Shown here one piece after another: positions 1 to 64,000 of a stretch of 64,000 nucleotides of DNA. Position 1 is the stretch's first letter; the number at the start of each line of letters is the position of its first letter. Position numbers and translations under genes: made by a program. Under the pieces are notes generated by a model. That model made no database searches and was not told the origin of the DNA. It saw nothing but the letters and a program-made list of their open reading frames with translations. The stretch comes from Sphagnum magellanicum (taxonomy: Eukaryota > Streptophyta > Sphagnopsida > Sphagnales > Sphagnaceae), in NCBI GenBank assembly GCA_021904315.1, contig CM038907.1, forward strand, positions 23,567,223 to 23,631,222. The letters run 5' to 3'.

Positions 1-1661
1 GCTTTGCAGTTTGATCAATTTACAAGGATTCTTAAATGAATTTAAAAAATAATAATTCCCGGCTTGCTTAATGAATCTTGTGCAATTTACCTTTGCAAAA
101 GATGATATGGCAAAGCTGCAACACTTGAAAAAAACTCTTTGAATGTAAATCTACCAACAAGTTTTGGCTTTTCATTTTTGTCACAGTTGTTATTGCCAAC
201 ATCTTCTAAACCCTTCTCCTATTTTTCTTCCCCCCTAAACAAAATTATGAAGCAACAACAACAACCACCCCCAGTTACAATAGGGAATAGTTTCAAATCC
301 CATCACCATTTTTGTGTGATGGTGTGGGATTCCAATGGAAAAACAAATTGTCAACTGTTCCTTTTCCTACATGCATTTCTTTTTCCAATCCACATAAGCT
401 TCCTAAAACCACCATCTTCATTGGCATGCAACGAAATTGGAAACGATTCGATCAAAAAGAGCTTTTTGTAATTGGCATTTGTCAAACTTTGGTCATTTTA
501 GCGCATAATTATTGACCAAGTGACCATTTATAATTTTCAAGGTCGACGACCATGGTATAATTGTTTTAATGACCAAAAAAAACCTATATTTGGTCTACAT
601 AAACTAGTTCAATTATCATCATCGTTGAAATTACAAACCAAAAATATCATGCCACATGTTATCCTTCTTGATTATCATCCTTCCTATGAACAAATAAATA
701 ATTTTTTTGAATTTTTTTCCATAAGAACTAATCAAGTCCACATAATTCACTTCAATTATGTTTACCCAAAATATTTAACTACGTTATTCATGAATTCAAG
801 CCTATGTCCTTAATCAAAGATCCTCAAGGTAAGGTTTAGAACTTAGATTATTTATTTCCATATTTACCCATCTTTCTACCCCTATGTTGTATATTAATAC
901 TTTCAATTCTTATCCCTAGTAACCCATCTTATTGTTACATACCCAAAAATACATAAATTTGGCCACAAAAGAAAATCCAATGAACAAATATTTTTGTAAA
1001 TCAAATGCGCCAAACTTACCCAATTTTGGTTTTTTTTCTAAAATTGCCATAATTTGACAATAGGTTCCAACAAGCCAACAAAATATTAAATGATTTTAAA
1101 AAAAAATTTAACCCATCTCACTTGTAGCCGATTTTGGTTAATTCTTCTCATGGATGATTGTGTGATTACATTAAAAAAATGAAAAAATTTACCTTGTACA
1201 CAAACCTTCAAGTAAGCATCAAGAAGGAACAACATCACGAAAGTTTGGAAAGCACGAAACTTTGCATCTTTCAAGGTTTAAATACAAATTTTTTAGGAGG
1301 CTTGGATGCTAAGATCAACATTGGTAAACGCTAATATTCTCACATTGTGTTTTTTATACATTTTTTTTCACATACAAAATATGTTTTATAACAAACTACA
1401 TAAATCAAAAACAAAACTCAACAAAAAATCGATTATAAAGCATAATTTTGTACAATTTTGCCTTTTGCAATGTCTAAAACTAGAATGAAACCCTCATGTT
1501 AAAATGGAAACAAAAGAACATATTCACTTCAAGAAATCTTGTATTATGTTACCATGCAATTTGCAATTACATGTTAATTTGCAATTATCCATCATTTGAA
1601 CTATGTTTTATAATTTTTAAATTAATAACCATCTTTTTCATTTTTTTACTATCTTTACAAC
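1..1661. other. AT-rich intergenic DNA, no gene seen
   Basis: No recognisable coding, RNA or mobile feature. Open frames here reach at most 110 codons, have low-complexity composition (runs of F, N, K, S) and overlap one another on both strands, as expected by chance in AT-rich DNA. Confidence 0.5.
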
Positions 1662-2345
1662 TATGGTGTGACTAGTAAATTATACATCCTTCCATATTAA
1701 CTAACTTCTTGGGTTTTTCATTCAAGAATATGCCCTTATGTTCATTTAGTCATAAATTTAATTTGACTTAGTTACTTCTTATGGTGTGCCTATACATTTT
1801 ATGCACATTAGGTGTTTTTGACTACAATAAGAATATATTTAATATGTAGTCAAGGTATATGACACATATAGTAAAACCTATTAAACATATTTAAAGGTAT
1901 CTAGCCTATATTAAACACATATTATGAACATAATAAAATTTAAAAATTCATCTTAATTTTATATTATCGTTTGTTTACAAATATACCATGTTTATTTTAA
2001 TGTATAATTAGATTATAGAGGTGCGGTCATATTAAGATGACATAATCTTAATGTCAAATCAATATTCATTATTCATAAAATAATACTATCAACAAATTGA
2101 TTGAATAATGTTAACTATGAATAATAATTAATTAGCTAAACTTATTTATTATTAATTTAATAATTTAATCTGATTATTTAATCAATTAAATATGTTTACA
2201 TATAATCTTCAATATTTACTGATTTATTTGATAAGTTTCTCATTTAAAACTATTAATTTGAAGCTACAAATTATAAATAAATACTGAATAAGTTAATTAT
2301 CACTTAACTAATTTTCATTTAATTATCTGATCATTAATATTCAAC

Positions 2346-3010
2346 AATCAAGAATTATGGTAAATAATAAATAACTATGAACAATTACTAGTTATGTAGC
2401 TTATAAAAATATTAATTCAAATTTCACAAATTCAAATATCTAATTATCATTCCAGATTAATTAAATTTATTTCCTATTTAATTCATAACTTCAGAATTAA
2501 TAATTCAAATTTATTGCTCAGTTTAAACTTTATTAAAATTTAATCAATACTTCAATTCATATTCAACTAATTAACTTCTAATTCGTATTTACTAATCAAG
2601 AATTATGGTAAATAGATAATAGTTATTAGTTAATTAATAGTTATGTAGCTTATAAGAATATTAATTAAAATTTCACAAAAATCAATTATCTGTTATTATT
2701 AATGATTAATTAACTTGATTTTCTAGTTAGTTCATAAGTTCAGAATTAATAATTAATAATTAATAATTGGTTCAGAATTTATTTAAAGTTAAATAATACT
2801 TCAATTAACAATATGACTAATATTTAATTAATATCCAGTGAATTATTTCATATTCAAATTTACTAATATGGAGTTATGGTTAATAAGTATTGAACTAATT
2901 AATAGTTAGTGATCTATTAATTTTTAATTAATAAATATTCATGTGATAAATTATTTATTTAATATTAACGATTAATTAAAAATGATTATCTATTTAAATG
3001 ATATTTATCG
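2346..3010. repeat. AT-rich tandem repeat, about 250-270 bp period
   Basis: The phrase AATCAAGAATTATGGTAAAT starts near 2346 and again near 2594, and a diverged form starts near 2865. Each is followed by the shared landmarks GTTATGTAGCTTATAA, then AATATTAATT, then TTCAGAATTAATAAT. This gives about two and a half diverged units inside repeat copy A. Confidence 0.6.
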
Positions 3011-3696
3011 ACTAAATAAGTTAATAAGTTTATGATTAAATAGTTAATATTGATTATTCAGTGTTTATTATTATTTAATAATTAATTAAATTAGATAGTC
3101 AATCATGTGTGTATTTATTGATTGATTGATTTATTTGATAACTAAATTTTAATAAATTTAGGGTCAAAAAAATAACTGAGTAAATTTAAAATTAAAATAA
3201 TAACCAATTCTTTATTTTCAAAAAGTAATTACATATTGTTGATGAATTATGATTATGAATTAATTGATTAGTTAGTAAAAAGTATGAAGTAAAAGTGGAT
3301 TTTAGTTATTGTATTAAATTATTAAAGAATGGTAGGTATTTATAGATAGGTTTGTAAGTGGGTAGTGGCTAATTAGTTAATTAACTAATGAGTCAATTAG
3401 TTTCCTATATACCTATTTAGTTGTATAGTTACATTGTTTATAAAATGAGAAACAAGCACAAAATATATGAGAAAATATTTTAATTGTAATTCAATTTGCA
3501 ACTAAAATGTAACTAGAAAATTTAACCCATATGTTTTGTCCTATAATCTCATCTTGGAACCTATATAACAAAAGTGCATTCTCCTCTATTTTCACATTAA
3601 AAAACATGTGCCATTGGGGATGAACTCAAAGAAACTTAACCTTAAAAGCAAAACATAAAATGAAATAACAATATTTACATAGTTATTTTTTAACCC

Positions 3697-3850
3697 ACCT
3701 ACCTACCTACCTACTTTAATAGCTAAATGGGTAGGTACATAAGTTTTAATTAATTATTCATATAAATAGGTAAGTAGGTATGTAACCTAGGTAGGTAGGT
3801 ATGTCCTACCTACCTACCTATATAGGCCTATATGTACCTACTTCCCTACT
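3697..3850. repeat. CCTA/TAGG inverted microsatellite block
   Basis: Runs of CCTA and TAGG alternate, so single strands can fold into hairpins (for example CCTAGGTAGGTAGG at 3787 followed by CCTACCTACCTACC at 3807). An equivalent block lies at 54143-54370 in the inverted sister copy. Confidence 0.7.
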
Positions 3851-4400
3851 TACTCAAATAAATATTCATTTGATTTTTCCAAAATATAATTAATATGCCA
3901 CGTGACAAATTTTGATTGTGTCACGTGTCACAATGTATGACCATCTAAAATGAATGTTCAAAATGAATGGCCAAGATCACTTTCTGAATAATAAAAAAAT
4001 TCTCACCCAAAAAATTTCATAGTGCCACAAGGTGGATTTTGGTATTACCAAATGGCACTATCACAAGTCATTGGAATTTTATGGCATGGATTTTTTCAAC
4101 ATTTAAAATCATTGTTTTAAAATTACCCTAATTTAAATCATGTGGCAAATATAGTGTGGATATTTGATAGTTGTACAATTAGTTGCAAAAACATGACTTA
4201 GTTGCAAATGTTATACGAATGGTCAAAAAGATGAACATGTATATGTTGACTATATACATCATCCATGTTCCATTTGGTGACATCATGTTAGGTCATGATT
4301 TGTAACTAAATCTTGGGTGCAACTTCACTTATGCAACTAAAGCAATTTTAGTTGTAAATGTTGGTTGTAATTATTATAGTCGCAAATTGGCATTTTACTT

Positions 4401-5761
4401 CTAATGATTGTAGTAACAATGTTCTTCCTCATGAAAATTGTTTTATAATTTCACTGAAAGTCTCCAGCTTTAAAACTTTTTTTTTTTTCCCCTCAAATCC
4501 TAATTCTTCTTCCAAAAACAAATCTAATGATAATCTTTCCTCACAATGCTTCTTTCAAGATCTACTTAGATTCTCACCATAAAACCAATTTGAATTAAAC
4601 CTCATCAATTCTAATCCTACACAATCATCTTCCACCTTTGTTCACCATGTCAATCATTGAAACTACCTTTATTTAGTCTATCCAATAGGGACAACATAGT
4701 TTTCTATCCAATACCTCCATCAAATCTATCTAACAAAAATAGTTTAGTTCTACCTTTAATATTAGCCCCCCCATATTTTGGATTCCGTCTTTGAAATCAT
4801 GTGCATAAAAAAACATAAAACTATACTGGAAGAAGAACTATATACTAAGGTTACTATTCAAAATGGATTAACATTTCTCCTTTATTCACTTCTACATTCT
4901 CATGTGTTATAGTAGGTATTTCCAAAACTATAGATTACTATCCTCCTATTACAATTACTTCTTCAATTTGTAATTGGTTATGTGAATCCACCTACTATTG
5001 AATATTTATGGTTGTTTATGTGTGGCCATCATCTCCCTCATTTTGGGATGTTGTCACTATGGCAACTGTTGTAACAAACTCTATTGATGGAGACTTTAAT
5101 TGTTATGGCATACATAGTCAACTCTATTTGGGCATATACTTGTTGCGTTTCTTCTTGTACTACTATGACTTCCTTTGGCCATTTGGGTGAGTAGTTTCAT
5201 GCTCCCCCATGATCTCCTATGTTATATCCCCTCTTTTCATCTTTGCAAAAATAATTGATTAAACCTTTGGTGATTTTCCACTTGGACTTATGTCATACTA
5301 GTTAAAGTTTAATGTGTTAAAACTATCCTTTGGAATCACAAAATGTGAATCATACTAAAAATAAGGATAAACTTTTCGATACCCTTTCAAATTTTTTTGC
5401 TAGTAAACTTCATTTACTTTGTGTTCATTAAACAAACCTTGTATGTCTATATGTAGAAGATCTTGAATTAAGCTCCACCATTCATCAACCTTTGAAGCTT
5501 GTAATTACATTGATTTATTTTTGGTTCTTAGAATAGTATTTTGCATTAAGATATTATCATGACTCCTTCAATTTGTGTTTAAACAAGTAAAGTTCCATGG
5601 TTGTTAATGTGTCCACAAGTGCTTGTATCCACTTAACATCATGTTGTAACTTTCTTGAATATGGACATGTTACAAGTAACCTGATTCTTATCTTTTTCTC
5701 TAACAACTTCATCCTTCTAGTGCACAACAACTTGAATATCTTCTTTGAGTTTGAAGATCTC
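4401..5761. other. Intergenic DNA, no feature recognised
   Basis: Mostly unremarkable AT-rich sequence. The frames at 4358-4582 and 5008-5190 are short, low-complexity and without recognisable domains. Confidence 0.4.
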
Positions 5762-6650
5762 TGTCGTAACCTTAGCCTTGGGCTTGCGACCAAGGCAAGG
5801 ACTTGCAAGGTTGCGGGCCAAAAAAGAAGCCGGGAGTGAAAGAAAGTGTGAGAGAATGAACCCTCACACTCCCAAAGGAGCTTCCACTTTGGGAGTTGGA
5901 GGCCCGGTGGACTCCCGAATGTTCAGAGAGTGATTGCAAAGGTCAAAACCTAATGGCTTTAGGAGTTCTTCATACCATTGGAAAGCTATTGAAACAAAAA
6001 TGTCTAAAATGGGCTCGCATCACCCATTTGGACATTTGAAACACAAGTTATGGCCAAAAGAAGGGCCGGGAGTTAAATTGGCAATTTGACTTCCGACCAC
6101 TAAAAGTCAAGAATCACCCTGATTTCCTTGTGTGCAGGTGGCATGCGACATATCGTTGGAAAGCTCTGGACGAGGGCTATAACTTTATTTTGGACTTCAT
6201 TTCAACGGAGGTCTACACACAAAGTTATGGGGTCCCAAAGTCACGGGAGTCTTAACTTTGGCAATTTCAGGACAAAAAGTCATTTAGATGTGGGCCTCGT
6301 GGAGAGGCACAAAGTATACTATAAGGGGGAAGGTGATGGCTTCCCCCAAGTCCGAGCTGTGGTGAGTCTTGTGAGTCTGAGGTTCTTCGTGGTTCATCTT
6401 AGCACCAAAAGTGCTCCAATTATGCACTAACCACCTTGTGTTGGTTTTGTGTAGGCCTATGTGAGTAGTTGATGTTTATCACTCTTCCTAGTCCCATCTC
6501 GGAGCTCCAGCACGCCCCTTTACCTTTCAAAGTGTTGCGAGCCAAGGAGCGTGCCCTAACTCCTTGTTTTTTCGCTATTTTCAGTTTGGACTCACATTTG
6601 AATCCATTAAGGAGTTTGGGGGTGCGTCAATCTCCTTTTCAACCTGTGCT
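5762..6650 (+). repeat. LTR-like repeat family with TGTCGTAACC start, copy 1
   Basis: Begins TGTCGTAACC and is locally GC-richer than its surroundings. It carries a TATA-like CTATAAGGGGG near 6319 and ends with a block containing AAGGAGTTTGGGGGTGCGT near 6618-6640. Two related copies lie in tandem at 61583-62298 and 62299-63420. Terminal TG, an internal TATA-like site about 560 bp in, and a G-rich stretch at the end of the 3' block suggest a solo LTR plus internal remnant of an LTR element. This is inference: no polyprotein was found attached. Frames such as 6128-6430 lie inside the repeat and are not genes. Confidence 0.5.
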
Positions 6651-7341
6651 TTCATTAGATTTTGCAAACTATCCTTGTCCCATTACAAAGCTACAAATTG
6701 GACTTCAAATTCATCTACCTATATTTTTAGGGCCCAATACTTTGCATCCTCCTTTTCTTAGTTCAACTTTAACATGTCTTTTTCTTCCTTTATGGTGTCA
6801 AAAAATTGCAATTGTTGCATACAATACTCTTCTTCTAATTTAGTAATATCACATCCATCTAAAGTTTATTTAGTTCTTTTTCCTTGGCCTAAAGTACCTT
6901 CTTAGTTTGAACCTCAATTGCCATGGTGTGATGTTGTAAATTTGTGACTTCTTGTGCTATAGTTGTAACTTTGGCCTCCAACTCCAACTTTTCTTCTTCA
7001 TTTCTCTCACGCAACAATTTGAGTGCTAACAACTTAATCCTAGTTTATTCCATCTTTCTTAATTTGCTCCATTAATTTTGAAAGTTTGAAGATAAATAGA
7101 ATAACATCTTCAACGTAGTGGGCACTAAACAAAGTGTTGAAACACACATATCATGACTTGGCAACCACCAAATAGTCACAGGAATGCAAAGTTCAACCCA
7201 GAGCCCACTAGGCCAAAACCAGATGCCTTAAAAACAAAGAGTACAAGCAACACTCAAGCAATAAAGTTAAATATTTTTAATAAATTTTATCAAAAGGAAA
7301 GTTTTGATATATTCAAACAAGCAAAATTTGAAGATGAGCAA
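6651..7341. other. Intergenic DNA, pyrimidine-rich, no gene seen
   Basis: Stretches rich in CTT/TTC without coding signature. The frame at 7153-7425 has no recognisable domain and runs into the pseudogene on the other strand. Confidence 0.4.
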
Positions 7342-8162
7342 TTAATAAGGTACTTTTTGTTTCAATTTCAATTTTGCATTGTTACAAATAGTGGCTTGGC
7401 AAATATAATTGCATTTCACAAATAACATTTTAAAAAGTCCTAGATTATTTAGATTAATACATCTCATCTCACCAAAGGGATTGTTTTCAACAAAGGTGGG
7501 AACAATGTATCTAAATGAATGAAGATTTTCCAAGTAAGGGAAAACAAACCCCAACAAATACTAATCCTCCCCATGAACGCCATTAAACGATTCCAAAAAA
7601 GTGGCATTATATAAGTTATTAAACATGCTTTTATATGGTGTATCATCTACAAACAACGTGTTGCTAATGTGAGTGTAAGGAAACGTAAAAAAATAATAAT
7701 GTCAAGGTTTTTATGGAAAATTAGCTTGTTAGATTTATCCAACAATAAATGTGGATTTTGCATGTAAAACTCATGATCAAGCATTTTAGAAACATGTATA
7801 AAGATTTGTGTTTTGCGCCAAATTTGATCCAAATAATTATAGATATTGTGAGACTAAGTTATAAACCAAATATAAACTTGGAATTGCACAAGACATTTCT
7901 CCAAGAATTCTTTCAACCTAAGACAGAGAATGACAATGTGAAAACCCTTATCGAAATGTGTGGCGATAAAAAATTTGTTCAAATTGAAAATCATATGAAA
8001 TGTACTCACCTCTGCTGCATGTGAATGAGGCATTGGGGACTTGCCACTTGAAGTCAATAAAATTTCATCCAAGCTTACTTCAATGACTGTGCTTGAAATT
8101 GGTAACTCCACATCTTCTGCCTCCTCAAAAACAATGCACCTATAATGTGAAAGAAGAAACAA
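7342..8162 (-). pseudogene. FCP1/NIF-type (HAD) phosphatase pseudogene, copy 2
   Basis: Reading the minus strand from 8162 downward, successive frames give pieces of a small CTD-phosphatase (FCP1 homology) domain. First comes FHMIFNLNKFFIATHFDKG, where the family's DLDxT/V nucleophile motif should be but with both Asp positions lost. Next come LKEFLEKCLVQFQVYIW, KSNKLIFHKNLDI, and finally YLENLHSFRYIVPTFVENNPFG. FCP1/SCP proteins dephosphorylate RNA polymerase II CTD serines through an Asp nucleophile, so this copy would be inactive. The pieces sit in different frames with stops between them. It lies directly downstream, same strand, of a second diverged copy, so this looks like a tandem duplicate. 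Assignment is from motif order only; any HAD family close to FCP1 is possible. Confidence 0.6.
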
Positions 8163-8279
8163 TGAACAATTGGCAAAGTTTTAAAAATCAAAAACCACAT
8201 AAATCAAAGAGTTTGGAAAATCCAAGAAAGAAATCGAAGGAAGGAGCCAAAGAAAAAATTTGGACTGCTTGTTATGGAT

Positions 8280-9250
8280 GTCAAGTAATTTCTACAGAAA
8301 GTGGTGCAATAGGCCATTGTGTATTTTTCGAATAACGTCTGAAATCTAACATTGTTTTCCTTGAGAGAAATTTGATGGCACCATAAGGATAATATCCACA
8401 AAGGTGGGAACACTAAGCCTAGAGTAATGAAGAAATCCTAAGTATGGGAGAAGAATCTTCATTAGATAACTATCCTCTTTTAGCACGTCTTCATAGGACT
8501 CAACAAAAATCGCATTAAAGGGCGGATTTAGGCAAGTTCTATAAGGTGTATCGTGTACCAACAATATATTTCCAAGGTGAGTATTAAGATACCTAGGGGG
8601 AAAATTAGAAAGGTTTTTACGATAAATTGTTTTATCACAAGTGGGATTATCTACATAATTAAGGTCTATTTTGAAGGGAAACTATAGAAAATGCTTAGTA
8701 ATATTGCACAAATTTCAAATAATAATCCTTTGTGGGTTGATCTCAATACTTGTCTCTTTTGTTTTTTTTCAAGTAGGGATTCATCTTAGCAAGTGCAACA
8801 AACATCCATATGTAGGTGGTAAACTGTTCTAAACACCTCGAGAGGAATTCTTTTAAAGTGAGCTTTAGAACAACATTCTTACCTAGTAAGGTGCGACCCT
8901 AAGCTAAATTAAATGGCAAAGGAAGGAGGTGATTATTTTGAAATACTCCTTCCCAACAAAGACCCCTTTCAAATCAAACATCACATGCAAAGGACTCACC
9001 TTCGTGTCCTTTGCATCTATGAGAAGAAGAGATTTGAAACCTTCGAAAATGAGTTCTTTCCCCTTATCCTCTTTGGCAGTTTCATGGAGAAATCTAGGAA
9101 GTTTATCATTTTTAACCCCATCGAATCCCACAAGGGGCAACTATGGCCGCAGTGGGACAGATAGCTTGAGTGATGGGAAAGATGTAAATGCAAATTGAGG
9201 TGGGGACATAGAACTTCGACGCGACAAAGTGGAAACAACATCAATCTCCT
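8280..9250 (-). pseudogene. FCP1/NIF-type (HAD) phosphatase pseudogene, copy 1
   Basis: The minus strand from about 9140 downward encodes SPLHVMFDLKGVFVGKEYF, corresponding to the FCP1 catalytic DLDG/T segment with the second Asp replaced by Lys. After an interruption, a segment resembling LKEFLSRCLEQFTTYIW follows (about 8790-8850). At 8346-8564 comes VHDTPYRTCLNPPFNAIFVE, the equivalent of the family's (V/I)D(D/N)(S/T)P...N(A)I motif III. The C-terminal FLHYSRLSVPTFVD block then matches the parallel block of copy 2. Several stops and frame changes separate the parts, and no frame exceeds 80 codons. Arrangement and orientation identical to copy 2 indicate tandem duplication followed by independent decay. 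Confidence 0.6.
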
Positions 9251-9676
9251 TTATCTCTCCTACCTTTTCGCACGTAATCTCCAATGCAATTCAATCTCAT
9301 CCAAATGTCCAAATAATTGAACGGCTATCCTTCGAATTTCACTAGGCCAAAATAAAACCCAGGCTTGTCCCAATCATTCATGTCTTTAGATGTGTACTCA
9401 CCCAAATCATTGGACACATAGCTTACATCAATGCACCTTCACCTACAAATAGAAAGTATCAAGGGTGAAAATGTACCCAAACAAGAAAAATTCTAAACAA
9501 GATAATTGAAAAATAAAAACAACTTTGAAAAAAAAATGGAGAAGAGGGAATCAGAAACCAAATAATGGACATCAAAAAATTCAAAAATAAATCTCGATGG
9601 GTACAACAAAGGACTCGATTTTGAATCCTGTGCCACTATATTTTTTAAATTATTCAACCACATGATTGTTTGACAA
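9251..9676. other. Intergenic DNA, no feature recognised
   Basis: No domain, RNA gene or clear repeat identified between the phosphatase pseudogene and the CACTA-like terminus. Confidence 0.4.
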
Positions 9677-10980
9677 CACTACGCCAAAACTTGACATCTA
9701 TGATTACAACAAATATGACTATTGATCATTTTTAATCATATAATCATATATGCCATGTTTTTATGCCTAGTTGTATTTTTGTAACCATGGATATGATTAC
9801 ATGATTAAAAGTCTTCATGGATAGGAATATGTGACTAATGTTTTTTTCATGAACACTACATAATTATTTAATAATATACAATTTCAAACATTAAAAAAAA
9901 TTAAAAGGGAAAAAAACTAGAAGGTAGACATATGTACATAATAAGCATATTATAAACTTGTAAATGATTAAACACATAATTATTGCACAAGTAAATAACT
10001 AATTAATAAATACAAAATTTCTATCCTATATTTTGATATAGATATGGACAAAAACATATCATAAAATTAATATTAATAAAATTTGTTCATTTAGATATAC
10101 TCATATCTAGTTTTAAAATTTTAATTCAATCATGAAAATATGAGAAAAACATCAAAAATAACATATATGGGCTATGGAATTGAAGCTTTTCCAAAAAACA
10201 AAATACTCTTGTTTCATAGTCCATCAAAACTCAATGTTTTATAATGAATCAATTTCTTCCTCTTCTCAAAAAATAATCATCTTAAAAAGTAGTCCTATGA
10301 TTTATTCAAACTCAAATGGTAACAAAAACTATGTAAACTAGCAAGTAATTATTAGAACAGTGACTAGGTAAATAAATATATATTATTAACTATTACAATG
10401 AGTAATTATTCCGTTAACATCACCCCACCTGTACTTTAAATTATGTCTGGAAATTTTGGATCAAAATATGTTAATAAAACTAAATCTAATGTTTTTTATC
10501 TTGTGAGTCAAAAATCGAATGCTTATCTTGTTGTACTATAATCTAATCTATCTATACTACAATTTATTTTATATGTGTCTACTACAAATTGAATCAATGG
10601 TTGATTCTCTATTGTATACAAAATCTACTGTTGTTTTTCTTGTACCTCTGTTGACATTTGTGCATTTGTTTAATGATATGTTGTTATTTGCTCTAATGAC
10701 CACAACTTTGATGTGATTTGTAATTATTGTTGTGGTTACAAATCTAATGTAATCTAAGTCTACTCTTGTTGTTGTAGCTCTAATGTTAGTTCAATTTAAT
10801 CCTCCTATACTTTGTAAGTTCTGTGTTCCTCAGTGTGTATTGCTCTCATAGGTGTGAAAATTTCTCCATGTCTATAACTGACCAATTGTTATAGGTCGAT
10901 CATATTTATATGTCAAAATTCGATGACTTGCAATAGGTCAGACTTGCAATAGATCAGTTGTGCTGATGGGAGGTTGAGTT
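9677..10980. repeat. Possible CACTA-type transposon end and AT-rich body
   Basis: CACTACGCCAAAA at 9677-9689 resembles plant CACTA (En/Spm) termini. It is followed by subterminal ATGATTAC/GTAATCAT-type motifs on both strands (9705-9830), as in that superfamily. I found no matching inverted terminus and no transposase. The AT-rich remainder up to the gypsy insertion at 10985 holds no gene. Confidence 0.35.
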
Positions 10981-10984
10981 ATAT

Positions 10985-11896
10985 TGTAACCCAAAAAGGA
11001 AAAGGACCAAACAACAACCAGACCCTTTTGTTGTACTCATTCTGACAGAGTGAACATGGGCAATCACATATCAAAGAAACAACATAACAACATCACTGGT
11101 CTAAATCCAAATGAGAGATTCATTACTGGAGCAAAATAATCTTGCCCGAACCTTTGCAGATACGGCTCCTACATAGAACCTCAAGGACCAAAGCTCATAA
11201 TTCAGATTTCACAAAGACCCTCAACAACACAAGCTTCCACTTTTCCAGTATGTTCATGAGTAGTCTAACAACAACTCAGTCAAAGATTGAGCTCCAAAAA
11301 TAGACCACTCGAGTTGTCTCTCTATACACTTCCCAAACTTCACCGGTTTACAGCATCGATTCTTACTTTCGACCTGACTCTGACCAGATTCAGGAGCTAG
11401 CCATCCCTTAGTTACTAACGCAGCGGAAGAAATCAGCAACTAGCAATCTTCTAAGCTCCTCTGCATTCTCCAAAAATCTCCTACTTCCTCTCTGTTGATC
11501 TTTGCTCTTGCAAGCAAACAAATCCACTCATCGACTATACATTTTCTGAACTGACTAGCACGATCTGCCTTCGCCAAAAAAAACTCAGGACTCCGAACTC
11601 CCCTTCAGCTCCTCCTCTAACTTCCCGGATCTCCCCTTCAACGTTTAGCCTCCTCCTCTTTGAATTGCCAGCTCCCGCCATTCAAGATAGCACCATGCCT
11701 CATAAAATCCGTGCCGCCTTCTTCATTCAACCGAACGTATCCATCATCAACACAAAACTCCTTAATTAGTGATCGCCATGCATTCCTTGTGAGGTGATTG
11801 AGATCTTATGCGCAGCCAAAATTTAGATCAGCAGTTAAAACTAAACCACCTCTTGGACAGCGTTCACACTAGTAAGCGACCTGCTGTCCGGTCACA
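10985..11896 (-). repeat. 3' LTR of gypsy element 1
   Basis: On the minus strand it runs from TGTGACCGG (11896) to GGGTTACA (10985), giving imperfect TGTGACC/GGTTACA terminal inverted repeats. It is about 97 percent identical by eye to the 5' LTR at 18200-19102, with mainly C/T and A/G differences. The short frame at 11254-11439 lies wholly in the LTR, recurs in the other LTR, and is not a gene. Confidence 0.9.
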
Positions 11897-11915
11897 TATG
11901 TAACCCCTCCGGTCC
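11897..11915 (-). promoter_or_regulatory. Polypurine tract region of gypsy element 1
   Basis: Immediately upstream of the 3' LTR on the minus strand the sequence reads GGACCGGAGGGGTTACATA. The purine-rich GGAGGGG is the likely plus-strand primer site, though it is set back a few bases from the LTR edge. Confidence 0.55.
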
Positions 11916-11938
11916 TTGAAAAGCTAAGTCCCTTAGCT

Positions 11939-12547
11939 TTATTCTTGTTGGACATAATAAATTTGAAGATCATGATGAAACCTCTCCCACTTGCACCCAT
12001 CAGCATCCTGAACAATGCAAATTCGACTGCCTTCTTCAAATTCCAGATTTCCCTTTCCGTTAGTGTGCCCAACGAACAAGTACGGACCTTCCCAGTTGGC
12101 AATAAGAGCTCTCCTCTTGCCTGGCTTCTTCATTTTCACCATTGTCTCACCTGCAACTAGGCCTTCAAAGACATGCTTACCTCTCCTGCTGGCATAGGTC
12201 ACCCTTTGTGTCTTCTGCGCTTGTTCTATATTGAACAATACGTTCTCGTGTATGCTTGTAACGAGCTTCATCTTTTGTAGAAATTGCGCTGCCATAGCTT
12301 CAACACCAATGTTATCATCAGTCTCATCAGTAAGTGCGTGCAGGTAGTTGTCCGCCCTGAGACGAGGTGTTCAACCAGTCAGGATCATGTATGGTGAGAA
12401 TTTGGTGCTAGACTGAATCCCACACCTATATCCAAATAATACCTTCGCTAGGTGTTCATCCCAACAATCTACAGTCTCCGGTGTTGTGGCAAGAACGGTG
12501 ATTCCATGTTTAATGGTCTTGATTAAACGTTCCACCATTCCATTACA
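11939..12547 (-). pseudogene. gypsy element 1 integrase C-terminal part
   Basis: Continues the integrase beyond the TAG at 12548-12550. The next residues include NGMVER, which holds the catalytic Glu of the DDE core. A second in-frame TGA at 12371-12373 splits it; the open part 11939-12295 (118 codons) contains a basic, GKRRALIANWEGPYLFVG-type segment typical of the gypsy integrase C-terminal (GPY/F-like) domain. The frame closes with TAA just before the polypurine tract. Both stops are one C-to-T step from Gln or Arg codons (CAG, CGA). Confidence 0.8.
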
Positions 12548-13996
12548 CTACGGCCATTGAGGCACAATGTGTTGATGTTGGATGCCATAATCTTTGCACA
12601 TAATGTCGAACTCTGCTGCCCATTCACCTCCATTGTCCGTGAGTATGAACTTGGGAACTCCGTATTTGCAGATGATGTCATCTTCCAGGAAGCTAGCTGC
12701 AGTCTTAGCCCCATGATCACCCACTGCCTTCGCCTCACACCACTTAGAGTAGTGGTCGATCGCTACCAGAAGGTATCTATTCCCTGATTTGGTTGCAGGC
12801 AGTGGTCCGGCAGTGTCCATGGCCACCCGATGGAACAGGTCACACACATGTATGCTCCTCATTTCTTCATTTTCCGACCGCACGCTTCCCAACCTTCTAA
12901 CCATCTGGCATCGTTGGCACGTCTTCACAACAGTTCTTACATCCCTAGTCCGATGATGCCAAAAATACCTCCTGCATACTTCAGTCAGCGTCCTTTCTTC
13001 TCCAGCATGCCCGAGATCCTCATGTATTTGGATCACCAATGGAGTCCTTTCCTCTGGCTTGGGCACATACAGATCCTTGAAGTAGAGCCTTTCGCTCCTA
13101 ATGCAGTAATTAGACATTCTTTTCTTGGCCCTCTTGCTTTCTTCAACATCCAATGTGTCAAGTAGTACTCCATCTCTCAGCAGTGTCAGGCAAGCAGCAT
13201 CACTCCAAATGTCGACAGTCCTAGTGTCGTCCTCGTGGCCTTCTTCTTCATTAGGTTCTGTGGGATCCAACTCAAAATCATCAGATTTTGTGAGCTTCTG
13301 AGTAGCTAAGACCAATTCTAGCTGCTGACGTTTGTCATAATGTCTGATGATTTCCTTTCGCGGCTCTTGCTTGCCATGCCTAGTTCCCATACCTTCATCA
13401 GCGACAGCTCCCACAACTTCCACACGTGGGTCGTCTTCCTCAGCTTGGAGATTTGCGAGACTCGAAGTTCTTGTTCCCTGCAATTCTTCCTGGGTTGGGG
13501 AATTTCTATGTTCCTGCAGCTGGCTTGTCTCAGTAACCACATCCAGCATGAGCAGTTGGTGCTCTTCCAAACCATACCCTCGATTGATACCGGAACAACA
13601 CCTCTGGTGCTTAGCAAATTCCCACGAGGTCCTCCTGAATCCAAACCAGTCTGAATGCGAATCATACCGAACAACAAACATTTCTTCAGTTGGGTCATCT
13701 CGTGGAGGCCTAACATATTGAATTTCCCTATTGAAATCATCATCTTCTGAGGCTTTCCCAACTGGATTCTTGCTCAAAGCATCCACATTGGTGTGCCTCA
13801 AGCCTGGACGGTGTACAATTTTGAAGTCGAAATCCTGCAGAAGGTGGATCCACCTTCCTCTTCTGCCACTTGCATCCGACACCATCGCTAGCCATTCGAG
13901 TGGCTTATGGTCAGTTCTAGGAGTGAAACGGTTCCTGTGCAGGTATTGCCTGAAGTGCATGATGCCCCATATTAGTGCATAGCACTCCCCTTCCAT
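12548..13996 (-). pseudogene. gypsy element 1 RNase H end and integrase (HHCC + DDE core)
   Basis: A 482-codon frame. Residues 1-80 are the C-terminal part of RNase H (EGECYAL, TDHKPLEWL, HTNVDALSKNP). Residues about 82-290 are a long, polar, acidic linker. Integrase follows: zinc-binding H325/H330 and C360-x2-C363, then DDE core residues D394 (VAMDTAG) and D454 (LTDNGGEW). The third catalytic residue (Glu) lies beyond the stop at 12548. The frame is offset from the RT frame because of a one-base change near 13985, where RT reading ends in a few non-homologous residues. Integrase inserts the cDNA copy into the genome; this copy is non-functional as it stands. Confidence 0.88.
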
Positions 13997-15390
13997 GGGT
14001 GAAATCTTCTTTGTGCCACCGTCAGACCCTTGCTGGCATATGCCATGACTTTCTCGAATCGACCCTCCTTTTGCGATAGGATAGCGCCGACGCCTTTCGT
14101 TGACCAGTCGACATCCAGGCAGAAGGGCCTGCTGAAGTCAGGTTGTGTCAGTGTGGGAGCATCGACCAACGCCTTTTTCAAAGTGTCAAACGCCCGCTGA
14201 CAGTCTTGACTCCACACAAACACCACATCCTTCCTCGTAAGATTGAACAATGGACCAACCAATCGCGAGTAACCTTGAACATATTTTCGGTAGTATCCAG
14301 TCAATCCTAGGAATGATCTGACGTCTGTCACCATTCTTGGCTCAGGGAAACGCACGACTACATTAATCTTCCCAGGATCTGGTTTAGCACCCCTCTCACT
14401 AACCACATGGCCCAAAAATGTGATGCTCTTGGCAGCAAAACAACATTTTCCTGGGTTCAGTTTTAAGTTCACTTCCCTCAGTTTGGAGAGCACGGCTTCC
14501 AAGTGCCGAAGATGGTCCTCCCAGCTCTCACTGTGGACATTGAGGTCGTCCACAAATACCTTCAAGAATTTATCTCCTAATTCCTTGAAAACCAAAGACA
14601 TTGTCCTGGTAAAAGTACTAGTGGCATTCTTGAGGCCAAAGGGCATGATAGTCCAATCGTACAACCCGGTCTTGGTGACCAGCGCCGTTTTCTTCATGTC
14701 GTCGGGGGCCATACGAATCTGCCAAAAGCCTGATTGCAAGTCTAATGCAGTGAACCAAACTGACTTTCCCAGTTGGGATATTACGTCCTCAACTAGGGGC
14801 ATGGGGAACGAATCCCTCCTGGTCTGCAGATTGAGGGGCCTGTAGTCCCAACAAAATCTCCTACTGCCATCCTTCTTCACTGGCAGGGTCACCCGACAGG
14901 CGTACTCAGAATCACTAGGCCTCATTTTGCCCAGATCCACCAATACGTCTATTTGCCGCTTTACTTCAGCCTTCTCCCAGTATGACAATCGTCCAGGAGC
15001 TACCTTGCAAGGTGGGAATCCTTGTGTGTCGATGGAGTGTTCTCCGACTATGCAACAGCCTAGCTCCCTTTTATTCCAGGCAAACACATCCTGGTACCTT
15101 TCCAGCATCTTCCAAAGCAGCTGCCTCTTTTGTTCGTCCAGGTTCTGATTAATACTGAGCTTTTGGCAGATGTCCTCCCACCTTGAGCTCACCCTTGGGT
15201 TATCTGTGGACGCAATCTGGTCCCTGAAATTGTTGCAAAGAGCAGCATCGTTCAGTTGCTGAACTTGCAACAGTACAGGTACTTCCACATTATTCACACC
15301 ATCTGCAAGAGCCTGCTTCTTTTGTTCTGCATCCGCCACCCACTTAATCCAATCGGCATAGTCGTCAGTATCTGTAGTTTCTTCTCGCAT
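13972..15390 (-). pseudogene. gypsy element 1 reverse transcriptase / RNase H start
   Basis: A 472-codon frame with the RT palm in order: VKKDGSRRFCWDYRPLN (about 171-187), catalytic D217 in ALDLQSGFWQ, MPFGLKNAT (249-256), FVDD active site at 279-282, and FLGHVVSERG. The connection domain and the start of RNase H follow (DVDWSTKGVGAILSQ). It copies element RNA into cDNA. The first 12 or so codons lie downstream of an in-frame TAA at 15409-15411, itself one transition from CAA, so RT was originally fused to the protease and acidic linker. The frame ends by frameshift just before the RNase H motif EGECYAL. Confidence 0.9.
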
Positions 15391-15408
15391 GAAGTTATCA
15401 GCTTGTTC

Positions 15409-15717
15409 TTACAATGTCAGCTGCAGAATCTCATGAGGTCCTTCTATCAACACCAACTCCTCAAGTTCAGTGTTTCCGAATTCAGATTCGTCACTGATTG
15501 GTCCCGGCCGTTGACACTCTTCTTCATAGTCCTCAGACGTATCAGAGTTCGAGCCTGATACCTGCGCATCCAGCTGTTGGGTTTCAATGTCCTCATCCAC
15601 ACATGGCTTTCCCATGAGCACATCAACTCCTTCAGCAGAACGTGAATCGTTTTGTTTCAGGGGCTCCGAGTTTAGCGACTGCAGCATATTCACCATGGTC
15701 AAAGGCAGCACTTCCAC
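15409..15717 (-). pseudogene. gypsy element 1 acidic linker between protease and RT
   Basis: Same reading frame as the protease upstream and RT downstream, separated only by TGA at 15754-15756 and TAA at 15409-15411. The 102 residues are rich in Glu, Asp, Ser and Gln with no recognised domain. This is a polyprotein linker, not an independent gene. Confidence 0.7.
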
Positions 15718-15753
15718 GTCGGGTCCCGGACCATGTCTTACTTGGATCCGCCC

Positions 15754-16305
15754 TCACTCCACATCGACGATCGCCCCAATTTTGATTAGGAAGTCAAGCC
15801 CAAACAGCACATCATGGTTGTCGGTATCCACCACCATGAAGGTCATGGCGCACTGTACTTTTCCAGCTTTGACCGACACCTCATCGATCCGTCCCATGGC
15901 CTGCGTGACTACTCCAGATGCGGTCTTGTAGGTCTTCGATCCAGAAATTAAGTGCATCATACCCAACTCTCTGACTACTGCAGCCGCCATGACAGACATG
16001 GATGCTCCAGTGTCCACAAGTCCTTCAATCAGGTAGCCGTTTATCTCTACTGACAAATGCAAGGTCTTACTTCTGTGTGTCTTGTTAATGCATATTCTCC
16101 GCAGTGTCGGAGCTGCAGACACCATCGTCATCTGATTACTGGCAACTTCCACATCCTTCTTTCTTCTAGCAACCTTCACCAGATTTTCCAGTTGCTCCAA
16201 TTCGCCTGGTATCATCATCACTGTCTCCATTGGTGTTAGTGAGATCTTCCCTTTTATGAAATGGGAAAGGATCTTTGACCTGATGGAATTCTCCCAATTC
16301 ACCAC
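15754..16305 (-). pseudogene. gypsy element 1 aspartic protease
   Basis: Residues about 85-180 form a retropepsin-like domain: LVDTGAS is the catalytic Asp-Thr-Gly triad and VLFGLDFL the second conserved strand. It would cleave the polyprotein. The frame is the -1 frame relative to gag; the gag stop at 16299-16301 overlaps the beginning of this frame, so expression would need a -1 frameshift (or an old indel disrupted a fused frame). It ends at a premature TGA (15754-15756, one transition from CGA). Confidence 0.85.
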
Positions 16306-17390
16306 GGTGTGTCCTCTGCAACATCAGTTGATGGTACAGTACCCGTTAGGGGCATTTCAACAGGAAGCCTTCGTCTGGGTACGTGAATATGTGAGAACAC
16401 ATTCTCATTCCCACACATTTCATTGAATTGTTGTAAAGTTGCTGCTTCATCATTCAACAACACTTCAAGGAAGTTTGCCGTTCCAGAATGCGATTTCGCA
16501 TCCTTAGATTTCTTCCAACACCTGTCTTCTGAATGCCCGAGACCCGAACAGAAAGAACATTTCACACCATAATTTTCTGTTCTATGAGGCATGCCACATT
16601 TGGCGCATTTTGGTCGTGGCTCATTCAACCTTGGACATGTCGTGGCTATATGGTCCCTTCCCTTATAGATCTGACACTCTTTAAGCAGGGTAGAAGAAGA
16701 TGATGGGACAAAGTTTGGCACACCTCCCTTAAAAAAATTGATCAGTGTGTTGTTTAAAACAGCAACTTGATGTTCCATCAACGTCTTTGCTACTCCCTTT
16801 TCTTGCTCCTCCTTTAGAGGCTCGAATGGAGTTTCTCCAAGCTCGCCCAACATTTGCTCGAGCTCAGTAGCTGCACCCACCAGCTCCTCGATGTCAGCAA
16901 AAGTCCTTACGACGCATAATTTTCGAATTTCAGGCCTTAGTTTGGCCAAAAACCTCCGCCTCTGTTCAGTGTCTGGTATTCTGCCTCTTTGGAACAACCT
17001 GTCCAAACGTTCAAAGTACTTTTGAACCCTCTCCTTGGGTTCTTGCTTGATGGCATCGAGCTTCACTCTGATGTCATCAGCGTCCACACTACCGTACTTC
17101 TGTACGATCAGTGTCCTTAGCTGAAGCCAATCGGCTGGCGCCGGTTGCAACCTTCTGAACCACTCTCTAGCCTTGCCCCTCAAGTTGAGCTTGGCGATCT
17201 TAAAAAATTTATCTGCATTGAGGTCTTGCACCTCAACAGCCATGCTGAGCCTTTCTGCCCAATCATTAACGTCTTCATGGTCCCTTCCCCGAAACAACTC
17301 ATCCATGCCCTGGGACTGGTCATCCTGCAATGTTGAGCTCCAAACCAAAATTGCAATGTTTCTATGCAACCTTGTGTCACAGTTCAACAA
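16299..17390 (-). CDS. gypsy element 1 gag (capsid/nucleocapsid)
   Basis: A 363-codon frame. Residues about 25-180 match the retrotransposon gag (capsid) pattern with FFKIAKLNLRGKAREWF and a C-terminal helical section. The nucleocapsid part has one intact zinc knuckle, CSFCSGLGHSEDRC (C-x2-C-x4-H-x4-C). A second knuckle begins CQIYKGRDHIATTC, in which the expected second Cys is Tyr (a TGT-to-TAT-type change). Gag packages the element RNA into virus-like particles. The start at 17390 is the first ATG of the frame. It overlaps the protease frame by a few bases at its 3' end. Confidence 0.85.
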   Translation of the reverse strand: MLNCDTRLHRNIAILVWSSTLQDDQSQGMDELFRGRDHEDVNDWAERLSMAVEVQDLNADKFFKIAKLNLRGKAREWFRRLQPAPADWLQLRTLIVQKYGSVDADDIRVKLDAIKQEPKERVQKYFERLDRLFQRGRIPDTEQRRRFLAKLRPEIRKLCVVRTFADIEELVGAATELEQMLGELGETPFEPLKEEQEKGVAKTLMEHQVAVLNNTLINFFKGGVPNFVPSSSSTLLKECQIYKGRDHIATTCPRLNEPRPKCAKCGMPHRTENYGVKCSFCSGLGHSEDRCWKKSKDAKSHSGTANFLEVLLNDEAATLQQFNEMCGNENVFSHIHVPRRRLPVEMPLTGTVPSTDVAEDTPW

Positions 17391-17590
17391 CTATAGTACC
17401 GAATAACCTCAAAATAAATTTTGTTTGTATTGAATTTTGAGAGAAGCAGACCTCATTAGATTCAACCTGCAAATTCAGACTGAGTCCCTTCTGCTACTGG
17501 ATTCAAAGGTGCAAAATTTGATGGAAAAATGGAAAAGTTCTACTCATCTGTAGATTCTTGTTGGAATAGCCACCCCTCTCCTGCATCGCT

Positions 17591-18122
17591 CTAGATTTTC
17601 CAACTTATCATACGAGACCTTGATCCACCATGTTCCACTTTAACAATCCGATCTCCGGTCTGGAACAAGTCTTCCACACCCGGGATGTAAAACCTAGGAA
17701 AATGGTTAGCTGAGGGAGTCGACTTGGGGATCCAAATGTCTCCTAGTCTAGGCACATTGCACTGCCTCTCAGCAAACAACAGCGTCACTCTACGCAAGGT
17801 AGGTGGTGTAGTAGTATTGTGTCTGTAATTGCGAGATTGACACCCACCCCCTGGCTCCATTACTCACCTTCACCCAGACCTCAGCTCGGGTGTCAAAACC
17901 ACTGTGAGCTATTTCGATTGCTATATCTCCTACTCTGGCCTCATCGGGATCTATTCCTACAATAGTTATCACACCAAAACCCAAGAAACGCAATACCACG
18001 GCTCCTCTTGGTGGCAATACACGCCGAGTAGTGTAAAAATCGAACCTACTGATGATTCGTTGCTCATGAATCTCCTGTGTTAGTTCTTCCACTTCTATAT
18101 CATTTGCACCAGACAAGGACAT
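17591..18122 (-). CDS. Two short overlapping frames between 5' LTR and gag of gypsy element 1
   Basis: Frames 17790-18122 (110 codons) and 17591-17860 (89 codons) lie in the leader between the primer site and gag. The first contains a GDIAIEIAHSGFDTRAEVWV region and a GARGWVSI motif. The second reads on in another frame with a VPRLGDIWIPKS segment, so together they may be one former ORF broken by a frameshift. I do not recognise a family. Upstream leader ORFs are known in some LTR elements, but the sequence gives no function. Confidence 0.3.
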
Positions 18123-18189
18123 GTTTCCTTTACTACCATCACACTTGGGCCCTCATAGGTTATACTGAAACCCAATAGGTCCAACCAAT

Positions 18190-18199
18190 TCTGATACCA
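18190..18199 (-). promoter_or_regulatory. Primer-binding site of gypsy element 1
   Basis: On the minus strand TGGTATCAGA matches the 3' end of plant initiator tRNA-Met (TGGTATCAGAGC) over 10 bases and diverges after that. It abuts the LTR with no spacer, and the 5' LTR lacks the GGTTACA ending seen in the 3' LTR. A small deletion at the LTR/primer-site junction is likely. Confidence 0.7.
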
Positions 18200-19102
18200 A
18201 AAAGGAGAAGGACCAAACAACAACCAGACCCCTCTGTTGTACTCACTTTGACATAGTGAACATGGGCAATCACATATCAAAGAAACAACATAGCAACATC
18301 ATTGGTCTAAATCCAAATGAGAGATTCATTACTGGAGCAAAATAATCTTGCCCGAACCTCTGCAGATACGACTCCTACACAGAACCTCAAGGACCAAAAC
18401 TCATAATTCAAATTTCACAAAGACCCTCAACAACACAAGCTTCCACTTTTCCAGTACGTTCATCAGTAGTCTAACAACAACTCAGTCAAAGATTGAGCTC
18501 CAAAAACAGACCACTCGAGCTGTCTCTCTATACACTTCCCAAACTTCACCGGTCTACAGCACCGATTCTTACTTTCGACCTGACTCTGACCAGATTCAGG
18601 AGCTAGCCATCCCCTAGTTACTAACGCAGCGGAAGAAATCAGCAACTAGCAATCTTCTAAGCTCCTCTGCATTTTCCAAAAATCTCCTACTTCCTCTCTG
18701 TTGATCTTTGCTCTTGCAAGCAAACAAATCCACTCATCGACTATACATTTTCTGAACTGACTAGCAGGATCTGCCTCTGCCAAAAAAAACTCAGGACTCC
18801 GAACTCCCCTTCAGCTCCTCCTCTAACTTCCCGGATCTCCCCTTCAACGTTTAGCCTCCTCCTCTTTGAATTGCCAGCTCCCGCCATTCAAGATAGCACC
18901 ATGCCTCATAAAATCCACGCCGCCTTCTTCATTCAGCCGAACGTATCCATCATCAACACAAAACTCCTTAATTAGTGACCGCCATGCATTCCTTGTGAGG
19001 TGATTGAGATCTTATGCGCAACCAAAATTTAGATCAGCAGTTAAAACTAAACCACCTCTTGGACAGCGTTCACACTAGTAAGCGACCTGCTGTCCGGTCA
19101 CA
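18200..19102 (-). repeat. 5' LTR of gypsy element 1
   Basis: Starts TGTGACCGG at 19102 on the minus strand. The terminal bases before the primer site differ from the 3' LTR (TTTTTGG running straight into TATCAGA), so the exact inner edge is ambiguous by about 8 bp. Flank after the LTR is ATAT. Confidence 0.88.
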
Positions 19103-19106
19103 ATAT

Positions 19107-19783
19107 GACCTTTGACTTCTTGGGCAATGAACTATCTTTCTACAACCTAACTACCCCCCTTTTTCAGAGATGTCACAACTTATAAAATTAGTTGAGCATA
19201 GGTACATAGCCTTCATGTGTGCAAGTTATCAGGAGACCATAAGCCTTTTGATAGGCTAGTGACCAAAGTTGGGTCAGTCCAAATAAAAATCCACCCGACC
19301 AATTAGGGCTGTGGGTGGGTTAGTTTTACACCATGTAATAGCCTTGGAGAGTTATCGCTTTGTTAATTTAGAGCACCTCACTCGGCAAAAATGTCTACCA
19401 TTCTTGAAGCTCCCAGGGAGTTTTCTATAAGGAGACAATGTAAGGTCTCATTGCAACAATAGCCTGAGATCTTGCTACAAGAGGAATTCCAACATAAGAA
19501 GTCGTCGCAGTCCTCGTTTGGTATGCTAGAAATAAGCACTTTAGTGTGGGCATATACTCTGGACCTTGGGTTTCACGTTGGAGTGCTTCCTACAAACTTT
19601 TGTTGAATGCATTGTTTTTAGTGACCATAATTATTGGTTTTATCCCTTGCAAACAAAGAACTAGCACCTCAACAAACCTCAAGAGGATTAGCAACTCAAA
19701 TACTTTGAGAATATAAGAAAGGAGGGGTGGTTGTTTTTTTCAAATTCTTATTTCTATGGGTCAAAAGTCAGAGTGTTTGGTCT
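19107..19783. other. Intergenic DNA, no feature recognised
   Basis: No domain, RNA gene or repeat relation recognised between the gypsy insertion and the MITE. Confidence 0.4.
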
Positions 19784-19791
19784 CCTTTGGC

Positions 19792-20093
19792 CAGGGCTGG
19801 CAGTATCGGGTTTTATTCAATTGGGTTTTATTCGATTTTTAAATAAAACCCGAGTCCCAGGATAACATCATAATCGGGTTTTAATTGATTTATTTATTGC
19901 GGTTATATTAATAACTAGGGTTTGGCATTCAATTTTGCCTTTGCTGCACTAGCGGCGGCAGGGGTGCGGGTGGCCCGGGGCTTGACCAACTCCGAAATAA
20001 AACCAGGTTTTATAGAGCGAAAATCGGGTTTTATTCATTAAAACCAAAAACCCGATTTTCTAATGGAAAAAAATCGGGTTTTTTCCAGCCCTG
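19792..20093. mobile_element. hAT-type MITE with 8-bp target duplication
   Basis: A 302-bp element with terminal inverted repeats CAGGGCTGG ... CCAGCCCTG. It is flanked on both sides by the identical 8-mer CCTTTGGC (19784-19791 and 20094-20101), the target-site length of hAT transposons. The interior repeats TCGGGTTTTATT-type motifs in both orientations, extending the self-complementarity inward. There is no coding capacity, so a hAT transposase must have mobilised it in trans. The frames overlapping 20060-20266 are artefacts of this repeat. Confidence 0.9.
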
Positions 20094-20101
20094 CCTTTGG
20101 C

Positions 20102-22440
20102 AAACAATTTTGTGGTGAGACTTTCATAACACATTCTACATTTTTTTATGTTTGTGTGAATCGTTTGATAGATCTGGGCATCCATTTCAGGGTGTTGCAT
20201 CAACAACACAGGAAAGAAGGCATGTGTCCCTACATGCCCTGCATTCGCCACATGTGCCCATGGTAATTGTCAGCTTCAGATAGTTGTCACAAATTGCACC
20301 ACTGGTATCATTGTGAAGAATTGCAAATCCCAGCCATAAATACAACTTGTGACATGCCCAGATGTTTTGGTCACATGTCTCTAAACCCTAAACCCTAATT
20401 TTAATGACCACTTTCAAGTGGGCTTTGAATCCAGGTGTGGGTTGACAACAATTGATATCTCCCATGTCAAGGTGAAAAATTAATTTTCACAAAACATATG
20501 ACAACTATGACATTTTGGTTATCATAGTTGTCATATGTTTTGCAAAAGAATTTAGTTCACTTATATTCATTTAATTTAATCGAATTTAACTTGTAAAAAG
20601 GAACTTAAGTTCTAAATAAGGAAAGAGTGAAAGAGGAAGGCTGAGGGGAGACATTGAACTCCATGTCTTTGAAATTTTCACATGTTCACTTAGTCCAAAT
20701 ATTTCCCAATTGAATTTGCATTTGACACTAAATGCTACAAATGCTACCAAACCGTTATTTTTTGCTGGTAGATGAACTTCTACCTGGGCCTTGAAGAAAT
20801 CCGAAAATGAGCAACTTAATTCCAGCTACTTTGAAGATCCCTCATGGATTTCAATCAGGTGAAAAGATTGGAATGAACTTGAGATCCCAATTCAAAATCT
20901 GATGATGAATGACTACACATCTGCCTTCAATCTTTTGATTTTGCAAAAGTAGCAAACCTTTGCTGGGAAAACACATTTTATACCTTCCATAAAAAAAAAG
21001 TATTTCAAGTTCTTCGCAAGAGCCTTTCACAAAGCAGCAAAATTTCACCACAAAAGGTCATTGGCATATTTTGCCTTCAAAGAGTATGTTTCAAAGTGCA
21101 AAGAGGCCCAATGACCACTCTTTATGTAGTAGGCCTTGCTATATGCCTCAAGCTTAGATGCTTGATTGAACAAGGGAAAGATAAAATTGGGATTGACATT
21201 AAAATTGGGATTTTTTCTTACCTTCAGAAGGTTGTTGTAGTTTGATATCTCTTAACCTGTCAAACTTTATTGAAATAAAACAAATCAGTGGTAACATTAA
21301 AGACTTCTTTTTATGGCTCTGCCTAGAGGGGAAAGAGGTGTCATAAGTTAGCGATGTGATTGGGATACAATTTTGACTTGAACTGGTACACTACTTTGTG
21401 GGACAACTACAGACCCTTGTTGTACATTCCCAGCCTCCTATTTTGATCAAACAAAATTTGTAGTCAAATTATCTAACCATGTCACAAAGTTGGAGGATCT
21501 TTCTCTCACGATTCTCCTGGTGAAGTCACTTTGATTTTTTTTTTAAACAACATGCGAAAAAAAAAAAAGATGTAAGTAATTCATAATGAAATAAAATTTA
21601 TAGTTTAAAGATAGAGTGCTCAGAATTATTATGAGAACATATTTATAACATTTTCAATTTCAGTGAAATATTAGTGTAGCTTGTACTGTTGACCCAAGTG
21701 TGAACTAGTTACCCAATTTATTTTTCTTTTCAAAATCATTTTTGGTAATTTACTTGAATTTTCAATGAGAAAAACTACTCAAAATTCAATATTTCTCACA
21801 CCTTAAGTTTAGAAAATTCCAAATCACCTTCATTAAATCCTACTAATTGATAACTTTCCATCAATGCCAAGATTGTGCACAAATTCTTCTATAATTTTTA
21901 ATTTAAAATAAATTTTTAGTGAAAAACTTGTTCTATATTCAATAACTTCATCATAGGTCCAAACATTATGAAACCAAGTTAGTGCATCCCTACTACACCA
22001 ATGACAAAGAAAACAAACAAACAACCTTCTTTATAGATAGACTAGTGTGAACCCCGTGCCTAATGCACAGGTGTGTGTATTTGACGGTACATATTACAAA
22101 ATTACAACTACAAACTACATTTCCAAAACCTCTCTATATACCACATTGCTAGGTTCTTTTTGGGGGAATTTATTTTCATTGTTTCAACCTGAAATTTATT
22201 TTTTCTACACATTCTAACATTTTTTGTGAAAAGGAATGGCCCTAATTGTGAAATTTAGAAAAAATAATTTAAATTCGCCAAATACATATAAAGCATAAAT
22301 ATTCTTAAATGTTTTATTCACTGTCATAATATGGTCTATAGCCTAATTTGGCTAAATCCTCTTTGTGGGATAACTAATCACAAAAATTGAAAGAAAGCAA
22401 ACCCTGTATAATAGGGATTTTTTTTTCCAAATTCCTTAGG
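20102..22440. other. Intergenic DNA with a perfect hairpin and a telobox-like site
   Basis: No gene recognised. Two details stand out: CCCTAAACCCTAA at 20386-20398, about two plant telomere-type repeats, and a perfect 21-bp inverted repeat at 20490-20542 listed separately. The rest is AT-rich. Confidence 0.45.
20490..20542. repeat. Perfect 21-bp inverted repeat (hairpin)
   Basis: Arms 20490-20510 and 20522-20542 are exact reverse complements, separated by an 11-base loop. A second smaller palindrome, GTGAAAA ... TTTTCAC, abuts it on the left (20472-20490). No flanking duplication seen. Confidence 0.85.
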
Positions 22441-22700
22441 TAGGTGCAATGGCAAGGATCCCCAGCTTTAATTTACATTAAATGGCGACTGTCCTAAGCG
22501 GACAGTAGAGTTTTTTCTGCAATCCTGCCTAAATCTAGGCGAGCTACACAGACTCACTGTCTAAATCTGGTTTGAGCATCCGCCGCGTCTGTACTCCACG
22601 GTTTTCTCCGCCCCATCAGAGTAAACAGACCATGACGGGACGGATGGACTGGACGGATGACGGGATGGATGACGGGCGGATTGAAGGGAAGCTTCATTTC
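22441..22700. repeat. GC-richer patch with GACGGATG-type minisatellite
   Basis: Between 22630 and 22685 the sequence repeats variants of GACGGGA/GACGGATG about five times. It is clearly GC-richer than its surroundings. The 60-codon frame at 22572-22754 is created by this repeat and is not supported as a gene. Confidence 0.5.
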
Positions 22701-23358
22701 ATCCCGACGTCCTTTACAATATATGATTTTTTTGAATGTTCTATTATTTCATAGCATATAAAAAAATCACCCTTTATCTCAAGTGTCACAACAAGAAAAA
22801 GTGAACTCCTCTGCATGATTCTGTAATCATATTAATTCATTGGATCTCATGATTTTGTTGGCTATGCATGTAAGGATAGATTGTGGAACAATGTAGTTTT
22901 CATTTTGTCCCACATTTTGAGGAGCAATTACCAGCTGTTAATGTGAATTCTGAGTTCATTTTTTGGGGACTTGATGCAACATTTCCTATATTAACTGTTG
23001 CTGGTTTGGCTTTCCCCAATGGACAGAGCCATTACCTGATCAGTCTATTTGAATCTGCCACAATATGGTGAAGCAATTCCTAGTAGCTTATTTGAGTCTG
23101 CTATAAAAGGGCAAAGCAATTCTGTGAATGAGTCTACTTATTATTTTGGTTTGCCTCCAGAACTGATCATATTTAATGGTTACCCTTGACTGCTAAAAGT
23201 TGTGGAGTTTTTAGTTACAATCTCATGAGAAAAATTTGTGACTATGTGTACATGTAAAGTTTTACATGAATTTCCAGGTGTTGAATTCTGTTGAGTTTTT
23301 AGAACTACAATTTCATCAAAGTTTTTGTTTAACTATGTGGTGTATGCAAGCTGTGAAA
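22701..23358. other. Diverged short tandem duplications, no gene
   Basis: TATTTGAATCTGCC... (from about 23047) recurs as TATTTGAGTCTGCT... (from about 23091), a period of about 44-46 bp. The GAGTTTTTAG...ACTATGTG stretches near 23205-23250 and 23293-23340 are another diverged pair (period about 90 bp). A TATA-like CTATAAAAGGGC occurs at 23101-23112 within the duplication. Confidence 0.45.
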
Positions 23359-23462
23359 TTCTAGAACATTCCTGAGCACTGTGTTCTAGAAGGTTCTAGA
23401 AGGTTCTCGAAAAACCCAGTTAATTACCAGGTCTAGATGCTGTATTCTAGAAGGTTCTAGAA
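23359..23462 (+). promoter_or_regulatory. Cluster of heat shock elements
   Basis: Three arrays of the heat shock factor site (alternating TTC and GAA in 5-bp steps). 23359-23376 has four units with the last one imperfect (GAG). 23384-23411 has six perfect contiguous units. 23445-23462 has four perfect units. Three adjacent units suffice for trimeric HSF binding in eukaryotes. The arrays end 32 bp before a TATA-like box, a normal promoter spacing. Confidence 0.75.
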
Positions 23463-23493
23463 AACCAGTCACAGTCTTCTACAAGGCTTTAGA

Positions 23494-23500
23494 AATAAAA
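23494..23500 (+). promoter_or_regulatory. TATA-like box downstream of the heat shock elements
   Basis: AATAAAA lies 32 bp after the last heat shock element and about 210 bp before the first ATG of the 37-codon ORF. Its role as a TATA box is inferred from position only. Confidence 0.4.
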
Positions 23501-23709
23501 CCCTTGTAGTTACAGACCATGTTTTGGCCGTGAATTGTTTCTAACTTGAAGATCTAGTGCGAACAATTTGTGAAGGATGATTTGAGATTAACTTAAGAAG
23601 TGCGTGGATTGTGAATTAGGATTTGTGAAGAATTTGCAAAAAGGAATGCCATTGTCCAGATCTGTGGACTCGTGATCAACATATGTACTGAATCTTCAAA
23701 GGAAGACAA

Positions 23710-23823
23710 ATGCGAAAAGCCATGTCTGATCTGATCACCACCGAAGCAGCAGCAGGAGCTCACAAAGGAGGAGGAGGATTAAGTCATGAATCCTGCCTCA
23801 GTACAGAACCAAAGCTCTGCTAG
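23710..23823 (+). CDS. Candidate 37-aa ORF in a heat-shock-type transcription unit
   Basis: ATG at 23710 (a second in-frame ATG at 23722) to TAG at 23821-23823. The peptide has a Ala/Gly-rich centre (TTEAAAGAHKGGGG) and Ser/Cys near the end; no family is recognised. It lies about 210 bp downstream of a TATA-like box with heat shock elements, and AATAAA follows 74 bp after the stop at 23897-23902. Three or more very short upstream ORFs precede it. It could be a small protein, the first exon of a spliced gene, a non-coding heat-responsive RNA, or an LTR-derived promoter with a chance ORF. Coding status is unproven. Confidence 0.3.
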   Translation: MRKAMSDLITTEAAAGAHKGGGGLSHESCLSTEPKLC

Positions 23824-23896
23824 CTAGTTTCCTTCACCAGCACATGGGCCACATATTACTGTACCCCACCCAGGGAGTACTAGACTGTTCATAGAC

Positions 23897-23902
23897 AATA
23901 AA
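23897..23902 (+). terminator. Possible poly(A) signal
   Basis: Canonical AATAAA, 74 bp downstream of the small ORF. Plausible only in the context of the unit above. Confidence 0.3.
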
Positions 23903-24425
23903 GAAACAGAAAAACCCAATCTACAGTACAATCAGATTACTAGTACAAAATGAAGATCCTGTAATCAATCCATATCATCCTTGGACCTCGACTACCTGGG
24001 CCGACCCGGTTGACCTCGTCAGGTAATTTATAACATGATCAGGATTCAGTAGTTTGCTGAAGGAAAAAAACATAATAGAGCCCAGTTATACTCCCAAAAA
24101 ACAAAAGCTAGCTAGGGTCTGGTCATTAAGTTGTAAGATTTGCAAGTTCATGATTCCAGCACAGAAAAAGGGTCAGCTCAAACATGACTAGAGGCCACCT
24201 TGGTTCCCCAGATCATGTCTGGATCATTTCCCAGTGCTGTTCCTGATCTATCCAGGTGATCATTAGGCGCTCATAACAACAACACTACTGTCTAGAATGC
24301 CCGGCTAGCCTCTTGGAATCAAATCCTCTGAGGTCTCTTCTAGTCATGACTAAGTTACCGCCGGCCCTAGAGAACTTTGATTCTCTCTCTAGACTCTTCT
24401 TCTTACTACTCTTCTTGATCCAGAC
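23903..24425. other. No feature recognised
   Basis: Mixed-composition DNA without recognised domain or repeat. Confidence 0.4.
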
Positions 24426-24429
24426 CTGT

Positions 24430-24770
24430 AACCAATGCTTAGAACTTCTTAGATGCCATGGTTCTATATTGTTGTGCAGGTGATCTGTTGTTCTCTTTCC
24501 TCTTCATCATCTGCAGCTTCTTACTAGTCTTCTTCTAAAGCTACTAATAATGCATAGATTCTTAGATGCATAGTTCTAGATTGTCCCAGATTATATGCTC
24601 GCTGTTCTTTTCATCTTCTTCTCAATCTTCTTCTACATCTACTAATGGACGTTCTTCAAGTGGCTGGTTCCAAGTTGTTTCGGATCTATTGTTGTCGATC
24701 ATATTCAGGCCTCTTCTTCTTCTTCTTCTGGTCTTCTTCTACATCTACAAATCTGCTTGTTCTTGATTGA
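24430..24770. repeat. Diverged tandem repeat rich in TCTTCTTC, about 100-117 bp units
   Basis: Three units, each starting near ATGC(A/T)TAGA...TTAGATG or a diverged form and ending TCTTCTTCTA(A/C)A(G/T)CTACTA. Approximate starts are 24432, 24547 and 24643. Confidence 0.5.
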
Positions 24771-26380
24771 TATTGTTGAATAGTTTTAGTTTCAGTTCAC
24801 CAGAGATTCCAACATTCAGTTTTAGTAACAGCTACATATATCTAAGTAGTAACAGCTTAAAACTGTTGATGATCTCTCTATCTTAGCATGTAAATGCCAG
24901 GCCAGCCATAGACTGTACTTGTCTTTCGACCTTCTTTATTTACTTTCGAGCATTCAGACTGCAATCAGTAACACTAGAAATAGTTTAATGTTTTCCCACC
25001 CTTCACACACACGCACACACACACACACACACATATATATTCTGATCATAGAGTTTTAGTAGCTCTGCCATTTCTTGTAAGGATCAAGCTCACCATTCAA
25101 TGAAATATCAGACTGAGCTGAGTACTCCTGCTACTCCATTGTTGATTGGACTTTAATAATCAGGCATATTTGCATGACATTGAATATAGGATCCTTGAAT
25201 AGGGCTAGAGCTTCTTAGATTTCTTGTTCTTAGTTCATTAATCTCTCAGAGGTCTGCCACTGTGTACAGAGAAATTTTGTTTACTTGATTCCCGGCTTGT
25301 CGCCTATATTCTCACATATAGGGGCTTGCTTGCTTGATTCTCTTGTAGTTTCTATTCTAATCTGAACTCTGTTGTGTGATTCTGTTCCGAGTGAAATTAA
25401 CTTTTGTCTAATTCTTTTGACATCATCATTTTGAACAGTGTATTTGGGTTTGATGGGTGCCAGTATTTTTTTTTAAATTTTTGAATTATTATTAAGGAGT
25501 TTTCTTTTTGAGAAGAAAATGTGGCCAGTGAATTGTAACTTGTGAAAGATAAACGATTGAAATAATATAACACAAGGGTGCTTGACTCTCTCAAGCAAGC
25601 CGTCACTGCGCAAGCCTAGTAGTGGCCGTTAAGATCTTGGCAGAATCTGCCACCAACTGTGCCTTCTCTAGCAGGTTTCCAGCGGTAGAAGTCAGAGGAA
25701 GTTCCTGAACAGCAAGGCTCCTTCTGACCAGTATTGTTTTTAGAAGCATCTACTTTGGTTTTTGGACTTGTGCCCCCAAAAACCAAAGCCCATGGGACAT
25801 GACCCATTGAAAAAAAATTGTTTTTGGGATGTGTACAAATGTGCTAGGGCGTGTTTGCAAATTATTAGGCATTTTATTCAAATATATAGCAATTGGTACA
25901 CATCTATTTGACATTTATCATGTTTTCTATCACAATGAAAATGTCAAATCACAACTGCTATAAATTTATACTATTGAAATCTTCACATGTATTGCATATT
26001 CCTACAAACGTGCATGATTAATAATTTATAATATTGAAAATTTTCAAAAACATCCAAGAACAAGAATGTAAATTAAAGAATGTAAAATTTACATATAATA
26101 ATGAATGACAGAATGATACAAATTGTCCTACTTCATGTTAATGTAAAACTTACATCCAATTAGGCATGACAGCAAGATGTAAATTGCCCAAAGTCATGCC
26201 TCCCTTTTTAACTGGTAAAATTAAACAACCTTAAAATTTGAAAAGTCGCAAAAAAACACAATCCACCTATGTCTAGCAATATTGATACTTGTCGATAATG
26301 GACAATGAGAAATAATTTAAGTTTTTTTGGTTGTGTCTGTGGACATGTTCAATTTTTTTCCATCAGTCATTTTGGCCTTT
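24771..26380. other. Intergenic DNA with a CA microsatellite
   Basis: (CA)n, interrupted once by CG, at about 25003-25034, followed by ATATATAT. Short minus-strand frames at 25603-25807 look compositionally protein-like in two overlapping frames but match nothing I recognise and have no supporting signals. Confidence 0.4.
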
Positions 26381-26424
26381 GGAACACAAGACAGGAGACC
26401 AAAAACAACCATGTAAACAAACAA

Positions 26425-26720
26425 GATCCAACATCTGACAGCCATAGAGGTGACAGGATCAGTCCCCTTGCTATTTACATATTGGAGAGGGGGCTAGAGC
26501 CAATTCCGGCTCCTGGCAAGTCCATGGGTGAGCCTGATAGAGATATGCAATAGACCCCAGCTATTCACGTACTAAAGAGTGAGCCAGCTAGAGCAGATTC
26601 CAGCTAATAAGCAAAGTCCATACACAAGCCTATGGGCGTGCTAAGAGCATTTAAAAGCATCTTTGCCCATTTTGGCCACTTAGATGAAACGGCTGAATCA
26701 GTGCCCCTGCCATTTACCTT
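26425..26720. repeat. Diverged duplication of an approximately 100-bp unit
   Basis: CCCCTTGCTATTTACATATT...GCTAGAGCC...AAGTCCAT...GCCT (from 26463) recurs as CCCCAGCTATTCACGTACT...GCTAGAGCA...AAGTCCAT...GCCT (from 26555). A partial third start, GCCCCTGCCATTTACCTTCT, lies near 26703. Possibly an old SINE-like or satellite sequence; no tRNA-type promoter boxes were identified. Confidence 0.4.
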
Positions 26721-27540
26721 CTGAGATGTATAATATTTAAATCATCACTTGAACCTAATACTTAGAGGCATCCTTGCTTGCTCAGTTTATGAAATACATA
26801 ACTTTTGCCAAGATGGATGAATAATTTGTTTATTCCAATTCTATAAATGCCAAAATGACAGAGGACATTGCTAGAACAATGGGTAGCTGGTTAGAGAAGG
26901 GTTTGTTGAGAGTGGGAAAGAGTGCTTCTAGTCGAACAAAAGGTAGGTGAGTGAATTTTTTAATTTTAATTTCTCGTCGTGTGATTCAACAAAGGACTGT
27001 CAACAGCTGATTTTGTGTTTATCCATGATCAAATTGGCTGTTGATCTGCAGCATGCCGATTTTGCTTTCCAATGAGACAGCAACAAGGCCCAAGGGTGCA
27101 TCAGCAGGAAAAAACAATGAGTGGTCAGTGGAAGGGTTTTTCGTGTCTTGTTGATGCCAATCAGTTAAATGGACATACCCCTAATAATCTAGATACATAT
27201 CTACTGAGTTAGTTCAAAGAAAGAAATAATAATAATAATAATAATAGGAGGTATTGACATTATGGGAAAAATCTAAATATATATTTAAATTATTCTGAAT
27301 ATTAGAAATACCCCATGCTTAGATTAGGGTCTCTAAGTTCAAATCTAACTTGGACTTAATATGGTCACTAAGAGGCCTCACGCAAAAAGGTGAAAGTATT
27401 GATGTGGGTGCCCGGGCCACATGATCAAAGAGTGGGCTGGAGTGAACCAGCAGCCACCAATGCACCAGTTGAGGATGAGGCCGTTGAAGCCATTTCGGGG
27501 ATGAACCAAAATCACATCCTCCCTGCCCAAAGTTATTGTT
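26721..27540. other. Intergenic DNA with an (AAT)n microsatellite
   Basis: (AAT)n of about seven units at 27225-27246. No gene recognised. Confidence 0.45.
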
Positions 27541-27826
27541 TTTTTCCGTCTCTTCTCTGCCCCAAAAATTTTCCCTCCTACCTACCTCACTCCCACCTAC
27601 CTCCCCCTTCCTATTTACGTCTCCCCCCTCCTACCTTCCCACCTACCTCCCCCCTCCTACCTCCCACCTACCTCCTACCTTTCATTCCATCGCCAAACCC
27701 CGGGAGTTGTTGGAACAGGAGCAAAGCGGGAGTGGGAGCTAAACGGGAGCAACGCAGAGCTTCGGAGCACCTGAAGCGGGACCTAGAACGGGAGCTTCAA
27801 GCTCCCTTCAGTTTTTTTTTTTTTTG
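27541..27826. repeat. Pyrimidine-rich CCTAC/CTCCC low complexity and GGGAGC repeats
   Basis: 27570-27685 is almost pure C/T with repeated CTACCTCCC. 27710-27806 is rich in GCGGGAGC and ends in the palindrome GGGAGCTTCAAGCTCCC (27790-27806). The 149-codon frame at 27390-27839 is a by-product of this composition. Confidence 0.6.
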
Positions 27827-28308
27827 GGTTGCAACTTAACAAAGAAGGCAATAGCAGCTTTGATACCATCACCTTCTTCCTTTTGTTTTATTGTAGCGAA
27901 GAGAAGAAGGTGATAGTAGCTTTTTCTCTTTCTTTTTTTCTTTCGTTGTAGCTCAGCGAAGAAGGCAACGGCAGCAACGCTACCGTCGCCTTCTTTTTTT
28001 TATTTTCTTGCAAGGCAGTGAAGAAGGTGATGGTAGCAAAGCTGCAGTTGCTTTCTTTTGTTTTTTTTTTGTTGCAACAAAAAAAAGAAGGAAATAGCAA
28101 TGTTGTTACCATTACCTTCTTTTTTCTCTTTGATTGTAGTTCAGCGAATAAGATGATGGCAGCTTTGCTGCCATTGTCGCCTTCTTTTTTTCTTTGGGTG
28201 CAGCTTAGCGAAGAAAGCTGCCATCACCTTCTCCCTTTTGTTTTGTTGTAGCGAGGAGAAAAAGGCGATAGCAGCGTTGTTGCCGTCGCCTTTTTTTTTT
28301 TTTCCTTT
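27827..28308. repeat. Minisatellite of self-complementary (hairpin) units
   Basis: About eight diverged units of 50-66 bp. Most contain a left arm of type GAAGAAGGYRAYRGYAGC and a right arm of type GCTRCYRTYRCCTTCTT a few bases later, so each unit is an imperfect hairpin. The clearest are near 27957-27995 and 28018-28055. Units are joined by T-rich spacers and a GTTGTAGC(T)CAGCGAA lead. Frames on both strands are short, change phase between units and are not coding. Confidence 0.75.
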
Positions 28309-28739
28309 CAAAGTAGCTTTAACAATATAGTTTTATACTTTTAACAAAATCATAGTTATTTGAAAAAGATTAACATAAAAAATGTGATGCATTAAAGAAC
28401 CTATAAGTATTTGTAATAACAAGTTACAAAACATTTGATTCAAAATTTCTTTTATATGCAAAAGTCATGAGGATTAAAAAAAAAGGCCACAATCCTTTTG
28501 TAAAGTAATCATGTTGGTTCATTTGATTGTGATCACACCCTTGTAGTGTAGCCATTATGTAATAGCACCATGTGATTAGAGTTTAAAGTTTAGAAAAAAA
28601 ATATATCGGTGTAGCAAATTTACAATTTACACCCATTTTTGCACCATTGACTTTGGCAAAATGTTTGGATTGAAAATTTAACATTATCTTTCTCTTTGAA
28701 TATGTTCTTACATGGAAAATGAGGTTTGCCTTAAATAAC
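28309..28739. other. AT-rich DNA, no gene seen
   Basis: Probably holds the heavily decayed 3' continuation of the transposase remnant at 28740-29400 (minus strand), but nothing is clearly readable. Confidence 0.35.
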
Positions 28740-29760
28740 AAAAATTAATGGCATCTTTAAACTCCAATGTTTCTTTGAAAAGAATGACTTTGGAGGCAAA
28801 TTTGGTCTTCACAAGTGCCTTTAACTTCAAGGGGCCAAGAGATGCATCTCTACAAGCTCTTGCCCATTCTTGCCTACCTTTTCCACTTTTCTTTGTCCTT
28901 GTTATAGTTTTCTACAATGACACATGGGCATCTTTTATTGATGCCTTTCTCATGGATGCACAAATTTTTAAATCATTAATGGCATACTCGTAGCACTTGG
29001 ACACAACATGCCCAAAACAACTATTGGCATATGGTTGTGGCAACATCAATGGAACACATGACACAATGCTTGTCAACACATTTGTGAAAATGTTCAAGTT
29101 GGTGTCTTCATCCTTCATATAGGCTATCACCTTATCACATAAGTCAAATCAACTAAATAGATCCTTCAATTATAAAGCCATAGCAACCCTTGCTGTTTCA
29201 TGAACCTCAAAAATCCCAACAATAACATGACAAGGAACCTATTGTTTGTTAATATAATTGACCACCAAAATAATTGTGTCAAATCCACCATGGGACATCC
29301 AAAGATGAAACATGGAAATAATTGTGGTGGCTTTAACAAGGGCATGAAAAACATGGGATTCCATGGTCTTGTTGACCATGTCAAGTATTACTTCATTATA
29401 TAGTTGTCACTTGTGTGGAAATGTGATGTTACCACATTGGTGAAGGACTAACCTCCTAAACCAAATGTTTTTGGTGGCGTTCAAAAGGTGATACCCTTTG
29501 GCAATATATAAACACAAATCTTCCAAGAAATGTTGCTAGGCAAGGTGAAATTTATTGTCAAGGATTCCAAAGTTGAAAAAACTAACAATGGAATGGGATG
29601 TTGACATTTTCCATTTCTTGCAAGACAATTGGGCATCAGCTGTGACATGGCATTAGCAACAAGTCTTTTGCTCTAGTACAAGTTTAGCATAATGGAATGT
29701 TGGGTGAATGCACACTAAGGTGGCTCACTTTTTGTCTCATGGTGCCCATTTTTGCAAAGT
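28740..29760 (-). pseudogene. hAT-like transposase remnant
   Basis: The best-preserved minus-strand frame (about 28740-29330) gives VIAYMKDEDTNLNIFTNVL, LMLPQPYANSCFGHVVSKC, then, after a stop at the end of 28912-29130, TITRTKKSGKGRQEWARACR and FASKVILFKETLEF. Upstream pieces include a W/H-rich stretch around 29200-29330. This layout (a CDKVIAYMKDE-like catalytic-core segment followed by a basic linker) resembles the RNase H-like core of plant hAT-type transposase genes. Stops and frame changes show it is dead. Family assignment is by pattern only. Confidence 0.45.
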
Positions 29761-32267
29761 GCCTTTTCTTTGAACACCTATAACAAATAATAAAACTTAT
29801 CAAATTGAATTTTTTGAAATTGAATATACATTATCAACTTGATTATGAAAATAATTATGTAATTAATTTTTCAATAAAAATACATCCACTTTTCACAATG
29901 GACTTTTGAAGTACAAAAATATGGATTGGTCAATAGACCAAAATGGTAAAAAATAAAAAGATTCATATTGAATTTCATTCCAAATGATATATAGTGACTC
30001 AATATATGGTGTAACATTAAATAATAAACTTTTATATGAAAGTCTTCCTTCAAAAATCATAATCAAATTTTAATTAGGGATTTTTGAATGGTCAAAATTG
30101 AGCCATATTTTCACAAGTCCTTAACATAGTTATTTCTTTTTTTCAAATTTCAATTTTTTTTCCTAGAGGTGTATATATTGAAATATGTAGGTGGGCTCCT
30201 ATTAATATGGACTTTATTGTTTTTTGATACATGGATTGCATTACAATTGAACCCATGGTAAAAAAAAATTCAAAAATTTAACACTATAGAATGAACTTTT
30301 GTGGACTCTTGTTTCTTTTTAAAATGAACCACCTTAGAGTGCATACACCTTATTCTATAGAAATATGCATGTTCATTGCTGTTGTCCCATGCAATTTGTT
30401 ATAGGTGACTAAACCCTTATGGTGCCAAATATTATTTTGTACAAAATCTTTTTGTTAGACATTATGGCAGACAACACGTTGCATTGACCTTTGAAACTTT
30501 GAAACATCAATGACTATTAAAGACACATTAAGTTTATAGAAGGCCCACATACTTGTATTTTTGTGCCAAGGAAACCAAATTTTTTGATTTGCCTTTGATT
30601 GCAAAAAGAGTTATTGTTGAACATTAGTTTCAACTTGTACCACTTCATCTTCAATCCACTCTATTTAAGTGTCTAGTTCATTCATGGACTCAGATCAAAA
30701 GGCATTGTGATGATCCCTCCCAATCCCAACCTCACAACATGAGCATCAATATACATAGGTGAGCACTTAATGATTGATGTAAATGAACCTTGGGATTCTA
30801 ATCATGTCAAACCACCAAACAAATCTACCATTACAACATTATACAAAACACTTAAATTAACAAAACAAGGATTAGCTAGTGCCAAAAGCCAAAACCCTAA
30901 TCAAATAAGCCCATGGAACATTGAAACACAACAAGCATCAAATGAGTTCAAGACATTGTGATCCAAGCTTAAAATTCAAAACATTATGCATTAAGCATAA
31001 AACTCAAAACATCGTGCACTAAACATTGAACACCACACACCAATTCACAAAACATTACACACCAAACATAAAACAATGCATATCACACACAAAACACTAA
31101 ATCACTAAGCAAATTTAAAGAGGCTTTCTTACAAAGCTTGTAAAGTTCAACTTATTTTGTTTCCACTTGATTTAGGTGCACATATAAACATCAATACAAA
31201 GCGAGGAACAACAACTATGTTCAACTATCAAATTGCATGATGCTAACACTTCAAGCTTTACCATTGCATCATGAACTCCTTTGCACTTTCCAAATTTTCA
31301 CATCACTTCCACCTTTTGAGAGTTGAAACCCAAAAAGTTTTACACATTACGCACCTTAATTTTTTGAAACCCTAAAAATGTCAATGCCCTATCCATGTTA
31401 AAAACCCCTAAAGTCCCCTGAGCATGTGCATTTGTCAAGCTTAAAAAAAATGAAGGCCCCTTGCACAAGAGCATCACATATGTATTTAAATGGACATGGC
31501 TACCAAAGTAGGTCTACTGTTTTTTTTGGGTGAATCATTGCTCGTCAATTTGGGCTGGACATACCTTATTATTAACCCTTGTACATACCCAATGATAATC
31601 CACATACTTGCCCAACATTGGTTGAATCTTCACACTTTATTCCTCTACCTTTAAATCACAAAAAACATTTGTATCCCTCTACCTAGCACCTCAAACGTGG
31701 TAAAAATTGCTTCAAGGTGTAAAGGGGTTTTAATGTTTGGTGATGGGTGTATAAAAACAAATTAGGATTTTGATATTCTTGAATCTTTTATCATTCCAAC
31801 TTTCCCTTTGGATTGTAAAGAAGTTTTGTAAAACTTTAGTTGACACACCCATCAAGTCTTAAATCACTCAAAATGAGCTCAAAATGGGGAAGATATGAAG
31901 CTAGAATTAGAGAAAGGTCTAGAGCTATTTTTTTCAAAACAAATTGAAATGAAATATCATTCATTTTCTTTCTATGTTTTTGTCCGTTGTTCCTTTACTT
32001 ATGATGTTGAAAAAACATTTGTAGCCCTCTAGTTTGCACATTCAATGACATCAAAATCACTCTATTTCGTTAATGAATGAGAAAAATATTGGAAAATGTT
32101 AAGTGACAAGTATGTGTTTGGTGATAGGCAATTTGACCCTTCACCTACCAATTTCAAATAAGCAATATGTAAAGTATAAGAAATTAATTAGGCTTTTAAT
32201 CACACCAACCAAGGTTGCCCCGATATTATTTGAGCGACACATCATAAATGTGTCACTTAGCCCAAAG
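29761..32267. other. AT-rich DNA, no gene seen
   Basis: No domain recognised. 30960-31110 contains an irregular repetition of AAAACATTRCACA-type motifs (low-complexity minisatellite), similar in flavour to stretches near 34.5-35.7, 37.1-37.6 and 60.3-61.3 kb. Confidence 0.4.
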
Positions 32268-32800
32268 CTGTCATGCCCGTACATGGCCTCATACATGATG
32301 GCCAGTTATGAGCATGCCCATCATGCCTTTTAATGTACGTTTTTAAGGTAAATGTACGTTCATAGGTGATTGTACGTTATTAAGTACTTAGGGTTTCAAT
32401 TTGTTGGCAGGTATATAAAAGGCCAAACCTTTCCTTTTTATTTTTAGTTTTTCTAGAATTCCTTTGTCAAGAGAGTTTCCTCCATAATCAGATAGGATTT
32501 CTAAATGCTCACAACGGCCATTGCATGGCCACCATTTACATACATTCATCATGTTCTCCTATAGCACTTTGATCCCTACTCAGACCATGCCATGATTTTC
32601 CTAGCTCAGGTCTAGGGGGGGATACATGAAAATTTCATCTCAGCCTCTTCTTGTGCATTATATGTGTGTGTGTGTGTGTGCATCTCTTTTTGGTTGATTA
32701 GTTTATACCTTTGATTGGCTTTAGTCTTTTTATTTAGTAAAATTTACTATGGATTTACACCCTTATGACACCATACATCACAACACTACACATCACAACA
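32268..32800 (+). mobile_element. Remnant of the methyltransferase-gypsy family: LTR part, internal tail, LTR start
   Basis: In plus orientation: an LTR segment (32268 to about 32550) with a TATA box, TATATAAAA, at 32412-32420; then about 70 bp matching the 3' internal tail of the gypsy element at 39088-39180; then a polypurine tract TCTAGGGGGGGA (32611-32622); then the first approximately 175 bp of an LTR (TACATGAAAATTTC...). A (TG)n microsatellite lies inside the LTR start at 32661-32680. The internal region is missing, so this is a heavily deleted second copy. Compare 38408-39087. Confidence 0.6.
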
Positions 32801-33087
32801 AAGCAATTTGGTGTAGATTCCCACGCTTGGGCAACTACACTCAAAACCTAACCTTTTGAAACATGCCAAGTTTTGGGCTCATGTTTTGAACCCCCCTCCC
32901 CCCACCTGGGCCATCACACTACTGCCACTTTATGCCTTTCAACATGCATCCCATCACACCTAGCTTTTCATGCTTTGAACATGCAAACTTTTCTTGGATG
33001 TGGTAGGTTTAGGGCTTACTACACACTAAGCAAAAAAAATCATGACATATTTTTCCAAATCTTCCTATTATGCCACTAAAGGGTTGC
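32801..33087. other. No feature recognised
   Basis: Short stretch without recognisable features. Confidence 0.35.
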
Positions 33088-33089
33088 TT

Positions 33090-33349
33090 CCTAGCTCTCC
33101 CACCTTCATCTTCCCAAGCTTTCAACTTTATCATATTCATAAGCTTTCTTCAATTTCTTCAATCGCTACTTATGATGTTAAGGTTTTTTCAAGGTGGAAG
33201 TCTATTTCTTTATAATGTTTCCTAGCTCTCCCACCTTCATCTTCCCAAGCTTTCAACTCTATCATATTCATAAGCTTTCTTCAATTTCTTCAATCATTAC
33301 TTATGATGTTGGGGTTTTTTCCAAGGTGGAAGTCTATTTTTTTTAAAAT
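33090..33349. repeat. 131-bp tandem duplication
   Basis: CCTAGCTCTCCCACC begins at 33090 and again at 33221. The two units agree almost throughout and differ by only a few substitutions and small indels, so the duplication is fairly recent. Confidence 0.85.
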
Positions 33350-35963
33350 TTCCATTTGCGCTATTTTTTTGAGTGTGTAACATTCTTTCATTGTACCTTT
33401 GTAATCAATTATTGGGTAAATGTTATCTTCAATTATAGGCATGCATTTTGTTTGTGACCATAACACAATGCTTCAAATGTTCCCACAACACACACACAAA
33501 CTTTGAATGTCTCATCTTTTATATACTTCGATTGATAATTTTGACAATTGGGTTTTGACATTGTGCATTTTTATCCCATGTGTGTTGGACATTTTTCACA
33601 CTCATGTGCACATTCATTTTCGTCCATATTTGTGAGGTTCCGGGGATTGGTATTTGTTAGAAGAAACATAGTGAAGTTTTAGTTTACCAAATTTCAAATC
33701 CTTTGTGAAAGATATAAATTTCAAGTTCCTTTTATGTGCATTTCCCAACTACATGTGCTTGAAGAGACATGAATGGGCAATTTTTGTTGGTCCAAATTTC
33801 AATTATCAAGTTTCACTAGTCCCATATTTGTTTATCATCTTTCAATTTCAAGCTACAATTCCCAAGTTTTGATATGTGCAGCTTTTGACATGTGCACATC
33901 TAGGTTTTGTGTTTCTATCTAGACTTTTTAATATATTTTACTACCCCTCCTAAAGAATCTATCAACTAATTACATCCCAAAATTTTGGTTTGAGGTGATG
34001 TTGTTCCAAGTTTCTGAAACTTTAGAAACTAGGAAGTTCTTATGTTTTAGGATTTGTAACAGAGTCGTTGAGGCTATCATACTCGAAACCATGTCTTCAA
34101 TGGGAGGTATCCACACTAGTAAGGCACAATAGGATGGTTCATCTAAACTTGAACATGCAACACCTTGATGCAGCTTTCATAATGAGTGCCCAAACAATTT
34201 TAGGTTGTTTGCAAATTTGTATGGTCATTGGGTCTCATCCCACTTCTCTGATATGGAAAAAAAGTGCATTTGCCCAATGCTTCTTTTTCCATATCAAAGA
34301 AGCGGAATGCAACCTGTACATGACCTTTTCAATGTATTCCAATCATACTCCTAAATGTAATATATATGGATGTGACTTTAAAATATTCTTCTATAACATC
34401 CATGTGCTCTTGGTAACACATGCAATTATGCAATTAAGTGTTGTGTTATGACGACATATAATTAAGAGACATGGCGAGCTTGAATAGATTAAAAACTAGC
34501 AAAAATTTCAAGCCGAAACATAACAAGTGGAAATTTGACTAAAACAATTCAACCAAAACATCACAAAAAAAATTATCACAATAGAACTAGCAAGCCAAAA
34601 CAAATGGTCCAACACATGGTTAATGAGACCACAAAAAACATGAACCTTGTAACTTATTTTCAACATGCACATAAAACATTAAGACATCTAATTTAGTGCA
34701 ATGTACTCTTTCTAGAATACTAGGTCTTATATATATATAAAAAGAAACGTAGATAAATTGAAACTACAAAAAACTGCAATGATGCTTACTACCCAAGTCA
34801 AAACTTTAGAAAAGGTTTTAATCGAAACATGTTAAAATGCACAAAACCTCCAACACCCATGGAACATGCTCAATGCAATGAAATACAAGTCAAACTTCAT
34901 GGATTTCTATGGAAACGTGCAAAAAATGTGAACAATGGTTATAATACATGTTGTAGGTGAAACTTAAAAAACCAAAAGAGAAAGACATTTAAGTAATTTT
35001 CGAAACAACAACATTGAAAGTTCAAATGATCATTTGTTGAAAGAAATGTATGCATTGAAACATGACCCTCTGATTGCCAACCAAATTATTGAAACATGAG
35101 GTTATAAGATGTGTTGTCAATGAAACTTACAACAAACTTGTCAAAGGTTTTTTCTTTGAGTACATTATGAAATTTAGAGAAAGGTATGATACAAATTATC
35201 GCTTAAAACTACACACCACCGAATACATAAAAGTTGAAACATAACGCCAATGGAAATGTAATAGAAACATAAAGCCATGAGATTTTACCACAAAACCTAC
35301 AACCATACAACCTTAGACTAACAATTCAACTACACTATGTAAGCAAAACATAAGTTGTAATTATTGCGAATGTGTTTTGGGGATAGAACAAGCCAAAATA
35401 TGTTGACGAAACCAAAGTATGATCAACGCTATTAATTCAAACATGTTGCCATAAAATGTACACAAATCGAAAAGAGCAACAACTAAAAAAAAGATACGAA
35501 ACCTTTGAAACTTTATATAAATGTTAAAAATAGTACAAACAATCGTTTATGTTTCCCGGCAAAGAAATATGGGCAAAACCTTTTTTTTCGTCACTAAGCT
35601 TACACAAATTTCAACAACATGGAATAGTCATGCCTTATGTAGTTGATAGTTATAGTTTAAAAAGTGGTTCATGAAACAAATTGAGCCAAAACATCACATT
35701 AAATTATTTACGTATTTTCCTCTGTCCAAAAAATTATTTGAAAATTATTTGAACAAATATGTATAACATTAGTTGAATGAGAATAGTGGAAACATTAGGG
35801 ATGGACAAAAACTTCTATGTCATGTTGCCATGAATGTGAAAAGTGATCCAGAACCTATTACCAACAACAAAAAATCAAATGCAAACTCACAGTTCCTTGT
35901 TGACCCCCTATGGGATGATTCGTTAATTAATAGAGCACTGGGTGAAAACAAGGTAGAGTATAC
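33350..35963. other. AT-rich DNA, no gene seen
   Basis: The 127-codon frame at 34068-34451 has no recognisable domain. 34480-35700 repeats GAAACATR/AAACATAA motifs irregularly. The frame 35773-35994 is unassigned. Confidence 0.4.
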
Positions 35964-38400
35964 AAAAAAAGTTGACAAAAAATATCAAGTTTAAAAAAAG
36001 ACAAATTTTCATGAAAACACAAGAAACTAGATTCAAATTTTATTCAAATTTCATTTTGAAACTATTGAGCCCTCAATTAGGTTTATTGTAAATCAATTAT
36101 AAAACATTTAAAATTTTGGAATAATAAAAGTAGGGAATAAATCCATTTGAAATTTATTGGTCAATATGGTGTTCAAACCTACTTTTTTAGTATAAAATTT
36201 AATGAAATATACATGTACATGAAGTTATAGCATAAAGATCATTATATACTCAAAGGCATCACCAAAAAACAAATCTACTTTCTCTTTGGTAGAATATACT
36301 TAACACATATTTGAATCAAATCTTACACAACAGAAAATAGGTTTAAAACTCTACATACTTACATTTAGAAAAGTCTACATGAAACCTACTTTTACAATGC
36401 AAAATGAAACCTACAATGAAACCTACTTTTACAATTCAAAAATTTAATGCATAATAATGAAAAAGTATCTTGTTATTTATCATTCAACTAAAAAGATTGA
36501 ATGTATAATAATTTTGTGATGGATTTTAGTCGTACTTTTTATTCACTTGAGAAGTAGAGTGGCAAGTACTTTTGGTTATACAGTTTACCATGCTTTCACC
36601 CCATTTGGCTTTGTGGTTGTCTTTTTCATTTTTCTTCTTCCAGAAAAGTCCCACTACATTTGAGAACAAGATGATGGGAAATAGCGAGCATGCATGGAAG
36701 TACACTTGCTGGTCGATAATGGTGTCCATCAACATGATTCCAAGAATCCCCACTCCTATAATGTTAGTTGGTTAACAATCCAACCATGGTTGTCTAGCAA
36801 TGTCCTAGGTCTCACCTGATGCTTGATTCAATTTCATTCATTCTTCAGTTGCTTCCAATATTGACTTTGATGGACTTTCAAGTGGCATGTAAAATTACTT
36901 TTTATCATAATCAATTTCTTCCTCCACCTCCAAGGATGATATGATCCTCTTAACAATCTCCCAAACAACTTTGCTTATATGATTCAATACCCTTTGCATC
37001 ATCACCTTGCCACTTGACGACACCATCAAATTCTTATAAAACATTTATTTCCATGCAACATCCAGAAAGTAAAATAGTCAAATGTTAGGGATGGATGTAA
37101 ATTTGCCAATGATTTCATACATCATAGTCCCACATGTATAACATGGACTAAAGAATTGGAAACACACAACTTTACCCTTCGACCTTAAAACGTGAAACTT
37201 AACCAGGCACATAAATTGGAAAGTAACAAGGGGAACTTTCAATTGAAACCTAAACATGGAAATTCAACCCAAAACTTCATTTGAAACATGACCCAGGAAT
37301 GTAAGGTTAGCAATTCTAACCCGAGCTTCGAAACAAAAAACTTAAAGTCCCAAAATAAAAAAATTATACCTTGCAAACTAACCGTACAACCTAAGCATGA
37401 AGCCTCCCCCCATAACATGCCTCTAAAACTTAACCTAGGACATCGAAACCTAAACTTAAGAACCCAAAACCTCCCAATAATTAGACCCATCAAAAGAGCA
37501 AAATATGGAATTTGAAACATGATCAGAACAATGGTTTAAAACGTGAACTCAGAACCTAGATAATCAAGACACAAAACTTGAACATCAACCCGCCATGAAA
37601 ACACAAATCATCAACCAACGAAAACACACAATGCATTGCCAAGTTAAGCAATATAATCCATCTACAATTTCCTTTCGATCTTCAACCTTTAAGCTCCATC
37701 TCCTTGACTCAAGTGGTTCCGCATGCACTTCAACCCCATTGCCTAACTGTCATTAATTCGATGGAATTTGACCAATTGTATGGGGGTGGACAAACCCATT
37801 TATGAATTCAGCAGTTAATGTCCATTGTCATCCAACAACTTGCATCAAGTCAACAAACAAGTGTTACATTAACATATTATTTTGAATAACATTTGAAATG
37901 ATGTTCATCATGAGATCACAAATATCATTTTCCAAATTCATTGTCGTATCTCGGGGTCATTCATCCACAAACACGGGTTGTAGGAAACACTGGCTTTGGT
38001 ATTTGACATTCAATATTTTTAGTTGAATGATAAATAACAAAAGACTTCTTCATTATTATCCATTAATTTTTTAATTTTGCATTATAAAAGTAGGTTTCAA
38101 ATAGACTTTTCAAAATTCAAGTAGCTTTTAAACCTATTTTTTGCAATGTAACATTTGATTCAAGTATGTGTCAAGTATATTCTACCAAAGATAAAATAAA
38201 TTTGTTTTGTGGTGATGCCCTTGAATATACAATGATATTTTATTATTCCAATTTTTTTGAAATTTTATAATTGATTTACAATAAACCCAATTGAAGGCTC
38301 AATAGTTTCAAAATGAAATTTGAGTAAAATTTGAATATATTTTCTTGTGTTTTTGTGAAAAGCTATTTTTTTTAACTTGATATTTTTTTGACTACTTTTT
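35964..38400. mobile_element. Fold-back element with about 400-540-bp inverted arms
   Basis: 35964-36505 and 38003-38400 are reverse complements along most of their length. They share, for example, AATATCAAGTT, AACACAAGAAA, TTGAAACTATTGAGCC, TTTATTGTAAATCAATTATA, GGTAGAATATACTT and TTATCATTCAACTAAAAA. The right arm lacks a segment equivalent to about 36130-36230. About 1.5 kb lies between. Long terminal inverted repeats of this size suit a Mutator-like or fold-back transposon; no transposase and no clear target duplication were found. The frame 36526-36753 (minus) inside is unassigned and could be captured host sequence. Confidence 0.65.
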
Positions 38401-38407
38401 CTATATT

Positions 38408-38579
38408 GTTGTGACATGTAGTATTGTGATGTGCGGTGTCGTAAGGGTCTAAATCCTAGTAAACTTTATTAAACAAAAAGACTAAAACCAGTCAAAGGTA
38501 GAAACTAATCAACCAAAAAAAGATGCACGCACAAATATATACAATGCACAAGAAGAGGCTAAGATAAAATTCTCATGTA
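38408..38579 (-). repeat. Extra copy of the LTR beginning
   Basis: On the minus strand it starts TACATGAGAATTTTATC and continues to CTACATGTCACAAC. It matches the first approximately 150 bp of the adjacent full LTR (38935-39087), giving an LTR followed by a second truncated LTR start. Confidence 0.65.
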
Positions 38580-38599
38580 TATTAAATTGAATAAAAAAA

Positions 38600-39087
38600 G
38601 AGGAAAGAAAACGTAGTGTATGTAAACAATGGTCATGTAATAGTCGTTGTGAACATCTAAAATTTTAATCTAACTATGGAGGAAACTTTCCCTCACAAAG
38701 GAATTTTAGAAGAACTAATAAGAGAAGGGAAGAGCTTGGCCTTTTATACAACTGTCAACAAAGTTGAAACCTTAAACAAGTTGTAACCCTAAAACACCTA
38801 ATAGCTTATAATAACCTAAGAACGTACATTAACCTTAATAACGTACATTAACCCCAAAGGCATGATTGGCATGCCCATAATAGCCTGTCATGTATGAGGC
38901 CATGCATATGAGCATGACAACTGTCATGACGTGTAGTGTTGTGATGTGCGGTGTGGTAAGGGTATAAATCCATAATAAACTCTACTAAACAAAAAGAATA
39001 AAACCAATCAAAGGTAGAAACTAATCAACCAAAAAGATATGCATGCACATATACCACAAAAGGAGGTTGAGATGAAATTTTCATGTA
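38600..39087 (-). repeat. 3' LTR of the methyltransferase-gypsy element
   Basis: Begins directly after the polypurine tract (minus-strand TCTGGGGAGGGGA, 39088-39100) with TACATGAAAATTTC. It contains a TATA box (TATAAAAGGCC on the minus strand, 38740-38750) and ends near CACTACGTTTTC (about 38600-38615). A related LTR end also lies at 52745-52830 and a related remnant at 32268-32800, so the family has several traces here. Confidence 0.65.
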
Positions 39088-39649
39088 TCCCCTCCCCAGA
39101 CTTGAACCGAGAAAAGCGTGGCATGGTCTGAATAAAAATCAAGGTGCTGCAAGAGAACATGATGAACACTACCAAATGCCGGTGGGAACTTGAATGAGCT
39201 CCAGCTTGAGGTAGAATAAATGGTATCCACCATTACAACTCTCTCAAAATAACATCTGATCAACAACGTCTGTTTTCTAACATACTTGACATGGATAATC
39301 AAGTGGAGGAATCAAAGTCAACATGATGATGGTAGGATCCAAGTTTGGCAGGTGGTAGGATGCATAGTTTTTGGGGTGATCTTCAATTGTGCGTTCGCTA
39401 ACTCCTTGCAACTCCAACACACTTGAAGGCTTAATTGCCTTAATCCTCAAGATAGTGTGATCGGAAGAAGTGTCTAGAGTATCATTAGGTTGCTGCTAGA
39501 GATACACAAAGTCACCAACATCAAATTGTCTCACCTTAGGTTTATAACTGCCACCTCGTGTGTGTGCATACTTTACGGTGTCTTGATGTTGTGCAATGGA
39601 CAAGTTTTCCATGGCCATGGGCATAACCCTCCTAAATAGGACAACCCTT

Positions 39650-40385
39650 TCTATGATGACCCTAGCGTAAGTGGCTGGGAGTCCAAGTCCACAACTTGGT
39701 CCATTTGAACAACAATGGAAGAGGGTGCAATGGGATGTCTCCCAAAAAGTAGAAAGTAAGGAGAAAAATGGGACAAAGAGGCGTGTTTAGACATCCTATA
39801 ACCCATGGTGATGTAAGGTAGGGCCAAGTCCCAATCCTCTTTGTTCTTAATGAGGCAAATTTTCCGAAATCCCTTCTTGCATGTCTAAACCATCTTCTCT
39901 ACAAGGCCATCAGCTTGGGGATGATCCCTTGAAGTCCGGTAATTGTGAATGAAAGCATGATCAAGCAGGTTTTGGAATTCTCCTTTGAATTTTGATCCTT
40001 GATCAGCAAGGCATTTGGCATAAGCCCCAAACTTATTTAGGACCTGTTGTAAGAGAGTTTGGCTAATGTTGTGTGATGACTTGTCCGGCAACGCAACAAG
40101 CTTGACCCACTTTGAAAAATGCTTAATCATAATCATGATGTAAACATTACCCCTGGAGGTCATCAACCACTTGATAGGCTGGTGGTCGGTATACAAAGTG
40201 AACTCGGTGCCATAAATATAAGGCCTGAAATGTATGACGGCCCATACAATAGCAAGACATTCCCCCTCGTATGAAAAGTAGTTGCTCTCAGCCTTATTAT
40301 TGCTTCGGAATGCATAGGCGATAACATATTCCTTACTTTTCTCATCAAGTTGGCCAAGAATAGCACCAATACCAAGAGCACTTTA
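39650..40385 (-). pseudogene. Element 2 RNase H / integrase core, joined by internal deletion
   Basis: The RNase H motif TDHQPIKWLM is followed within about 10 residues by IMIKHFSKWVKLVALPDKSS, which belongs to the integrase core after its first catalytic Asp. The RNase H C-terminus, the HHCC zinc finger and the first catalytic Asp are therefore gone. The second catalytic Asp remains in CLADQGSKFKGEFQ and the catalytic Glu in QADGLVEKMV. A stop at about 39885 precedes readable integrase C-terminal sequence (SHFSPYFLLFGRHPIAPSS). RNase H upstream (40163-40381) is in another frame. Confidence 0.8.
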
Positions 40386-40552
40386 GTTAGTGTTAGAATG
40401 AAAATTTTGCTGAAATTAGGTCTTTTCAGAATGGGGAACTCTAAAAGTTTTTCCTTGAATGTGTCGAAAGCTTCCTAAGCCTCTTCGCTCCATGTCCAAG
40501 CAACATCCTTCTTTAATAATGCATAGAGAAGATGAGCAATAGTACTGAAGTC

Positions 40553-41441
40553 TTAAACATAAATCCTATAGTAACTACATAATCCAATGAAGCTCCTCAA
40601 AGTGTGAACATTAGTAGGATTGGGCATTTCCAAAATGGCTACTACTTTGGCCCAATGAGCCATAATACCATTTGGCAAAATTCTATGTCCAAGGTAAACT
40701 ACTGAAGTGACAACAAACTCACACTTTTTAGGATGGATCTTCATATTGACTTCGTGGAGCCTTTTGAATAACTTCTCAAGATGAGCCAAATGTTGTAGGA
40801 GTCCCTTGCTATGCACTAGGACGTCATCTATGTAGCACTTCAGGAAATCTACCCCTTCAAAAACGTGGTCCATGACTTGCTAAAAAAAGACACATGCATT
40901 CTTTAATCCAAAAAAACATCACAAGCCATTCCCACAACTTGTTGGTTTCACGGAATGTCGTTTTTTTGCGATCCTTCACAACGAGCACAATTTGGTTAAA
41001 GCCTTGCTTCAAATCCACAATTGTGAAGATGTTTAAATCTCCAATGCTATCAAACAATTCTTCAGAAATGGGCATAGGGAACCTGTCTTGAGGTGTAACC
41101 AAGTTCAAAGGCATGTAATCCCCACACATCCTTTTCTTAGTCCATAATCCAGCTGAATCTTTTTTTGCTAGAGTTATTATAGCAGTTGCGTAATCAAAAC
41201 TCGATGGTTGAATGAGACTAGCCTCATGGAGCTTTTTGCATTTTTCATCTACTAGTTCCCATTCATGTTTGCTCAACCTATGCCTCTTTCGATAAATGGG
41301 TGTCTCATTTATAAGGTTTATAGAGAGCTGCATGGTCTTACACCTACCTAAGTCTTTCATTGAGAATGCAAACACATTCTCATACTTAATTAACAAGTCT
41401 ATGACCTTGTGTCTCTCCTTCTTGGTGAGTTGGTTCCCCAT
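40553..41441 (-). pseudogene. Element 2 reverse transcriptase
   Basis: Frame 40857-41441 carries the RT N-terminal half: RKRHRLSKHEWELVDEKC, KKRMCGDYMPLNLVTPQDRF and FTIVDLKQGFNQI (catalytic Asp of motif A). A frameshift near 40870 moves reading to 40553-40873, which has the active site CYIDDVLVHSKG and YLGHRILPNGI, LRSFIGLCSYYR. Both halves follow the gypsy RT pattern. The C-terminal half is in the same phase as the methyltransferase upstream. Confidence 0.88.
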
Positions 41442-41749
41442 AATGAAAAGGTAATTGTTTCTCTAGAAGTTGATGTACCTCCAGGTGTACAAGAAACAAC
41501 TTGAGTCAAATTACATGGTACCTCCTCCCCCCCAAACACTAATAATGAAGTGTAGAGTGTTGAAAATAAGCAAGTGTACTTAGTCGAAGTGCCATGTGGT
41601 CGCATCACTAGAATTGCAAGTTGATTGAATCAATGTTGGTGTTGTGTACAGTTGAAAGAATACACAAGTTACCAACAACCATGTGAGGGAGTTCAGGTCC
41701 ATGCTTCTTCCCAATAGAGCGTTACGCTCCAATTTAATCACCTTGGTGT
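41399..41749 (-). pseudogene. Element 2 linker between methyltransferase and RT
   Basis: An open stretch of 69 codons (41399-41608) in the same phase as the methyltransferase, running into the start of the RT frame. No domain recognised; contains LLVFGGEEVPCNLTQVV. Confidence 0.5.
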
Positions 41750-42610
41750 GACTAGTAGTGCCAATTTAGAACCCATTGCCCTTTCTCTTTCTTCTTGGTT
41801 TGGTTCAACCCAAGTGGCTGAAGCATGATGATACACCAGGCCTAGTCCATCTCCTTGAAAGGTGTGTGCTCATGGGAAGGAAACAAAGGTGGGCCAAACA
41901 CCTCTTGGTTTTCCTATTGTGTTTGTAGGAAACCAAAGAGGTTTTTCTTGCCTTGTAACTAGTTAACAAGAATTTTGATCATCAAATATGTGAAAAACTT
42001 GCAAGTTGGGGTCTCTGATGGTGTATCTCAGAGCCAATTATAAAACTGAGAATTCTGCAAGGTTAGTCCATCAGTTGCACAACCGGTGAGCATAGGAATT
42101 GCATTGTGCAACATCAAGTAGGAGTGGCTTTCAAAGGTAATGTTTGACCAAGGTGTAGTGTTCATGGACTTTCTCCCTGTGGTCAATCTAAGAAGGGGTG
42201 TTTTCAATTACATAACCAAGCGTAGGAAAAATGGATTGAACCTAGGTGATCAATTGTACCATGTCTGTGAAGAGACTAGATTTTGTGTCACTCAATCCTC
42301 CTCCAAATCCAGCCGTTGAAAATCCTTGACATTCCCAACCTGAAATGATGAAGTCCACGGGGCCAAATAATTCCATATGCTTTTTCTGAATTAGTTGTAT
42401 GTCAAAGGGCAAGAAAATGAAACTAGCCTTCAATGTGGTGGTTGTAAACTATAGTGGAAATCTAGCCGTGAGCTCCATTACTTTCAATGCTGCCACTTGC
42501 CTTGCAATAAAATCAATGTCTACGTAGAAATACCTCCGAACCACCATCCTTGACTATAGTAGGGCTTCGAGACCTATACCAATACCACCAAAGAGGTCTA
42601 GTAATGTAAT
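41750..42610 (-). pseudogene. C5-cytosine DNA methyltransferase domain embedded in gypsy element 2
   Basis: One frame, interrupted only by stops, gives the conserved C5-methyltransferase motifs in the normal order. Motif I is TLLDLFGGIGIGLEAL (about 42560-42604, SAM binding). YVDIDFIARQVAALKV follows (motif II/III region). Motif IV is GPVDFIISGWECQGFSTAG with the catalytic Cys at 42329-42331; the residue before it is Glu where most members have Pro. Motif VI is YVIENTPS (Glu-Asn at 42200-42205). Motif VIII is NSYAHRL (about 42080-42100), and a motif IX/X-like QEERERAMG lies near 41770-41797. Order I-IV-VI-VIII-X is that of DNMT1/DNMT3-like enzymes and not of permuted plant DRM proteins. In-frame stops (for example 42554-42556, 42449-42451, 42242-42244, 42188-42190) are nearly all one transition from Gln, Arg or Trp codons. 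The family transfers methyl groups to cytosine C5; this copy is dead. Confidence 0.88.
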
Positions 42611-42810
42611 CCCCTCCTTAGGCGGTGTCTAGGTGATTAGCTAATGAAATACTGGCTTAATTAGCTCGCCATGGCTTTCCATGTTTTCAAAACTAGATAG
42701 AGCATTAACCAAGGGCTCATGGGCTGCTTTGAACCTTTATAAAACTTCTAGTCCATGTTGAATGTTAGTAGGAACCACCTTTAAGCTTTTAGTAGCTTGG
42801 GCGTAAACTA

Positions 42811-43735
42811 TCACCTTTCATCTTCCTCTATCCACTCGTGGCTAGCTTGTTGGATGTAGGAAATGGTGTGTGTTTCCTTGAACATAAAATGGTGAGCCAT
42901 AGGACTATGGTTCCCATGTAAATCAAGGGGTATGTATCCCAGGTGGTGGCCATTAATCTCCCAATCCACTTGGTAGTGTGCATGCTTGAACCAATTGTCC
43001 CTGGTGGAAAACAGGGCCTCTTGCCCAATGAGCACATCGTAACTAGTGGTATTAATGACTAAACATTTGACTTGCAGGCAAAGCTTCTGTACCTTTATTG
43101 AAGTTAAGTGTAATAAAATCAAAGCTCTCCCCAAGTACCTCCTCTACGCTCCCACTAACGGTGTGAATTTGCCACATAGATTTTCGTAATTTAGAGTTAA
43201 GCATGCCCATCTTCTTGGCAAATTGAACTCTAAGAATCACTGGTTGGGCATCTGTATCAAGAAATACCACTCTGGGTGTATGTCCTCCCACCTAGATTAC
43301 TTATTCAATATTATCAACAATGGCAACTCCAATGGTGATGGAAGTTCTTTCACTAGGCACCAACTTCGAAAATGAGTGAGAGACTTTGTGGAGAGAATGG
43401 TTATCCACAACACCTTTGCTAAGTAACAAATCCACAAGTGAGGTGTTTTTAGCTCCCTTCTGATATGTGAATGTAGAATCAGAGGTAGGAGAACCCAATA
43501 GTTTAACCATGCTAAAACTGGTGACCAGATTACGAACGCCATTTATAACACGTGAACCAATCAAGTGTTTCTCCAAGGTGTTGGATGGGACCCCTGTAGC
43601 ATGTGGATTAGGGATTGGTAAAGGACCTAGTGTTAGGGTATCCTTTAGTACTGCAATTATGTCCTTGGTGCTTAACTTCAAATCTTGAAAATTAAACAAT
43701 AGTGTACTCATAAGCTTTTGCACCACTTCACACAT
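42811..43735 (-). pseudogene. Element 2 protease region
   Basis: Frames 43301-43735 and 43052-43291 share one phase, with a stop between them at about 43301. The second contains VVFLDTDAQPVIL, equivalent to the retropepsin DTGA active-site motif with Gly replaced by Asp, which should abolish activity. 42811-43134 continues in another phase with YDVLIGQEALF (the second protease strand) and DLHGNHSPMAHHFMF, then closes just before the methyltransferase frame begins. Confidence 0.75.
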
Positions 43736-43980
43736 TTGAAATTACACTCCATAAGTTGATTAGTGAAAAAATTGTGTGTTTTCCTAATGTACATGTACTC
43801 TTGGGACACGAGAATTTGATGCCCTAGTAACTTGTGGTGTAGTAGTTTCCTCCCCCCTCGCCAACAAAGTGCATTCTTTTTTCGTGTTGAGAGGATGAAA
43901 AAATTGTGGCATGATGCTCAAACTCTTCTAGACCTGGTAATAGGACTTGAACTAAATGTGAGTCCATTAATCTGAATTAC

Positions 43981-45627
43981 CTACCTAGTGGTAGAAACTT
44001 TGGGTGCCACACTAACTTCTTGTGCCGCAAAGTAGGAAGGGCAAAAAGAAGTGGCAAATTCTGGTGTGAGAGTAGAATTGTGTGCACTAAAAAGAACATA
44101 CTCCCCAACCATGGCATCATGTGGGAGGCCATAGAACAACCTAAGAAGTCCTTCTTGTGATCTGGAACCTTGTATAAGTTGGGCATGACTAGCTGGTTGG
44201 GAAAACTTGCCTTTTAGATTAAGAAGTTGGGCCTTTAATGATTTGAGTTCATTTTGTAGAATTTGAATTTGAGTGACATGGGCTTGAAGCACCTCCCTTT
44301 TTATAGCATTGTGCTCCTTCTTCTTAGCATTCTTACTGGAATTACCTTTGGTGGGGAAAGCCTGAATGGAAGGCTGAGGTGCCTTAGCTTTTGATTTGAA
44401 GGGCAACGGAAGATGTTGGCAAATTTTGCCATGGTAATCGGAGTTGTTTCCACTCTGAGAATTTCGTAAAACAAACAACTTCCTGATGTCCCTATTTTCC
44501 CACAATAATCACAAAAGAGATCCTCGAAAGGAATGTTGCACTCACTAGCTTTGTGGGCAAGATTACCACAGTAGTTGCAAGAAGGTAGGATGGGTGTAGT
44601 CAAGTGCACTTCTTTAACCATCGAAGAATAATGTGATGATTTAATTAGCATAGTTGGTGAAGGATGAGGCCTTGAATGTGATGGAAGCCTCATAGTACTA
44701 GCCTCATAGTGTGCATGAGTTAGTTCTAGCTTTTTAGAAATGTTGTACACATCCAGCAAAGTGTATGAGTCTCCAAATTCTACAAAAACTTGTTGCAAAA
44801 CCTACACATGGAGTGTCGAAGTACCTTTTAACGAACGAAGATATCGATGGGCAACTTTCAAGTTTGTGATGCTCTGAGTATCCTCTTTAAGCTTGAGGAG
44901 ATTCCTGTAAAGCATCTTGAGGGTTTCATCCTTCTACCTAGAAAAAATGGCGAACTATAGAATTTTTTTCAGAACTCTTAACTGGAAATTCCAGCTCAAG
45001 AACTTGAAAGAATTCCCCATCTGGATCAATAAAAGCTTATGCATTGATGGTGGGAGGAATGTTTGCGGTAGTAGCAATGAGTTGTTGAAGACAAAGGTTT
45101 ACTCAAATAGGTACCAAATTTTAATTATTGGGCATAGTCCCATGATGTGCAATGGCAGCTTATAGTGTAGCTTAAGAGGCGGTGGCGATGGCTATGGCAT
45201 AAGTTGGATTAGGGATTTAAGTGACACCCAAAATCTTCGGAAAATGTTGCTTGTAGACATCCAATGCTTCATAGTGCACATAATGGGCCAATTGTTTGAA
45301 TATAAACATTTCGGTGTAATTAGCGCCATACTTGAGCTCCAATTCACAAACCACAGTTGAAAAAGTTGCCTTGAACACCCTCAAAGAAATGGTACCTGAC
45401 CTTTCACTAAACTTATCAATTCTCCCAAAGGAACTGTTAACCTCCATGGTGTATATGGGTGTAGAGGTCACGGTTTGCAATGGAGTATACGATGATGGTG
45501 TGAAAGCAGGTGCGACAGTAGGCGTACCCCATTGATTAACCCCTCCAAATGGACTTTGATGAACCATTAATGTAGTGTAACCTGAACCTAAATTCTTGGT
45601 AAGAGTTATGTTGGATGACGATGGCAT
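43981..45627 (-). pseudogene. Element 2 gag
   Basis: 45217-45627 (136 codons) starts at the first ATG and includes a capsid-like part (FGRIDKFSERSGTISLRVFKATFS). 44301-44798 carries a zinc knuckle, CNYCGNLAHKASEC (C-x2-C-x4-H-x4-C), and the start of a second, CDYCGK. The reading then shifts to 43981-44505, which has a Lys-rich stretch and a short coiled-coil segment (IQILQNELKSLKAQLLNL). At least two frameshifts break it. Confidence 0.75.
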
Positions 45628-45780
45628 TGTAAATGTTTGGTGGTACCATCATGAAGATCATGAACTCAAAGAAATCGATTCAAATGATTGTGTGTTACTT
45701 CATAGTTGATACCTTGGCTCTAGCTAAACGATAGTGCTTTCATCATTTGAGGACATGGTGTTGTCCCATGCCCCAAAATT

Positions 45781-46038
45781 TGGTAGCAATATATAACACT
45801 AACTACAAAGTTCTAACACAACCATGCAATTAAATATAATTGTAATGGAAATTGAAATGTGAAGTGTTTAAGAGAACATACCCTAAACAACTTTCAGTTT
45901 CTGTAATCACCAATACTAAATGACAAAGTAGAGGAAGAAAGAATTATATATTTATGTATTAAAAAGATTACATAAGTGTATGTATTAATACAAAAATAAC
46001 GTAAATATACGTGTTAATGTTAAATACATAGATGTATG
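45781..46038. other. DNA between gypsy element 2 and the copia insertion
   Basis: AT-rich, expected to hold a 5' LTR of element 2 but not recognisably similar to its 3' LTR. Confidence 0.4.
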
Positions 46039-46043
46039 TATTC

Positions 46044-46361
46044 TATTGAAGTATTGAAGAACAATAGGATCAGAGGAGAGATTGCGCAATTACAAGCACA
46101 TAAGACACACAAGTATGTGAACAATGCTTGGAGTGAGATATCCAACTCCCCTCCAGCCTTGCTCTTTATTCCCTTCCATGTACCACTACATTGACAAACC
46201 ATATGGGATAAATCCCTCCTTATTCTAACATGTTCGTGGTACTTACATATTTCAAATCTACCTATGTCTTTGATTACTTGCAACACTTAACTACCACATT
46301 GTTTCTAATATCTACCACACCATTTCTAATGTTTCTAACATCTACATCATAATCTTCAACA
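46044..46361 (-). repeat. 3' LTR of the copia element
   Basis: 318 bp. It contains the last 28 codons and the stop codon (46274-46276) of the gag-pol frame. An AATAAA on the minus strand (46165-46170) is a candidate poly(A) signal. Identical by eye to 51118-51435. Confidence 0.96.
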
Positions 46362-49300
46362 CTCCCACTTTGCAAGTAATCTAAGACTTTCAATCCCATG
46401 CTTCTTGTAAGGTTTTGATGTCGCTCCTTTGCCAATGCCTTTGTCAACACATCCGCCACCATATCTTGAGTTGGGCAATACTTCAGGCCTATTTCTCCAC
46501 TCTCCAACTTCTCTCGAATGAAGTGGTGTTGTATGTCAATGTGCTTTGTGCGAGAGTGGTGTGTAGGGTTCTTTGCAAGTGCAATGCATCCTTGATTGTC
46601 ACACATGATGATTGTTGCTCCATCTTGCACAAGTCCCACATCCGCCATCAACTTCCTCAACCATATGGCCTCCTTGGTGCATTGACTAGTGGCCATGTAT
46701 TCGGCCTCCGTGGTAGACAAGGCAATTGTAGGTTGCCTCTTGCAATTCCATGAGATGGCTCCCACTCCAACAAAGAACACGTACCCGGTGGTGGAACGCC
46801 GCTCATTTGCATCTCCACCCCAATCGGCATCACAATATCCCCTCAAACTAACCTCCTTGCCTCCAAGGCACAATTTCAAGTCCATAGTGCCCTTCAAGTA
46901 TCGCATGATGCGTTTCACCGCCATCCAATGGGAAGGACCAGCCCTTGACATGAATTGACTCACCATGCTCACCGGGAATACAAGATCAGGCCGTGTGCCC
47001 ACCATGGCATACATCAATGATCCCACCGCCGCCTTGTATGGAATGCCTTGCATCTCATCTTGAATGCCTTGAAACTCCTCCTCCGTGAGCTTCAAGAGCT
47101 TGGAATTCACATCAAGCGGAGTTCCAATGGGCTTGCATTCCTCCATGTTGAAGCGCTTGAGCACCTCCTCAATGTACTTGCTTTGGCTCATGGTTATGGT
47201 GTGGTTGGCACGGTCTCTCTCAAACTCCACACCAAGGCAATAGTGCAACTCTCCAAGATCACTCATCTCAAATTCATTTTCAAGCCTTGACTTCAACCAC
47301 TTCAAAATGTTCCCATTGCTTGCTAAGATGATCAAATCATCCACATAGATTATCACTATCAACAAGTACTCACCCGTTCGCTTGATGTACAACGAATGGT
47401 CCGCTTGGCTCCTAGAAAAGCCTTCGTGGGTGAAGAACATGTCAATGCGTTGGTACCATGCTCTTGGTGATTGCTTGAGCCCGTACAAGGACTTCTTCAA
47501 CTTACACACCAGGTCCTCCTTGCCATCTTGCACGAATCCTTGGGGTTGGTCCATGTAGATGTCCTCCTCCAATTCTCCATTCAAGAATGCGGTCTTCACG
47601 TCCATTTGGTGGATGTCCAAGTCCATGGCGGCTCCAATTGCAAGAATGCATCTAATGGTTGTGAACTTGGCCACCGGGGCAAATGTCTCATTGAAGTCCA
47701 CACCTTCAACTTGAGAATACCCCTTGGCCACCAACCTTGCCTTGTGCCTCACGATATGGCCTGATGCATCCCTTTTGGTGCGAAACACCCACTTGCATCC
47801 CACACTTTTGCGATCCTTTGGAAGAGGGACCAACTCCCATGTGCCATTGGCCATGAGTGAGCCATACTCCTCTTGCATGGCCGCCTCCCACTTGCTTGCA
47901 TCCTCCGAACGCATTGCATCACACAAATTCAATGGATCATCAAGACAAGCAACATTGGCACGTTCCACATCTTGTTGGGGTAGGATGTGGTTCTTCCACC
48001 ATTCTCCAAGCGGTCGTCGCTCCCTCAAGGGGTACCTACGCTCCTCCGAGGGCTGCCCATCTTCTTCATCACTTGTGCTTGCATCCTTAGATGGTGTTGG
48101 GGTTGGCGGTGCCTCTTGATTGTTTGGATACTCTTTGGCATCACTTGCGCCCTCATCATTATCCACATAGGGCGATTTGGAAGATGTGTCCATAATCACC
48201 ACATTAGGGGTCTCATTTCTCCCACTTGGACGCATTTCCAAATCATTGCCCACATTAGTGCTATCCTCCATGAACTCAACATCCCTACACTTGATGATTT
48301 TCTTGGATTGCACACACATGAGCCTATATGCCTTGGTGCCTTCACAATACCCAAGAAACAAGCATTTTGTGCCCTTTGCATCAAGCTTGCCCCTCTTCTC
48401 GTCCGGCACCATGGCATATGCAATGCATCCAAACACACGCATGTGTGAAATGCAAGGCTTTTTCCCACTCCATGCTTCCTCGGGTGTGATGGATGGCAAT
48501 GCTCTTGATGGACATCGATTCCTTGTGTAGGCCGCATTCACCACCGCTTCCGCCCAAAGTGACTTATTGAGGTTTTGAGCATGAAGCATGCTCCTGGCCA
48601 TCTCCACAAGGGTGCGGTTTGCACGTTCCGCCACTCCATTTTGTTGAGGCCTATATGGTGTGGAGGTTTGCTTCTCGATGCCGTGTGTCTTCAAGAAGCT
48701 CTGGAATCCCTTGGAAATGTACTCCCCTCCATTGTCCGACCGAAACACCTTGATCTTGTGTTCTGATTGTGTCTCCACAAGTGCCTTGAATTCCTTGAAC
48801 TTCTCGAAGCACTCCCCTTTGGACTTCAACAAGTACACCCATACCTTCCTTGAAAAGTCATCAATGTACGTCACAAAGTACTTTGCACCACCCAAGGATG
48901 TGGTCCTCATGGGGCCACATACATCCGAATGCACAATCTCCAAGGGCTTAGTGGCACGCATCCCTCCATCGCTTGGAAATGGTTTGCGATGTTGTTTTCC
49001 CTCAATGCACCCTTCACAAAGAAATGAAGATGTAGGGCAGGGCATGTTTCCAAGGTTCATACCACTCACCATGTTTTGGAGCGCATGCACACCTTTGATG
49101 TTCAAATGACCCAGGCGACGATGCCAAAGCTCCAATGCACCATCAATTGTTGAAGTTTGGGCCATGTTGGCCACATTCATGTCACACACCTTGTTGAAGG
49201 TCACTTGATACAAGTTGCCTTCACGTAGTGCTATTGTAATCACCTCTCCATCAAACGCCCTCACAATGCATTCATTCATGTTGAATTGCACTTTGCACCC

Positions 49301-50371
49301 ACTTGACAAGATTTTGCTCACGGAAAGCAAGTTGGCATGCAATTTTGGCACATGGAGCACGTCCTTGATCCTAATCCTCTTGGTTCGCCCTTTCACCATC
49401 ACTTCCACAAGGATGGACCCCATTCCAATTGCCTCAACAATGCTATCATCACCCATATGCACATTGCGTTTTGGAATTACCTCATACGTGTCAAATGCGG
49501 CTCTATGAGGGGTCATATGCTTGGTGGCTCCCGAGTCCATGATCCACTTGCATATGGCCGTGCAATTGTCTCCATCCTTTGTTGCAAAGGCATAGTCATC
49601 ATTGTCCTTGGCTTTGTTGGCACTCTCCTTCTCTTTGTTGTTGTTCTTGGCCTTGAAGCAAAATCGTGCAATGTGGCCTGGTTTGCCACAATAGTAACAT
49701 GTCTTGGTGTCTTTGCGTGTGGATGGGGTCCCTCCTCTTCCTTGCATTGACACCATCGCCGCATCCTCACCTTGCGGCTCCTTCTCCTTCCGCTTGGACA
49801 CTTCATGCATCAATCGTGCGGTCACAAATTCCATGGTGAGGTTTTGCATGGGCAAGGTCTCCAAGGCGGTGATTAGGTATTCGTAGGAGGGTGGCAAGCT
49901 CTCAAGCAAGGTCATCACAACATCTTCATCCCTCACGGGCACCTCCAAGCAAGCAAGTTGATCCGCAAGTGCCTTGACCTTGTTGATGTGCTCTAGAAGG
50001 TCCTCTCCTTCTTGCATCTTGCACGTGAAGAACTTGCGGCGAATGAAGAGGATGTTAGACAAGCTCCTCGTCTCATGGATGTTGCAAAGTGTGTTCCATG
50101 CCTCCGCTGGTCCCTTGCACCTCTTGATGTGGTGAAGTTGACTATCAACCAAGTTGATGCCAATGATGGACATGGCCTTCTTTGCGCGTCGTTGGTACTC
50201 CTTGATGACTTTGGGGTCCGCATTGGATGGTGGAGCCTCCTCAGACCCGTCAACAATCTCCCAAAGGTCCATGGAGGCCAACACCATCTCCATCTTGAAT
50301 TTCCAAAGGTTGAAGTTCTCCCCATTGAACTTGTCAATGACTCTAGTGCTCTCTCCCTCAAAGGATGCCAT
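46274..50371 (-). CDS. copia gag-pol polyprotein
   Basis: 1365 aa, no stops or frameshifts. Gag (UBN2/copia type) at about 1-220. Zinc knuckle CYYCGKPGHIARFC at 225-238. Protease active site DSGAT at 279-283. Integrase HHCC with H417, H422, C452 and C455. Integrase core D482, D546, E582 (DD35E spacing). RT with KARLVAKGYSQ (877-887), D924 in MDVKTAFLNG and the active site YVDD at 1009-1012. RNase H D1181, E1222 and D1258. All catalytic residues are present. The ATG at 50371 has A at -3 and G at +4, a good plant start context. The last 28 residues are encoded within the 3' LTR, downstream of the polypurine tract, which itself is translated. Gag and Pol form one frame, as in most plant copia elements, so their ratio must be set after transcription. 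The many antisense frames over this gene are shadows. Confidence 0.97.
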   Translation of the reverse strand: MASFEGESTRVIDKFNGENFNLWKFKMEMVLASMDLWEIVDGSEEAPPSNADPKVIKEYQRRAKKAMSIIGINLVDSQLHHIKRCKGPAEAWNTLCNIHETRSLSNILFIRRKFFTCKMQEGEDLLEHINKVKALADQLACLEVPVRDEDVVMTLLESLPPSYEYLITALETLPMQNLTMEFVTARLMHEVSKRKEKEPQGEDAAMVSMQGRGGTPSTRKDTKTCYYCGKPGHIARFCFKAKNNNKEKESANKAKDNDDYAFATKDGDNCTAICKWIMDSGATKHMTPHRAAFDTYEVIPKRNVHMGDDSIVEAIGMGSILVEVMVKGRTKRIRIKDVLHVPKLHANLLSVSKILSSGCKVQFNMNECIVRAFDGEVITIALREGNLYQVTFNKVCDMNVANMAQTSTIDGALELWHRRLGHLNIKGVHALQNMVSGMNLGNMPCPTSSFLCEGCIEGKQHRKPFPSDGGMRATKPLEIVHSDVCGPMRTTSLGGAKYFVTYIDDFSRKVWVYLLKSKGECFEKFKEFKALVETQSEHKIKVFRSDNGGEYISKGFQSFLKTHGIEKQTSTPYRPQQNGVAERANRTLVEMARSMLHAQNLNKSLWAEAVVNAAYTRNRCPSRALPSITPEEAWSGKKPCISHMRVFGCIAYAMVPDEKRGKLDAKGTKCLFLGYCEGTKAYRLMCVQSKKIIKCRDVEFMEDSTNVGNDLEMRPSGRNETPNVVIMDTSSKSPYVDNDEGASDAKEYPNNQEAPPTPTPSKDASTSDEEDGQPSEERRYPLRERRPLGEWWKNHILPQQDVERANVACLDDPLNLCDAMRSEDASKWEAAMQEEYGSLMANGTWELVPLPKDRKSVGCKWVFRTKRDASGHIVRHKARLVAKGYSQVEGVDFNETFAPVAKFTTIRCILAIGAAMDLDIHQMDVKTAFLNGELEEDIYMDQPQGFVQDGKEDLVCKLKKSLYGLKQSPRAWYQRIDMFFTHEGFSRSQADHSLYIKRTGEYLLIVIIYVDDLIILASNGNILKWLKSRLENEFEMSDLGELHYCLGVEFERDRANHTITMSQSKYIEEVLKRFNMEECKPIGTPLDVNSKLLKLTEEEFQGIQDEMQGIPYKAAVGSLMYAMVGTRPDLVFPVSMVSQFMSRAGPSHWMAVKRIMRYLKGTMDLKLCLGGKEVSLRGYCDADWGGDANERRSTTGYVFFVGVGAISWNCKRQPTIALSTTEAEYMATSQCTKEAIWLRKLMADVGLVQDGATIIMCDNQGCIALAKNPTHHSRTKHIDIQHHFIREKLESGEIGLKYCPTQDMVADVLTKALAKERHQNLTRSMGLKVLDYLQSGSVEDYDVDVRNIRNGVVDIRNNVVVKCCK
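46362..46371 (-). promoter_or_regulatory. Polypurine tract of the copia element
   Basis: AAAGTGGGAG directly abuts the 3' LTR on the minus strand. It is the plus-strand cDNA primer site and also encodes part of the polyprotein C-terminus. Confidence 0.85.
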
Positions 50372-50606
50372 GTTGCACTCAAATCCGACCTCTCTACCCG
50401 CTTATGCGCTCAAACAAATGCTAATTAGTGCCTAATGTGCACTCTTAGATGCAATTTCCTCAATGCACTATCAAATGTGCTTCAATCACTCAAATGCACA
50501 CGAATGCACCTCACAAACACACTCTGGCCCCTAGAAGACTGAATTGTGCACTAATGCACCTCGAATCACAAAATTCAGGCCTTAATGGCTCCCACTTGCA
50601 TCAATG

Positions 50607-50786
50607 CTTCCTCACACACTCGAAATACACTCAAGCAACTCAAATCAAGTGCTTCCTCACACATTCGAAATGCACTCAACCAACTCAAATCAAGTGCTTC
50701 CTCACACACTCGAAATGCACTCAACCAACTCAAATCAAGTGCTTCCTCATACACTCGAAATGCACTCAGCCAACTCAAATCAAGTG
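50607..50786. repeat. Four 45-bp tandem repeats in the copia leader
   Basis: Exact 45-bp period: units begin at 50607, 50652, 50697 and 50742 (CTTCCTCACACACTCGAAAT...CAAATCAAGTG on the plus strand), with one to three differences per unit. They lie in the approximately 730-nt untranslated leader between primer site and gag. Because 45 is a multiple of 3, frames on both strands stay open through them, producing periodic spurious ORFs. Confidence 0.92.
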
Positions 50787-51103
50787 CTCTACAAATCAAA
50801 TGTGCACAAGTACACCTCAATGATTCAAATCAAGACTTACAATGTTGGAATGTGCACACATGCACATCTAATGCTTCAAAACACCTCCAAAGAACACCAA
50901 TCAAGAACTTGTGCACCTCCAAGCTCCAAATGGCTTGCAAAACCTCAAAGCTCCTCCAAAGCTCTTCAAAAGTCCTCCAAGGCTCCAAAAGCGCCTCCAA
51001 AACCCTCCAAAAGAGCAAACTTGCACCTCCAATACACACAAATCCTCAAGATCTCTCTCAATGCATACAAGCAATCAGACCTCTAATCATGCAACTTGCA
51101 TGT

Positions 51104-51117
51104 GTGGGCCCATAACC
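51104..51117 (-). promoter_or_regulatory. Primer-binding site matching the internal (anticodon) region of initiator tRNA-Met
   Basis: Directly after the 5' LTR the minus strand reads GGTTATGGGCCCAC. This is the complement of the plant initiator tRNA-Met segment GUGGGCCCAUAACC (anticodon stem and CAU loop, near nucleotide 39), not of its 3' end. Drosophila copia is known to be primed by a 5' half-molecule of the same tRNA, so the same mechanism is inferred. Confidence 0.85.
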
Positions 51118-51435
51118 TATTGAAGTATTGAAGAACAATAGGATCAGAGGAGAGATTGCGCAATTACAAGCACATAAGACACACAAGTATGTGAACAATG
51201 CTTGGAGTGAGATATCCAACTCCCCTCCAGCCTTGCTCTTTATTCCCTTCCATGTACCACTACATTGACAAACCATATGGGATAAATCCCTCCTTATTCT
51301 AACATGTTCGTGGTACTTACATATTTCAAATCTACCTATGTCTTTGATTACTTGCAACACTTAACTACCACATTGTTTCTAATATCTACCACACCATTTC
51401 TAATGTTTCTAACATCTACATCATAATCTTCAACA
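51118..51435 (-). repeat. 5' LTR of the copia element
   Basis: 318 bp. On the minus strand it runs TGTTGAAG (51435) to CTTCAATA (51118). It holds the promoter by family rule; no unambiguous TATA box was identified. A short frame, 51348-51731, reads the same C-terminal codons as the 3' LTR and is not a separate gene. Confidence 0.96.
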
Positions 51436-51440
51436 TATTC

Positions 51441-51860
51441 ATATGAGAGTATGTCGATGTACGTTATTATTATTATTATTATTATTAAAAATAATAAAAT
51501 AATAATAAAAAATGTCAATGGACAAAACAAAACTAGATGGACAAAAGTGTGACAGACGGACGTCGATTGACAGACGTCAAATGGATGGACATCATCAGAT
51601 AGACATTTGTGGACGAAAATCCATGCACGAACAGAAGTCGAGAACGCACCATCGAACGCCACGGCACTACAAAACGCTTGTGAACTTCGCAGCAATGACC
51701 AACGATAACGTAACGTCAAAGGCCACGACACTACAACTCATGGCGCTACAAGCATTGTAACTCGTGACAGCTCACGGGACTACAAGCACTGCAACTCACG
51801 GCGACACTACAGCTCACAACACTACAAACACTACAACTCATGGCAATGTTGTAAAAACCA
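51441..51860. repeat. ATT microsatellite and CACTACAACTC minisatellite
   Basis: (ATT)n at about 51464-51486. From 51655 to 51850, CACTACAACTCATGGC-type units recur about seven times irregularly. 51510-51600 repeats GGACA/GACAGACG motifs. No gene. Confidence 0.6.
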
Positions 51861-52139
51861 AATAAATTAAAATTCTTCTTTTCACTTGCTTGCTATCTCC
51901 TCGACGTTCACCTTCGCTCCTAAAGTGGTGAAAACTGTAAACGTGGAACAGCTTACTATAGAAGAATGAAATTTGATTTGTCTCTCAAATTAGTCCCCCA
52001 AGCTCCAATTTCAATCAGCAGCATCAGCAACTGGATCCATTTTCCAACAAAAGTTATGCAACGATAATAGGAAGTGCTACCACTACTAATGATCAGTTGT
52101 ATGCAACGAGAAGGATCTAAGGCCATTTTCACAAGCTAC
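51861..52139 (+). other. Sequence upstream of the mannanase pseudogene
   Basis: No clear start codon or signal peptide could be joined to the pseudogene; possibly its decayed first exon or promoter. Confidence 0.3.
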
Positions 52140-52490
52140 AGCTTCGTGCAAACACGTGGAACATAGCTCGTGTTGAACGGGCAACCCATGTATGTGAATG
52201 GAGCAAACATCTACTGGCTCATGGTATTCGGCGCCAATCTTTACACCAAATACACAATCACGGACGTGTTGCAACAAGTTGCGGGGGTGGGACTCAACGT
52301 GGTTTGCACCTAGGCTTTCAAAGATGGCAACAACTACAACGCACTTCAAACTTCACCCGGCATCTTCAACGAGAATGTGTTCCAGGGACTAGATTTTGTA
52401 ATCTCGAAAGCCAAAAGACTAGGACTCCATCTAATTCTCAGCCTTGTGAACAACAATTCGAGCTTCGAAGGAAAGCAATGGGTTCGATAA
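52140..52490 (+). pseudogene. Mannan endo-1,4-beta-mannosidase (GH5) pseudogene fragment
   Basis: One frame of 117 codons matches the N-terminal third of plant endo-beta-mannanases. It reads [81 protein letters not shown], in the family order. These enzymes cut (galacto/gluco)mannan in walls and seed reserves. The frame is broken by TAG at 52164-52166, TAG at 52311-52313 (at the Trp of the CRTWAF signature) and TAA at 52488-52490. The conserved GH5 Arg of that signature is Cys (52305-52307). Each of the first three changes is a single transition. The region with the two catalytic Glu residues is absent. Typical family members are about 400 residues, so this is a truncated relic. Confidence 0.85.
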
Positions 52491-53745
52491 TACCAACTTG
52501 ATACCAATCTCCCCAACGAAAACTCCTTCTTTCGACAACAGCTTCTAGCAAGCATCAAATGATGGAGTCGGTCTACTAGTCATAAATTCTTCTCTGGATA
52601 TGCAATAATGAGAGCTCATGGGTAGCTTTTCAAGCCCACTAGTCTTCATGGCAACAACAACAACAACACTAGCAACAAAAGAAACCTAAAAACTCAAAGC
52701 CAAAAGAAATTTGCCACTTTCAACATTAAGCAACAAAAAGCAATTTTTCTAGAATTGAATTGCTAAAAAAGGAAAGAAAATGTAGTGTATATAAATGGTG
52801 GCCTTGCAATAGCCGCCGTGAGCATCTAAAAATCCAAGGTTGTTAAATTTTTTGGACAACTCCAATAAAAGACTATTGAGATTACTAAAGTTACATAAGA
52901 GAATGCTGAAGAGGTAAAAGAGAGTGGGGTAAAAGCATGGTAAAGTAGATAGTTGGTGATCCTTGTCACAAAAAATGACAAATAAACATAAGTAGGCTTT
53001 GATGTATTAAAAGTAGAAATGTAATTTTATTTTAAAATTAGTATAAGGATTTTCTTTTACTTTATTATAATAAAGGTCAAGAACCACATTTTTAATATGT
53101 ATCTAAACAAATTTCAAAAAAATGAACCTACCTGCATATATGTATAGGTTTTACAAAATTGGTTGCAAGTAAATCAAATATTGAATTTTTTATACTTTGA
53201 AGTTAATAGAGATTTAAAATACACTTATGTGTGTCAAATTGTACATATTATAGTCATACTATATCAAACTTTTTATGTAAAAGTTAGTTTGAACACCATA
53301 TTGACTAGTTAGTTTTAAATATACTTGTTACCTACTTTTATTATACAAAAGTTACTGAAATTTTGTATTCAACTTACCATAAATGCAATTGAGGTCAAAA
53401 TGGTCTTATGATTCTACTTACAAAGCTTTTTTATTTACTTTTTTATGCATATGTCAAAAATTGGTTTAATTATAAATTAGATTTTAGGTAGACTATTTTC
53501 TTGGTATATTTTATCATGCTTTTGCCCATTGTTGCTTCTAGTGTAGACCAAACAAAGGAAAAGGCATTGAAATTGTTGCAGCTATTAAGGAGAAGGTAGG
53601 ATCCACTTTGAAGACAAATACAGATAAGATGTATGAGATAATAAAGTTTGCGAAAAAGAAGGTTTCTTAAACTTGGGAGATTACTAAGGAAAAGATACAC
53701 TTTACATTGGAGACAACTGTACATTAAAAATAAAAAAGGTATTTT
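52491..53745. other. Intergenic DNA with a fragment of the element-2 LTR
   Basis: 52755-52832 (GGAAAGAAAATGTAGTGTAT...) matches the end of the LTR at 38600-38665 in the same orientation. The rest is AT-rich with no gene. 53470-53724 is an unsupported frame. Confidence 0.45.
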
Positions 53746-54142
53746 TTACTAGTCTATGCGACTAAATTTTAGTTGCAAGTGACATTTGTGACTAAAATCT
53801 CTTTTGTCACCTTGGACAAGTCACATGTAATATTAGTCACAAACAACAAGGGGTATTAGATGAAAGAAAAAATTAACAAATACAAGTTCATCCTTTGATT
53901 CCATTGTATACGTATTGTCACATGCGACTAAAGTGAAACTATTTTGGTCACAATTGAGGGCCAATGATATGTTGTCACGTGTTTCAATATTTAATTATTT
54001 AAAATATAAATATTATTTTGAAATTATCTAGGATGTTCAATTCAAATGTGTGGATGATTTTATATTATGACACATGGCCCAATGTAAATATGCCACATGA
54101 CACTTTAAAATGAATTTAATACAAAATATCAATATGAAGTTG

Positions 54143-54370
54143 GTAGGTACCTAAATAGGTACATAAGTAGATGCCTACAAACCTACGTTACATACCTACC
54201 TAACTACTTAAGTAAAAAGGTAGGTAAGTAGGTCCTACATTCTTAGGCTAAATACCTATTCATATAGGTAGTTACTTAGGTAGGTAGGTACATAGATTGA
54301 CCTAGGTGGGTAGGTCAAACTAGTACCTACTTAATAGGTAAATAAGTTGGTTAAGGAGGTAGGTAGTTTA
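54143..54370. repeat. CCTA/TAGG block, copy B
   Basis: Alternating TAGG and CCTA runs able to form hairpins, equivalent to 3697-3850. Confidence 0.7.
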
Positions 54371-55465
54371 AAATTGTGCATAATTTGTTTTTTTGTTTTG
54401 GGTTAAGCCTTTTGATTGGTTCATCCCATGTGCGCAAATTTCTTAATGTGAAATTTGATGACAACAACATTTGTTTATATATTGTTCAAAATAGGAATGG
54501 AAAACAAACAATATGAAATAAAATTTGAAATTACAATTTTTTCACAAACTAAGTTGCAACTCTAGAACTTTCCTCATGCCTTTTGTTCTTAATTTTTTAA
54601 TTCAAATACATCGCTCATTGGATAATTAAACAATCATTTAATTAATAATGATGAAATTTAACATATATTTAATATATAAACTATATATTACAAATACTAA
54701 GTATTCATTAGCAATTATTTACATAATTAATAAAATTTTAATATTTAACTAATTAGCTATCTAGTTACTCACAAGTTGTCAACACATAACTCATAAAGAT
54801 ATATATATATATAATTTAAAAATAATCACTATAATTTTAAAAACTATTTAAAATATTTATTTTCAAATATAGATAATGCATTAAGAATTGTTATTAGAAA
54901 ATAAACTCCTACATGATATTTCCAAAAAGTAAAATTAAAATAATTAAATTATTTACTATATAATTACATTTATTATTGTAAAAATTGTTATTGGTCAATT
55001 TTTTATATTGGTAATTATAAAATGTAAATACAATAATTTGTTAAACATAACATAAACTTTTATAATTACTATAAAAATATTTATCATAGACAAGTAATTA
55101 AGTTTTTTTAGAAAAAAATATTATAGAATAATCTCTAAAATTACAACCATTACAATAATTATTTTAACTACATTATAATATTTCCAAATTTTGAATTCAG
55201 ATTTAAAGCTATCAATTATAGATTGTGAATAGTTATGTTCAATTAAAAATTAATTATGCATGTATTAAATTAATATTTATATGAAGTAACTACAATGCTT
55301 TTAAAGTAATGTACCATTAATTCCAATGATTGATTTGTTTTATTATCAGAATATAAATTATATAATATAAAAATATGTGTTGTAATAATAATTATTTAGT
55401 GTTACTTATTATTAATAAACATAACTATTTAAAGTTATTTATAACAATTTATTAATATGGATAAC

Positions 55466-56478
55466 ACTAGTAGAAAAAGGCCTTAAAACTCAATCAATAA
55501 TTTTCTAAACTGAAATATTAGTTTTAGATTCCAAAATCATAATTCAGAATTCAAATATCAATTCTTAGGTCAAATAAGTTTTTTTTAATTTAAATAAAAA
55601 GTCTCAAAATGAAATGTCAATTTTCAGATTCAAATAACAATATTCAAAATTTAAATGTCCATTTTTAGACTCAACTAATAATTTTCTGAGTTGCAATATT
55701 AATGTTGAGAATCCAAAAAAATAATTCAGAGTTGAAATTTCAACTTTCAAATCAATTTTTTTTTCAATTTAATAAAAAACTTCAGAATTGAAATATCAAT
55801 TTTCAGATTTAAAAAAATAATCAAATTAAAAATTTCCATTTTTAGACTCAATTGATAATTTTCTGAATTGAAATATTAATTTAAAATTCGAAAATAATAA
55901 TTTAAAATTCAAATTTCAAAATTTTTATCAAACAAGCTTTTTGAATAAAATAAAAAATTTTATTTTCGACTAAAAATTTTCAAATTCAATTAATGTTTTA
56001 AACAATTGATGTCGTAATTTTTTGTTTCAAATATGATTTCAAATTCATATATATATATATTTAAAAATTTAAATTAAAAAAATCAGAGTTTAATTATCAA
56101 ATTCAAATATACATACATATGTAATCATTATATATATTAGACATATGTACATATATAATATATACCTTAAATATAATTTTAATGCATACATGAAAATACA
56201 TTTTAAGTCACTATAAAATACCTTTAAAATGTAACTAATTTGGTGACTATTATGAGTAATGGGACATATCAACCTATTAATGGATGAAAATAGACCCAAA
56301 AACGATCCAACTGATAGGATGAAGTTTTCCAATGGTTGCATCATAGTACTAAAAATGACCAAAATAGTTGAAATTTGATCTTGTAGTTACAAATATTCCC
56401 AAACCTAGTCACAAATGACTCAAATCACATGTAGTCGCAGATGGAGTGGTTACATTTTGGTTAATTTCTACTAGTCAT
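55466..56478. repeat. Sub-element with ACTAGTAGAAA inverted ends and about 180-bp tandem repeats
   Basis: ACTAGTAGAAA at 55467-55477 is the exact inverted complement of TTTCTACTAGT at 56468-56478. Inside, ACTCAA(T/C)...TAATTTTCTGA(A/G)TTG(C/A)AATATTA recurs from about 55487, 55668 and 55845, a period of about 177-181 bp. Resembles a MITE or a CACTA-type non-autonomous element; no target duplication seen. Confidence 0.5.
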
Positions 56479-56499
56479 AAACAAGACATACTAAATAGT

Positions 56500-57220
56500 A
56501 ATGATTTAAAGAGAGAAGGCTTTTGAGACTATGCAACTACCAAGGAGAAGGTTGGGTTTAAAGCATTTGAACTACTCAAGCACTAATCATCCAACATTTT
56601 CATGAAATCATCTCCAAACTATGAAGTGTAACAAAGAAGGTCAATTGTCACCTTAAATTCTTGAAGGTAATGAATTAGATGCACTTCAAATTGCTTCACA
56701 CCAATTTTTAGCCTCATGACATCTTTCCGATTAAGAAAGACAATAGTTTCGATGGTCCACTAGTCTATCACCGCTTGTTAAAAATGTGCAACAAGAAAGT
56801 TTGATCTTTTGGGCCTTCTATAATTAGTCCAAAAAGCTTGGCTTGATGTGTTTAGCAATAATTTTTGTTTGCAATGCTTTTTAACATTTCTCATGTCCAC
56901 ACCCAAAGCCTTTAATGCCCCCTTGTTGCTCCCCATTTGAAAAGATGCAAAGGTGCACAGTATGTCCTTGGCCATCACCAATTTACTAGGCCATTGACCT
57001 ATCACATGATTATATAATCTAACTTTGAAGTTTTGAATTAATTATTTGCCATGTTTCAACATGGGTTTTGCAAGTACAAAGGCACCATACCAGTTCAAAA
57101 ATTTCATGGGACAAAGTTTTTTCAACAATGTTATGATTTGTTGCAACATCATAACCTTTCAAGAAATCTACAATGCACATAGCTAGGGTCCTTGTAGCAC
57201 CTATAATGGATCTAGGACCT
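56500..57220 (-). pseudogene. Transposon-type ORF remnant, family unassigned
   Basis: The minus-strand frame 56778-57005 reads VIGQWPSKLVMAKDIL, KALGVDMRNVKKHCKQK and AFWTNYRRPKRSNFL. After a stop, the same frame continues with WTIETIVFLNRKDVM, QFEVHLIHYLQEF. It reads as a conserved protein with scattered stops and looks like the kind of repetitive ORF carried by plant DNA transposons, but I cannot name the family. Confidence 0.35.
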
Positions 57221-60200
57221 CATTTTGCAACATGACTAGTAGATTCAAACCTAATATGTTCTAAAAAAACCTTCTTTTCTTCTCAGTGTTATGTTTCCTA
57301 CTTAACACACATTTGGGATTCTTGATCCCTCAAACTGTGTTGCCAAGTTTGTTGGTATTCTCTTCTATGAACTAACCTTCCCTCTTCATCATCCTCACAT
57401 TTGGATTCCTTTGTGCCCTCACTACCTTCAACTCCCAACCTTAATCCTTCTACAAGTTCAACTAGCTGATTTCGATGTTTTGGAGCATACTTTCATTTAT
57501 TCTTGAAGTTAACCATGATGTTCAAGTTCAAAGCATTCAATCGAAAAAAAAAAAAACTTGGCTCTAAGGTAAAATGATAGATGCAAACTTACAAGTTCAA
57601 TAAAAAAACTTACGGATTTTCATGTTCCAACTAACCTGCATTCACAAACAACATTCAAAAATTAATGCTCCTTTGAAACACATGCTCTTCATGAACAACA
57701 AAAAACAAAACCTTAAAATTGGAATAGAAATCATCAAGAGCATTACCATTAGGTTGAAGTGGTAGTTTCCTCACTAGAACATGAAAGTGTTGTAAGTTTA
57801 AAACTAAATACAAACCAAAACCTTTGACATAACCAAAGTACATGAACATGATTTCAGACACCAAATTCACCGCCCAATGTAATCTTCAAGATATTGACAT
57901 AAAAAATATTGAAGGTCACATTGGGTGATGAGCATGTTGTAATTGTTCCTTGGTGTTTGTAACTTTGATGTGCCCAAAAAATTGACGACAATGGAAAATG
58001 AAGATCCACTGGTTGCTTGTTACTTGAAGGGTGGTGGCCATCGAACAAGGAAAAATCTTTGTTATGCCCACTAGTTGTTTGTTGCTTGAAAAGTGGTGGC
58101 CATTGAGCACGGCAAAATCCTTCCAACGCCTATGAAACTATTTCCCCATGAAACCTAATGGCCATCAATGCATACCAAAAACTTTCAAAACGCCTGAACC
58201 CTTACCAAAATCTACATATGTAACCTAAAGGACATTGATGCATGGCAAAACTTTCAAAAGGAGACTAAGTTTAAGCCTCCATGACATCATCTTCAATTTT
58301 GGACTAAACATCTCACACACAAATCAAAGAAACCTTCATCAATGGCAACAAATCCTTTTAGATCTTGCTAAAGATGAACAAAGGAGCTTCCCATATGTTT
58401 GTCCATTCCATATTGGATGAAACAATTTTCATCTACATAGGTTACTATGGTTCCTTGGCCAATTCAATTTGCATCTATTGAATACTTAAATAAAAAAATT
58501 TGGAATTTTAGTTAAATGACAAGCAAAATATTCTTGAGATTATGTATAAAAATTTTCATATATATATATTTTTTCAAGAACTAAAATATTTGAAAATATC
58601 AACATGAAGTTTAAAACTATATAGTAAATTTTAAAGTGGCCAATTGATACTAAGGTTGATTAATGGTTTTTATATATGCTCATTGAATTTTAGATTTTCA
58701 TTTTAAACAACATCCATTTACCTAATTTTACACTTGGATGAAATGATTTTCATCGACATTATAAATATAATATATATATGGGCAAATTTATATATCATAT
58801 GTATATGGTCAAGTTTGGGAATGAATTTAGAACTTAATTTCATTTCAATAGATGGCCTCAATTTTTTAACGCAAAATGAATCATAAGTGTACAAAACATG
58901 ATTAAAATTATTACATGTATAAAATATTCACAAATTATGTAAAAACATTTTCTGATTATAGTATACCATAGGAACCATATACTAGATCCACCCACATTAC
59001 ATCAAATATCTATGGAAATACAATCTTGCCTTCACATAAACAATATTTTCTCTTCGAGAAGGTCCTCAAAATTAACAAATTTTAGTGGTCAAAAACACGT
59101 TCAGATGTAAAAAGAGACTACATAAATTTTAGAATTCAAAAGATACATTTCAATATTTTATGACATCATGCCTTCACAATCATCAAACTATGACCCTACA
59201 AAAAAATTCAAAAGGAATGGATAAATTTTACATTAAAATTAAGGATGTGCAAAATTTCAGCCTTTGTTAACATAACATTCTGCACTCCCTAATATTCACT
59301 AACAATCCATTGAAACATTTTGGAATCATACAAAACTCTTTGAGATAAAAGTTCACAAGTATAAAAAAATTATGCAACTTATTTCATAAAATTTGAATGT
59401 TTACAACTCATGCAACAAATTTTCAAAATTAAGGGGGTGAAGGATTTTTTCCTTGTCAACCTAGTCCTTTGTACATTATATTATGATTACACCTTTAAGT
59501 ATTTTCTAACGTCCACAATGGATGCTTGTCCATGCTTTTCTATAGTTTCTTCCCAAATCATTTGGATCCGTTCTCCATCTTCTCACACCATGTCCTCCAA
59601 TGCACGCATTTGCACTAAGGCAAAGAAATGTGACATCTTTAATCAAATGCCCACTAACAATAGTAACCTTTTGTAGGTGTATTCAATTTTTTCATTGCTA
59701 TTGCCATGCTAAATATTTGAACCACCAAATAGTGAATGCCCATCATGTTTCAAGATATCAACAACCTTGTGCTAATGATCTAAATATTTTGCTCATCTCA
59801 TCTTTGACATTGATTCCTGAATTGCCCTTTTAATAGGGCATGCACAACTAGTATCTTGGTCTAATGTGTGCTAGAAAAAAACCTTCACGAACCTTATTTC
59901 CCAAGGAACAATTTGGTAAAGCGTTTTTTGTTGAAGCATGGAACATATTTTTTTTGCCTTGTCATGAAAGTGAATCCATGGGAGTTTAAATTGTTCATTT
60001 TAAGGAAGGCACTTGTTGTTGCTAAAAATATGCCAAACAAAATTCTAGTCCCACTTGATAGCCTCCAATATCATTGCATTTGCAATTTAGGCATTTAGTA
60101 ATAAACCCCAACCTTTGTTGCTTTACTTGTTCCTTGTGTTTAGTTTCTACAAGCATTTAAGTTTAAACTATTTCAAATGTTATTCATATTCGAGATATTT

Positions 60201-61582
60201 GTGGAACATATCAACAAGCGTTTAGACATCGCGTGCTTCTAGCAAGTCCATTGCACGGGAGATTGATGAAGCCACTGCCTCTACTTATTTATCCTTAACA
60301 ACCAAACATGAAAAACAAATTTTAAAGATTGGAAACACCCTTCAAAATGCAACCCAAAACAAAACAACTTTCACAACTGAAAATACAATATGCTTTACTA
60401 CATAACATTCTTGTAATGTAAGTTAAACAACATGAAACAAACTATTTGATAGGTTTCGATCAGCTTTGAAACATGGGTACTTTCACAACATAGAACCTAG
60501 AGGTTGTAAGACATCTATTTTGGAACAAACATATTCTTGAACTTATTGTTTAGGTTTCAGGATTAAATGAAACATGGCTACGTTCACAAGAGGCACTCGA
60601 AACATAACTAGTCCAACTTTTAGTAATTATAAAAACATGGATATCAAGATGCGAAAAACTCTAGATAGAATTGGGAGCCATGCTTAATATACAACTTATG
60701 GGAGCTTTAAGGAAATTATAGTTTACCAATTGGTGAAGGTTAAAATATGTATATGGAAGGAAATAACTAGTCAAAACATAACTACAAGTTAATTTAAACC
60801 TAGAGATCCATGAAACTTGAGTGGGTTTATGGATAACTTTTGTCATTACTTGAAACATGGACAATGAGACAACCTAAGTCAAAACATAATAATTAAACAC
60901 CATAATTGTCCATGTTTCCTAAACTCAAAAAGTTCACTTCGTTAGGTTTTAAACATTGATAATGACACAACAATAAATCCAAACATAATTATAATGATCC
61001 AAAGAACATGGAATCTTGAAACTTGAAAACAATTATGGTTTAAGTTTTAGGAAGGAAGGGAATTCAGATAATGAAATTACTTACATCCAAAACATAACTA
61101 TAAAGCAATAGAAGCACACAATTGATGGTTTATGTTTCGACAATGCTTCACAAATGGATAACAAGTAATGGTACATCATAATCTAAGAGATGGTGTGTCA
61201 ACTTTTTAAAATTAGTTATGAGACAAGGAGAGGAGGTTTAGAATTAAAACATGAATGAAATTTAAAAACATAAATTTTTGTACCCTAGGGTTGATCAATT
61301 ATAATAATAATTAAACATTTAAAGGATGTAAAGATTTGAATATGAATATTGAAGGCAAACATGCATAATGCGTAAAAACTATCTATAACTTTACTTTGAA
61401 TAGAGAAAAATATATTGAAACATGGCTTATTGTGGGATTATTGTAGATTTTTTTCGCATGCACTTGTTGAATGCACAATAAGTTATATTATTGAAGTTTT
61501 CATTCCCCACAAATCTTCTTAGCTTTTCTGTAAACATGTATTTTGTTGCAGTTCATTAGTCCCATTTAAGTAGATTGCATTG
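57221..61582. other. AT-rich DNA, no gene seen
   Basis: 57995-58120 contains a diverged 61-bp tandem duplication (GGTTGCTTGTTACTTGAAGG / AGTTGTTTGTTGCTTGAAAA). 60300-61300 repeats GAAACATGG and AAACATAACTA motifs irregularly. No frame here is supported as a gene. Confidence 0.4.
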
Positions 61583-62298
61583 ATCTTGTGACCCTAGCTT
61601 TGGGCTTGCAACCAAGGTAAGGGCTTGTGACTAAAGTAAAGGCTTGCAAAGGTGTGGGCTGAAAGTGAAGCCCGGGAATCACATTTCATGCTCCCAGGAA
61701 TGTAGGAAGGTGTGAGGGAATGAACCCACACACTCCCAAGTGGCGTCCCACCTTGGGAGTTGGAATACCAATGGACTTCTGAATTTTTAGAGAGCAATCA
61801 CAAGGGTCAAAATTCATTGGATTGAAGATTTCCTTATACTATTGAAAAGCTCTTGGAATGTAAATGTCTAAAATGGGCTCACACGTCCCATTTGAATATT
61901 TAAAATAAAAGTTATAGTCGAAAGAAAGGTTGCGAGTCAAACTGCCAATTTGACTTTCGACCACTAAAAGTTTGGAATCTCCTTAATATATTTGCATGCA
62001 GGTGGCGTGCCACATATTTTTGGAAAGATCTCGATGAGGGCTATAACTTTTTTTAATCCCTCACCTTAATCAAAGGTTTGCACAAAAAGTTATGGGTTTC
62101 CAAGTCATGAGAGTCCCGAAATAAAATGACATTTGAGTGTAGGCCTCGTGGCCAGGCATAGAGAATATTATAAGGGAAAAGGTGGTGGTTTCCGCCAAGT
62201 TCGAGCCATGGTGAATCTTGTGAATCCATGTGTGCTCTTGTAGGTTTGTGTAGGTCCATGGGAATAATTATTCTGCTTGTCATTCGTCCTAGTCCCCA
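61583..62298 (+). repeat. LTR-like repeat family, copy 2
   Basis: Starts TGTGACCCTAGC (a slightly deleted form of the TGTCGTAACC start) and carries a TATA-like TATTATAAGGG near 62167. It ends CCTAGTCCCCATC directly before the next copy. About 715 bp. More diverged than the other copies. Confidence 0.55.
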
Positions 62299-63420
62299 TC
62301 TGTCGTAACCCTAGCCTTGAGCTCGCGACCAAGGCAAAGGGCTTGCAAGGGTGTGAGCCAAAAGGAAGCCCAGGAGTCGAGGCAAAGGCATTGCAAGGGT
62401 GCGGGTCAAGAGGAAGCCGGGGAGTCACATCACATACTCCCGGGAGTGTTAGAAAGTGTGAGGGAGTATGAGGGAATGAACCCTCACACTCCCAAGGCAA
62501 CTCCCACTTTGGGAGATGGAGTCCTAGTGGACTCCCAAAACTTCAGAGAGCAATTTCAAGGACCAAAACCCAATGGCTTGTGACGTTCTTTATATCATTG
62601 AAAAGCTCTTGGAACCTAAATGTCTAAAATGGGCTCGCATTGCTCACTTGGACATTTGAAATGTAAGTTATGGCCAAAAGAAGGGTCGGGAGTTAAACTT
62701 CCAGTTTGACTCCCGACCACAAAAAATCAAGAATCGACCCGATTTACTTAGTTGTAGGGGGCGTGCCACATATCATTGGAAAGTTCTTGACGAGAGCTAC
62801 AAATTTGCTTTAGACCGCACCTCAATTGAAGGTTTGCTCGCAAAGTTATGGGGCTCCAAAGTCGTGGAAGTCCCAGTTGGCGGGATTTCGGGATTTCGGG
62901 ACTCCCACTCGGGAGTCCCGGGAAAAAGAGCCATTTGGATGTAGCCTCTGTGGAGAGTTGCAGAGTATACTATAAGGGGGAAGGCGATGGCTTCCCCCAA
63001 GTCCGAGCCGTGGTGAGTCTTGTGTGTCCGTGTTGCCTGTGGCTCGTCTTAGCACTAAGGGTGCTCCAACTATGCACTAACCACTTTGTGTGGGTTGTGT
63101 GCAAGCCCGTGTGAGTGAGTGAAACTTGTCAACTCTTCCTAGTCCCATCCCGGAGTTCTAACACGCCCCTCCCCCCTCAAAGTGTTGTGAGCTAAGGAGC
63201 GTGCTCCGACTCCTCCTTCTTCCATTGTTTTCTATTTAGGCTCACATTTGAGTCCTTTAAGGAGTTGGGAGTGCGTCACCATCCCAGAGCTCCTGCACAC
63301 CTCTCTACCCTTGAAGTGCTATGAACCAAGGAACGTACCCCAACTCCTTCTTCTTTCGTTGTTTTCATTTTTGGGCTTATAGTTGAATCTATCAAGGAGT
63401 TTGGGGGTGCGTTAATTGAA
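62299..63420 (+). repeat. LTR-like repeat family, copy 3, with duplicated 3' block
   Basis: Starts TGTCGTAACCC with an internal duplication of the GGAAGCC...GGGAGTC segment near 62360-62440 and a TATA-like ACTATAAGGGGG (62969-62980). The final block (GGAGTT...GGAGTGCGTCA) is present twice, about 63153-63280 and 63283-63414. The perfect hairpin at 62897-62920 is specific to this copy. Confidence 0.55.
62897..62920. repeat. Perfect 10-bp-stem hairpin
   Basis: CGGGACTCCC, loop ACTC, GGGAGTCCCG. Preceded by two copies of CGGGATTT. Palindromic and GC-rich in an AT-rich setting. Confidence 0.85.
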
Positions 63421-64000
63421 GTAAATGTCAAATGCCAAGTGTTTCGACTAACTTGTATCCAAATAACAATTTCTTTTTGGATAATTTCGGAACATGTCAT
63501 TAGCCTCGTGCAAGGTAGCATTTCGTAATATACTTTTTCAAGCTCTTATTTCTTTTTCTTATTTTTGAGCATTCCCCATAATTTGTGGGTAGGTGAAATT
63601 GGGGTGTGTACTTCTTTTTGGATGCACTCCGACTGCATTTCCCCCTCATGTTTCAAAAGTTCACTTTGTTTGAACCTTTTCACATTTTTTGACTACCTTG
63701 AATTCGATTCAAGAGAAAATTATAGTTGCATGTTTCTTGTTATTCTCTTATTATGATCTGGATTTTGTTAGCCTCTAAGTCTTGTAAAATACTTTTTATG
63801 AGCTAGTCCATGTTCCACGGTTTAGCTTACATCATCGTTGGAATTCTCCAAAGGAAGGTTTTTTTCCTTTTTCCTTTTCTGCTGCATTAGTCAAACAATT
63901 TTCATACTAGCAGGGTAATTACACTTTGGTTTCGACAATGCTTCCAACTTTGCCCTATATTCCAAAACATTACCACCCTTTGTAAGGATGTTGCCTTCAA
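63421..64000. other. Intergenic DNA to window end, no gene seen
   Basis: Short frames only; no domain or repeat recognised. Confidence 0.4.

Follow-up and report, generated by a model that had tools for sequence, protein, structure and literature searches.

A Ty3/gypsy retrotransposon family in Sphagnum with an embedded C5-cytosine methyltransferase, a C-terminal PHD finger and split direct repeats

The window, a 64,000-nucleotide stretch of the Sphagnum magellanicum genome (C1:23567223-23631222), contains a decayed Ty3/gypsy element on the minus strand, running from about 45.65 to 38.4 kb. Remnants of gag, protease (PR), DNA methyltransferase (MTase), reverse transcriptase (RT), RNase H (RH), integrase (INT) and a PHD finger follow one another, ahead of a polypurine tract and a set of split direct repeats. 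The recognisable features of the element, together with a solo repeat of the same family, are the following.

44900-45650, minus strand: gag remnant of the MTase-bearing gypsy element (translation; the piece matches gag in 14 of the 15 family-A loci described below, L023 being the exception)
43010-43270, minus strand: aspartic protease remnant (VVFLDTDAQPV ... YDVLIGQEAL, by eye)
41660-42670, minus strand: probable DNMT3-type C5-cytosine MTase, decayed, with motifs I, IV, VI, VIII, IX and X (PF00145, 2.2e-8, and motifs)
42317-42340, minus strand: catalytic motif IV, GWECQGFS, with Glu instead of the canonical Pro (translation)
40553-41462, minus strand: Ty3/gypsy RT remnant (RVT_1, 4.9e-13 over 40553-40879; 0.0046, below the cut-off, over 40857-41462)
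40150-40382, minus strand: RNase H remnant (PF17917, 4.1e-25)
39496-40150, minus strand: integrase core (rve) remnant, part deleted (PF00665, 7.5e-7, 29.8 bits, slightly under the 32.6 cut-off)
39157-39291, minus strand: C-terminal PHD finger remnant (CQVC...CNGGYHLF...W.CSSC by eye; open in copy L024)
39089-39100, minus strand: polypurine tract GGGGAGGGG, ahead of B1 (sequence)
38922-39088, minus strand: split direct repeat B1 (repeat comparison)
38581-38917, minus strand: split direct repeat A2 (72% over query positions 1-222)
38407-38580, minus strand: split direct repeat B2, the 3' end of the element (repeat comparison)
52785-52838, minus strand: possible A1 remnant (5' end), uncertain, just 54 nt at 81%
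32269-32800, plus strand: solo A-B repeat of the same family with an exact 4-bp target-site duplication (TSD), AAGC (repeat match and flanks)

The original prediction described this locus as a gypsy polyprotein with an embedded C5-MTase, a description that is supported by the collected copies and by Pfam searches. Every MTase motif it reported is present on the minus strand, at coordinates derived by hand from the translations: I at 42610-42557 (DLFGGIG), IV at 42340-42317 (GWECQGFS), VI at 42205-42197 (ENT), VIII at 42088-42080 (HRL) and IX at 41794-41771 (EERERAMG), the motif names being those in use for C5-MTases. Their canonical order (I-IV-VI-VIII-IX-X) and the PF00145 match over the window domain, with stops read as X, identify a C5-MTase, and a 68-aa piece free of stops reaches 5e-8 by itself (33.2 bits, cut-off 22). 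Some details required adjustment. The segment assigned to motifs IX and X does contain motif IX, but the domain continues beyond a frameshift to motif X, LERNALLGRSMDLNSL (41762-41673), and the proposed interval, 41750 to 42610, lies inside a domain whose true span is wider, approximately 42670-41660. The protease and RT had both been placed in the phase of the MTase; this holds for the N-terminal protease piece, which is in phase with motifs I-IX, whereas the RT follows the phase of motif X, and frameshifts intervene.

The window copy is an old, decayed family member, and its MTase, with 13 stops in 360 codons, has decayed together with the rest of the element. Identity to L024, a copy with an open frame, is fairly even along the element, reaching 85.1% in gag, 88.6% in PR, 86.4% in the MTase, 89.2% in RT, 88.2% in RH-INT (1,069 of 1,743 nt covered) and 83.5% in the PHD tail. 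The 5' untranslated region is recognisable as far as 45821 only. With L024 as a stand-in for the ancestor, transitions amounted to 135 of 389 at CHG, 70 of 226 at CG, 256 of 2,067 at CHH and 188 of 3,150 at A/T positions; this CG- and CHG-biased decay can be explained by host MET1 and CMT, with no element enzyme needed. CpG observed/expected ratios did not separate MTase-bearing elements (L024 0.52, L009 0.26, window copy 0.30) from others (window copia 0.43, the other window gypsy 0.56, whole window 0.41).

A search of the source genome (438,994,042 bp, 31 contigs) returned at least 124 matches to PF00145, the window included, and at least 150 matches to the window motif-IV piece, itself among them, the latter figure being a lower bound because 150 of 576 candidates were scored. 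Twenty PF00145 places, 9.7 kb each, were fetched; they are not a random sample, since they were picked mostly by high score or long open frame. The presence of the MTase in related copies had been set as a test beforehand, and 15 of the 20 places displayed the exact order PR-MTase (motifs I, IV and X)-RT-RH-INT (family A). Three others form a second, divergent family (B), whose motif-IV piece is 40-42% identical and which has MTase-RT-RH-INT in order, with no match to the window PR and gag pieces in any of these loci. The last two, without gypsy matches, were read as DRM-type host exons, with motifs IX/X ahead of I. Two more divergent groups were designated C (L045, L048 and L050), at about 58-62% to family B, and D (L049), at 39% to the same family.

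L024, a natural copy, carries gag, protease, MTase, RT, RNase H, integrase and PHD finger in one stop-to-stop frame of 2,379 aa, establishing the order gag-PR-MTase-RT-RH-INT-PHD and showing that the MTase is not a separate gene. Its pieces, searched separately against Pfam, matched protease (PF13975, 1.2e-7; the same region of the window copy gave 0.13, not significant), MTase (1.2e-9), RT (4.3e-30), RNase H (8.9e-39), H2C2 (9.4e-16), rve (6.4e-12) and, at the very end, PHD (PF00628, 1.3e-11), with no convincing Pfam match for the gag piece. The PR-RT-RH-INT order with an rve integrase, found in the 15 family-A loci and in the Pfam results for L024, is that of Ty3/gypsy elements. RT and MTase places were also searched independently, and among the matches listed 70 of the best 150 RT places had an MTase 800-999 bp away on the same strand; downstream there were 0 such pairs, and on the opposite strand there was 1. 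Eleven of the 80 unpaired RT places were checked, revealing an MTase in the expected slot in 10 and none in one (L031). A real family with an embedded MTase is as good as certain. The notion of a host gene in its own right, flanked by gypsy pieces through chance, compatible as it is with the stop- and frameshift-ridden window copy taken alone, is practically excluded by the constant MTase-RT spacing in many copies, by the uninterrupted L024 frame and by the differing host DRM-type exons, in which IX/X precede I.

On sequence similarity, the element MTase can be assigned to the DNMT3 type with high confidence. In phmmer searches of the PDB, the L024 domain matched DNMT3A best (4.6e-9), followed by 3C and 3B and, far more weakly, by HhaI (0.011) and 4onj (0.018), and no chain labelled DNMT1, CMT or DNMT2 appeared at E up to 1. 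The family-B domain yielded DNMT3A (4.8e-10), 4onj (1.8e-4), HhaI (3.2e-4) and DRM2 (0.089); entry 4onj, whose PDB label is just 'DNA methyltransferase', we take to be a DRM. The decayed window domain alone matched the bacterial 3g7u (0.0017) slightly ahead of DNMT3A (0.011). A DRM type was rejected, the motif order being canonical rather than rearranged and DNMT3A closer in the PDB; in the host DRM-type exons L012, L013 and L030 the order is rearranged, as judged by eye. A CMT or MET1 type was rejected as well, with DNMT3A as the best PDB match in families A and B.

The MTase looks constrained. Pooled pairwise Ka/Ks, limited to those of the 15 copies that are open and ungapped across the given domain, was 0.173 for the MTase (8 copies), 0.341 for RT (9), 0.213 for RH-INT (6) and 0.124 for the PHD finger (11). 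In a neutral simulation of single pairs on that MTase domain, the median was 0.63 and the 2.5-97.5% range was wide, at 0.31-1.48. A selected function of the MTase is quite probable. In motif IV, family A has Glu at the Pro position in all 30 loci read (24 + 6), some of them with decay changes at adjacent residues and one (L035) without the Cys. Family A thus departs from the PC(Q) form, whereas families B, C and D, and also L062, a relative on a metagenome contig, have preserved the Pro (PC).

The Glu may harm catalysis, and the main rival explanation is accordingly a catalytically dead family-A enzyme, its activity lost through the Pro-to-Glu change, which Pol would retain for DNA binding or folding or as a component inside the capsid. 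The uniformity of the Glu across 30 loci, set against PC in the other families and L062, argues for this explanation. Nevertheless, open copies retain the Cys and motifs I, VI, VIII, IX and X, Ka/Ks is lower for the MTase (0.17) than for RT (0.34) or RH-INT (0.21), and the PCQ families have an identical architecture, making loss of catalysis unlikely, though worth serious consideration.

The PHD finger is open in L024 and can be seen in family B as well; the window retains it in decayed form. Its best PDB matches were the PHD fingers of KMT2D and KMT2C, followed by a mixture of other PHD fingers. A search of open PubMed Central for a comparable joining of PHD finger and integrase in gypsy elements listed a paper on endogenous retroviruses. 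The C-terminal PHD finger is new here, as is the combination of split repeats with 4-bp TSDs.

The terminal repeats of the element are arranged as A1-internal-polypurine tract-B1-GC-A2-B2, i.e., as split direct repeats. This is the layout of DIRS/PAT elements (A1-internal-B1-A2-B2), whose insertion relies on a tyrosine recombinase and is not known to produce a TSD. Among the 15 family-A loci, the 3' end is B1-A2-B2 in 7 and B1 alone in 7, L020 being set aside; A1 of L025, which has a B1-A2-B2 end, lies outside the fetched stretch. Family B has the same layout, with B1-A2-B2 in L009 (A2 broken by an insertion) and L011 and B1 only in L010. Family-A repeats have no match in the family-B loci; despite this, the junction CACGACA-GC-TGTCATG is identical in both families. 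The 16-mer of the B/A junction occurs 32 times in the source genome, compared with 0 for the reversed control. Two such junctions, C4:3308682 and C4:3309170, lie 488 bp apart on one strand, perhaps representing an extra B-A unit.

Exact 4-bp TSDs flank TGTCATG...CACGACA in 13 of the 14 copies readable at both ends (13 of family A, 1 of family B), L028 being the only exception. The tyrosine recombinase and missing TSD of DIRS/PAT elements are not found here; L024 and L062 encode an rve/H2C2 integrase. To judge from the rve domain and from duplications in 13 of 14 copies, insertion proceeds by DDE-integrase chemistry, here combined with the layout of DIRS/PAT elements. Two conventional flanking LTRs are not the pattern of the family-A loci, and conventional LTRs were rejected because the 515-bp repeat at 38.4-39.1 kb proved to be B1-A2-B2. 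Random opening of a two-repeat circle is not favoured either, because the third form it predicts, A-B-A...B, is absent from all 15 copies whose 5' edge was read, while 7 of the 15 family-A loci end in B1-A2-B2. The solo A-B repeat with its TSD in the window suggests that B1-only copies are products of B1 x B2 recombination.

A scan of public genome contigs based on the MTase alignment returned 37 stretches, two of them encoding a relative. One, on a Streptomyces contig (L063), is a short match only, with no match to the element pieces. The other (L062, CADCWO010000201.1), filed as a cyanobacterial metagenome-assembled genome, contains all seven parts in the order gag-PR-MTase-RT-RH-INT-PHD, spread over two frames (1,162 and 1,047 aa) that one stop separates; Pfam recovers the same domains, with the protease slightly below the cut-off. 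Its end reads polypurine tract-B1-GC-A2, with CACGACAGCTGTC in common, and its first 127 nt equal its last 127 nt, which may reflect an assembly cycle or a real circle. L062 looks like a eukaryotic retrotransposon and is most likely a contaminant of the cyanobacterial bin. Two scans of viral contigs returned 20 stretches, none confirmed, and 49 stretches with a single 32% match (L061).

Families A and B and L062 have the MTase, the PHD finger and the CACGACAGCTGTC junction in common. Identities for MTase/RT/RH/INT/PHD are 42/48/59/56/41 between A and B, 45/46/63/55/46 between A and L062, and 50/64/71/65/60 between B and L062. L062 MTase and PHD identities rank as do those of RT, RH and INT, and because B and L062 are the closest pair in every domain, the MTase and PHD finger seem to have descended together with the replication genes, a reading that the identities support well. 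Since the same architecture occurs on a contig of an unrelated metagenome bin, the cassette looks old.

Several known systems resemble parts of this element. Chromoviruses are Ty3/gypsy elements with a chromodomain after the integrase; like them, the Sphagnum element has a histone-reader domain at the integrase C terminus, but it carries a PHD finger in the chromodomain's stead and adds an MTase and split repeats. The likeness to PAT/DIRS elements lies in the repeat layout, and the difference in the rve integrase and TSDs found here. Moss DNMT3 genes and plant DRMs share the DNMT3-type catalytic core; in the Sphagnum element, however, it is an uninterrupted polyprotein domain in canonical order, whereas moss DNMT3 host genes carry DUF3444 and DRM motifs are rearranged (PMC6453930, PMC5890265). 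Host DNMT enzymes are the subject of PMC6453930, PMC11540031 and PMC10082083. SymbioDIRS-Dnmt3 of dinoflagellates likewise carries a Dnmt3 in a retrotransposon Pol, with two enzymes methylating CG in yeast (PMC5890265), but it is a tyrosine-recombinase DIRS element, unlike the Sphagnum element with its rve (DDE) integrase and 4-bp TSDs.

The closest known system, compared by its text description alone, is KnitGypsy-Dnmt3 of Klebsormidium nitens, an LTR gypsy element whose Pol frame includes a non-rearranged Dnmt3, with purifying selection on the DNMT and a DIRS-like repeat arrangement (PMC5890265). All four traits, i.e., gypsy affiliation, Dnmt3 in Pol, a constrained DNMT and DIRS-like repeats, recur in Sphagnum. 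The K. nitens DNMT produced no methylation in yeast, a result its authors call inconclusive, and K. nitens gypsy copies are fewer than in Symbiodinium (PMC5890265). The Sphagnum element differs in its land-plant host, its presence at 150 or more places and the ECQ of family A, KnitGypsy being known here by description only, as well as in its PHD finger and 4-bp TSDs, which go unmentioned in the available portion of PMC5890265. A 2019 paper states that land plants such as tracheophytes lack DNMT transposons of this kind (PMC6338049), and DNMT3 in streptophyte and dinoflagellate retrotransposons has been termed previously reported (PMC12344493). The main text on the S. divinum assembly (PMC9946827) contains no occurrence of gypsy, methyltransferase or retrotransposon. 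Among the titles and abstract openings listed from open PubMed Central, no land-plant DNMT retrotransposon was found.

Independent capture of DNMT3 by the Sphagnum and Klebsormidium elements would agree with de Mendoza et al., who place a DNMT acquisition in the K. nitens lineage (PMC5890265). It is nevertheless improbable: as described there, the K. nitens element is likewise a gypsy with Dnmt3 in Pol and DIRS-like repeats, and families A and B and L062 share MTase, PHD finger and CACGACAGCTGTC junction, with the same closest pair in every domain. A more ambitious reading envisages an ancient streptophyte gypsy lineage with a portable cassette, comprising a DNMT3 writer and an integrase-fused PHD reader, which would methylate its own copies and select chromatin by reading H3, having been inherited vertically or having spread between charophytes and mosses. 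Its split-repeat DNA would be inserted by the DDE integrase at the palindromic CACGACA-GC-TGTCATG; with insertion at this conserved B/A junction, the ends would be made by the integrase from an internal or circle-junction-like site and not from LTR ends. As a whole, this reading is doubtful.

We consider it reasonably probable that this is a Ty3/gypsy family with a regular DNMT3-type MTase between PR and RT and a PHD finger at the integrase end, the MTase methylating cDNA or target and the PHD finger steering the landing. The MTase would be released with the other Pol products inside the particle and would then methylate the new cDNA or the insertion site, while the PHD finger would read the state of histone tails and thereby choose where the element lands. 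Acting jointly, the two domains could allow the element to enter a methylated chromatin state in which persistence is possible. That methylation of element cDNA or of its target is the function for which the MTase was selected is a tentative proposal. Alternatively, the MTase could serve as a restraint: stronger silencing of freshly made copies of the element would spare the host damage and so keep the family alive, an idea also raised by de Mendoza et al. (PMC5890265). The family is numerous, many of the listed copies carry stops, and the window copy has an excess of CG and CHG transitions; however, host enzymes leave an identical footprint, and self-silencing is hard to keep against faster-copying variants, rendering restraint quite improbable.

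With this family, a genomic parasite carries an enzyme of the sort with which its host silences parasites. If the moss is indeed the host, land plants have a large family of this kind, one that includes open copies and joins its writer to a PHD reader. Why a parasite keeps a silencing enzyme can be put to a direct test in a cultivable organism, and the ECQ and PCQ families within one genome constitute a natural contrast. The split-repeat layout is tied to tyrosine recombinases, a tie challenged by split repeats found together with an rve integrase and 4-bp TSDs.

Several observations were made alongside. An intact-looking Ty1/copia element (46043-51435, minus strand; one 1375-aa frame, 319-bp LTRs 100% identical), apparently very recent, lies to the 5' side of the gypsy copy. 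The conventional gypsy at 10991-19107, with 911-bp LTRs 96.7% identical, provides an in-window contrast to the MTase-bearing copy; by eye, no MTase lies between its protease-like and RT frames. A pseudogene fragment of a plant-type endo-beta-mannanase (52100-52450, plus strand; phmmer 1.2e-20 to 9m20) has no match in 18 element loci, and a NIF-like phosphatase fragment occupies 8349-8681 on the minus strand (PF03031, 1.2e-5). Rfam and tRNA scans were both empty. Elsewhere in the genome, C20:1986162-1986365 and two more places on contig C20 are MTase-bearing copies, one with a 1866-aa frame; this contig is small (4,721,453 bp), which fits a Sphagnum sex chromosome.
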